Below are positions 1 to 43,734 of a stretch of 43,734 nucleotides of DNA, one piece after another. Each line of letters opens with the position of its first letter. Position 1 is the first letter of the stretch. The notes beneath the pieces are model-generated. The model did no database searches. It was given only the letters and a program-made list of their open reading frames with translations, and was not told the DNA's origin. Where the stretch lies: the NCBI GenBank assembly GCA_903879715.1, contig CAIRMR010000009.1:1-43734 (forward strand), written 5' to 3'. Source of the stretch: an uncultured Bacteroidales bacterium (lineage in GTDB: Bacteria > Bacteroidota > Bacteroidia > Bacteroidales > UBA4417). The position numbers and the translations under genes were made by a program.

Positions 1-132
1 ATTTGTACTACAAAAGGTTCGCTTGTGAATGCAAATGAAGAAGTTTATAGGAAAGCCGTATGCGGGAAAACCGCACGTACGGTTTGACGAGGGGGCAGGG
101 AAGGTGCTTTTATCCTTCCCGCTCTACTCTAC
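1..132 (+). mobile_element. Group II intron, 3' end (domains V and VI), partial
   Basis: Bases 53-60 pair with 78-85 (one G-U pair) to form the lower stem of a domain V, with the AGC catalytic triad at 54-56. The upper stem is TGCGG (61-65) with CCGCA, capped by a GAAA-type loop, and a two-base CG bulge lies at about 76-77. This is the roughly 34-nt domain V of bacterial group II introns. A second hairpin follows, with GGGAAGG (98-104) pairing with CCTTCCC (114-120), and a CTACTCTAC-type end carrying a potential branch A. This fits domain VI with a 3' splice site near 132, after the AC. The reverse transcriptase/maturase and the 5' part would lie before the window. The exon begins near 133, about 50 bases before the sulfatase start, so the element sits in that gene's leader and does not interrupt its reading frame. 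Confidence 0.85.
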
Positions 133-183
133 TGGCAAAAATACCTATTGATAAGACTGATTGGTTACAAATTAAATAAAGGA

Positions 184-1776
184 ATGAAAGGAACAAGAAT
201 AAACTTTATAATCCTTTTCATCTGTTTATTACTGGCAAATGGACTGCTTGCCCGGGATAAAGTTGTTTTTTATCCTCGGCCTGGGAATTATGCTGACTCT
301 GAGCAATCCAAACACCCTGGTACAAATCGTCGGCCAAACATTTTGTTTCTGCTGAGCGATGACCAAAGATGGGATTCGCAGGGATGTTATGGAAATACTG
401 TGATAGCCACACCTGAAATAGACAGATTGGCAGGAGAAGGAGTAAAATTCAGTAATTCTTTTGTCACGTTCTCTGTATGCTGCGCCAGCCGTGCAGTTAT
501 TCAGACTGGCATATATTCCCGCTCCAGGTCAGGTGGCGCAGATAATGTAACCGCTATTGCGACTCCCCGGAATTGGGATGCAACTTTACCTGCAATACTC
601 AAAGACAAGGGCTATTTTACAGGGTATATCGGAAAATGGGATGTAGGCGCAGGGGAAGACGGATTTCGGATGGGAATGAATCTTTATGATTACTGGGGCG
701 GAGACAGATGGCACGGGAATTACTGGCATGAGCGTAACTGCAGTTTTGTTACCAATGATGGGATGCAGCACAAAAGTGAGATACGATGTAACTGTGTTCC
801 CGGTACTCCCTGGGAGTCGTCGTTTCCCCGTACTGGTTTCAGCGGAATGGCTGACCCGATACACACCGATATTGAAGTAGCTCCACTAAAGTTGAAAACA
901 TTCCTGGATTCGAGGGATAAGGACAAACCTTTCTTTCTGCAGATTTCTTTCAGGGCGCCTAAAGACCCATGGTCTGATTATCCTCTTGAAGTACAGGATT
1001 TCTATAAAGCAGACAGCATTCCTGTTGCACCTACAGCTAATCTTGAAAATGCTTTGCAGCAACCGGAATTCCTTCAAAAATCAATGGCGGCTGATCATGC
1101 AAGACGCATGCTGAGTACAAAAGGTTTGTTGGAAAACGAAATACGAAAGCATTATCGGCTTGTAACCGGGATTGATATCGCAATAGGGAGATTGAGGGAA
1201 ATACTTTCCGATGCCGGGGTGGATGATAATACTATAATAGTATTTTCTTCAGATAACGGGGCTTTCCTGGGAGAGCACGGCTTCTGGGGGAAATGGTTGC
1301 CTTACGAGGAATCCATACGTGTTCCCCTGATTATTTATGATCCCCGTGCACCCTCAGAGAAAAGGGGAAAAACTGTTGAAGAGATGGTTCTGAATGTTGA
1401 TTATGCTCCAACATTTCTCTCTTATGCTGGTATAAAAGCTCCTGATGAAATGCAGGGAATGGATATCAGGAAATTATTGTCAGGGAATAAAACGGGTTGG
1501 CGGAAAGACTGGTATTATGAACACACATGGACTGCAAAAGATCTTGGCGCTAAGGTTGTTCCGATAGTTCCAAGCGAAGCTGTAAGAACAGATGAATGGA
1601 AATACATAGTATTCTGTAATGAAGATCCGGTTGTTGAACAGCTGTTCAATATTAAAAAAGATCCTTACGAAACCAGTAATTTAATAGCAAACCAGGAGTG
1701 CGTTTCTATTCTTGGCCAACTCAGAGAAAGGCTTGGGTATTACAGGGATTTATATACTCCTGAAAAGCCTGAATAA
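184..1776 (+). CDS. Secreted S1-family (arylsulfatase-type) sulfatase
   Basis: Hydrolyses sulfate esters, here most likely on a glycan, in the periplasm or at the cell surface. Start chosen at ATG 184, which gives a typical signal peptide (MKGTRINF, then a leucine-rich core ending near LLARD); the longer TTG reading from 148 adds residues that do not look like a leader. The core begins PNILFLLSDDQR, with the metal-binding Asp pair. The active-site motif CCASRAVIQTG is at about residues 99-109 from this start. The first Cys is the residue converted to formylglycine, so an anaerobic sulfatase-maturating enzyme is needed in trans. SSDNG (second metal-binding segment) and GKW motifs are also present. 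About 530 residues is normal for the family. The S1 subfamily, and so the sugar, cannot be assigned by eye. First gene of a same-strand run of glycan-degrading enzymes. Confidence 0.95.
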   Translation: MKGTRINFIILFICLLLANGLLARDKVVFYPRPGNYADSEQSKHPGTNRRPNILFLLSDDQRWDSQGCYGNTVIATPEIDRLAGEGVKFSNSFVTFSVCCASRAVIQTGIYSRSRSGGADNVTAIATPRNWDATLPAILKDKGYFTGYIGKWDVGAGEDGFRMGMNLYDYWGGDRWHGNYWHERNCSFVTNDGMQHKSEIRCNCVPGTPWESSFPRTGFSGMADPIHTDIEVAPLKLKTFLDSRDKDKPFFLQISFRAPKDPWSDYPLEVQDFYKADSIPVAPTANLENALQQPEFLQKSMAADHARRMLSTKGLLENEIRKHYRLVTGIDIAIGRLREILSDAGVDDNTIIVFSSDNGAFLGEHGFWGKWLPYEESIRVPLIIYDPRAPSEKRGKTVEEMVLNVDYAPTFLSYAGIKAPDEMQGMDIRKLLSGNKTGWRKDWYYEHTWTAKDLGAKVVPIVPSEAVRTDEWKYIVFCNEDPVVEQLFNIKKDPYETSNLIANQECVSILGQLRERLGYYRDLYTPEKPE

Positions 1777-1864
1777 AATGCAAAAACACTGCCTTTCTTT
1801 TCGTTCATAATAAATGGTTTGACATGATAAAAAATAATTTTTTCCACTAAGCAAATAAAGCGTC

Positions 1865-3385
1865 ATGAAATTAAATTCTGTTTATTTGCTATGCTGTTTA
1901 TTTGCTTTTGGATGTTCCATTAACTTAAAAAAGGGCATTACCATAAGTAAAGAAGAAGAAATGCTGCGCAAGCGGGTTAACAGCGATTATCAGCGCCCTG
2001 TATATCATGCTACCCCTCCCGTTTATGCTATGGGTGACCCGAATGGGCTGATCCAGTACAAAGGGGTATATCATTTGTTTTATCAAAATCACCGCCCTCT
2101 CAATGATTCGGTTTCCAATACTCATTGGGGACACTTTACAAGTAAGGATTTATTTCATTGGAAGGAGCAGGCAGTGGCTATATCCCCTGAAGATCCCTGG
2201 AAGCAATGTTACTCCGGTTCAACAGTTATTTTCAATGATAGGCCGGTAGCTTTTTTTACCGGTCTCTCCGGTAAGTACCTGGAAGTCCCCTGTATTGCCT
2301 TTTCAAAAGATGATGATTTAAACATTTGGGAGCAATATAAAAATAATCCTATTATAGCTCAACGCCCCGAAGGGTTATCTGGTGGCGGGTTTCGCGATCC
2401 TTATACCTGGAAAGAAGGAAACCGTGTTTTTATGGCATTGGCTTCAAGTACCAAAATCGGGGGAGCCATTCTTTTATATAGTTCTGAAGATCTGGTAGAT
2501 TGGGAGTATCAAGGGCCCTTGTACCAGGGAACAATTGAGCCCGGCGCTGAGGGCGAACTATTTGAGTGCCCAAGTTTTTACCTTATTGGTAATGGGAAAT
2601 ACATTTTGAGTTATAACAAGTTATACAGTATCAATGGAAAGATTGCTGCTGCACGTCGCCCTGTATATATGGTTGGCAGATATGAAAATTACAGATTCAC
2701 ACCTGAATACCAGGCGGATCTGGATATTTTTAATGAAAGCTGGGCCCCACAGACATTCAAGGATGAAAAGGGCAGATATATTCAATTTGCTTTGTCCTGG
2801 TGCGGCAGGACCGATGATGCAGGCTGGCATGGGGTGCAAACAATGCCCCGGCAAGTTACGATGGGGGAAGATAACCGGTTACGGTTCAACCCGGTTAATG
2901 AACATCTGTCGCTACTACACAATCATAGAAATTTTGGGGGAATGAAGCTAACTCCGTCAGACAAAAATGTATTAAAAAATCTGAAAGGCGATTGCGTGAA
3001 GTTACGCGTGGTTTTTGAACCTGGATACGATGCAATAAAACTGGGGGTAATTGTAAGGAAATCAGATGACGGAAAGGAGTTCACCAGGATTTATTATGAT
3101 ACGGAAGAAAAACGAATTATGGTCGACAGAACTCATGGCAGTGCTGAGGGTGCAATTTACAAAAATGACAGGTTTGAAAGAGGCCAGGTTGAGTTGTCGG
3201 ATAAAGAACCGCTGGTAATAGAAGTTTTTTTAGACAAGTCAGTTATAGAAGTATTTGTAAATGAAGGTGCTGCTGCCGGTATTACCCGCGTTTTTCCTTC
3301 AAAAAACAGCCTTGGAATTGATCTTTTCTCTGAAGCGGGGAGTGCAGAAGTAAGCTCAGTTGAGGTTTGGGATATTGAGTTATAG
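1865..3385 (+). CDS. GH32-like five-bladed propeller glycosidase, putative lipoprotein
   Basis: A glycoside hydrolase of the GH32 (beta-fructosidase) type. The three GH32 signatures occur in order: GDPNG with nucleophile Asp about residue 58, FRDP at about 176-179, and FECP with the acid/base Glu about 234. A C-terminal beta-sandwich (about 350-506) ends with the EVFVNEG-type segment found in GH32 enzymes. The N-terminus ends in AFGC (Cys17), so it is probably a lipoprotein. The segment before the nucleophile is YAMGDPNG where the family usually has WMNDPNG, and the context (rhamnosidases, arabinofuranosidase) does not suggest fructan, so a non-fructan substrate is possible. It lies 88 bases after the sulfatase and 31 bases before the GH106-like gene, probably in one transcript. 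Fold assignment is firm; specificity is open. Confidence 0.85.
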   Translation: MKLNSVYLLCCLFAFGCSINLKKGITISKEEEMLRKRVNSDYQRPVYHATPPVYAMGDPNGLIQYKGVYHLFYQNHRPLNDSVSNTHWGHFTSKDLFHWKEQAVAISPEDPWKQCYSGSTVIFNDRPVAFFTGLSGKYLEVPCIAFSKDDDLNIWEQYKNNPIIAQRPEGLSGGGFRDPYTWKEGNRVFMALASSTKIGGAILLYSSEDLVDWEYQGPLYQGTIEPGAEGELFECPSFYLIGNGKYILSYNKLYSINGKIAAARRPVYMVGRYENYRFTPEYQADLDIFNESWAPQTFKDEKGRYIQFALSWCGRTDDAGWHGVQTMPRQVTMGEDNRLRFNPVNEHLSLLHNHRNFGGMKLTPSDKNVLKNLKGDCVKLRVVFEPGYDAIKLGVIVRKSDDGKEFTRIYYDTEEKRIMVDRTHGSAEGAIYKNDRFERGQVELSDKEPLVIEVFLDKSVIEVFVNEGAAAGITRVFPSKNSLGIDLFSEAGSAEVSSVEVWDIEL

Positions 3386-3416
3386 ATTCATGAATATTCA
3401 AAAAAAATAATAAGCG

Positions 3417-6400
3417 ATGTGTTTAAAGGAATTGTTTAATCAGATATGTAAAGCCGCAAAATGGACAAGGGCAGTAATGTTTATTTGCTTATTTAATTTT
3501 ATTTTTTTTACAGCTAATGCTCAGTCAACTACCAACTGGGGAAAACTGCAATCGGACAAGTATAAATCGCTTCAGGATAATTTTGGCAATCCGGACATGA
3601 TTTATGCCCCTTTCCTGTATTGGTTCTGGGATGAACCCCTTAATCGGGAAAAGATCCGCAGTATGACGCATGAGATAGTGAAGCAAAAGTTTAATCCGGG
3701 GTATATTTTTGCCCATACCTCTATGGCGGATTTGCTGTCGACAACTCCCGGCCTTGAAAAAGCGATGGAGCCGCATCCAAGTTTACCGGATAAAGAATGG
3801 CTTTCGCAGGAATGGTTCGATGCATTAAAAGATGTTGTCGAAATTACAAAAGCCGCGAATGCTTATGTGACTTATGCAGATGAGTTTATGTGGCCCAGTG
3901 GGCGGGCAAACGGGCGTGTAATAAAACAACATCCTGAACTACACAACTCGAACCTGGACTTTTCAGTGATTGATGTACAGGGAGGAGAAAGTGTGGATTT
4001 ACCTGAATCGTTCTTCACCGTAGTGGCCAAAACTTCGAAAAAAACAGGTAAAGATGAGTTTATTTATGCTTCCAGCAAAGAGGCATTTGTTCCTTCAGGC
4101 CTGGTAGTAGAAGATATGTATAAAAAGAATTCCCTGGGACAGACGATTACGGTTGAAAAACCCTGGCTAAAAGAGATTTCTGTTATGACGACATGCTGGT
4201 TCGGTGAAACAAAAACAGGTTTTACGCTTGAAGCCCGGGTTAATGGTCCTGATGGAAGGCTTATTTCTAAGAAATATTTTAGCCCCGGATTACATGAATA
4301 TGACAGACCCACTCTGGAAATTCCTGAGGTTTTTCCAGGCGGAACCAGGTTATATATTGCGCTGATACCAGAAGAAGGTCTTATCGCAGGAGAATTGGGC
4401 TGGTGGTATAGAAGTGGCGATGTGTATCCCGGAGGAAATTCATATAAAAATGGAGAAAGTCAAAGTGAAAGTGATTTTTATATAAATATGATATACAGGA
4501 CTGCAATGCCTGTGAATAAAAGTTTAGCTAAGTCTCCTTATTTTGAAACGGAGATTAAGAGTTCAAGTTTAAAGTTAATAGGCGAAGGAAAAACCTTTAC
4601 CTGGACAGCTCCGAAAGGAGACTCTTGGAGAGTATATAGCTTTACCCGAAAAGATGGCGGCTCAGTCAATTACCTGGATGAACACCTGGCTTCAGCATTT
4701 ATTGAGATTGCACACAAACCCTATTTTGATAAATTGGGTGAATATATGAACTCCGTAATTCCAGGTGCTATCTGTGATAATGAGGGTGGTTTTGGAGTTC
4801 TTCCTTGGTCAACTCAATTGCCTGTTCGATATAGAGATTCAACAGGTAACGACATTCGTATTATGATGCCTTTACTGATTGATAAAGATGCTGAAGGAAA
4901 ATTTGCCAAGGCCCGTTTTGATTATCTGGAAACAGTAACTGAACTCTACACCAGTTATTTTGGCGAGGTCAACGACTACTTACAAAAAAAAGGTTTGTAT
5001 TATGTATCGAATTTCTGGGAGGAGAGTTTGCAATGGATTACCAGTGGTGTGGGTGATCTGATGAAAATGCAGCGACGTTTTTCAATGCCTGGAACAGATG
5101 CCTTAACACTAAAGATTTTTGATCCGCATGATTTAGCGGAAAGCCACTCAGTAGCTGCTTTCGAAAGCCGTCGTTTAGAATGTGAATTTATGGGTGCCGG
5201 TGGTTGGGGAGACCTGACTATGAAAAATTTCAAAACAGGTATCAATTCAACAGTAGCTATGGGTGCCAGTCACATTGTTTTACATGCATTGTTCATGGCT
5301 CGCCAGCAAAAAGGTAATGTCTGGGTGCCAGACTATTACGATGAACTTCCTATGTGGCCCTATATACATGTTTGGACTGATTTTGTCCGGCGGACAAGCT
5401 ACATAAATTCTCAGGGCAATGTTGCCCCCGACGTTCTGTTGCTTAATCCCTTGTCAAGTGCCTGGGTACTTTCGGGTAATCCGGAAGAAATATGGGGACC
5501 GCCTTCAGGAAATGTGAATTTGCTTGATAACATGTACGACAAAAAAGTGCAGGAAATAAATCACATCTATAGTGAAGCGATGCGTCAGATGTATAAATAT
5601 CGCATCGAATACCTCATAGCCGACGGACATTATATGAACTTGATGAAACTGAATGGCGAGGAGTTGCAGTATGGTGATTTTCACTTTAAGACAGTTGTAA
5701 TTCCACCGATGGTAGTAATGCCTGTTAATGTTGCTGAGAAACTGGTGGATTTTGCAAAAGCCGGGGGAATAGTTTATGCGCTGGGAGAACTGCCCACAGG
5801 TTCAACAGACAACGGAATGAATGACCGGAAAATATTAAAACTGATGAAAGAGCTGGAACGGCAGCCTGGTTTTAAGCATATAAAAGATGGCATCATTGCC
5901 GAAATGAAAGATCCATCGACCAAACTAAAATCCCGGATAAATTTTATCTCCGGTGAATTTGACATGGTACAGAAACATCGCTACGCCGATGGGCGTCACT
6001 TCTTCTGGCTGGCAAATAATAGCGATGAATACAGGAAAAGCGAAGTGGAAATCACAGGCATACAAGGCCTTGCTTCTATTTGGGATTGTGAGACTGGCGA
6101 AATTAAAGAAATTGCTTCGGATAAAAAGGGTGGTGATTCACGGCTTGGTATCAGTTTCAAACCCAATGAGGCATACTGGCTCGTTATCGATCCGGAAAAG
6201 CCAATGAAGTCTTCAGTGAGCATGCCGGTAATGGTCAAAGAAGAGAACATCCTTCTTACTCTTGATGGTGAATGGAAAATATCTATAGACCCGGATGTTC
6301 AGCCAAAGCTTGAATTTCCAGCTAAAGTCTCTGATAGCCTTATTGGGAATGGCATTAAACGAAACCTGAGTTTATGGGATAAATGGAATGAAGTGCCCGG

Positions 6401-6722
6401 TAATTTCAGCGGTCTGCTTGATTACACTAAAACATTTATGCTTGATGAAACACCAGGTGAAGTCATAATCGATTTGGGTGAAGTATATCATTTTGCCCAG
6501 GTGTGGGTAAATAATGAGGACCTCGGAACTAAATTATGGCCTCCCCATAATTTTACAACCAGTGCTCTTAAAAAGGGATCAATCACTATCCGCATCCGTG
6601 TCGGCAACCTTGTAAACAATAACTATGATATGAAACCCGGAATAGATTCATTCGGCAGATATTTATCGGAATCCCTTTCTTTTTCAGGTTTGAAAGGGCC
6701 TGTAAGCCTGAAAGTTAAATGA
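3417..6722 (+). CDS. GH106-like (alpha-L-rhamnosidase family) secreted glycosidase
   Basis: 1101 residues, the usual size for GH106 proteins. The N-terminal signal peptide ends near TANAQ. The mature protein opens with NPDMIYAPFLYWFWDEPL, the GH106-type start. A TIM-barrel-like region contains CDNEGG, then NFWEESLQW, then FESRRLECEFMG, segments carrying conserved Glu residues at positions where the family has its catalytic acid and base. The C-terminal quarter has a jelly-roll with VYHFAQVWVNNEDLG and VGNLVNN, the galactose-binding-like fold that ends these enzymes. Known GH106 members remove alpha-L-rhamnose from rhamnogalacturonan and related glycans in the periplasm. The same core recurs in the protein at 12265-17451, and a more distant relative is at 34136-37184. 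Exact linkage is unknown; the motifs differ enough from that third copy to suggest another specificity. Confidence 0.85.
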   Translation: MCLKELFNQICKAAKWTRAVMFICLFNFIFFTANAQSTTNWGKLQSDKYKSLQDNFGNPDMIYAPFLYWFWDEPLNREKIRSMTHEIVKQKFNPGYIFAHTSMADLLSTTPGLEKAMEPHPSLPDKEWLSQEWFDALKDVVEITKAANAYVTYADEFMWPSGRANGRVIKQHPELHNSNLDFSVIDVQGGESVDLPESFFTVVAKTSKKTGKDEFIYASSKEAFVPSGLVVEDMYKKNSLGQTITVEKPWLKEISVMTTCWFGETKTGFTLEARVNGPDGRLISKKYFSPGLHEYDRPTLEIPEVFPGGTRLYIALIPEEGLIAGELGWWYRSGDVYPGGNSYKNGESQSESDFYINMIYRTAMPVNKSLAKSPYFETEIKSSSLKLIGEGKTFTWTAPKGDSWRVYSFTRKDGGSVNYLDEHLASAFIEIAHKPYFDKLGEYMNSVIPGAICDNEGGFGVLPWSTQLPVRYRDSTGNDIRIMMPLLIDKDAEGKFAKARFDYLETVTELYTSYFGEVNDYLQKKGLYYVSNFWEESLQWITSGVGDLMKMQRRFSMPGTDALTLKIFDPHDLAESHSVAAFESRRLECEFMGAGGWGDLTMKNFKTGINSTVAMGASHIVLHALFMARQQKGNVWVPDYYDELPMWPYIHVWTDFVRRTSYINSQGNVAPDVLLLNPLSSAWVLSGNPEEIWGPPSGNVNLLDNMYDKKVQEINHIYSEAMRQMYKYRIEYLIADGHYMNLMKLNGEELQYGDFHFKTVVIPPMVVMPVNVAEKLVDFAKAGGIVYALGELPTGSTDNGMNDRKILKLMKELERQPGFKHIKDGIIAEMKDPSTKLKSRINFISGEFDMVQKHRYADGRHFFWLANNSDEYRKSEVEITGIQGLASIWDCETGEIKEIASDKKGGDSRLGISFKPNEAYWLVIDPEKPMKSSVSMPVMVKEENILLTLDGEWKISIDPDVQPKLEFPAKVSDSLIGNGIKRNLSLWDKWNEVPGNFSGLLDYTKTFMLDETPGEVIIDLGEVYHFAQVWVNNEDLGTKLWPPHNFTTSALKKGSITIRIRVGNLVNNNYDMKPGIDSFGRYLSESLSFSGLKGPVSLKVK

Positions 6723-6766
6723 TTGTAGTAATTAATAATTTCTGAAAACCATTTCAATTGTAAAAC

Positions 6767-9700
6767 ATGAAAACAACTGCAACAAGATGTCGTAACATTA
6801 AAATACTAACATTTCTGTTTTTATTGTATTCTATTGTTTTTATTCCAGTCTTATCCAACGGGCAGGTAAATGGCTCGCAGAAATCCAGGTATGAAGCTAT
6901 TGACGGAGCGATTGTCGGGCATAATCCTGGATACTATAATAACCGGCCGCTATACATTAACAACACCGACGCATTTATCCTTACCGGCGATAAACCGATA
7001 GCCCGCTTGGCTAAGGATCATTATCTGTATGGTACTTTCTTGATGGCCATCGAACGAAACGGGAAAGTGAAATGGCTGCAGGAATGTGATCAGATAACAT
7101 CTGCCTATCGTCCGGGAAAGATGAGCTGGCAGATTGGTGATAAGGAATTTCCCGGGCTGAAAGTGAATTTGGAAATAGTACCGATGGCTACGGGGACCGG
7201 CATGTCTGTTCGGGCAACAGCAGAAGGTGCAATTGACGGAGATAAGTTGATATGGGCTTTTGGAGGTGCAAAATGGTTTACCGGACAGAATTTGTCATCA
7301 ACATTTGATGTGATGGTTCATCCCGAACTTGTACTATATGGGTTTAAGCCCGAAGAATGCAAAAACAATGTGATCGATACTACTGCTGAGTTTAGTTTTG
7401 TGAGTTTTGCAGACGGCACAACAAATCAAAAGAAACTATTTTCCGTTGCCGGAAGCTGTAGTTTTTTAACAAATCGTAGCATCAGCGACGCCTCAACCTG
7501 GAATAACAGCAGTTTATCTGGGCAGTCAAAAACCATTGATTTGCCTATCCTGAACGGAAGGGTTGTACTTGAAAAAGGGAAGCCGGTCTATTGGGCTTTC
7601 GAATCTTTTAATGAGGCTGGTAATCCTGATTTATCCATGATTAAGAATCCTGAAAATGCATTTTCAGAAGGATTAAAGCGTACAGATGCTTTCGGGGACA
7701 GATTAAAAATCAATACTCCCGATCCATATCTTAATGCTGTTGCGCAGGCTTCGGTAGCAGCTGTTGACGGCACCTGGTATCCGCCGGTATTTGTGCATGG
7801 TGCAATGCAGTATAATGTGCGATTTCCTGGCTGGCGCACCCTATTTGGCGGATCAATGTATGGCTGGCATGAGAGGGTTCAACGTGAAGCTGAATTCTAT
7901 ATCGGTGCGCAAATCACAGAGTCAGACAAAACAGAGGCAAAACCTGATCCGGCATTATTGCTGACAGGACAGCACCCAGATTCAAGATTTTATGGAGCTG
8001 GGAGAATTGATAAGGATCAACAATTCTACGACATGCAGACGCAGTTTTTTGACCAGGTAATCGAAGAGTGGCGCTTTTCTGCCGACCCCGACCTGGAAAA
8101 GATACTTCGTCCTGCTCTCGAGTTGCACCTAACCTGGATGCGCGACTGTTTCGATCCTGATCACGACGGTATTTACACAAGCTATCTCAATACCTGGCCT
8201 ACAGATTCACAATGGTATAATGGAGGTGGAACTGCAGAAGAAACTTCTTATGCATATCGCGGACATCTTGCTGCCAGGGATATGGCCCGCAGGGCAAGGG
8301 ACAAAGAAGCAGAAACTTACCATGCCCAAATGCTTGAAAAAATCAAAAAGTCCTTTTTCAAAAAACTATGGATTAAGGATAAAGGTCATTCAGGTGCTTA
8401 TATAGAGGAGGGAGGGAACAAACGTTTGCACAAAGATCCATGGCTTTACAGCATTTTTCTTCCCATTGATGCCGGATTAACTTCAAAACAGCAGGCTGTT
8501 GAATCAGTTTATTATTCAGAATGGGCTCTTCAGAATGACCGTATGCCTGCAGGAGGGAGAAGAGTCTGGACTTCTGGCTGGATGCCGGGAAGGTTCTCTG
8601 TGCGCGAACTTTGGCCTGGAGATAATTACCACCTGGCACTTAGCTATTTTCAGGCAGGCTTGCCCAACGATGGCTGGGATATTATGCGCGGCACCTTTAT
8701 GACCAGTGCTTTTAATCACAAATCCCCCGGGAATCTTGGAGGTGTCCAGGGCGGCGTTGACTTTGGCGATTGTGTGCATACTTTCACCCGGGCACTGGTT
8801 GCCGGACTGTTCGGTTTTAAACCTGATTATCCAAATGGGAAAGTCAATATTTCACCCCGGTTCCCGACCGACTGGAGCAATGCCTCTATTGAACTGCCTG
8901 ATGTGAAAATGGCCTTCAACCGCAGTGGAAACAGAATCATGTATTCTTGCAGATTAGCCCGTGCGGCAAACCTTGAACTGCTTTTGCCGGTTCAATGTAA
9001 AGGGATTGAAAATGTGAGTGTTAACGGAAAAAAAGTACAATGGGAGTTGCTTCCCGGTGTTGGCGGAAGCGTTGTTAAGATTGATCTTGTAGAAACGGCT
9101 AAGGCAGAAGTGATTATAGAAACGAGTAAGCAGTTGCCCTATTATTCACCGGTAACTATTGCAGGAAATATTGGAGAAGTAATCCGCTTTACGGCAAAGG
9201 ATGCGCAAATTATTGGATATGAAGATCCCCAGGGTGTTCTTGAAAATGAAGAAAATAAAAATGGAATCATTACAGCCACTCTTTCTAAAAATCCGGGGTT
9301 TCATACTATAGTTGCAGAAGTAATTGTAGGTAAGGCGCATCAATGGCGGGTATTCAGGATCAAAGTGAACGATCCCATTGGTGAAACCAAAAAGCAGGCT
9401 CGGTTTGTTGATGAAATCCCTGCAAATGCAGGCTGGAAAATTATTGATATCAGTTCGATGTTTAATGCAAATGTCGCAAGAATTTATTACCAGCTGTATC
9501 TGACCCCTCGCCCCAATACTGTTTCTGCACGGCTGGGATCTGATGGCTATTCACCCTGGACGCATCTCTATTGGAATCTGGTGCCACCTGTAATTAATAC
9601 AGATAGTGTGAAAACAATGCTGTATAACCAAAGCCGTCTTATTACTCCTCAGAAAATACCATTCCTGTGGAACCCGGTTTGGGGATTTAAAAACATCGCA

Positions 9701-10111
9701 TTTACTTCCTTGTGGGATAATTATCCTGCGAAAATTGATTTTCCGGTCAATAGTAAAGGTGATGCTGTATATTTCCTGGTCTGTGGGTCAACCAATATGA
9801 TGCAGTGCCAGATTGCTAATGCAGTAATCAGGCTTAACTACTCCGACGGGCAAACAGATTCTCTGGAACTTATTCCTCCAATAAATTTCTGGAGTTTATG
9901 CCCCATCGGAGGTCAGGATTACACTGATGAAAAGGATAAATTCTGTTTACCTGGTGAGTTGCCTCAAAGAGTACAATTGGGTGAAAACTGCAGGGCTATG
10001 TTACTGAACTTAAAAATGCGAAAGGGTGTGGAATTAAAAAGCATTACACTTGAAACCCTTTCACAGGAGGTGGTGGTAGGTTTGATGGGAATTACAATCA
10101 TGAAGCTGTAA
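6767..10111 (+). CDS. DUF4450 protein with (alpha/alpha)6-like catalytic region, probable glycosidase
   Basis: 1114 residues with a signal peptide (hydrophobic stretch about 14-30, cleavage near SNGQ). Residues about 35-280 match my recollection of the DUF4450 beta-sandwich (GHNPGYYNNRPLY, ARLAKDHYLYG). Residues about 310-760 look like an (alpha/alpha)6 barrel, with repeated Trp/Asp/Glu-rich turns such as WMRDCFDPDHDGIY, GGGTAEETSYAYRGH and TSGWMPGRFSVRELWPGD, as in GH78/GH63-type clans. The last third is beta-rich and of unknown role. Asp and Glu in the DPDHDG, AEETS and ELWPGD segments are candidate catalytic residues. The family is annotated largely as unknown function. It sits 44 bases after the GH106-like gene, so a step on the same glycan is likely. 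No CAZy family is assigned here. Confidence 0.7.
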   Translation: MKTTATRCRNIKILTFLFLLYSIVFIPVLSNGQVNGSQKSRYEAIDGAIVGHNPGYYNNRPLYINNTDAFILTGDKPIARLAKDHYLYGTFLMAIERNGKVKWLQECDQITSAYRPGKMSWQIGDKEFPGLKVNLEIVPMATGTGMSVRATAEGAIDGDKLIWAFGGAKWFTGQNLSSTFDVMVHPELVLYGFKPEECKNNVIDTTAEFSFVSFADGTTNQKKLFSVAGSCSFLTNRSISDASTWNNSSLSGQSKTIDLPILNGRVVLEKGKPVYWAFESFNEAGNPDLSMIKNPENAFSEGLKRTDAFGDRLKINTPDPYLNAVAQASVAAVDGTWYPPVFVHGAMQYNVRFPGWRTLFGGSMYGWHERVQREAEFYIGAQITESDKTEAKPDPALLLTGQHPDSRFYGAGRIDKDQQFYDMQTQFFDQVIEEWRFSADPDLEKILRPALELHLTWMRDCFDPDHDGIYTSYLNTWPTDSQWYNGGGTAEETSYAYRGHLAARDMARRARDKEAETYHAQMLEKIKKSFFKKLWIKDKGHSGAYIEEGGNKRLHKDPWLYSIFLPIDAGLTSKQQAVESVYYSEWALQNDRMPAGGRRVWTSGWMPGRFSVRELWPGDNYHLALSYFQAGLPNDGWDIMRGTFMTSAFNHKSPGNLGGVQGGVDFGDCVHTFTRALVAGLFGFKPDYPNGKVNISPRFPTDWSNASIELPDVKMAFNRSGNRIMYSCRLARAANLELLLPVQCKGIENVSVNGKKVQWELLPGVGGSVVKIDLVETAKAEVIIETSKQLPYYSPVTIAGNIGEVIRFTAKDAQIIGYEDPQGVLENEENKNGIITATLSKNPGFHTIVAEVIVGKAHQWRVFRIKVNDPIGETKKQARFVDEIPANAGWKIIDISSMFNANVARIYYQLYLTPRPNTVSARLGSDGYSPWTHLYWNLVPPVINTDSVKTMLYNQSRLITPQKIPFLWNPVWGFKNIAFTSLWDNYPAKIDFPVNSKGDAVYFLVCGSTNMMQCQIANAVIRLNYSDGQTDSLELIPPINFWSLCPIGGQDYTDEKDKFCLPGELPQRVQLGENCRAMLLNLKMRKGVELKSITLETLSQEVVVGLMGITIMKL

Positions 10112-10274
10112 GCTTTATTTAATAAGTCTTTCGAAATATTGCCAGGCTACAGTGAGCAAAAGGCGAGTATATAATTCCAGAAAGACTTCTGCATAAAGTT
10201 ATTAAATCAATTGGTTTATCAAAAACGGGAAAAGGACTTAAACGCTAAAAACAAATTATCTAAACCGCAATAAT

Positions 10275-12125
10275 ATGCTTAAAAAGCTAACTCTTGTACT
10301 CACATCCTTACTTATCATAAACACGATAAGTTTTGGGCAAGTCCGGGATATATATATGCCTTTATCTGCAGGTAGTATAAAACTGAATGGCTATTTGGAA
10401 AATAACATTCAAAATTCAATTGCACACTGGAACAAAGGAGTAGTCCCTTATGCAGCACTTGTAGAAAAATTCAGGACAGGAAGGTCTTTTTTTGCCCAGG
10501 GTGAAATGTGGGGCAAGGCAGTCCGATCGGGTTGTATGTTTTACAGGTACACACAGGATCCGGAATTAAAGAAAATTCTGGATGCCACGGTTGCCGATTT
10601 ATTATCAACACAAAGAGCAAACGGAAGTATCAGCTGCTCTGAAATTGATAAGCAACCGGATGGTCCCGGCGGGGATTTATGGGAAAGAAAATATGTGTTG
10701 CTGGCATTAAATCAATATTACACAAATGTCAACAAAGATCCGAAAGTGCTTCAATCGATGATTGATCAGGCAAACTGCATTATTTCACAGGTTGGGGATC
10801 CGCCTAAAACACGAATTACAGATCTTGGCTGGAGTCCGAACCACATTGAATCCAGCACCCTCCTTGAACCTATAATGCAGCTTTACACATTAACCGGAAA
10901 TCAAAACTATCTTGATTTTGCCAAATATATTATTAAAGAAGGAGGGGCAAAAGGATATAATATTATCGAAGATGCCTGTAATAATATAGTTCCTGAGAAA
11001 ATTGGCGGAGTATATCCAAAAGCCTATGAGATGATGTCATTATTCGAAGGACTTGTTGAATACTATCGGGTAACCGGCGACGAACATATAAAAACAGCTG
11101 TACTTAACCTTTATCACAATATTATTAATAATGAGATTACGCTGATTGGTAATGGCGGAGGAGATCAGCCTTACCATCCTGCAGTGATGGGCGAGGCCTG
11201 GGATAACACAGCCCTCGAGCAAACCAATCCGGATATTAAAAGAATGATGGAAACCTGTGTTGGGGTAACCTGGATTAAATTGTGCAGCCAGATATTGCGC
11301 TTAACCGGCGATCCTTCAACCATCGACATGATTGAGAAGTATACCTATAATGGGCTGTTGGGAGCGATGAAGCCTGAAGGTGACGGATTTAGTTATGTAA
11401 ATCTCCTCAATGGTGTAAAAACCAATAAGGAAGGTTGGGGAGGAATAGTTGATGATGTATATGTTACCTGCTGTAACCTGAACGGACCGATGGGGTTGGC
11501 ATACCTTCCCTATGTTGCCATTATGAATTCGGAATCGGGACCTATAATAAACCTTTATAACCAGGGAGAGGCAAAAGTTCAGATTTCAAAAAAACTGTAT
11601 GTTGATCTTAAAATCGAAACAGACTATCCCCTGTCAGGAAATATCACAGTGAAAGTTACCCCTGATAACCCAAACGATTTCACACTTAAATTGAGGATAC
11701 CTGAATGGAGTAAAAACACGGTCTTAAAAGTTAACGGTGATCCTATCAAGGTGGTTCCTGGATCTTATGCAGAAATTAACCGCAAATGGTCGAAGGGTGA
11801 CCGCATTGAATTAAACCTTGATATGCGTTGCAAAATAGTTGAAGCGCCTCATGGAAGCAACCGGAAAGGAGACAATTTCGTGGCACTGATCAGGGGGCCT
11901 GTAGTCCTGGCAAGAGATGAAAATATCGATCAGAACTATACTCAGCCTGTTTCAATAATTTCAAAAGATGGCTATGTTGACGTTCTGCCGGAATCCCCAA
12001 ACTCTAAAAGCACAAGGATGCAGTTTCGGGTTCCGACAACTAAAGGCTTTATTCATATGGTGGATTACTCTTCAGTGGATAGCTGGGCCGGTAAAAATAT
12101 CTGCACATGGCTGCCGTATGAATAG
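10275..12125 (+). CDS. GH127 family enzyme (beta-L-arabinofuranosidase type), secreted
   Basis: 616 residues with a signal peptide ending near ISFGQ. An (alpha/alpha)6 barrel is followed by beta-sandwich domains. GH127 enzymes use a zinc-bound cysteine as nucleophile. The characteristic residues are present: Glu326 and Cys328 in METC, and the pair Cys399-Cys400 in VTCCNLNGPMG, matching E338/C340/C417/C418 of the reference enzyme HypBA1. The protein should therefore be active as a retaining glycosidase. Family substrates are beta-L-arabinofuranosides; some Bacteroides members act on other sugars of rhamnogalacturonan-II, so specificity is not fixed by family. It follows the DUF4450 gene after 163 bases containing a 9-bp inverted repeat (10124-10132 with 10180-10188), possibly a weak transcript end or processing site. 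Confidence 0.88.
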   Translation: MLKKLTLVLTSLLIINTISFGQVRDIYMPLSAGSIKLNGYLENNIQNSIAHWNKGVVPYAALVEKFRTGRSFFAQGEMWGKAVRSGCMFYRYTQDPELKKILDATVADLLSTQRANGSISCSEIDKQPDGPGGDLWERKYVLLALNQYYTNVNKDPKVLQSMIDQANCIISQVGDPPKTRITDLGWSPNHIESSTLLEPIMQLYTLTGNQNYLDFAKYIIKEGGAKGYNIIEDACNNIVPEKIGGVYPKAYEMMSLFEGLVEYYRVTGDEHIKTAVLNLYHNIINNEITLIGNGGGDQPYHPAVMGEAWDNTALEQTNPDIKRMMETCVGVTWIKLCSQILRLTGDPSTIDMIEKYTYNGLLGAMKPEGDGFSYVNLLNGVKTNKEGWGGIVDDVYVTCCNLNGPMGLAYLPYVAIMNSESGPIINLYNQGEAKVQISKKLYVDLKIETDYPLSGNITVKVTPDNPNDFTLKLRIPEWSKNTVLKVNGDPIKVVPGSYAEINRKWSKGDRIELNLDMRCKIVEAPHGSNRKGDNFVALIRGPVVLARDENIDQNYTQPVSIISKDGYVDVLPESPNSKSTRMQFRVPTTKGFIHMVDYSSVDSWAGKNICTWLPYE

Positions 12126-12235
12126 AAGGCTCACTGTAACACGTTCGGCAACAGGCCTGAGATAAAAAATCTGAAGGAAAAGCAGTTCTTTTTGTCGATG
12201 TTTTGGCCGAATCCTTCTTAATTATAAAGACTACT

Positions 12236-12261
12236 ACTAAATACTAATACTAAATACTAAT
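12236..12261. repeat. Two perfect tandem copies of a 13-bp AT-rich unit in a leader
   Basis: The unit ACTAAATACTAAT occurs at 12236-12248 and again at 12249-12261, ending three bases before the ATG at 12265. It occupies the place where a ribosome-binding site would be and has no purine-rich Shine-Dalgarno sequence. It could influence translation initiation of the large LamG-GH106-like protein, or be a slippage product without function. Confidence 0.85.
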
Positions 12262-12264
12262 AAA

Positions 12265-15200
12265 ATGAAAAAAAGAAATGCTTTTTTAATGATGTGCCTG
12301 TTTACACTGTCTTTAACGACTAAAGCACAGGACATTGTATGGGATTATGCTACAGATGCACAAGGCTGGCATGACCTGGGAGCAGGCCGCGATGTAACTG
12401 CAACCTGGGATAATGGGGCACTGAAAATGACCTATTTTGAAAATTCACCAGGCTCAGGGCCTCAATTATGGTTTGCGGCAGTTCAGGTTGAAAAAGAATT
12501 CGATGCGGGCAACTATCCCTATCTTGAAATATCCTACAGAACAGTTAACTGGCCTACGATATTGCCGGTAAAATGTCTTGTTCAATTTATGAACAGTGCT
12601 GATAAACCTGTTTATTCTTACGCAGATCTTGATCCAACAAAGAATTCTGTTTCCATAGATATTGCGGCATTGGATCCGGGCTGGGGGGGGAAGTATACCG
12701 GTATAATGAAAACAGTCTACCTCGAAATACCTCACAATGGCGCAGTAGCAGCTAATCCGGCAACTGATTGGTTTAATGCAACAACTCTGATAGACAAGGT
12801 TGTACTTACCAATAATCAAACAATTTCAAAAAAGGTTGCTCATTGGAGCTTTGATACAAATTATACGGATGATATTGGCAACATATCCGGGGCAGCCAAT
12901 GGCAACCCTGTCATTAGTGCTGCATCAGCAAAAATTGGTACAGGTGCATTGGTTTTAGATGGAGTTGGATCCTACCTGAGAATGGCAGCCAATCCTGTGT
13001 TTTCTTCACAAGATATTACTTATTCATTTTGGATGAAGACTCCTGTAGGAGGACAAACACATCCGGGAGCTGCCCGCATCTTCTCTACTCCTTCCAGTAC
13101 AGGTTTTGAAATAGGTATTCTGAATGGAAATTTAAGTTTTCTTGCTGATGGGAGCTGGCAGAATTTTGTAAACGGCTGGCCAAATAATACCTGGACTCAA
13201 GTTACAATAGTGGTTTCAGGGAAAGAGGTGACCTGTTATAAAAATGGTGTTCAAAGCGGAGCTACTTTAACATCGTCAAGTCAAGTCCGTACGGGAGATT
13301 TTTTACTTGGAAGCAATGGCGGAGAGTCAGTAATAGCATCAATAGATGAATTTTCAATATACAATTATGCACTCTCAAAAGCTGAAGTAGAAGGAGAAGC
13401 AGGAAAAGAACCCGATAAGATGTTAGGGTATTGGTCATTTGATGCTGACCTGGCTGATAGTACAGCAATAAATACCCTCACTAGTCTCGGAAGTACTAAA
13501 GTCATTGATAAAAATGAGTTTAAGAAAGGAGGTGGGGCATTCAGGTTCAATGGAATTGATGACCGGTTAAAGATGACTGATATTTACTCCTCAAACAAAA
13601 AGGAGTTTACTTATTCGTATTGGCTTAAAACCGACGCAGCTGGAGCCGGAACCGGAGCGCCCAGGATGATAAGTCACAATAATAATGCTTTTGAATTAGC
13701 CTTTTTAAATGGAAATATATCCTGTTTTGCAAAAAATTGGATTGATTATAAATACCAGGTTAAAAATGATGCCTGGAATCAGTTTGTATGGTCTTATGAC
13801 GGGGCTAATTTAAAATTATACATTAACGGTATCTACCGGGGTTCAAAAGCCATAGATTCTATAGGAGGTTTGGGGGATTTATACATTGGTGGAAGTAGTG
13901 CCGGTGGGGACTATCTGAAAGGCTGCATTGACGAACTGAAGATATATAACTATGCTTTGACTCTGAACGAGATCAGAGATCCTGATACTTATGAAAAACC
14001 GTCTGTTCCTGAGTATGCAAAATTAAAAACGGAATCGATGTTTAGCATTAATTCGAACTTTAAAAATCCGGATATGCTTTATGCTCCATATATTTTCTGG
14101 TTCTGGGATGAGCCTTTGGATCCAGCCATCTATCCACAGAAACCCGGGAACATGGCCGCCAAAATGCTTGAGCAGGGCTTAAATCCGGGGTATCCTCATG
14201 GCAGAATATGCATGACAGAGATACTGGGTTATCAGGATGGTGGTTCAAATGTGGCTAATCGTCCGGCAGATTTTGTAGTAACTAAAAGTTTGCCCCAGCC
14301 TGAGTGGTTAAGCGAAAAATGGTTCGATGCCTACGGAGAAGCACTTAATTCAACAGTAAAGGGAGGCGGACGTATGGGTTATGATGACGAATATATGTGG
14401 CCTGTTGGTCATGCTGCCGGTAGAGTGAACCAAAAGCATCCTGAATTGGAAGGATCCTCATTGCAATGGGAGCTCCAGGATGTAGCAGGGGGACAAACGA
14501 TAGCTGTACCAACCTCATTCTTTTCGGTTGCAGGGAAAATGAGTGTGCTTCCGGATTATAATTCTGCTCCTGATTATGTCCATGCAAGTTGGATTTGGAA
14601 TCAGTCAGCAACACTGCCAGCATATTATTTCAGGAAAAAGTTTGCACGTAATGCAGGAACTATCTCTTCTGCAAAAATTACAATTACCTGCGATAACTCC
14701 TATAAGCTATATGTTAACGGTCAGTTGGTTGGAAGTGATCTATCGTGGTGGACCGTCGAGGAATATAATGTCAGCTCAAAGCTGACCAGTGGTGAAAACG
14801 TAATCGCCGTGGAGGGAGGTGGTGATACGGGGGTTGACGCTCTGCTGTGTGAATTGCTGATTACTTTCTCCGATGGCAGCACGCAAAGAATCAGCTCAGA
14901 TGGCCTGTGGAAAGTACATGCAGTTAGTGAATCCAACTGGAATACAGTTTCTTATGATGATACTTCCTGGATTCTTGCAACCGTATTGGGTCCGGGTGGA
15001 ATGTCTCCTTGGGGTTTGACGCAGGCTAAAGTGCCTTATTTAAAGGCTACTATAGCTACTAATACACTTCAGGTTATAAGTGATGGAACGGCAGTAAACT
15101 GGACAGTTCCCGGTACATCAGCTGACAAATGGCGTATTTACACCTTCAAAAAGGTTGCCAGCGGGTTGAATTTATTGGACAAAAGGGCTTCCGATGCATT

Positions 15201-17451
15201 TATTGAGATTGCCCACCAACCTTATGTCGATCATTTTGGAGACAAGATGGGAACCACTATTACCGGTGCCTTCTGCGACACAGAAGGAAGCTGGGGAATT
15301 GGGAATGGAATCCCCTGGACCAACGGACTTGAATCGGCCTATTCAGGCAAAACCGCCGGAAGAGATATCAGGCTCTGGTTACCGCTCATTCTGGATGAAG
15401 ATAGTGACGGGAAATACGCCAGGGCACGGTTTGATTATTTTGATGTGATCTCCGATTTCTACGCCGGGTTTTATGAGAATATAAGCAATTGGCTGGCTGA
15501 ACATAACATGTATTACACCGGACATTTTTGGGAAGAAAGCTTGCAACGCGAAACATCTTGTGCGGGCGATAACATGAAAGGTCAAAGGGCTTTTTCTATG
15601 CCTGGAAATGATGCCCTGAATAGTTCAATTTACGATCCGCACGATTCTAAGGAAGCTCAATCTGTGGCCGAATTTGATGGGAAAAGGTATATGAACGAAT
15701 TATTAGGCGCAGGTGATATGAACATATTTGATCCCAAACTTATGAAAGAAGCTGTTAACTGCGCTATTGCCTATGGGTTTAATCATATTATTAATCATGG
15801 AGTATTTATGACCAGAACTTTTAAAGGCAGCGGCTGGTTGCCCGATTGGTTTGATCAAAATCCGTGGTGGAATGTATTTGATACCTGGACCGGCTTTGTT
15901 CGCAGGGCAAGCTACTTAAATTCGCAGGGACAGGTAAATCCTGATGTGCTTCTTTATTCTCCTAATGCAAGTGCAATGGTACTTTTGGGACAAAACGACA
16001 AAATATTCTGGAGTTCATTAGCAGGACATGTAGGATATATAGACGATCTTTATTCGCAAGAGGTTAAAGATATCAACACAGTGTACAGTAATGCCATAAG
16101 GGAGCTTACAAAACACAGAATTGAATATCTTATTGCAGATAATTATTATATGAAAAAAATGACGCAATCGGGTAATAACCTGGCATACGGAAACTTTAAT
16201 TTCAAATCAGTAGTGCTTCCCAAAATGGCTGTAATGTCACTGCCTGATGCTCAGAAAATAGTGAATTTTGCTAAAGCAGGAGGATATGTTTATTCACTGG
16301 GAAATTTACCACGTGGCTCAGTCGAAAACGGAATGGGAGATCCTGAAATGGCTTCATTGATGACTGAACTGAAATCGTGCAGTAATTATAAGGCTGTTTC
16401 TAATATTGCAACAACTTTAAATGCGAAACCAGAAGGATTGAAATCACCTGTTCAGTTTGTTTCGGGTGAATTTGCGATGTTACAGCACAGGCGAAAAATT
16501 GATGGGAATGATTTCTTCTGGTTAACAAATAACAACAGTGTTCAACAGAAGTGTGTTGTTTACATAGAAGGAGTAAGCGGCGAAGCTCAGATATGGAATT
16601 GCGAAACAGGTGAGAAAAAGAGCGTGGCATCTGCTGGTGGCCAGGTAAGCTTGACTTTTGAGCCCCATGAAGCCTATTTCCTTGAGTTTGGCTCCAATCT
16701 GACAGGGGCCGGAACTCCTGTACTGAAATTCGATGAAAAGCTGGAATTAATGAATGTTACTGATTGGAAAGTACGCGTAGATACTTCTGCTCAGCCCAAT
16801 GTGGAGTTTGCTGTAACAATTGATCCGTCTTTGCTCACCCCCGAAGGCAAAAGCAAACTATTAACCGATTGGACCAACTGGACGGAATTATCCGATAATT
16901 TCACAGGATCAGTAGATTATTCTGCAACCATAAATCTGTCTGCTATTGAAAAAGATACAATTGAAATTAATCTGGGTAAGGTGAATCATTTTGCCGAAGT
17001 TTGGGTAAATGACACTTACCTGGGAGCAAGGCTCTGGGCTCCTCACTCGTTTTATTCTAATGCTTTTGTTAATGGCACTAACCGGATTAAGGTCCGGGTT
17101 GGCAACCTGGTAAATAATCAGTATGGAAGCGATTACCGTTATTCTGCATCCGGATTGATCGGGCCGGTTAAAATACTGAAAAAGTCTTCCCCGGTTAATA
17201 CTGATTTGGATTTGAGCATTAAAAATTCGCAGATAAAATTGTTCCCGAATCCATGTAAAGGATCAGAATCATTCACAATAACAGGAGTTGAAGCCGAGTC
17301 AGTTACAATTGTGGATATTTTCGGTAAAATTGTTAGAAAAGTAGAAAATAAGAGCTCCGATATATCAGTCAGAGGTTTAAAATCAGGTGAGTACAGAGTC
17401 AGGATTCTTGCTGACGGAATTACTTATACCAAACAATTGCTTATTTTATAA
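12265..17451 (+). CDS. T9SS-exported LamG-LamG-GH106-like multidomain glycosidase
   Basis: 1728 residues. Order: signal peptide (1-21, ending TKAQ); a beta-sandwich, possibly carbohydrate-binding (22-188); two LamG/concanavalin-like domains (about 190-380 and 385-575, each starting with a WSFD segment and ending IDEFSIYNYAL or IDELKIYNYAL); a GH106-like catalytic region (about 595-1630) opening NPDMLYAPYIFWFWDEPL; and a C-terminal sorting domain with PNP at 1661-1663, then DIFGKIV and GLKSGEYRV. The catalytic region keeps CDTEGS, HFWEESLQ and YMNELLGAGD, parallel to the protein at 3417-6722. It carries an extra beta-sandwich at about 765-920 (ASWIWNQSA through YKLYVNGQ) resembling the N-terminal domain of GH78 enzymes. 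The sorting domain implies passage through the type IX system to the surface or medium, so it probably attacks the polymer first. It is the only protein here with that tag. Confidence 0.85.
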   Translation: MKKRNAFLMMCLFTLSLTTKAQDIVWDYATDAQGWHDLGAGRDVTATWDNGALKMTYFENSPGSGPQLWFAAVQVEKEFDAGNYPYLEISYRTVNWPTILPVKCLVQFMNSADKPVYSYADLDPTKNSVSIDIAALDPGWGGKYTGIMKTVYLEIPHNGAVAANPATDWFNATTLIDKVVLTNNQTISKKVAHWSFDTNYTDDIGNISGAANGNPVISAASAKIGTGALVLDGVGSYLRMAANPVFSSQDITYSFWMKTPVGGQTHPGAARIFSTPSSTGFEIGILNGNLSFLADGSWQNFVNGWPNNTWTQVTIVVSGKEVTCYKNGVQSGATLTSSSQVRTGDFLLGSNGGESVIASIDEFSIYNYALSKAEVEGEAGKEPDKMLGYWSFDADLADSTAINTLTSLGSTKVIDKNEFKKGGGAFRFNGIDDRLKMTDIYSSNKKEFTYSYWLKTDAAGAGTGAPRMISHNNNAFELAFLNGNISCFAKNWIDYKYQVKNDAWNQFVWSYDGANLKLYINGIYRGSKAIDSIGGLGDLYIGGSSAGGDYLKGCIDELKIYNYALTLNEIRDPDTYEKPSVPEYAKLKTESMFSINSNFKNPDMLYAPYIFWFWDEPLDPAIYPQKPGNMAAKMLEQGLNPGYPHGRICMTEILGYQDGGSNVANRPADFVVTKSLPQPEWLSEKWFDAYGEALNSTVKGGGRMGYDDEYMWPVGHAAGRVNQKHPELEGSSLQWELQDVAGGQTIAVPTSFFSVAGKMSVLPDYNSAPDYVHASWIWNQSATLPAYYFRKKFARNAGTISSAKITITCDNSYKLYVNGQLVGSDLSWWTVEEYNVSSKLTSGENVIAVEGGGDTGVDALLCELLITFSDGSTQRISSDGLWKVHAVSESNWNTVSYDDTSWILATVLGPGGMSPWGLTQAKVPYLKATIATNTLQVISDGTAVNWTVPGTSADKWRIYTFKKVASGLNLLDKRASDAFIEIAHQPYVDHFGDKMGTTITGAFCDTEGSWGIGNGIPWTNGLESAYSGKTAGRDIRLWLPLILDEDSDGKYARARFDYFDVISDFYAGFYENISNWLAEHNMYYTGHFWEESLQRETSCAGDNMKGQRAFSMPGNDALNSSIYDPHDSKEAQSVAEFDGKRYMNELLGAGDMNIFDPKLMKEAVNCAIAYGFNHIINHGVFMTRTFKGSGWLPDWFDQNPWWNVFDTWTGFVRRASYLNSQGQVNPDVLLYSPNASAMVLLGQNDKIFWSSLAGHVGYIDDLYSQEVKDINTVYSNAIRELTKHRIEYLIADNYYMKKMTQSGNNLAYGNFNFKSVVLPKMAVMSLPDAQKIVNFAKAGGYVYSLGNLPRGSVENGMGDPEMASLMTELKSCSNYKAVSNIATTLNAKPEGLKSPVQFVSGEFAMLQHRRKIDGNDFFWLTNNNSVQQKCVVYIEGVSGEAQIWNCETGEKKSVASAGGQVSLTFEPHEAYFLEFGSNLTGAGTPVLKFDEKLELMNVTDWKVRVDTSAQPNVEFAVTIDPSLLTPEGKSKLLTDWTNWTELSDNFTGSVDYSATINLSAIEKDTIEINLGKVNHFAEVWVNDTYLGARLWAPHSFYSNAFVNGTNRIKVRVGNLVNNQYGSDYRYSASGLIGPVKILKKSSPVNTDLDLSIKNSQIKLFPNPCKGSESFTITGVEAESVTIVDIFGKIVRKVENKSSDISVRGLKSGEYRVRILADGITYTKQLLIL

Positions 17452-17538
17452 CAGGTGAATTGTTCAAATAGTTTATACCGTATGAATACGCATCGAAAAA
17501 TAGTATCACAATTAAAACATTTACTAACTAATAAATTA

Positions 17539-19254
17539 ATGAACATGAAAAGATTGTTAAGCTTTTTAGTGCTGTTAGCCATTTCATCTTATCTGAGCCC
17601 GGGATACTCTCAGAAGAAAACGGATCCTCTTAAAAATGGCCGGGGAGGATATGAATATTTTATAGGAATAGTCGGAAACCCTTCTGTTATTGCAGACATG
17701 CGATGGGATGATAAACAACTGGAAGATCTTAAGGATCTTGGAGTAAACATGCTTCAGCTGAGTATTGCCTGGGGAGGTAAACCGGGAAATGAAGTACTTA
17801 ACCTGGAAGACCTGAACGAGGAGCAGATAGCAAAGTGGAAATACAGGATAAAGCAGGCAGAAAAACATGGTTTTAAAACAATAGCACATTTTGGCATCCC
17901 CAGGATGTTGAATTATGAGGTTTATAAACCTGCCTGTATTTTAGATCCTTTAATTATTGAGAAATATGTTTCTTTGATGAAGAAATTCATGACTACTTTC
18001 CCTGAAGTGAATGATATTCTGGTGTATACTTACGATCAGCAAGCCTGGATTTGCAGTGAGTTTGGACCCTGTCCCAAGTGTACAGGTATCCCTATCAGCG
18101 ACAGACTTCCTGATTTCTTAAACCTGCTTAAGAAAACCATGCAGGATTCCCGTCCGAATGCCCAGACAACATTATGGTGGAAACCCTGGGAGCTTTCCAA
18201 AGGCCAGACAATCGACATTGTTAAAAAGATTGACCCCAAAGGTTTTGGCTTGATGCTTAATTCCTCAACCAGCAACGAAGTATATCCGTTCAACGATGGT
18301 TCACTTAAATCTGATCTTGGTGTGAAGAGGTTGGTTCAGTATGCGTATGAGAAAAATATCCCTGTGGTCGGCGAATTTGATCATACTTTATACAAGCCTC
18401 TTTATGGTGTTGATGATTACTTCCCTCGCCTGGTTTATGAGCAGATGACCGGATGGAAAGAGTTGACAGGCGTAATTGGCGTGAAAGAATATTACGGTTT
18501 TGCCCCTTCTACATATTCCGTAAATTACTCTATGCTCAAAGCCTGGATGAAGGCTCCGGATGCTTCACTGGACCAATTATTGCAACAGATTGCTGCGCCT
18601 TATGGCAAGAAAAGTGCTCCTTTGATGATAAAAGCCTGGGAATATGTGGCACAGGCTGTCGAGGCATTTCCATGGGATGTAACCTACCTTATCGGGCCAA
18701 TGGGCCTGGATAGAAATGATGTTGGCGAGCACAACTGGGATTTTATTAAAATCGAAAACAGTACCTGGGATACCCCGATCTGGGAATCGAACCGACGAGC
18801 TAATTTTATGCTTACAGATGCTAAGTCCGCCCACCCCTGGATATTTGAAGATGCAGGTTTGAGATTAGAAGACGCTGCCAATCTGAACAATGTGGCTGTT
18901 GATTATTTCAACCAGGCTATTGCACAAAATGAAAGTATGGTTGAGGATATCAAGATGCAGAGGGATTTCATCAAACATACTGCACGTGCCTTAAAAGGGA
19001 AAAGTTTGCATTTCGCTCTTACTATCGCTGCTCAGGATGCACGGACTGTTCAGTATGACCAGGCACAATTTGAAAAAGTTTGTGCCCGGATTAAGCATCT
19101 TCTCCAGCAAGATGTTGACAACGGATATCAGTTAGCATCTGTTAAACTGGAAGAGTTTAACAAAGATCCGAAAGCCTGGTTAAAGAGAAACTTTTGTCCT
19201 TTGACCTGGAAGTCAGAAGCTAATCCGGACTGGAGTAAATGGATTACACCTTAA
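17539..19254 (+). CDS. Secreted protein of unknown function, TIM-barrel-like, paralogue A
   Basis: I do not recognise a characterised family. Start taken at ATG 17539 (MNMKRLLSF), which gives a clean signal peptide ending near GYSQ; a GTG-initiated reading from 17455 adds 28 unlikely residues. About 570 residues. Alternating strand-helix pattern from about residue 40 (IGIVGNP, NMLQLSIAWGG, FKTIAHFG, DILVYTYDQQAW) suggests a beta/alpha barrel. Segments shared with the next gene are YDQQAWIC with three Cys spaced C-x5-C-x2-C (172, 178, 181), WWKPWELSKGQ, VVGEF and VKEYYG; their Glu residues are candidate catalytic groups and the Cys triad a possible metal site. The layout recalls DUF4838/alpha-glucuronidase-like barrels, but this is only a resemblance. 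It ends at a strong terminator, so it probably closes the upstream transcript. Confidence 0.75.
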   Translation: MNMKRLLSFLVLLAISSYLSPGYSQKKTDPLKNGRGGYEYFIGIVGNPSVIADMRWDDKQLEDLKDLGVNMLQLSIAWGGKPGNEVLNLEDLNEEQIAKWKYRIKQAEKHGFKTIAHFGIPRMLNYEVYKPACILDPLIIEKYVSLMKKFMTTFPEVNDILVYTYDQQAWICSEFGPCPKCTGIPISDRLPDFLNLLKKTMQDSRPNAQTTLWWKPWELSKGQTIDIVKKIDPKGFGLMLNSSTSNEVYPFNDGSLKSDLGVKRLVQYAYEKNIPVVGEFDHTLYKPLYGVDDYFPRLVYEQMTGWKELTGVIGVKEYYGFAPSTYSVNYSMLKAWMKAPDASLDQLLQQIAAPYGKKSAPLMIKAWEYVAQAVEAFPWDVTYLIGPMGLDRNDVGEHNWDFIKIENSTWDTPIWESNRRANFMLTDAKSAHPWIFEDAGLRLEDAANLNNVAVDYFNQAIAQNESMVEDIKMQRDFIKHTARALKGKSLHFALTIAAQDARTVQYDQAQFEKVCARIKHLLQQDVDNGYQLASVKLEEFNKDPKAWLKRNFCPLTWKSEANPDWSKWITP

Positions 19255-19268
19255 AGATAAATTTATGC

Positions 19269-19312
19269 GCTGCCAATTTCTTTTTACCGGGAATTGGCAG
19301 CAGCATTTTTTG
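19269..19312 (+). terminator. Rho-independent-type terminator
   Basis: GCTGCCAATT at 19269-19278 pairs perfectly with AATTGGCAGC at 19292-19301 (10 bp, 13-nt loop). A short spacer and six T follow at about 19306-19311. It lies 15 bases after the stop of paralogue A and marks the likely end of the first transcription unit, making 19354 the start of a second unit or a reduced read-through segment. Confidence 0.8.
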
Positions 19313-19353
19313 CTGAAGTGAAATGCAATTTTCAAAAATAAAAACCAATAGTT

Positions 19354-21165
19354 ATGCGCAAGGTAGCACTGATTTTATTAATGACTTCTTTTTTTGTTTC
19401 CTGTAACAATTTAAATAATACAAAAGAAGCTCAGAATGTTGATTATAAGGTTGGTATAATAGGTGCCCCATCGTTTCCCAATGTTGAATGGAACGACAAG
19501 AACATGGAGCTGATGAAAAAGCTGGGATTTAATGCATTGCAATTAAATATCGCCTGGGGATACCGGCCTAATGATAATCCGCTGAACCTGGAGGATGTTC
19601 TGGTTTTGCCTGAACAATTTAAGCTGCCGGTAGATATTGATTCTACGCTTAATACAAATGTGGGATCAAGTAAAACCTTTATTCGCAGTCCGGATAAAAT
19701 TGCAGCCAGGGCACAAGAGCTGAAACGCAGGATAGCCCTGTGCAAAAAGCACGGTTTTAGGAGCATTTTTCACTTCGGCGCACCTTTTGTTGCATACCCT
19801 GCCATTGAGCCTCTGTCACAGTGTATTTCCGATCCTTTAACTGTTGAACGGTATGTGACATTGATAAAAAACTTCCAAAAGGAGTTTCCCGGAGTTGATG
19901 ATTTGTTGCTGTACACGTATGACCAGAATGCATGGCTATGCAATGAAAATGGGGATTGTGAAAGATGCGCTGGCGTACCCTTAGACAAGCGGGTATCTGC
20001 ATTTGTAAATAAACTTGCTCAAACATGGAATGGTCTGAACCCGGATGGTAAATTGTGGTGGGAGCCATGGGAGATTTCAGCAGGGCAAACCTATAGTATT
20101 ATTGAGCAGCTTGATCCTAAGTGCGTAGGTCTTTCGATGCACTCAAGCATTACAGAGGTACAGATAGCCTTGCCAGCCGACAGATGGTTTAAAAACATGC
20201 TTACCCTGGCGGAAGAAAGAAATATTCCGGCAATTGGCGAATTATGGATGGGCACTGCAACTGAAGAGGTTGAAACATATCAATACCTGCCAACACCCCT
20301 GGCTACTTTACGGGCTTTACGGGCAGTGAATAATGCGGGAAAACTCAAAGGCATAAAAGAATACTATGGCAATATACCTGACAGGGAAGATCCCAACCTT
20401 CGTATGACCTCCATCTTTTTCGATAATCCCGGAATTTCCGATGTCGAGGCGCTTAAACTAGTGAGTAAGCCATATGGGAATGCCGCTGAAAAAATTGCTG
20501 CATACTGGAAATATTCATCCGAGGCAATTGAAACCTACCCCTGGGATGTATCCTGGAATTCGAGGGAAGTGGGCCGAAGCGATCCGCATCATTTAATGTC
20601 GGCAGCTACCTTAAAGGGCGTAAGCTGGGAAACCCCATCCTGGCAGTCGAACCGCCGGGCGGCATTTATGAGGACTGTAGAAACCGAAACACCACACTTC
20701 TGGATGATGGAAGATGCGCAGCTCCGGTACGAAGCAACTGCCAGGAAGATTGATCAGGCTTTAATTTACGCTAATGAAGCCCGCGCAAATGTTCCCAAAG
20801 AATACCTCTCTGAATTTGAAATGAGCATAAAAGAACTCCAAGGATTCCGGCAGCGTGTTTTGGCGTATGCCTACCATATCAGGGAAACAAATCTCTGTAA
20901 TATGATGAGAGTTACCTTTGAAAAAACAGGAAAAGTAAATGAATCAAACTTAAAAGAATTAAGAACTGTACTTCTGAAAGACCAGCAAAACCAGGGTGGC
21001 GAAAATGAAATCGGGAAGGCTGTTGATTTGCTTGACAAGGATTTGAAAAAATTCTTACTGCTGTATTTTAATAAACCTGTACCTACCGGGGTAAAAGCGG
21101 ATATGTATTTTAATGATTCTCTACCGCCCAATGTAAAAACAGTTTGGACGGTTACTTCTAAATAG
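19354..21165 (+). CDS. Lipoprotein of unknown function, TIM-barrel-like, paralogue B
   Basis: 603 residues. The N-terminus MRKVALILLMTSFFVSC has a good lipobox (FVSC), so it is probably membrane-anchored. It is homologous to the preceding protein along its length: IGAPSFPNVEW, LQLNIAWG, FRSIFHFG, YDQNAWLC with Cys196, Cys202 and Cys205 in the same C-x5-C-x2-C spacing, WWEPWEISAGQ, AIGELW and IKEYYG. The conserved Glu and Cys positions argue for a shared enzymatic mechanism. It carries an insertion near residues 75-115 that paralogue A lacks. The C-terminal 150 residues are helical. The pair probably arose by gene duplication, with one copy secreted free and the other lipid-anchored. Function is unassigned; a glycosidase or another glycan-active barrel enzyme is inferred from fold pattern and neighbours only. 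Confidence 0.75.
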   Translation: MRKVALILLMTSFFVSCNNLNNTKEAQNVDYKVGIIGAPSFPNVEWNDKNMELMKKLGFNALQLNIAWGYRPNDNPLNLEDVLVLPEQFKLPVDIDSTLNTNVGSSKTFIRSPDKIAARAQELKRRIALCKKHGFRSIFHFGAPFVAYPAIEPLSQCISDPLTVERYVTLIKNFQKEFPGVDDLLLYTYDQNAWLCNENGDCERCAGVPLDKRVSAFVNKLAQTWNGLNPDGKLWWEPWEISAGQTYSIIEQLDPKCVGLSMHSSITEVQIALPADRWFKNMLTLAEERNIPAIGELWMGTATEEVETYQYLPTPLATLRALRAVNNAGKLKGIKEYYGNIPDREDPNLRMTSIFFDNPGISDVEALKLVSKPYGNAAEKIAAYWKYSSEAIETYPWDVSWNSREVGRSDPHHLMSAATLKGVSWETPSWQSNRRAAFMRTVETETPHFWMMEDAQLRYEATARKIDQALIYANEARANVPKEYLSEFEMSIKELQGFRQRVLAYAYHIRETNLCNMMRVTFEKTGKVNESNLKELRTVLLKDQQNQGGENEIGKAVDLLDKDLKKFLLLYFNKPVPTGVKADMYFNDSLPPNVKTVWTVTSK

Positions 21166-21248
21166 ATTTCGGGAAGCACAGATAAAAATGGATAGACTCT
21201 CTAAACCTTCATATTCCATCAGGTAATTAAACATCTAATTATATTCTG

Positions 21249-22217
21249 ATGAATAAAAATCGGGAAACACATAGCGCACTTTTCAAGAGAATATTCGCAA
21301 AAGTATTCGTACTGGTTGTTTTTGTCTCGTTAAATCTTGTATCCTTTGGTCAGGAGTATATCCTCCCTTTGTACGAAGGCGCAATCCCTAATTCCAAAAA
21401 CATTGGTTCCCAAAGGGAAATTCTTAACCATTCCGATGTCACCTGGGCTTCAAATGTTCAGGTACCTGACATTACGGTTTATTTACCCAGCAAACGGATT
21501 GCTACCGGACAAGCCGTGGTGATTTGTCCGGGAGGTTCATATGGAGGTGTAGTCCTTGATCTTGAAGGTTCCGATATGGCCCGGTACCTCAATTCAATAG
21601 GAGTAGCCGGAATTGTACTCAAATACAGGCTGCCCGGTATTGAAAATTGTACCGAGCCTCACAAAGCACCTTTGATGGATGCTCAGCGAGCCATGCGAAT
21701 CGTACGCTTCAATGCCGGAAAATGGAACATCGATCCAACCAAAATTGGAATCATGGGTTTTTCTGCCGGCGGTCATTTAGCATCAACACTGGGTACCCAT
21801 TTTGATTATGGAAACATGGCGTCAAAAGATTCAATTGAACAAAAAAGCTGCCGCCCTGATTTTATGGTCCTGGTATATCCGGTTATTTCTTTTACCGATG
21901 CCTGCACCCATATCGGCTCAAGAGAGAATTTGCTGGGGAAAAATCCTGACCCTTTCCTTGTTCGCTATTATTCCAACGAATTGCAGGTCCAGGACGATAC
22001 ACCACCCGCTTTCATTGTCCATGCAGACAATGATTCAGGGGTACCGGCAGAAAATTCGATTCTTATGTACGAAGCCCTCCGCAAAAAAAAGATCCCGACA
22101 GAATTGCACATCTTATCTGAAGGAGAACATGGATTCGGACTTGGGCTCGTAAATAATCATGTTGCCTCATGGACTTCCGGTTTAAATCTTTGGTTGAATT
22201 GCACTGTTGCCCGGTAA
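21249..22217 (+). CDS. Alpha/beta-hydrolase esterase (BD-FAE/acetylxylan-esterase-like)
   Basis: 322 residues with a signal peptide ending near VSFGQ. The fold is the carbohydrate-esterase alpha/beta hydrolase: oxyanion-hole segment VICPGGSYGG, nucleophile elbow GFSAGG with Ser172, an Asp in the VHADNDSGVP segment, and His in GEHGFGLG. Relatives remove acetyl or feruloyl groups from plant polysaccharides in the periplasm. Here it would strip ester groups that block the glycosidases nearby. It is 83 bases after paralogue B and is followed by a cluster of palindromic repeats, so its transcript may end there. Confidence 0.85.
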   Translation: MNKNRETHSALFKRIFAKVFVLVVFVSLNLVSFGQEYILPLYEGAIPNSKNIGSQREILNHSDVTWASNVQVPDITVYLPSKRIATGQAVVICPGGSYGGVVLDLEGSDMARYLNSIGVAGIVLKYRLPGIENCTEPHKAPLMDAQRAMRIVRFNAGKWNIDPTKIGIMGFSAGGHLASTLGTHFDYGNMASKDSIEQKSCRPDFMVLVYPVISFTDACTHIGSRENLLGKNPDPFLVRYYSNELQVQDDTPPAFIVHADNDSGVPAENSILMYEALRKKKIPTELHILSEGEHGFGLGLVNNHVASWTSGLNLWLNCTVAR

Positions 22218-22244
22218 AATCTTACAGAAAATCCTGTAATGCTT

Positions 22245-22400
22245 GACATATCTCGTCCCTACGGGACTTCTGTCAAACGGGGGTTGCTTTTTATTCTACC
22301 AATATTTAGTCCCTGACGGGACTGTCCCATTAGGGACAATATGTTGGTAAAGAGTGAGATAAAAATCATTGAAAGTCCCGTCAGGGACGACATGTATTTT
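22245..22400. repeat. REP-like palindromic repeat cluster
   Basis: Three related hairpins built on GTCCC/GGGAC arms: GTCCC-TAC-GGGAC at 22255-22267; a larger one at about 22297-22349, whose outer arms TACCAA and TTGGTA enclose two GTCCC/GGGAC modules; and GTCCCGTCAGGGAC at about 22375-22388. This layout resembles the REP-type palindromes scattered through many Bacteroidota genomes and mobilised by RAYT-type transposases. No such transposase is visible here. Sitting 3' of the esterase gene, it may also help end or stabilise that transcript. Confidence 0.75.
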
Positions 22401-22494
22401 TACCGGATAACAATGGTTGAATTGGTTGAATCAGAAAAAGAATTTGAAATAATAGAATACAGTGTATCTAATTAAGAGTAAATAAATCAAAGAT

Positions 22495-23667
22495 ATGGTT
22501 CCCATGAATACCAAGTTAGCTGCTGCTTTAACAACCTTATGTCTGCTACTTAATTTCACATTGACAACAGCGCAGATTAATACAAAAAAAAGCGGTAGCT
22601 CTTTTGCAGAAAATAGTTCATTGAATGGACAAAATAAAGAAGGATCATATTCTGGCGATCCCTGCAAATCCGGAAGCAAGAATCTGATGATACCACGCGT
22701 TACAAAACCATGGTCTGAGGCATTGCTATGGATAGGCGATGGGAAGACACTGTACAGTGATTTTACTGTTATTAAGGATAAGAAAGGACAGTGGCATGCC
22801 ATGGGTTGTTTTGGAATTGAGCCCGATGGAGTTGGCAATGGCTGGGCAGTGAGCGATGGGTATTCGATGTTTCATGCTGTTGGTACTTCGTTTGAAGAGC
22901 CATTGAAACTGCAGCCAAAGATTTATCCCCAGATTAAGACTCCAAAACAAGCCATTATGTGGGCTCCCGGAGCTATCTGGAACAAAGACAGTACAACAGC
23001 TTACATGTATTACTTTCACCATTACGGCTGGGAATGGGAAGGGGAGGTTGCTAAAGCACAGATTCTTCCAAAAGAAGGATGTGCCCGGCTTTTAATATCC
23101 GATGCACCTGATCTTTCATCCTGGAAACCATACGATGGAGGGGAACTGCCGGAACAGAATATGATATTCCGTGAAATAGATGATCGCGACTTTTGTGTTT
23201 TCTGGGATAACCGGATTGGGAAATACCTTTTATATTATTGCAGCAGTGTGTCCTCAGGTTCCAAGGTACGTACATCAGATGATCTGATACACTGGTCTGA
23301 ACCCAGGACCATCATGACCGAACCGGCAGGAGATCCGCACGGGTATTCTGAATCGCCTTTTGTTCTTTATCGTGATGGTTACTATTACCTGTGGGTCAGC
23401 GGAATTGATTACAGCCATACTTCGCTTTACATATCAGAGGATCCGTTCAACTTTGGTGATGCGATAGCGAACAGGATCGAGGATACACCTGGTCATGCAC
23501 CGGAAATTATTACCAGTAGCGGAATAGATTATATGGCGTGTTCCATGGTTTCTACCTATCCAAGCAAATTTCCGTCAGATCATGATCTGGAAGGAATTTT
23601 TATTCAACAGCTACGTTGGGAAAAAGCAGAAAAAGGTATGGAAAGCCGGATAACAAGAAAACCCTGA
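22495..23667 (+). CDS. GH43-like beta-propeller protein, secreted
   Basis: 390 residues, start at ATG 22495; the ATG at 22504 (MNTKLAAAL) is an equally good start. Signal peptide ends near TTAQ. The body reads as a five-bladed propeller of the GH43/GH117 type: SDFTVIKD (candidate Asp base) near residue 88, IMWAPGAIWN (typical blade motif), RDFCVFWD, and SESPFVLYRDGYYYLW, whose Glu is in the usual place of the acid. Family members cleave alpha-L-arabinofuranosyl, beta-xylosyl or anhydro-galactosyl linkages. Blade spacing is somewhat divergent from textbook GH43, so the family call is tentative. It is 14 bases upstream of the GH78-like gene and probably co-transcribed with it. Confidence 0.65.
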   Translation: MVPMNTKLAAALTTLCLLLNFTLTTAQINTKKSGSSFAENSSLNGQNKEGSYSGDPCKSGSKNLMIPRVTKPWSEALLWIGDGKTLYSDFTVIKDKKGQWHAMGCFGIEPDGVGNGWAVSDGYSMFHAVGTSFEEPLKLQPKIYPQIKTPKQAIMWAPGAIWNKDSTTAYMYYFHHYGWEWEGEVAKAQILPKEGCARLLISDAPDLSSWKPYDGGELPEQNMIFREIDDRDFCVFWDNRIGKYLLYYCSSVSSGSKVRTSDDLIHWSEPRTIMTEPAGDPHGYSESPFVLYRDGYYYLWVSGIDYSHTSLYISEDPFNFGDAIANRIEDTPGHAPEIITSSGIDYMACSMVSTYPSKFPSDHDLEGIFIQQLRWEKAEKGMESRITRKP

Positions 23668-23681
23668 TAAACTCTTTAACT

Positions 23682-26576
23682 ATGATACCTGACCAAAGAA
23701 ATTTTAAGATGATTATCCTGGTGGTTATAACAACTACTCTTGGATGGTTCGGCTGCTCGGCTCTGCAAGCTAAGGGACTGATAAGTGCGTCCTATTTGCG
23801 ATGCGAATATAAAGTCAGCCCACAGGGGTTAGATGTTCTAAAACCCAGGTTAAGCTGGAATCTTAAAGCTGTTAATGAAAAAGAACGGGGGCTGCAGCAA
23901 ACGGCCTACCAGATAATTGTTGCCAGCAATAGAAATAAACTTTCATCGGGTATCGGTGATTTGTGGAATTCCGGCAAAGTAACATCAGACCAGGTAGCCC
24001 ATGTGGTTTATAACGGAGCTGCTTTAACATCAGGTATTGAATGCTGGTGGGCAGTGCGTGTATGGGATAATAATGGAAAAGCGTCTGCATGGAGTGAGTC
24101 TGCAAAATGGTCCATGGGATTATTAAATACCAATGAATGGTCTGCAAAATGGATTGGCTATGCAAACAAAACAGAAACAAATTTGCCGGGAGCAACATAC
24201 TGGCGGAAGGAAATCGTGCTTGATCGCCCAATATCAAGAGCCGTTGTTTATGCCAGTGCATTGGGTGACTATGAACTCACTGTAAATGGAAAAAGGGTTG
24301 GTGAAGATTATTTTAATCCCGGCTGGCCCGAATTTCGAAAGCGCATATATTACTATACCTACGATGTGACCGATATGCTTCATAAGGGTAATAATCTTCT
24401 GGGTGGGATACTTTCCACCGGCTGGTATGCAGGATATATCTGGTCGGGACCTTATAATTATGGCAAAGACCCAAAATTATTGGTCCAACTTACGATTGAA
24501 TATGTGGATGGTACAACTCAAACTTTTGGCACTGACAATACCTGGAAATGCTCTTACGGCCCTTTGCTCGAAGCAGATATACAACAGGGCGAAACCTATG
24601 ACGCACGACTGGAAATGCCCGGATGGGATAAGGCCGGGTTTAACGATTCAAAATGGAATACTCCGGATTTGATAGGTAATGTTAGTGCGGATTCTGGTAT
24701 GTATAGAGGACAGTCTTATAACAGGATACTGGAAGCAAGTCCGAATGTTACTGTAAAGGTTCAGCATGAGGTAAAGCCAGTGAAGATGAGCCAGCCAAAA
24801 CCAGGGGTTTATATTTTTGACCTGGGGCAAAACATCGCAGGCTGGGCCAGAATAAAGGCAAAAGGTCCTGCCGGGACAAAAATTGTGATACGTTTTGCCG
24901 GAATGTTGAATCCTGACGGGACTTTATACACGGACTACCTGAGAGATGCCCGCGCCATCGATACTTATATTTTAAAGGGTGCCGGAAAGGATGAAGTGTG
25001 GGAGCCAAAGTTTACGTATCATGGGTTTCAGTTTGTGGAAATTACAGGATACCCCGGCGAGCCGTCTTTGGAAGACATCACTGGCGTTGTCTGTAATTCG
25101 GATGTTCCCAGAGTTGGAAGTTTCAGTTGTTCTGATGAAAGGGTAAATAAACTCTATTCCAATTGCGTAAGGACACTGCTGGCTAACCTTGTGGATCTTC
25201 CAACCGGTTGTGCCGACAGGGCAGAAAGGCTGGGCTGGTGCGCGAAGGGGCCGATTGTATATACCTGGCTGTACACCTTTGATATGGGGAGTTTCCTTAA
25301 AAAGTGGATGGTGGATTTGACAGATGCACAGTCATTGGGGGCTTCGGGATCATATTTGCAGGTTGCTCCTATCTGGGGAGATGTAGAGTCTCCCGGCTGG
25401 TCGGATGACGGTGTTTGTGTGCCGTACGGACTCTATAAATTCTATGGGGATACCCGGATCATAGAAGAAAATTACAAATCTTTATCCACATATATCAATC
25501 ATGTTGAAAACAACCTGACAGCTTACCTGCGTACAGGCCCCGGTTACCACCCGACAGGTGAACAATTCATCGGCTATGGCGATTGGCTGGCTATTGTTGA
25601 GGATCGGGAGCTTCACAGTGATGTGCTCAATACCCTGTGGAATGGCTGGAGTGTAAGCAACATGGCCGAAATGGCAAAAGCAATCGGAAAGAATGAAGAT
25701 GCGAGTAAATATATGAAGCTCCTGGTAAACATAAAAAATGCTTTTAATGATACGTATGTTTCATCCGATGGAAAAGTAAAAGATGACATTCAGTCTGAGT
25801 ATGCCCTTGGCCTTTATTTCGGGTTTATCAGGGATGAAAAGATCCCCCTGGCGGTCAAACAATTGGTGGACGACATCCTAAATAAAAGCCATACACAGAT
25901 GCGACCGGATGCATTGTTACAAAACCCTGTCATCCCTCCGGGGCATCTCACGACAGGCTTCCATGGAACCAGGGCTTTGCTGCCAATATTGAGCAAGTAC
26001 GGCCAAAACGATCTTGCATATCAACTTCTTTTGAAGGATACATATCCTTCCTGGCTCTATTGTGTAAAAAATGGCGCCACTTCTGTTTATGAAAGATGGG
26101 ATAGCTGGATGCCCGATAAGGGTTTTCAGGATTCAAGGATGAACTCTTTCAGCATGCCCGATCTGATGGCTTCAATTATTGAATGGCTGATGGCTGATGT
26201 AGGCGGAATCAAGTCAGAAGGCGCCGGCTTTAAAGAAATTTTAATAAAGCCTTATCTGGGAGAGGGTTTAAGCCGGGCAGAGGCAACTTATAAATCTATC
26301 AACGGCACAATAGCTGTTAACTGGAAAAAGTCAGAAGATGCTTCGTTAAACATGCAGGTAACCATTCCTCCTAATACAAAAGCAATTATCAGTGTGCCAA
26401 AGAATGGGATGGAGGCTGTCCTGATAAAGGAAGGAGGGCAAATAGTATGGTCAAAAAGGAACATGCAGACTACAGTTGCCGGGATAGATGAAGCTAATGA
26501 AGATTCTGATTACGTTAATTTTAATGTTGATTCAGGAGTGTATGATTTCAACGTGGTACGGGAAGACAATAAATAG
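23682..26576 (+). CDS. GH78-like protein with divergent active-site motif
   Basis: Start placed at ATG 23682, just after the preceding stop; a longer frame from 23616 overlaps that gene and lacks a leader. About 964 residues, with a signal peptide ending near SALQA. The domain pattern is GH78: fibronectin-like N-terminal domain (SYLRCEYK through RLSWNL), CBM67-like beta-sandwich (YELTVNGKRVGEDYFNPGW), a second sandwich, and the (alpha/alpha)6 barrel. GH78 rhamnosidases normally show D-C-P-x-R-(D)-E-R-x-G-W-x-G-D. Here the segment at 25200-25247 reads PTGCADRAERLGWCAKG: the Glu and Trp remain, but the Asp residues are Gly, Ala and Lys. The distal base region ATSVYERWD is kept, while the usual His of the NSFNHY segment is replaced (NSFSMPD). 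It may have an altered specificity or be a non-catalytic paralogue. Confidence 0.85.
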   Translation: MIPDQRNFKMIILVVITTTLGWFGCSALQAKGLISASYLRCEYKVSPQGLDVLKPRLSWNLKAVNEKERGLQQTAYQIIVASNRNKLSSGIGDLWNSGKVTSDQVAHVVYNGAALTSGIECWWAVRVWDNNGKASAWSESAKWSMGLLNTNEWSAKWIGYANKTETNLPGATYWRKEIVLDRPISRAVVYASALGDYELTVNGKRVGEDYFNPGWPEFRKRIYYYTYDVTDMLHKGNNLLGGILSTGWYAGYIWSGPYNYGKDPKLLVQLTIEYVDGTTQTFGTDNTWKCSYGPLLEADIQQGETYDARLEMPGWDKAGFNDSKWNTPDLIGNVSADSGMYRGQSYNRILEASPNVTVKVQHEVKPVKMSQPKPGVYIFDLGQNIAGWARIKAKGPAGTKIVIRFAGMLNPDGTLYTDYLRDARAIDTYILKGAGKDEVWEPKFTYHGFQFVEITGYPGEPSLEDITGVVCNSDVPRVGSFSCSDERVNKLYSNCVRTLLANLVDLPTGCADRAERLGWCAKGPIVYTWLYTFDMGSFLKKWMVDLTDAQSLGASGSYLQVAPIWGDVESPGWSDDGVCVPYGLYKFYGDTRIIEENYKSLSTYINHVENNLTAYLRTGPGYHPTGEQFIGYGDWLAIVEDRELHSDVLNTLWNGWSVSNMAEMAKAIGKNEDASKYMKLLVNIKNAFNDTYVSSDGKVKDDIQSEYALGLYFGFIRDEKIPLAVKQLVDDILNKSHTQMRPDALLQNPVIPPGHLTTGFHGTRALLPILSKYGQNDLAYQLLLKDTYPSWLYCVKNGATSVYERWDSWMPDKGFQDSRMNSFSMPDLMASIIEWLMADVGGIKSEGAGFKEILIKPYLGEGLSRAEATYKSINGTIAVNWKKSEDASLNMQVTIPPNTKAIISVPKNGMEAVLIKEGGQIVWSKRNMQTTVAGIDEANEDSDYVNFNVDSGVYDFNVVREDNK

Positions 26577-26691
26577 ATGAGCTAAACCGGAACATATGAC
26601 AGCAGACAGGGAAACAGCTCTCTTAGAAAGCATAAACTTTATCAATTGAAAGAGTGGAGTTCAAAGTTTTAAAATTAATCTTGTCAAACAA

Positions 26692-29600
26692 ATGAGAAAT
26701 CTATTAATCATTTTTGTAATCAGCTTTCTATTTAACTTTTCAGCAAACTGCCAGGACTCAAAGGCAGGAAATATTCCGTTACCCGAGCATCCCCGTCCTG
26801 ATTATATGCGAACTGAATGGCTTAACCTGAATGGCTACTGGAATTTTATGTTTGATAAGGAGAACGTTGGGGAAAATCAAAAATGGTTTGAAAATCCGAC
26901 CGCTTTCACTAAAAAAATCCTGGTTCCTTTTCCCTGGGGAAGCAAACTTTCGGAAGTAGCCAATGAAGCTGATATTGCCTGGTATGCACGTAAAGTGAAG
27001 ATCCCTGAATCCTGGAAAAATAAACGGGTTTTTGTAGTAGTTGGTGCAAGCGACTGGGCAACAAGCGGCTGGTTTGCAGGTAAATCCCTGGGCTCAAATC
27101 GCGGTGGATACACGCCTTTTGAATTTGAACTTACCTCAGATATCATATGGGGTAGCGAACAAAACCTGGTATTTAAGGTTGATGACTCTCCATTACCATT
27201 CAAACTATTTGGGAAACAAGGTTATGGCGACGCTAAAGGCTTCTGGCAAACCGTTTACCTCGAAGCCCGCGGAAGCAACTACTTCGATATGATTCATTTT
27301 ACGCCGGATATTGATAACAATAAGGTTAAAGTAGAAATTGCGTTAAACAAACCCAGCGGAAAACAAACTGAAATCAGTATAAAATTCAACACCGGCATTG
27401 TGCCAATCTTCACAACAAAAATCAAAAAAGGCGAACAACTGGCTCAGTTTGAAATTGCTGTTCCCAATGCCCATTTGTGGGATCTCGACGACCCGTTTCT
27501 GTACGAAATAGAAGTAAGTCTTACCAATGAAGGAATAAAACAGGACAAAGTTTCCACATATTTTGGCATGCGGAAAATAAGCGTAACCAAACTTCCGGGA
27601 AGTGATTACCCTTATGTGGCCTTAAACAATAAACCCGTTTATCTGCAACTTACTCTCGATCAGTCCTATCATCCCGATGGATTCTATACATTTCCCAGCG
27701 ATGAGTTCATGCGAAATGAAATCCTGCTTTCAAAACAAATAGGTCTTAATGGAAATCGTATTCACGTTAAAGTCGAAGTTCCCCGAAAACTATATTGGGC
27801 TGATCGTTTGGGACTTCTGATCATGGCCGACGTTCCCAATTCGTGGGGCGAGCCCGATGCCGATATGCGCAGAGAATCAGAATCAGCGATGCGCGGTATG
27901 ATTAAGCGGGATTACAACCATCCTTCTGTTTTTTCGTGGGTTTTATTCAATGAAACATGGGGGCTTTTATCAACCAAAGAAGGGAAAGGTGCTTATCATC
28001 CTGAAACCCAGGCCTGGGTTACTGAAATGTATAAAAAAGCTAAACAACTAGATCAGAGCCGCTTGATTGAAGACAACTCACCTTGCGGTTACGACCATGT
28101 AGTTACAGATTTAAATTCGTGGCATGCCTACCTGCCGGGCTATGAATGGGGGAAAATACTTGATGATGTTGTGGCAAATACATATCCGGGTTCGAAATGG
28201 AATTACACCGGGGGAAATACGCAGGGGAACCAACCTATGCTTAACAGTGAATGTGGAAATGTTTGGGGCTACAATGGTGGCACCGGAGATATTGACTGGA
28301 GTTGGGACTACCACATTATGATGAATGAATTCCGGATGCATCCCAAAATGTGCGGTTGGCTGTACACCGAACATCACGATATGATCAACGAATGGAACGG
28401 GTATTATAAATTCGACCGTACCCGCAAATTCACCGGAATTGAAGAGCTTATGCCGGGAATGACACTAAACGATCTTCACAATCCTTATTATATAAGTACA
28501 GGAAGCGAACTGTGTCAAACGGCTCTTCCTTCAGCTAAAATTGACGTTCCGGTTTACTTGTCAGTTTTAAGTGATAAGCTTCCTGCAACAAATCTTATAA
28601 TAAAAGCAGAGTTATGCGGGTGGGATTTTCTCGGGCGGTTTGAAGTATATTCAAACTATTCGCTAAATATTCCTTACAGCCCCTGGATGACAAAAGACAT
28701 CGGCAAATTATCCATTCAAATGCCTGATAAACAATCTGTCGCTATTCTACGGATGAGTTTGGAAACAACTTCCGGACAGGTTTTATCCCGGAATTTTACA
28801 ACTTTCAAAGTGTCGGAAGGTCAATCGCCTCGGAGAGAAACAATTGAACAGGACGGCAAAAAAAATACCCTTTTGCGTTTCGCCCCCAATTCCTTCACAG
28901 CAGCAAAATGGACACTGAAGCAGTGGAATGTCCTCGATGGACTAAAAGTGAACGGAGCAGGATCGGGCTTTTTTGAATATAAAATTCTACTTCCTTCCAG
29001 TTTAAAAGCCGATGAACTTTCTTCAGCCAGGTTGATTGCAGAATTATCGTCCAAACAATTATTTGGGAAAGATAATGCAGGATCAGGCAAGATTGAAGGT
29101 GATTTTATGCTTGGCCAGGGAACAAACGACCCAGGCTTGAACCCCAACTCCTACCCTATGACCGATGAGAAAAAGTTTCCGGGAAAAGTGAGGATTTTTG
29201 TGAATGACACTTGTCTTGGTTCATTTTTACTTGAAGATGACCCGGCTGACCATCGCGGGATACTCTCCTGGAACGCTCAAAAACATGATAAAACATTAAA
29301 CGAAGTAGGTTCTTACGGTTATCTTGTTAAGGCAGATATTCCAATTGCAATTATAAAACAAAGTGAAGGAAAGGAGTTACTGGTTCGTTTTGAGGTTGAT
29401 TCAGTGCTCTCTTCCGGTTTGGCAATCTATGGCGAAGATTTCGGGCGATACCCTATAGATCCGACAATTTGCTTTGAATTTAGATCAGCGACTGATATCG
29501 ATAAATCGAAATCACAGGATGGCAGTGTAAATTCAAGAAACACTGTTAAAGGTAAAAATTCTCCATCCGGATTAAAAGTGAACCAATTACATCATCCACT

Positions 29601-32600
29601 TGCAGTTGATTCAAAACAGCCCCTCTTCAGTTGGAAAGTGAATAGCGATAAGAGGGGAGATTATCAAACGGCTTACAGAGTCACTGTAAGTTCCACAAAA
29701 GAAAAGGCCGAAAATAATGATTTTGACATCTGGGATAGCGGAAAAATTAAATCATCAGAACAAAGTGACATTATCTATGAAGGAATTCCTTTAGAAAGTG
29801 CTAAGGACTATTATTGGAAAGTCTGTAACTGGAATAGCCGCGGGACTCAAAGCGACTGGAGTGAAACTAACAGATTTGCAACGGGCTTTCTGTCGTGGCA
29901 GGAATGGAAGGGGGATTTTATCGGGGGAAAAGATCTTCAGCTTTTCAGAAAGGAATTCACAACTGACATAAATAAGACTATAACCGGAGCAAAACTTTAT
30001 ATCGGTTCATTAGGCGTCCCTGTAGTATTTGTCAATGGTGAGAAAGCAGGCAATTCAGTTCTTGATTCGGATGACAGGGTTGCACGGGAAACAAACTGGT
30101 ATAGTGGGTATGACGTTAGTAATTCTATTCGAAAAGGAAAGAATGCTATAGGTGTAATGATAGGACCTGGTCAGCTTGGTAGCGAATACAAAACACCCGA
30201 TAGTACCAGGTTTATTTTAAACCTCAAAATTATATATGCGGATGGCTCAGCAGATCTGATCACAACAGACAAATCCTGGAAAGCAACTAAGAATGGGCCA
30301 CTAGTCGCCGGGGAAATAAATAATGCAACAGCCGGCGAAAAGTACGATGCAAGGAATATAAAAAAAGGCTGGAATGAATCTAACTTCGATGATTATAACT
30401 GGGAAAGCGGCAATGCAATAAGTATAACCAGTAATAAAAAAACGCTGAAAGCACGACTGGCTCCTCCCATGAAAGTAGTTGAAACTCTTTCACCGCAAAG
30501 TATTACTGAAGTATACCACGGCACCTATGTTGTTGATGCAGGTAGAAATATAACAGGATGGGCACAAATCAAGATTGATGGTAAACCCGGAGATAAAATA
30601 GAAATGCGCTTTGCTGAGGATCATTCTACGCTCTGGAATGATTATACTTTTAGTGTTAGCGGGAGTATTTTGAGTGGCTCTGCAGGTATTTTGTTCAGGG
30701 CTGCAACTGAAAAAAACTTTTATTATTGGAAACTTACAACTGCAGGTAAAATAATTGCCTTCAGAAATGTAAATGGGGAAATGCAGGTTATTAAGGAAAT
30801 ACCTTGCAGTCTATCGCCAAATACAAAATACAAAATAGCGGTTAAAGCAATTGGAAATAAAATTGAAACCTATTGCAATAACAGTTTGATTGATACGATT
30901 TATGACAGCACTTTCTCAAGTGGAAAAGTTGGTTTCAGGGAAAGCGAATGCGACACCGCCACGTTTACTGATATCAAGGTCGTTCACGAAGCTTCAAATA
31001 AAACCTTACTCGAAAGCAGTGGTAAAAACCCCAGCCTTTGGTTAAATGGTGAAAACATCCGGAGCAAAAACGATATAGCATCCGGGAATCAACTTGAAAT
31101 AACCAACAGCGATTATGTTATCTCGCGTTTTGGTAATGTAAATGGGGGAATAGAGCAAACTTCATTGAGTATAGCCGGTTTTGTCCCGGATGCAATGGGT
31201 ACCGGTGCTGAGCAATATGATTACTATATTCACGGTGGCTATGGCGTTGAAACCTGGGAGCCATTTCAGACGATTCATGGATTCAGATACCTGGAAGTAA
31301 AAGGTATTAGCGGATTTGACAATGATAATATTAAAATCAGAATAGCGCACCACGCTGTTGATGAAGAAACTGATAACCTGGGTTCATTTACGTGCTCAAA
31401 TCCGCTACTAAACGATTTGTACACTGCTTCTACATCAAGTATTAAGTCAGCTCTTCAGTTTGGTATCCCGGCAGCATGTGTTTCACGTGATGAGCGCAAC
31501 GGATGGACCGGCGATGCTGAATGTACATCCCAGGCAGCTAATTATTACGCAAATATGGAGCCCTTTTATAAACAGTGGTTTGTAAGCATGAGGGAAACCC
31601 AGCACAGCGATGGATATATTGATAATCTTGCACCCAGGCAAGGTGAGAGAGCAGGGGCAATAGAGGAGGACATTCCCTGGTCATCAGCAGCTATAAATGT
31701 AACATGGGATACCTATCTTGCTTCGGGCGATAAATCGATAATCAGAGAGCAGTACAGCTCAATGAAAAGGTTTATTGACTGGTGCGTTACCACTTCAAAT
31801 GTTTCAGCAAGCACTGAAAATTATGAGGATTATACAACCAACAAGGATTGCTGGGGCGATTACGGTTCTATACTTCAAAAAGATTATTGTTGCCCGGTCC
31901 GAATGCCTGAGCAGAGTGTCTGGGCTACCGCTTTTTTTTATAATTCCACAGTCAGACTATCAGTGCTTGCAGAGGAGATAGGTAAAACAGATGATAGTCA
32001 GGAGCTTAGAAATCTCGCATTGAAAATTCAAAGTGCGTACAATAAGAAATTCTTAAAAGAGGATGACAAAGGGGCTTATTATTTCGATAATTCCCAGGCT
32101 GCAAATGCAATTCCTTTAGCATTCGGACTCTGTCCTGAGAATAAAAAGGCGGAGGTTGCCAGGCATCTTGTCAGCTCACTTGAAAATGCTGATTACAGCC
32201 TGACGGTTGGGGTACTAGGTCTTTATGCCATATTTGATGCATTGTGTGATAACGGGTGCACAGATGTTGCATATAAACTGGTTTCTAAAAAAACATACCC
32301 AAGCTGGGGAAATATGATTAGCCAGGGAGCAACTTCCATGTGGGAATTCTGGGATGGGCGCGGTTCTCACAATCACATGTTCGTAGGTGGAAAGATGAAT
32401 GCCTTTTTAATTAAAAATCTGGCAGGCATTTCTTCACTAAAATCCGGATACACTGAAGTTTTGATTAAGCCTGGAGTTGTTGGCGACTTAACTAATGTAA
32501 AAGCAAGTACATTCTCTCCAAAAGGAAAGATTGAATCTGAATGGATAAAAACCTCCAACAATAGCATTTCAGTAAAGACTTTAATTCCTGTAAACTGCAC

Positions 32601-32790
32601 AGCAAATATTTATGTTCCCTTATTAGAAAATAAAGCCTCGGATGTTGTTGTTTCCGAAGGGAACACGGAAATTTACCGAAAAGGAATAAAGAAAGACACT
32701 GAAATCATAAAATTCATTGCGGAAAAAGATGGATGTTTAGTATTTAAAATTGCCTCTGGTAGGTATGAATTTGATTTAAACAAAAAATAA
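26692..32790 (+). CDS. GH2-GH78 fusion enzyme with an inserted lectin-like domain
   Basis: 2032 residues, signal peptide ending near FSANC. Residues about 35-610 are a GH2 enzyme (jelly-roll, Ig-like, TIM barrel) with acid/base Glu421 in FNETWG and nucleophile Glu520 in MLNSECGN. A linker sandwich (about 610-950) follows. From about 958 a complete GH78 starts (SGLKVNQLHHPLAVD); its barrel keeps SRDERNGWTGDAE (Asp1600, Glu1601, Asp1608) and QGATSMWEFWDG with a downstream SHNH segment, so it should be an active alpha-L-rhamnosidase. Between MRFAEDH (about 1310) and the resumption at YDYYIHGG (about 1500) an extra concanavalin-like domain is inserted. GH2 members include beta-galactosidases and beta-glucuronidases, so this could remove two neighbouring sugars in sequence. 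The stop is two bases before the next gene, a cytoplasmic methyltransferase. Confidence 0.9.
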   Translation: MRNLLIIFVISFLFNFSANCQDSKAGNIPLPEHPRPDYMRTEWLNLNGYWNFMFDKENVGENQKWFENPTAFTKKILVPFPWGSKLSEVANEADIAWYARKVKIPESWKNKRVFVVVGASDWATSGWFAGKSLGSNRGGYTPFEFELTSDIIWGSEQNLVFKVDDSPLPFKLFGKQGYGDAKGFWQTVYLEARGSNYFDMIHFTPDIDNNKVKVEIALNKPSGKQTEISIKFNTGIVPIFTTKIKKGEQLAQFEIAVPNAHLWDLDDPFLYEIEVSLTNEGIKQDKVSTYFGMRKISVTKLPGSDYPYVALNNKPVYLQLTLDQSYHPDGFYTFPSDEFMRNEILLSKQIGLNGNRIHVKVEVPRKLYWADRLGLLIMADVPNSWGEPDADMRRESESAMRGMIKRDYNHPSVFSWVLFNETWGLLSTKEGKGAYHPETQAWVTEMYKKAKQLDQSRLIEDNSPCGYDHVVTDLNSWHAYLPGYEWGKILDDVVANTYPGSKWNYTGGNTQGNQPMLNSECGNVWGYNGGTGDIDWSWDYHIMMNEFRMHPKMCGWLYTEHHDMINEWNGYYKFDRTRKFTGIEELMPGMTLNDLHNPYYISTGSELCQTALPSAKIDVPVYLSVLSDKLPATNLIIKAELCGWDFLGRFEVYSNYSLNIPYSPWMTKDIGKLSIQMPDKQSVAILRMSLETTSGQVLSRNFTTFKVSEGQSPRRETIEQDGKKNTLLRFAPNSFTAAKWTLKQWNVLDGLKVNGAGSGFFEYKILLPSSLKADELSSARLIAELSSKQLFGKDNAGSGKIEGDFMLGQGTNDPGLNPNSYPMTDEKKFPGKVRIFVNDTCLGSFLLEDDPADHRGILSWNAQKHDKTLNEVGSYGYLVKADIPIAIIKQSEGKELLVRFEVDSVLSSGLAIYGEDFGRYPIDPTICFEFRSATDIDKSKSQDGSVNSRNTVKGKNSPSGLKVNQLHHPLAVDSKQPLFSWKVNSDKRGDYQTAYRVTVSSTKEKAENNDFDIWDSGKIKSSEQSDIIYEGIPLESAKDYYWKVCNWNSRGTQSDWSETNRFATGFLSWQEWKGDFIGGKDLQLFRKEFTTDINKTITGAKLYIGSLGVPVVFVNGEKAGNSVLDSDDRVARETNWYSGYDVSNSIRKGKNAIGVMIGPGQLGSEYKTPDSTRFILNLKIIYADGSADLITTDKSWKATKNGPLVAGEINNATAGEKYDARNIKKGWNESNFDDYNWESGNAISITSNKKTLKARLAPPMKVVETLSPQSITEVYHGTYVVDAGRNITGWAQIKIDGKPGDKIEMRFAEDHSTLWNDYTFSVSGSILSGSAGILFRAATEKNFYYWKLTTAGKIIAFRNVNGEMQVIKEIPCSLSPNTKYKIAVKAIGNKIETYCNNSLIDTIYDSTFSSGKVGFRESECDTATFTDIKVVHEASNKTLLESSGKNPSLWLNGENIRSKNDIASGNQLEITNSDYVISRFGNVNGGIEQTSLSIAGFVPDAMGTGAEQYDYYIHGGYGVETWEPFQTIHGFRYLEVKGISGFDNDNIKIRIAHHAVDEETDNLGSFTCSNPLLNDLYTASTSSIKSALQFGIPAACVSRDERNGWTGDAECTSQAANYYANMEPFYKQWFVSMRETQHSDGYIDNLAPRQGERAGAIEEDIPWSSAAINVTWDTYLASGDKSIIREQYSSMKRFIDWCVTTSNVSASTENYEDYTTNKDCWGDYGSILQKDYCCPVRMPEQSVWATAFFYNSTVRLSVLAEEIGKTDDSQELRNLALKIQSAYNKKFLKEDDKGAYYFDNSQAANAIPLAFGLCPENKKAEVARHLVSSLENADYSLTVGVLGLYAIFDALCDNGCTDVAYKLVSKKTYPSWGNMISQGATSMWEFWDGRGSHNHMFVGGKMNAFLIKNLAGISSLKSGYTEVLIKPGVVGDLTNVKASTFSPKGKIESEWIKTSNNSISVKTLIPVNCTANIYVPLLENKASDVVVSEGNTEIYRKGIKKDTEIIKFIAEKDGCLVFKIASGRYEFDLNKK

Positions 32791-32792
32791 CT

Positions 32793-33896
32793 ATGAAATC
32801 AAGAGAACGTGTTCTTAAAGCATTTAAAAAGATGCCGGGATTACCCGACAGGGTCCCAGTACAATTTGATTTGTGCCGCCAGTTAGCCGATCATTTCGGA
32901 AAACAATTGGGTATTCCGGTTCACTACACCGAAAATCCGTACGAAGATGTTACTTACCGTATCAGTGCCAACGAATTACGTGTAGCAATGGGCAGCGATG
33001 TGGTAATTACCGGTGCTTCGGTTTCGGATGATTATACCATCGTTAAAGATGCCAATGGAACCTGGCTTAATGAGTATAAAATGAGGATGCGGCAGGGTGA
33101 TATCTATGTTGAAGTGGTCGAATATCCTCTGGCTCACGCTGAAACAAAGGCTGACATCGAAACCTTTCAATTCCCTGATCCTGATGCACCAGGGCGATAC
33201 AGGGATGCAGAAGCGTTGGTGAAAAAGTATAAAAATGATTATCTGATAATAGGAGATATTGAAGTAACCATTTTCTCACTTGCCCATCAGTTGGCTGGCA
33301 TGGAGAAACTATTGGTTGATATGATGATGGAGACAGAATATGTAATGCCTTTGTTCGAAGCCTGTGCCGAGTACCAGACACAAGTTGGCCTGCGACTCAT
33401 CGAAAAAGGAGTGGATGCAATCTGGTTTGGCGACGACTTCGGTACACAAACCAGTTTGATTCTTCCACCTGAAACCTTTCGTGAACAACTGAAGCCACTT
33501 TACAAACGAATGATCGATCGCTTTAAAGAAGCTAAGCCTGACATTATTCCAATCCTGCATTGCGACGGGGCAGTAGCAGAACTTCTGGATGACATCCGCG
33601 AAATGGGTTTCGAGATTTTTAACCCGGTTCAGCCCGGCGTTCCAGGGCATTTGCCTCATGATATGAAAGAGCGGTTTGGTGAAAAGTTCGCTTTCTGGGG
33701 TGCCATAGATCAGCAGGATTTGCTGCCTAATGCTACGGATGAAGAGCTGGAAAATGATATCATTGAAAAGATAAGCATTCTGGGCAAAGGAGGTGGATAC
33801 ATGATAGCTCCTGCACACATTCTTCAAAACGACATTTCGCCTGAACGTGTGTTAAAATTTATTGAGTTGTGCAAAAAACATGGCTGTTACAAGTGA
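32793..33896 (+). CDS. UroD-fold corrinoid methyltransferase (candidate methyltransferase I)
   Basis: 367 residues, no signal peptide, cytoplasmic. The fold is the uroporphyrinogen decarboxylase/MtaA superfamily: start SRERVLKAFKK, then IIGDIEVTIFSLA, IWFGDDFGTQT, IPILHCDGAVAELLDDI and YMIAPAHILQNDIS. These closing motifs resemble UroD-type O-demethylase methyltransferases rather than heme-pathway HemE. It lacks the H-x-C...C zinc site of the thiol-methylating MtaA/MtbA type, so it is a candidate for the substrate-side enzyme that moves a methyl group from an O-methylated compound to the corrinoid protein at 38212. The ATG lies two bases after the stop of the GH2-GH78 gene, so the two are almost certainly co-transcribed, linking glycan hydrolysis to methyl transfer. 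The substrate is unknown. Confidence 0.8.
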   Translation: MKSRERVLKAFKKMPGLPDRVPVQFDLCRQLADHFGKQLGIPVHYTENPYEDVTYRISANELRVAMGSDVVITGASVSDDYTIVKDANGTWLNEYKMRMRQGDIYVEVVEYPLAHAETKADIETFQFPDPDAPGRYRDAEALVKKYKNDYLIIGDIEVTIFSLAHQLAGMEKLLVDMMMETEYVMPLFEACAEYQTQVGLRLIEKGVDAIWFGDDFGTQTSLILPPETFREQLKPLYKRMIDRFKEAKPDIIPILHCDGAVAELLDDIREMGFEIFNPVQPGVPGHLPHDMKERFGEKFAFWGAIDQQDLLPNATDEELENDIIEKISILGKGGGYMIAPAHILQNDISPERVLKFIELCKKHGCYK

Positions 33897-33968
33897 GGCT
33901 CTTAATAGCGCAACCAGAGAAATCAACTTTAATAAATCGTATTAAAATTAACTAAAAATAGAAATTAT

Positions 33969-34076
33969 ATGGCTAAAGTAGGATTATTTGGAATTGGCCT
34001 CGATACCTATTGGGTACAATTCGACGGATTACTCTATAATCTGAAACTGCCAGGATTGTGCGTGCTGAGTGGATAA
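33969..34076 (+). pseudogene. Truncated 5' copy of the sugar isomerase gene
   Basis: The first 78 bases match the start of the isomerase at 41620-41697 with about seven differences and no gaps (MAKVGLFGIGLDTYWVQFDG). The similarity then stops abruptly and the frame ends after nine unrelated codons at a TAA (34074-34076). The bases upstream of the two starts do not match. It is a 35-codon remnant, probably non-functional, left by a duplication or rearrangement. It lies directly behind the UroD-type methyltransferase, suggesting that an ancestral isomerase gene once stood there. Confidence 0.88.
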
Positions 34077-34135
34077 TAAGACAAATAAATGAAAAAAGCT
34101 GTAAATAAAAATAAACCATTAAAATAAAACCAAAA

Positions 34136-37100
34136 TTGAACAGACTTCTTTCCATTATCGCAATTATAGTGACCTTATTTATAGGCAGCTGCACTCAAAA
34201 CAAGAACGAATCGGCATTTTCGGACTTGAAGAAAGGGTTTCTAAACCCTCCCGATTCTGCACGCCCAGGCGTTTACTGGTACTTTATGGACGGGAACATA
34301 TCGAAGGAAGCCATAACAGCCGACCTGGAATCAATGAAAAAGGTTGGCATTGGCACTGTACTTTTTCTTGAGGTTAATGTTGGTATTCCCCGCGGGAAAG
34401 TTGACTTCATGAGCGAAGAATGGATGAACTTGTTTACCCATATTGTTCGTGAGTCAGAACGATTGGGAATAACAATTACCCTTGGTGTTGGTCCAGGTTG
34501 GACAGGTAGCGGAGGCCCTTGGGTTACAGGTGCACAATCCATGAAACACCTGGTATGCAGTTCAATACAAGTTTCCGGATCTGAAAACAAACCAATTGTT
34601 CTTCCCAAACCTACAGCAATGAATCCCTATTTTGGGGAGGGTTCATTCACACCCGAACTTAAACAAAAATGGCTCGATTATTATGAAGATGTTGCAGTGC
34701 TTGCTTTTCCAACACCCGCTGGCAATTTTAAAATAAGCGACATTACTGAGAAAGCACTGTATTACCGCGAGCCTTACTCTGGAGGGGCCGTTAAGCCATT
34801 TCTTCCATCCCTTGCAAACTATAGTGAACCAATTAACGGAACAGCAATTTTCCAGGATAAAATAATTGATGTAACTCAGTACTTGAAACCGGATGGAACA
34901 TTGCAATGGAAAGCCCCCGATGGTAATTGGACAATTATGCGTTTTGGAAGCAGAAACAACGGTGCTGTTACCCGCCCAGCTCCAATGCCAGGTGTAGGAT
35001 TTGAAGCTGATAAATTTGACACTGCAGCCATCAATGCACATATGGCAAGTTTCACCGGTAAGTTACTTCAAAAAACCGGAATTCCTGATAAGAATCTCCA
35101 GGGAGGCTTAAAAATGCTGCACATGGACAGCTGGGAAATGGGTGCTCAAAACTGGACATTACGATTTAGAGAAGAATTTAAAAAAACGCAGGGGTTATGA
35201 TCCGCTTCCTTTTTATCCGGTTTATGCCGGGTTCGTAGTTGAAAGTCTTGAAAAGAGTGAGCGTTTTTTATGGGATTTACGGCAAACGGCGCAGGAACTG
35301 GTAATTGAAAACCATGCTATCCACCTGAAAAATTACGCTAAAAAATACAACATGGGATTTTCAATTGAACCTTACGACATGAACCCAACCGCCGACATGG
35401 AACTGGGAGCCGTGGCTGATGTTCCCATGTGTGAATTCTGGAGCATAGGATATGGGTTCAACACCTGGTTCAGTTGCATTCAAGCAGCGTCCATTGCCCA
35501 TATTGAAGGCAAAAAAGTGGTTGCAGCTGAGGCTTTTACCGCTTATCTTGATGCCTGGAGGCAATATCCCGGATCAATGAAGGATCAGGGAGACTGGGCG
35601 TTTGCTGCTGGAATCAACAAGTTTATGTACCATACCTATCAGCATCAGTTTTTGCCGGATAATCTTAAACCAGGAATGACCATGGGTCCTTATGGTGTTC
35701 ATCATGACCGCAGCCAGACCTGGTGGCCTATGGTGGACGGATACCATAAATATGTTTCCCGTTGTCAGTATATTCTACAACAGGGACAAACAGTAGCCGA
35801 CATTCTTTACCTCTCACCGGAAGGGGCACCCCAGGTATTCCGTGCACCATCTTCTGCCTTAACAAAGGATGCATTTCTTCCCGACCGGAAAGGCTATAAC
35901 TTTGATGGCTGCTCGCCTTCCGAACTATTAAAAGCATCCATTGTTGACGGAAAAATCGTATTCCCTTCAGGGGCTTCATACTACATACTCGTATTGCCTA
36001 AAACTGAAACAATAACTCCGGCTTTACTCAACAAGATTGACGCATTGGTCAAGGCCGGTGCTGTAATTATAGGAAATCCTCCGCGTAAATCTCCCAGCCT
36101 GGTGAATTATCCCGAATGTGATAAACAAGTTGCTACAATATCCGCGTCGATGTGGGGAGGAACAACCGCACCTTCAAAAATTGCAGAACGAAAACTGGGG
36201 AAAGGAAAAATCTTCTGGGGAGGTGCTTTCTCGCAGTTCATCCTGCCTGAGCTTTACCCGGACTATGATGCCACAGCTTCAATTCTCCTCGAAATGGGGA
36301 TAGCGGAAGATTTTGGATCAGATAGTTCTGTAAGATACACGCATAAACTTATCAAGGACGGAGAAATTTATTTTGTTTCAAACAAAACCAATGCTACGTT
36401 AAAAGCCAGCTGTTCATTCAGGGTAAGCGAAGGAACACCCGAATTATGGAATCCGATGACTGGAGAAACAAGAAAACTTCCTGATTTCGAAATTAAGAAA
36501 GGTCTGATTCAGATTCCACTTCAATTTGATTCTCACGAAAGTTATTTTATTGTTTTTAATAAAAGCAGTAAAACAAAACCAGGCCACACAGCAGGTCTGA
36601 AAAATTTTGCCCAACCGCAAGTTTTATTTGAAGTGAATAATCCATGGAAGGTATCCTTTAATCCGAAATGGGGTGGGCCCGAAAATGTTGTTTTCGATAA
36701 ACTTGTTGACTGGACATCGCGGCCTGAAGATGGCATAAAATACTATTCAGGAATTGCAACCTATCACAATACAATAAAGCTTTCTGAAAATGTTACTACG
36801 GAGAAAAAATCTGATATTTATCTTGATTTGGGAGAAGTCAACAACCTGGCGCGTATTCGTGTAAACGGCAAAGATATGGGTGTTGTATGGACTGCTCCTT
36901 TCCGCATAAAAATTACAGATGCTGTTGTTACTGGCGACAACCAGGTAGATATTGAAGTCGCCAACCTGTGGACAAACCGGTTGATCGGCGATGAGAAGAA
37001 ACCGGATGACGGAATTAAAGACGGGCAATGGCCTGAATGGCTACTAAACGGGAAACCAAGAACATCCGGACGGTTTACTTTTACAACTTACAAGCATTAC

Positions 37101-37184
37101 AATGCCGATTCACCTTTGTTGAAATCAGGTTTAATAGGACCTGTTCGAATATTAAGTACCCGAACTTATAAAAGTGAAAACTAA
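34136..37184 (+). pseudogene. GH106-like gene interrupted by a single frameshift
   Basis: Two overlapping frames (34136-35200 and the +1 frame ending 37184) together make one GH106-type protein of about 1015 residues. The first part has a lipoprotein leader (LFIGSC), then RPGVYWYFMDGNISKEAI and MLHMDSWEMGAQNW; it ends prematurely just after a run of seven A at 35180-35186. Removing one A continues the protein as FKKRRGYDPLPF, then FSIEPYD, AAEAFTAY and a C-terminal jelly-roll (LARIRVNGKDMGVVW). All key segments are intact outside this point. The start is TTG at 34136, with no in-frame ATG before it. A real mutation, a sequencing homopolymer error, or slippage on the A7 run could each explain it. 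If restored, it would be a lipid-anchored alpha-L-rhamnosidase-like enzyme only distantly related to the two copies upstream. Confidence 0.85.
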
Positions 37185-37226
37185 AATAAGTCTCAGCATA
37201 CAAAATACAAATAGAAAACTATCATC

Positions 37227-38108
37227 ATGACACTTACTGAAAGAATTGAAAGCCGTAAAATATTAATCCTGGATGGTGCCACAGGATCCGAACTAATTGC
37301 CCGTGGATTAATTGCTGGAGAATGCCCGGAACTTTGGAACATTTCTCATACTGAAATAATTAAGGATATTTCGGCATCTTATTTTGCTGCAGGTTCTGAT
37401 GCTGTACTGACTAACACATTTGGCGGATCGTTATTGAAACTGAGGGCCTATAATCTGGAAAGCCAGGCTTATGAGTTGAATTTTTGGGGTGCCAGAAATG
37501 CCATTTCTGTTAAACCTGAAGGAAAGTTTGTTATTGGCTCCATAGGTCCGAGCGGGTTGATGTTAGAGCCTTTTGGTGACATAACATACCAGGAAATGAC
37601 AGATTCTTTTGTTGTGCAGGTTAAAGCCATGACTGATGCAGGCGTTGATGGATTTATGCTCGAAACATTTACCGATCTGGAGGAAATAAAATGTGCAATA
37701 TGTGCTGTAAAAGAGAATTCAGATCTTCCGTTCTTTGCTTCCATGACATTCAGCAATACTCCTGATGGCCATAAAACGATGATGGGTGTGAGCGTAACGG
37801 ATTTTGTTGAAGCAATGCAAAGTGCAAATGCTCTGTTAGTCGGATCAAATTGTGGCAACGGAATTCTGAAAATGATTGATCTGGCCAAAGAGTTCAGGAG
37901 TGTGTCCGCCACTATTAATTTACTGCTCAAAGCAAACGCAGGTGAGCCTCATCTTCACGATGGCGTTCTTTGTTATTCGGAATCGCCTGAAATGTTTGCT
38001 TCAAATTTAACCGATCTCCTGGCAATTTCACCTTCAGCAGTCGGTGGTTGTTGCGGAACAAACCCGGAGCATATCAGGAGGATAAAACAGGTGATTGAAA
38101 CAGTTTAA
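37227..38108 (+). CDS. Homocysteine S-methyltransferase (MetH N-terminal-domain type)
   Basis: 293 residues, cytoplasmic. It matches the homocysteine-binding zinc domain of MetH/betaine-homocysteine methyltransferases: ILDGATGSELIARG at the start, NTFGGS, VIGSIGPSG, GSNCGNG with Cys209, and VGGCCGTNPEHI with Cys275-Cys276. These three Cys are the zinc ligands that activate homocysteine. As a free-standing domain beside a separate corrinoid protein (38212) and a separate activation domain (39939), it looks like part of a split methionine synthase lacking the folate-binding module. It would take the methyl group from methylcobamide and make methionine. First gene of the cassette, 42 bases after the broken GH106-like gene. 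I saw no cobalamin riboswitch in its short leader. Confidence 0.88.
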   Translation: MTLTERIESRKILILDGATGSELIARGLIAGECPELWNISHTEIIKDISASYFAAGSDAVLTNTFGGSLLKLRAYNLESQAYELNFWGARNAISVKPEGKFVIGSIGPSGLMLEPFGDITYQEMTDSFVVQVKAMTDAGVDGFMLETFTDLEEIKCAICAVKENSDLPFFASMTFSNTPDGHKTMMGVSVTDFVEAMQSANALLVGSNCGNGILKMIDLAKEFRSVSATINLLLKANAGEPHLHDGVLCYSESPEMFASNLTDLLAISPSAVGGCCGTNPEHIRRIKQVIETV

Positions 38109-38211
38109 TTTTGATGTTTTCAACCAGTTATTACTTTTATGATAAAAATGTATAATTTACCTGAAATCGAATTTTCAGAACTCATTACAATAAGATAAAT
38201 ACCAAAATACG

Positions 38212-38880
38212 ATGAACGAACTACTTGAAAAGTTATCACTTGCTGTTGAATCAGGGAAAATAAATAAGCTTTCGCCTTATCCCCCTGCAATGAGGGGGTT
38301 GGACGGAGCTGATGAACTGTGTCAGCAAGCACTTGAAGCAGGAATCAAACCTGAAGTCATTTTAAATGATGCCTTAATACCGGGTATGGGTCGTATAGGG
38401 AAGAAATTTTCCGATGGTAAAGCATTTGTGCCCGAAATGCTTATTGCTGCCAAAGCTATGTCAGCAGCTTTGAAACACATTAAGCCATTTTTTACTTCAG
38501 GCGAAGTGAAACGCAAAGGTGTTTTCGTAATAGGAACTGTTATGGGCGATTTGCACGACATTGGTAAAAATCTGGTAGCTATGATGATAGAGGGATCCGG
38601 ATGGGAAGTTATTGACCTTGGCGTGGATGTAAAACCTGAAAAATTCCTGGAAGCTATTAACCAACATCCTGACTGTGTAATCGGATTGTCTGCGCTCCTT
38701 ACAACTACCATGGTGAATATGGAAACTATCGTAAAACAAATCAGAGCTCAATATCCTGATCATAAAATATTGGTCGGGGGGGCACCTTTATCGCATGATT
38801 TCTGTAAAAAAATTGGCGCTACTTTCTATTCTTCAGATCCTCAGGGTGCAGTTGAATTCCTTGAAAGGTCAGTTGCATAA
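38212..38880 (+). CDS. Corrinoid-binding protein (MtaC/MetH-module type)
   Basis: 222 residues. An N-terminal helical cap (about 1-90) precedes a Rossmann-like B12-binding domain with GDLHDIGKN, whose His115 is the lower axial cobalt ligand in base-off corrinoid proteins. The following GLSALLTTTM and VGGAPLS segments are also typical. Such proteins carry the methyl group as methyl-Co(III) between a substrate-specific methyltransferase and an acceptor enzyme. It is flanked by a homocysteine methyltransferase and an MtaA/MtbA-type enzyme, which fit as acceptor-side partners; the UroD-fold protein at 32793 is the best candidate donor-side partner. Confidence 0.92.
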   Translation: MNELLEKLSLAVESGKINKLSPYPPAMRGLDGADELCQQALEAGIKPEVILNDALIPGMGRIGKKFSDGKAFVPEMLIAAKAMSAALKHIKPFFTSGEVKRKGVFVIGTVMGDLHDIGKNLVAMMIEGSGWEVIDLGVDVKPEKFLEAINQHPDCVIGLSALLTTTMVNMETIVKQIRAQYPDHKILVGGAPLSHDFCKKIGATFYSSDPQGAVEFLERSVA

Positions 38881-38931
38881 TATTAGCAAAATGAAGTAGT
38901 CAAGGTTCATTTGTACTTTAAATCATAAAAC

Positions 38932-39942
38932 ATGAATAATAACTCCGATTGGATAGTTGAATTGCTTGCCGCAAAGAAACGGTATGCAATTCCAATTATG
39001 ACTCATCCCGGCATCGATTTGATAGGAAAAAGTGTAAAAGAAGCTGTATCAAACGGAGAAATTCATTTTCAGGCAATTCAGGCACTGAATATAAAATATC
39101 CTGCGGATGCTGCTACCATAATTATGGATTTAACTGTTGAAGCTGAAGCATTTGGATCAATAATAAACCTTCCTGAACATGAAGTCCCCACTGTTTTAAA
39201 ACGGATAGTGTCCGATGCCGAAACGGTTGATGCTCTTAAAGTGCCTGGCCTGGACGCCGGGCGGATCCACGAGTATTTATTGGCGGCTCGTCTGGCTGCA
39301 CAAAATATCACTAATAAACCTGTATTTGCCGGATGTATAGGTCCCCTTTCGTTGGCTGGCCGTCTTTATGATATGACGGAACTTATGACGGCACTTTTTA
39401 TTGAGCCGGAAGTTATACAAACACTTCTTGAGAAATGTACTGAGTTTATAATAAATTATATACGTGCATTTAAAGAAACCGGGGTAAATGGAATTATAAT
39501 GGCTGAGCCGGCTGCCGGATTATTATCGGAGGATATGTGCGATGAGTTCTCGTCTAAATATATCAGGCAAATTGTCACTTTGTTGCAGGATGAAACTTTT
39601 ATGATAATTCTGCATAACTGTGGAAATAAAGGGCATTTGACCAGGTCAATGGTTTCAACCGGTGCTCAGGGCTTGCACTTTGGGAATGCTGTTAATATGG
39701 CTGATGCCCTTGCCGAAATTCCAACAGGTATTATCGCCATGGGAAATCTCGACCCGGTAAATGTTTTTAAAATGATGAATCCCAAGCAACTGTATCGTTC
39801 CACAACTGAACTTTTACAAAAAACCAGGGGGTACAATAATTTTGTCATCTCTTCGGGATGCGATACACCTCCCAATGTTCCGATAGCAAATATTGATGCT
39901 TTTTATCAGGCAATTACTGATTTTAATAAATCACTAAATTGA
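38932..39942 (+). CDS. MtaA/MtbA-type UroD-fold methylcobamide methyltransferase
   Basis: 336 residues, cytoplasmic. It carries the zinc-site motif of MtaA/MtbA enzymes: ILHNCGNKG (His228, Cys230) and SSGCDTPPNVP (Cys310), with spacing close to H237/C239/C316 in MtbA. Family members transfer a methyl group between methylcobamide and a zinc-activated thiol. Bacteria of this kind are not expected to use coenzyme M, so the partner thiol is open; alternatively it could demethylate a methyl donor in the reverse sense. It differs clearly from the UroD-fold protein at 32793, which lacks these ligands, so the locus holds two distinct types. Its TGA overlaps the TTG start of the next gene by four bases. 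Confidence 0.88.
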   Translation: MNNNSDWIVELLAAKKRYAIPIMTHPGIDLIGKSVKEAVSNGEIHFQAIQALNIKYPADAATIIMDLTVEAEAFGSIINLPEHEVPTVLKRIVSDAETVDALKVPGLDAGRIHEYLLAARLAAQNITNKPVFAGCIGPLSLAGRLYDMTELMTALFIEPEVIQTLLEKCTEFIINYIRAFKETGVNGIIMAEPAAGLLSEDMCDEFSSKYIRQIVTLLQDETFMIILHNCGNKGHLTRSMVSTGAQGLHFGNAVNMADALAEIPTGIIAMGNLDPVNVFKMMNPKQLYRSTTELLQKTRGYNNFVISSGCDTPPNVPIANIDAFYQAITDFNKSLN

Positions 39943-40637
39943 AAACAATAGCTGTAAAAGAGATTTCATTTGAAGAACTTACGCTAACCCGCGAAGATGT
40001 TATTCCTCTTTTGGGCGGCGAATCGGATTATGCATTTTTAATGCACGAATATCTGGATACCCTCTTTGAACTAGGCAAACAGATATTTCAGATTAAAGGT
40101 GGTTACCAGGTGTTCGATAAGCTGGCATTTAACCAGGAAAGGCAAGAAATTACCATAGGGGATATAACTTTCGATGTTAAAAAGGTGGTTTTCAATATGC
40201 TTAGGCGAAGCAGTAAGATTGCGGTATTTGTATGCACGGCTGGCGATCAAATCCATGAATTATCGAGGCAGTATATGGCAGAAGGCGATATGCTGAAAGG
40301 ATATGTGTATGACTTATTCGGTTCGCTTGTTGTGGAAAGTGCCATGGATTTGGTTCAGAATTCACTCAAGTCAGATTTGAATAGTGAAGGACTTACTTTA
40401 ACTAACAGGTATAGCCCCGGCTACTGCGGCTGGACCGTTGACCAGCAAAAAAATCTGTTTGCTCTTTTTCATCCGGAATTTGATTTTGTTAAACTATCAG
40501 ATAGTTGCCTGATGCAGCCGATAAAATCGGTAAGCGGATTTATTGGTATCGGGCACGATGTTAAATATAATGATTATACCTGCCATATTTGTGACTCAAG
40601 CAATTGTTTGTATAAAAATCTTAAAAAACAAGGCTGA
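39939..40637 (+). CDS. Stand-alone MetH activation-domain protein (corrinoid reactivation)
   Basis: 232 residues, start TTG at 39939 overlapping the previous stop by four bases, which implies translational coupling. It resembles the C-terminal AdoMet-binding activation domain of MetH, with RYSPGYCGWTVDQQ in the place of the RxxPGY signature and then SCLMQPIKSVSGF. MetH uses this domain to reductively remethylate oxidised cob(II)alamin with AdoMet. Here it would rescue the corrinoid protein at 38212 when the cobalt is oxidised by accident. The tail adds CHICDSSNC (C-x2-C-x4-C), possibly an iron-sulfur or zinc site; MetH lacks it. As a free-standing protein it replaces the covalently fused domain, supporting the split-methionine-synthase reading. 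Confidence 0.85.
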   Translation: MKTIAVKEISFEELTLTREDVIPLLGGESDYAFLMHEYLDTLFELGKQIFQIKGGYQVFDKLAFNQERQEITIGDITFDVKKVVFNMLRRSSKIAVFVCTAGDQIHELSRQYMAEGDMLKGYVYDLFGSLVVESAMDLVQNSLKSDLNSEGLTLTNRYSPGYCGWTVDQQKNLFALFHPEFDFVKLSDSCLMQPIKSVSGFIGIGHDVKYNDYTCHICDSSNCLYKNLKKQG

Positions 40638-40676
40638 AATGAAAACACTTAAAAAAAATCCTATATAATCTGTAAA

Positions 40677-41201
40677 ATGAGAAAATCTGAACTTACACCA
40701 AAAATTTACGTAGTAATAATGATGATCTTTACCGGAGCTATGATGCGACTTATTCCCCACTGGCCCAACTTTACCCCGATCGCTGCAATAGCATTATTTG
40801 GTGGTACTTTTATTAAACGTAAGGACCTGGCATTTCTTATACCGGTTGTGGCAATGTTATTAAGCGATCTGATTATTGGATTTCATTCAACCATGTTTCC
40901 TGTTTACCTGAGTTTCATTGCTATTGTGGCTATTGGATTAGCATTGCAACGAAGGCTTACTGTCGTGAATACGCTTTCCGCCTCCCTGGCAGCATCAGTT
41001 TTGTTTTACCTGGTTACAAATTTAGCAAGCTGGACTTCAGGGTTGATGCCTTATCCTATGAATGCTTCAGGCCTGATGCAATCTTACATTGCGGGTCTGC
41101 CATTCCTGTTTAATGGAATTCTTGGGGATTTGTTTTACACATCTGCCCTTTTCGGATCGGCATACCTGGTAACAAACCGTCAGACAGTTTATGTGAAATA
41201 A
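40677..41201 (+). CDS. DUF6580-type integral membrane protein, possible transporter
   Basis: 174 residues with about five hydrophobic segments (for example IYVVIMMIFTGAMM, LAFLIPVVAMLLSDLII, VYLSFIAIVAIGLAL) and little soluble sequence. It fits the DUF6580 family of putative transport proteins, which in size and layout resemble the substrate-binding (S) subunits of ECF vitamin transporters. Its place, 39 bases behind the corrinoid activation protein, suggests import of a cobamide, cobalt or other cofactor needed by the cassette, but this rests on context. No ECF ATPase or T subunit is in the window. Confidence 0.7.
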   Translation: MRKSELTPKIYVVIMMIFTGAMMRLIPHWPNFTPIAAIALFGGTFIKRKDLAFLIPVVAMLLSDLIIGFHSTMFPVYLSFIAIVAIGLALQRRLTVVNTLSASLAASVLFYLVTNLASWTSGLMPYPMNASGLMQSYIAGLPFLFNGILGDLFYTSALFGSAYLVTNRQTVYVK

Positions 41202-41619
41202 AGCCAGCTTTCGTTGTTGTGAAGTTTGAAAAAGTTTTCATTTAGGGATGAAGACTTTTAGAGCGGTACTGACAAATGAAACGGTAAATAAATGAATCAA
41301 ATTCATAAAAAAATGACCCGATAAAAACTTCTTGGTTTTAAGGATTAAATTAAACTTAAAATGATTTCTCACCAGTAAAAACTGAACGATGCTGTACCTC
41401 AATAATTGTAGATACGAACCATGAGTTAAAAAAAGGCCAGATCTGAAAAATCGATGAGGATAATCAGGTTGGACTCGTCGGAAGTAGCATTACTTTCAGT
41501 AGTATTTATGCATGTAAAGAGTTACTTGACAAATATTGACATCAGGTTAATCTTTCAAACAAATTAGGGGATAAATTTATTGTCAACGATTAATAAAATA
41601 ATTTAAATAAAACACCAAT
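41202..41619. other. 418-bp intergenic region without a recognisable gene
   Basis: AT-rich sequence with stop codons in every frame. Short open stretches, such as one around 41450-41540 reading DEDNQVGLVGSSITFSSIYACKELLDKY, could be remnants of a lost gene, but I cannot identify one. It precedes the intact isomerase gene and presumably holds its promoter; I could not pick out a convincing Bacteroidota -33/-7 pair. No cobalamin riboswitch or terminator was seen. Confidence 0.6.
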
Positions 41620-43032
41620 ATGACTAAAGTAGGATTATTTGGAATTGGCCTCGATACCTATTGGGCACAATTCGACGGATTGCTGGGCAATCTGAAAACG
41701 TACCAGGAACAAATCAAAAACCGTATTGCCGGATATGGCGTTGAGGTTGTGGATGCAGGAATGGTTGATAACCCGGTGAGAGCCCGAGAAGCTGCCGACT
41801 ACCTGAAATCGCAGGACGTTGAAATTGTCTTTTTGTATGTTTCAACATATGCATTGTCGTCAACCGTTTTACCGGTAGCGCAAAAGTTGAAAGTTCCGGT
41901 GGTAATTCTGAACCTTCAGCCGGTAGCTGAACTCGATTACGACGCTTTCAACAAACTTGGTGACCGCGGTAAAATGACCGGAGTATGGCTGGAGCATTGC
42001 CAGGCCTGCTCAGTACCTGAAATTGCCAGCGTATTTAACCGCTCCGGAATTCAATACGATTTTGTAACAGGATACCTGCAGGATGAAGAAGCCTGGCGTG
42101 AAATCGAAGCCTGGACTGAAGCCGCCCGCGTTGCCGCAGCCATGCGGAATAACCGTTTGGGTGTTTTGGGCCATTATTACTGTGGAATGCTTGATGTGTA
42201 CACCGACATGACTAAACAATCGGCCGTTTTTGGCACCCACATCGAACTGCTCGAGATGTGTGAGCTGAAGAAATACCGTGACGAAGCTACCGATGCCGAA
42301 GTTCAGTCTAAAATACAGGAATTTGCTACTGCTTTTGATGTGGCTCCGGAATGTGAAAGCTATGAAATCGAGCGAGCTGCGCGCACTTCAGTAGCCTTGG
42401 ACATGTTGATTAAAAAACGCAACCTGGGCTCAATGGCCTATTATTACGAAGGCGAATCGGGCAACGATTACGAAAATATAGCCACCTCGGTGATTGCCGG
42501 AAACACTTTGCTTACAGGCAAAAACATTCCGATTGCGGGCGAGTGTGAGGTGAAAAATGCCCAGGCAATGAAAATCATGGCCGAATTTGGTGCCGGCGGT
42601 TCATTCTCTGAATTTTACCTGATGGATTTCAAAGACGACGTGGTAATGCTTGGTCACGATGGACCAGCACATATGGCCATTGCCGAAGGGCGCGTGAAAC
42701 TTGTTCCACTATCTGTCTTTCATGGAAAACCTGGAAAAGGCTTGTCCATTCAGATGAGTGTAAAGCATGGCCCTGTTACTTTATTGTCGGTGGTTGAAGG
42801 CAATGATGGTATATTCCTCCTGGTAGCTGAAGGTGAATCGGTTGCCGGACCAGTGCTTGAAATAGGCAATACCAACAGTCGTTACCGTTTTTCAACCGGA
42901 GCTAAAAAGTTCATGAACGAATGGTCGAAAAAAGGACCTGCTCATCATTGTGCTATAGGAGTTGGACATATTGCACATAAGATTGAAAAACTCGGGCAGA
43001 TTTTAAGTATTGAAGTAGTGAAGATTTCTTAG
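41620..43032 (+). CDS. L-arabinose/L-fucose isomerase-family protein
   Basis: 470 residues, cytoplasmic. It belongs to the arabinose/fucose isomerase superfamily (aldose-ketose isomerases with a bound Mn2+). An N-terminal Rossmann-like domain (VGLFGIGLDTYWAQFDG, VEIVFLYVSTYALSS) is followed by NLQPVAELDY, IPIAGECEVKNAQAMK (candidate metal Glu), LGHDGPAHMAIAEG and HHCAIGVGH (candidate metal His). Bacteroidota carry many such paralogues beside rhamnose, fucose and arabinose degradation genes, and the exact sugar cannot be fixed. Here it would channel the monosaccharide freed by the extracellular enzymes, perhaps after O-demethylation. A truncated copy of its 5' end lies at 33969. It has its own long leader, suggesting separate transcription from the corrinoid cassette. 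Confidence 0.85.
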   Translation: MTKVGLFGIGLDTYWAQFDGLLGNLKTYQEQIKNRIAGYGVEVVDAGMVDNPVRAREAADYLKSQDVEIVFLYVSTYALSSTVLPVAQKLKVPVVILNLQPVAELDYDAFNKLGDRGKMTGVWLEHCQACSVPEIASVFNRSGIQYDFVTGYLQDEEAWREIEAWTEAARVAAAMRNNRLGVLGHYYCGMLDVYTDMTKQSAVFGTHIELLEMCELKKYRDEATDAEVQSKIQEFATAFDVAPECESYEIERAARTSVALDMLIKKRNLGSMAYYYEGESGNDYENIATSVIAGNTLLTGKNIPIAGECEVKNAQAMKIMAEFGAGGSFSEFYLMDFKDDVVMLGHDGPAHMAIAEGRVKLVPLSVFHGKPGKGLSIQMSVKHGPVTLLSVVEGNDGIFLLVAEGESVAGPVLEIGNTNSRYRFSTGAKKFMNEWSKKGPAHHCAIGVGHIAHKIEKLGQILSIEVVKIS

Positions 43033-43145
43033 TTGTTAATTTCATGTGTTATTATTTTGTCATGGAGTTCCATGTGACCCGTTAAAAATACCTGCGAAGC
43101 AAGCATTAATACCGCTGAAAATAAGCAATGAATTAATAAATAAGA

Positions 43146-43563
43146 ACACATGAAATCTCCGAGAAAGGCATAAAATCAAAATTCTCAGAAGAATTTCAGA
43201 AATCAATAGGTAAACAAACCAAAGTTGTAGCGGAATACTTTGGTATAACTTCGGAACGACAATTAATCTGGTCGCAATCCTGTTTTCGATGACCATACAA
43301 CGGTCTGCAATAGACCTTGAAGACATCAGTCGTTACCTTAATACAACACTTTAAAAATTCTTCAGTATCATACAGATTTAGATGAACTGGTTCGGAGATT
43401 AATACTTCGTAAGGAAAAATCAGACTGGAGAAGGAGAAGTAATCCTGATCGGCTGACTTCGCTGTGTATATATTTTCCCGGTGATATAATCATTTCATTG
43501 ACGAATGGAGTAAATACTGGGTATCTGGAAGTATTGAAATTAAGAAGAAAATACAAAAATTGA
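43146..43563 (+). pseudogene. Decayed coding sequence with several frameshifts and stops
   Basis: Coding-like stretches continue one another in shifting frames: about 43168-43290 (KFSEEFQKSIGKQTKVVAEY), about 43235-43353 (NLVAILFSMTIQRSAIDLED), and about 43366-43562 (HTDLDELVRRLILRKEKSDW and onward to YLEVLKLRRKYKN). Hydrophobic and charged residues alternate as in a helical domain, faintly like the N-terminal part of Bacteroidota AAA+ ATPases, but I would not assign it. No intact frame remains. Upstream, a perfect 12-bp inverted repeat (43039-43050 with 43145-43156) brackets a small segment containing a CATGGA/TCCATG hairpin. No other gene is seen between 43033 and 43676. Confidence 0.5.
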
Positions 43564-43676
43564 TGTTCCCTGGTGGCATTTCTATCAATCCCGTAAATAG
43601 GGTCTGCTGTTTAAATAAGAAGGACTTGTTTGCCAGGTAATTATGGTTATATTTGAACAATCAAATGCACGGGAAT

Positions 43677-43734
43677 ATGAACAAGACCCACAGAAAGGTT
43701 GCACCTACCCCGCAATATGTCAGTCCTAATCAGC
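43677..43734 (+). CDS. Start of an open frame, possibly a transposase (cut by window end)
   Basis: An ATG at 43677 opens MNKTHRKVAPTPQYVSPNQ and runs off the window. The YVSPNQ opening is like the N-termini of some IS5/IS1182-type transposases in Bacteroidota, and an insertion sequence next to decayed DNA would make sense. Only 19 codons are visible, so the call is weak. Confidence 0.35.
   Translation, partial: MNKTHRKVAPTPQYVSPNQ

Follow-up and report, generated by a model that had tools for sequence, protein, structure and literature searches.

A group of genes within the 43,734-nucleotide stretch of Bacteroidales DNA analysed here (the window) probably encodes a corrinoid-dependent system that O-demethylates a free monosaccharide of the L-rhamnose/L-fucose type, with a stand-alone corrinoid protein (CORR) carrying the methyl group and homocysteine receiving it; judging from sequence comparison, we put the probability of this reading at roughly 0.6. 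Its substrates could be, for example, 2-, 3- or 4-O-methyl-L-rhamnose or 2-O-methyl-L-fucose; deoxysugars with O-methyl groups occur commonly in the polysaccharides of plants, algae and bacteria. For the demethylation of these sugars the literature searched yielded a single route, an oxidative, oxygen-requiring one that employs a P450 (excerpts of PMC10033563); a corrinoid route would explain how O-methyl sugars are used without oxygen. If the reading is true, the UroD methyltransferases gain a new substrate class and the breakdown of polysaccharides becomes connected with the metabolism of one-carbon units and methionine. The analysis also singles out specific proteins, three candidate active-site residues and an isolate, Mariniphaga anaerophila DSM 26910, for work on the question. 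The components of the locus are the following.

23616..26576, + strand: GH78 alpha-L-rhamnosidase, upstream in the same locus
26692..32790, + strand: GH2-GH78 fusion, ending 2 bp before UroD1
32793..33896, + strand: UroD1 (P0001), UroD-fold protein, proposed donor-side O-methyl-deoxyhexose:corrinoid methyltransferase (Pfam URO-D, 1.8e-24)
33969..34046, + strand: remnant of an isomerase N-terminus, 26 residues, 88% identical to 41620-43032
34136..35200, + strand: GH106 alpha-L-rhamnosidase gene, 5' part (Pfam GH106, 1.1e-77); a frame change breaks the gene
35142..37184, + strand: GH106 alpha-L-rhamnosidase gene, 3' part, in another frame (Pfam GH106, 3.8e-97)
37227..38108, + strand: HMT (P0004), homocysteine S-methyltransferase, proposed acceptor side (Pfam S-methyl_trans, 4.9e-61; Cys209/275/276)
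38212..38880, + strand: CORR (P0005), stand-alone corrinoid protein with DLHDIGKN (Pfam B12-binding, 3.4e-25; B12-binding_2, 1.5e-18)
38932..39942, + strand: UroD2 (P0006), MtaA/MtbA-like methyltransferase with His-x-Cys...Cys (Pfam URO-D, 8.7e-56)
39939..40637, + strand: ACT (P0007), stand-alone MetH-type activation domain, proposed CORR reactivase (Pfam Met_synt_B12, 2.2e-08; PDB 1j6r, 4.9e-09)
40677..41201, + strand: DUF6580 membrane protein (P0008; Pfam DUF6580, 3.3e-50)
41620..43032, + strand: ISO (P0009), L-arabinose/L-fucose isomerase superfamily (Pfam Fucose_iso_C, 1.1e-07; Arabinose_Iso_C, 1.8e-07)

An earlier note on this DNA had described six open reading frames between 32793 and 41201; all six start where it placed them, Pfam supports their families, and the motifs that it read in HMT (C209, C275, C276), CORR and UroD2 are present. 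The broken GH106 gene separates UroD1, which is directly followed by the isomerase remnant, from the HMT-CORR-UroD2-ACT cassette, and with this rhamnosidase gene disrupted the window copy must be regarded as partly eroded. ISO lies just beyond the range of the six frames and is counted in the unit because it recurs in the two related copies described below; AraA structures are among its structural relatives (best E 1.9e-07), and we propose that it may act on the demethylated sugar. The DUF6580 protein was found only alongside this unit, in the window's genome and a congener, among the loci examined.

The window's genome (G000) carries the unit twice, the second copy lying on another contig (C83, L010) with proteins 83-98% identical, and the unit is also present in a congener (G009, L035), the proteins of the second copy and the congener together being 82-98% identical. 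Duplication within one genome and presence in the congener indicate that the grouping is beyond chance. Against the preferred reading, the window's genome is the only one in which UroD1 and HMT lie on one contig, which they do in both copies; the congener has them on separate contigs, and in other genomes HMT accompanies CORR in another locus.

Corrinoid methyltransferase systems use donor enzymes of the UroD type (or of the MtaB or MttB type), and UroD1, with its URO-D match and MtbA-like fold, agrees with the first of these. Its AlphaFold2 model (pLDDT 96) finds its best Foldseek match in the Methanosarcina mazei methyltransferase 4ay8/4ay7, at 17-18% identity in the structural alignment, and its profile matches the MtbA-type 4ay7 with an E-value of 3e-17. 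As the earlier note had seen, the thiol-zinc pattern is absent: the three positions are His/Asp/His (H256-C-D258-G and H342), where 4ay7 has His/Cys/Cys, which we take to be its zinc ligands. H256 and H342 are invariant in all 42 aligned sequences, and the replacement of the MtbA-type His-x-Cys...Cys by His-x-Asp...His characterizes a clade of 21 members (support 100/100) that spans Bacteroidota, Chloroflexota, Bacillota, Verrucomicrobiota and Omnitrophota.

The surroundings of these genes point to deoxysugars. Of 28 close UroD1 genes, 17 have genes for deoxysugar metabolism nearby; of 56 distant UroD genes, 5 do (p 9e-7; E<=1e-10, the count remaining 17 when self-matches are removed). In two Anaerolineae (Chloroflexota; L106, L109) UroD1 stands within rhamnose/fucose operons, in the order regulator, UroD1, rhamnose-mutarotase-like protein, rhamnulokinase-like kinase and RhaS-like importer, with an L-fucose isomerase and mutarotase close by. 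At L109, which L106 nearly equals in gene content, FucI (PF07882, 3.1e-91) and FucU (155 bits against a cut-off of 141) are recognized, and the rhamnulokinase (9.1e-150), RhaS (3.6e-96) and rhamnose mutarotase (3.7e-18) models all match below their curated cut-offs. UroD1 also belongs to an importer, mutarotase and kinase operon in Clostridia, which includes an ISO homolog. In Bacteroidota it often adjoins GH106 or GH78 rhamnosidases, and with 5 members GH106 is the commonest family in a set of 74 near neighbours. An independent cluster (G270) combines GH106, ACT, UroD2, CORR, a GH29 fucosidase, a UroD1-like protein (27%), a rhamnose-mutarotase homolog and RhaT, and in two other UroD2-bearing stretches (L069, L072) the mutarotase homolog is next to a UroD1-like gene. 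The earlier note would have taken a lack of recurrent linkage to glycosidases as a refutation; its core idea survives this test, since linkage to sugar genes proved recurrent in several phyla. Counting against our reading, 11 of the 28 close UroD1 places show no match to the listed deoxysugar families at E<=1e-10; some of their contigs are short, but five (L089, L091, L092, L094, L095) are about 21 kb each, and at L095 a mutarotase homolog falls just under the limit.

That note had proposed corrinoid demethylation of O-methylated sugars or methoxylated glycosides with homocysteine as the sink, and this proposal is partly supported. Its core holds up; the position of UroD1 in the Anaerolineae and Clostridia operons narrows it to a free monosaccharide and makes methoxyflavonoid aglycones less likely. 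Methoxylated aromatic aglycones, such as those of flavonoid rhamnosides released by the rhamnosidases, would be the substrates if UroD1 acted like MtvB/OdmB/VdmB. GH78 and GH106 enzymes can indeed act on plant rhamnosides, and the aromatic O-demethylases do belong to the UroD superfamily (excerpts of PMC13222342). We nevertheless consider this improbable: CdmB (9rui), a close relative that stood in for MtvB/OdmB/VdmB/MtoB, is matched by the UroD1 profile with an E-value of only 0.11, the operons mentioned are built around sugar import, mutarotation and phosphorylation, and there is no aromatic-degradation family among the first 25 of 79 neighbour families.

A close companion of UroD1 is the rhamnose-mutarotase homolog, present at 9 of the 28 close places, which belong to four phyla, and at none of the 56 distant places; in 7 of the 9 it is about 40 bp or less away. 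The name of the family fits, since in the window's genome it sits near 2 of 3 RhaA genes (L252, L253). This tight pairing could also mean that the methyl group comes from a methyl glycoside (1-O-methyl) and not from the other ring hydroxyls, the mutarotase handling the single anomer released; ordinary glycosidases, however, could already cleave such a bond, and we give this version very little credence.

UroD1 also keeps company with corrinoid proteins. CORR is a stand-alone protein with the DxHxxG signature, and a corrinoid protein occurs in all 21 UroD1 genomes tested; among relatives it is found in 10 of 12 as against 3 of 48, and an isomerase in 7 of 12 as against 1 of 48. At one locus (L102) UroD1 ends 27 bp ahead of CORR. 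In several UroD1 genomes, however, the corrinoid gene stands beside a protein of about 460 residues, which in the one case checked with Pfam (L236) is the methanol enzyme MtaB, so the 21/21 co-occurrence may partly reflect methanol systems. The unit itself might serve methanol (from pectin) or a methyl thiol or thioether, with UroD2 as the main enzyme, in the manner of MtaB systems or type 1 mlp clusters. The corrinoid genes beside these proteins in several relatives are 59-63% identical to P0005, UroD2 resembles MtbA, and the Mlps are proposed S/Se-methyltransferases (excerpts of PMC10418091). Yet Pfam finds no MtaB among the window's frames scanned, the 17-18% identity of UroD1 to 4ay7/4ay8 is below the 25% that defines Mlps (same excerpts), and UroD2 is accompanied by GH29, GH106 and RhaT in G270 and has a divergent LacI-type regulator in five loci; we hold this explanation, too, to be most improbable.

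On the acceptor side, C209, C275 and C276, the three zinc-binding cysteines of HMT, are invariant in 7 of 7 sequences, and among solved structures it comes closest to homocysteine domains of the MetH type. Of 12 Bacteroidota genomes from other genera than that of the window, 7 have the corrinoid gene near a homocysteine methyltransferase (G037, G404, G405, G407, G410, G416, G419); as a point against our reading, HMT was not matched in the UroD2 stretches of other genomes (L067-L086). UroD2 keeps H228-N-C230 and C310 in all 9 aligned orthologs, and its nearest named families are MtbA/MtaA, with scores below the cut-offs. MetH has the same homocysteine, corrinoid and activation modules, and split systems with separate modules exist, such as MtgC/MtgD/MtgE of Ruegeria (excerpts of PMC12478193); the cassette could be a split methionine synthase, or a module for methyl salvage in general, with no more than its position to tie it to the glycan locus, and with UroD1 as a passenger. 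We judge this unlikely, although less so than the other alternatives. The homocysteine and corrinoid modules are there (P0004, P0005), but Pfam finds no pterin-binding (methyl-folate) module among the cassette proteins, and the genome already has a full-length MetH frame of 1240 residues with MetH activation and B12 domains. Moreover, the block occurs at both glycan loci of the window's genome and again in the congener, and UroD1 is linked in other phyla to rhamnose/fucose operons and corrinoid genes.

Under the demethylation reading, the rhamnosidases would free the methylated sugar and a transporter would import it. UroD1 would then bind it and pass its methyl group to Co(I) of CORR, the ether oxygen perhaps being activated by a metal on, or acid catalysis from, His256/Asp258/His342. 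From methyl-CORR the group would go to HMT, converting homocysteine to methionine, as the clustering and the three cysteines suggest. UroD2 would be a second zinc-thiol methyltransferase for the same CORR, most likely methylating another thiol or sharing the acceptor role; the four roles that the earlier note saw represented are filled, with the reservation that UroD2 could work on either side, as another acceptor enzyme or as a donor enzyme. ACT, by its family, would restore Co(II)-CORR through reductive methylation in the manner of MetH, and the freed sugar would be handed on to an isomerase, a kinase and an aldolase. Aldose-ketose isomerisation would be blocked by a methyl group on O-2, so for 2-O-methyl sugars demethylation must precede it. 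More broadly, the evidence tilts slightly towards the view that the His-x-Asp...His clade represents, across its five phyla, a widespread oxygen-independent demethylation of O-methyl-L-rhamnose/L-fucose via a corrinoid protein, which in Bacteroidota would send the methyl group straight to homocysteine and so couple polysaccharide breakdown to methionine synthesis. "Oxygen-independent" describes the chemistry better than the "anaerobic" of the earlier note, because the genome encodes haem-copper-oxidase-type proteins (5 COX1-family matches).

The known systems differ from this unit in several ways. The acetogen and archaeal O-demethylases (MtvB/OdmB/VdmB, MtoB) and the haloalkane system of CdmB share with it a UroD-superfamily donor enzyme, a corrinoid protein, a separate acceptor enzyme and an activator (excerpts of PMC13222342), but they act on methoxy-aromatics or haloalkanes, their acceptor enzyme works on tetrahydrofolate, and their activators are of the RACE type (excerpts of PMC10418091). 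The window unit has a deoxysugar context, HMT and an MtbA-like enzyme as acceptor candidates, and insignificant similarity to CdmB; Pfam finds among P0001-P0009 neither a tetrahydrofolate-methylating acceptor of pterin-binding fold nor a RACE-type (Fe-S, ATP-dependent) activator, and a MetH-type activation domain is there instead. MtbA/MtaA (4ay7) offers the nearest solved fold for UroD1 and differs at the active site. Type 1 mlp clusters likewise join an MtbA-like protein, a corrinoid protein and an activator without a tetrahydrofolate methylase, but they contain several Mlps together with a RACE activator, and "sugar" and "glycos" are absent from the main text of the source (PMC10418091); in place of Mlp2, Mlp3 and a RACE activator, the cassette has one MtbA-like protein and no RACE-type family. 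The P450 of marine bacteria also demethylates an O-methyl sugar, 6-O-methyl-D-galactose, after polysaccharide breakdown, but oxidatively and with release of formaldehyde (excerpts of PMC10033563), and the window's genome has no match to PF00067, a profile that, as a control, was found in 7 of 14 genomes. The glycine betaine system MtgBCDE of Ruegeria relies on a PF06253 donor enzyme and a pterin module, neither family being present in the window cassette, and resembles the unit in that a stand-alone corrinoid protein may relay methyl groups from a catabolic donor to a homocysteine module distinct from it (excerpts of PMC12478193). The unit described here would be a variant of corrinoid O-demethylation, distinct from the classical acetogen-type system.

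The window takes up the whole of one contig in a genome of 6.07 Mb that is 99.6% complete. For the six proteins of the methyl-transfer cassette listed in the earlier note, an open reading frame check and Pfam searches returned the same starts, families and motifs. The locus is organized as follows.

51-132: match to a Group II intron (RF00029, 51.9 bits), at the contig's left end
5' of UroD1: a sulfatase, a GH32, two GH106-type proteins, a DUF4450 protein, a GH127 and two proteins without a Pfam match
then, still 5' of UroD1: an alpha/beta-hydrolase, a weak GH43 match, a GH78 and a GH2-GH78 fusion
17455-19254 and 19354-21165: proteins of 599 and 603 aa within the glycan locus, 36% identical to each other, neither with a Pfam match
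32793-33896: UroD1, the UroD-fold donor-side candidate, preceded by the GH2-GH78 fusion
33969-34046: isomerase remnant, 26 residues with 88% identity to the start of the isomerase
33969-37184: the remnant followed by a broken GH106, split over two overlapping frames
then, in order: homocysteine S-methyltransferase (HMT), corrinoid protein (CORR), UroD2 (MtaA/MtbA-like), MetH-type activation domain (ACT) and the membrane protein DUF6580
41620-43032: isomerase

Since the remnant matches the isomerase start, an isomerase gene probably once lay directly 3' of UroD1, and the remnant and split GH106 beside UroD1 are signs of a recombined, eroding junction. No cobalamin riboswitch was found at the locus, and the predicted model of DUF6580 has a pLDDT of 41. 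Elsewhere in the same genome, contig C83 carries HMT, CORR, UroD2, ACT, DUF6580 and the isomerase in the window's order, followed by an open reading frame of unclear family, a SASA-type esterase and a UroD1 90% identical to the window's; a GH106-like protein is also encoded there. Among the 15 other genomes of the genus, a strong UroD1 match (2.5e-220) occurs in G009 only, where the cassette and UroD1, the latter accompanied by a GH78, lie on separate contigs; G008 has a weak match (1.2e-23) and the other 13 none.

A contig scan with UroD1 gave at least 560 loci, the best 80 of which were taken. The close set comprises 28 places, namely 24 loci with at least 45% identity together with two in the window's genome, one in G009 and one in G037; the distant set is the other 56 of the best 80. 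A maximum-likelihood tree was built from 42 sequences; the 21 that belong to the close set form a single clade (support 100/100) that spans Bacteroidota, Verrucomicrobiota, Omnitrophota, Bacillota and Chloroflexota, mostly as metagenome bins whose taxonomy follows the record titles.

UroD1 had been described as devoid of thiol-zinc ligands, and the His-x-Cys...Cys pattern is indeed absent. In a profile alignment with the M. mazei methyltransferase 4ay7, the His-Ile-Cys-Gly of the latter stands opposite a His-x-Asp-Gly of UroD1, and its later Cys aligns with the position of His342; we take the aligned His, Cys and Cys of 4ay7 to be the residues by which MtbA binds zinc. All 42 homologs share H256 and H342, and position 258 is Asp throughout the close clade (21/21), as against 13 Asp and 8 Cys in the other 21. 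The UroD1 structure model (pLDDT 96) finds its best structural matches in the methyltransferase 4ay8/4ay7 (for 4ay8, E 1.4e-14, TM 0.70/0.75) and next in uroporphyrinogen decarboxylases; a phmmer search of the PDB with the single UroD1 sequence gave no match, a profile being required.

The neighborhood search proposed in the earlier note bore out a linkage of UroD1 to sugar metabolism: at E<=1e-10, deoxysugar genes recur at 17 of the 28 close places versus 5 of the 56 distant ones (p 9e-7), and mutarotase homologs, at E<=1e-4, at 9 of 28 versus 0 of 56 (Fisher p 2e-5), among the best 80 of at least 560 loci plus four, these p-values being guides only because the clade members are related. The query genes were partly drawn from close loci, and the close deoxysugar count is still 17/28 once self-matches are removed. 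The mutarotase search covered 31 close stretches, of which 9 were positive and three are extra pieces of the same genomes; gaps between UroD1 and the mutarotase in L036, L095 and L098, taken from match edges, are overestimated by up to 3 bases. As for the neighbor tallies, whose families are those among the first 25 of each, A2 used 74 open reading frames from 22 of the 24 close loci (L098 and L100 were dropped, the calling having favored shadow frames), and A3 used 94 of 177, picked by hand, with some corrinoid and UroD neighbors dropped and five distant loci yielding none.

The fullest arrangement is that of L109 (Anaerolineae), which runs FucI, FucU, a nucleotidyltransferase-like protein (assigned from N-terminus and size only, as are the LacI-type and, except in L236, MtaB-like proteins below), a DeoR-like protein, UroD1, a rhamnose-mutarotase-like protein 21 bp further on, a rhamnulokinase-like kinase, an ABC ATPase, two permease-like proteins and a RhaS-like binding protein; FucU scores above its curated cut-off, and the rhamnose mutarotase, rhamnulokinase and RhaS matches fall under theirs. 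L106 has almost the same gene order. In L097 (Clostridia), an isomerase 38% identical to that of the window, a binding protein, an ABC ATPase and a permease-like protein precede UroD1 and a mutarotase homolog. G037 has an intact mutarotase homolog 10 bp 5' of UroD1, a GH106 3' of it, and an isomerase, here also fragmented, some 7 kb away. Of the three RhaA genes in the window's genome, two (L252, L253) also have a member of this mutarotase family nearby; that genome has one good rhamnulokinase match, under the cut-off. Eleven close places (L088-L092, L094-L096, L105, L108 and L110) lack deoxysugar genes at E<=1e-10; several are short contigs, but the length is some 21 kb in L089, L091, L092, L094 and L095. 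The L095 mutarotase homolog (7e-10) falls within the E<=1e-4 search and misses the stricter limit, and L094 (Alistipes) has CORR, ACT and UroD2 2-5 kb from UroD1 instead of deoxysugar genes.

A corrinoid protein was found at E<=1e-30 in all 21 close-set genomes searched (21 of the 24 close loci, leaving out L100, L105 and L108). Among 60 relatives, a stand-alone corrinoid protein, defined by at least 44% identity and an open frame below 300 aa (a cut that drops weaker or longer-frame matches in G018, G032, G033, G038, G048 and others), is present in 10 of the 12 that have a UroD1 homolog versus 3 of the 48 that have none; isomerases there were counted at E<=1e-70 only, so that weak matches in G015, G038, G044 and G058 are uncounted. 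UroD1 and CORR are separated by 27 bp in L102 (Anaerolineales), and in L113 a 39% UroD1 homolog lies 44 bp from CORR. In G406, a UroD1-bearing Bacteroidota genome, the corrinoid gene adjoins MtaB (PF12176, 2.5e-158) with a RACo-type activator nearby (L236:6207-7583, 3755-5245), an arrangement that G405, G408 and G409 resemble in size and N-terminus only; in such genomes a single corrinoid carrier may serve several donors. Other neighborhoods of corrinoid genes were also seen. In G422 an L-fucose isomerase gene (L246:1139-2959) adjoins that genome's corrinoid protein gene (C370:3179-3721). In G418 (L239:8197-9201 and 13195-14457) a corrinoid protein adjoins a GFO/IDH/MocA oxidoreductase; an alcohol dehydrogenase lies nearby, as does a UroD protein that shares 64% identity with that of G270, perhaps a system for O-methyl polyols.

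Of 393 genomes of the order, 23 have a UroD2 match (E<=1e-40), the window's own among them. In the 20 stretches fetched, UroD2 often keeps company with CORR, ACT and further UroD proteins, so that it may be a partner shared by several donor enzymes; the zinc-thiol motif it carries suggests that it acts on a thiol. The row in G270, for example, reads GH106, ACT, UroD2, CORR, GH29, a UroD1-like protein, a rhamnose-mutarotase homolog and RhaT; a mutarotase homolog likewise adjoins a UroD1-like gene in L069 and L072, and a divergent LacI-type regulator is found in L068, L070, L071, L084 and L086. Near UroD2 and a corrinoid protein, L073:8274-9854 encodes a fusion of a CobW GTPase to a MetH-type activation domain.

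None of these 20 stretches (L067-L086) has an HMT match. Of the 12 Bacteroidota genomes that bear UroD1 and belong to genera other than that of the window, 7 do have an HMT homolog (39-47%) at most a few kb from CORR, namely G037, G404, G405, G407, G410 (Mariniphaga anaerophila), G416 and G419; none was found in the examined stretches of G406, G408, G409, G411 and G424. In M. anaerophila, a 539-aa UroD-thioredoxin fusion (L224:6925-8544) sits between the corrinoid protein and the homocysteine methyltransferase, and its homologs recur alongside a CobW-like protein in other genomes. A simple split methionine synthase was considered and rejected: the cassette has no pterin module, and the genome holds a full-length MetH frame, so the extra HMT should be dispensable for ordinary methionine synthesis.

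The proposal we favor is that UroD1 would take the methyl group from O-methyl-L-rhamnose or -L-fucose, CORR would carry it and homocysteine would receive it. Of the anaerobic demethylation proposed in the earlier note, we retain the oxygen independence of the chemistry; a restriction to anaerobes is not needed, the genome having 5 COX1-family matches. A P450 route was rejected, no P450 being found in that genome. Corrinoid demethylation of O-methyl sugars was not found in the literature, our coverage of which is partial, with subscription journals mostly outside it, and absence from print is thus unproven. Among known systems, an aromatic O-demethylase by close descent was judged unlikely, UroD1 giving no significant match to CdmB, a haloalkane corrinoid enzyme related to that group. 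The cassette is proposed to work like the corrinoid O-demethylases, but by its acceptor and activator it falls outside their membership; it is best regarded as a proposed corrinoid methyltransferase system whose candidate donor enzyme belongs to a new UroD clade and which is linked to the use of deoxysugars.
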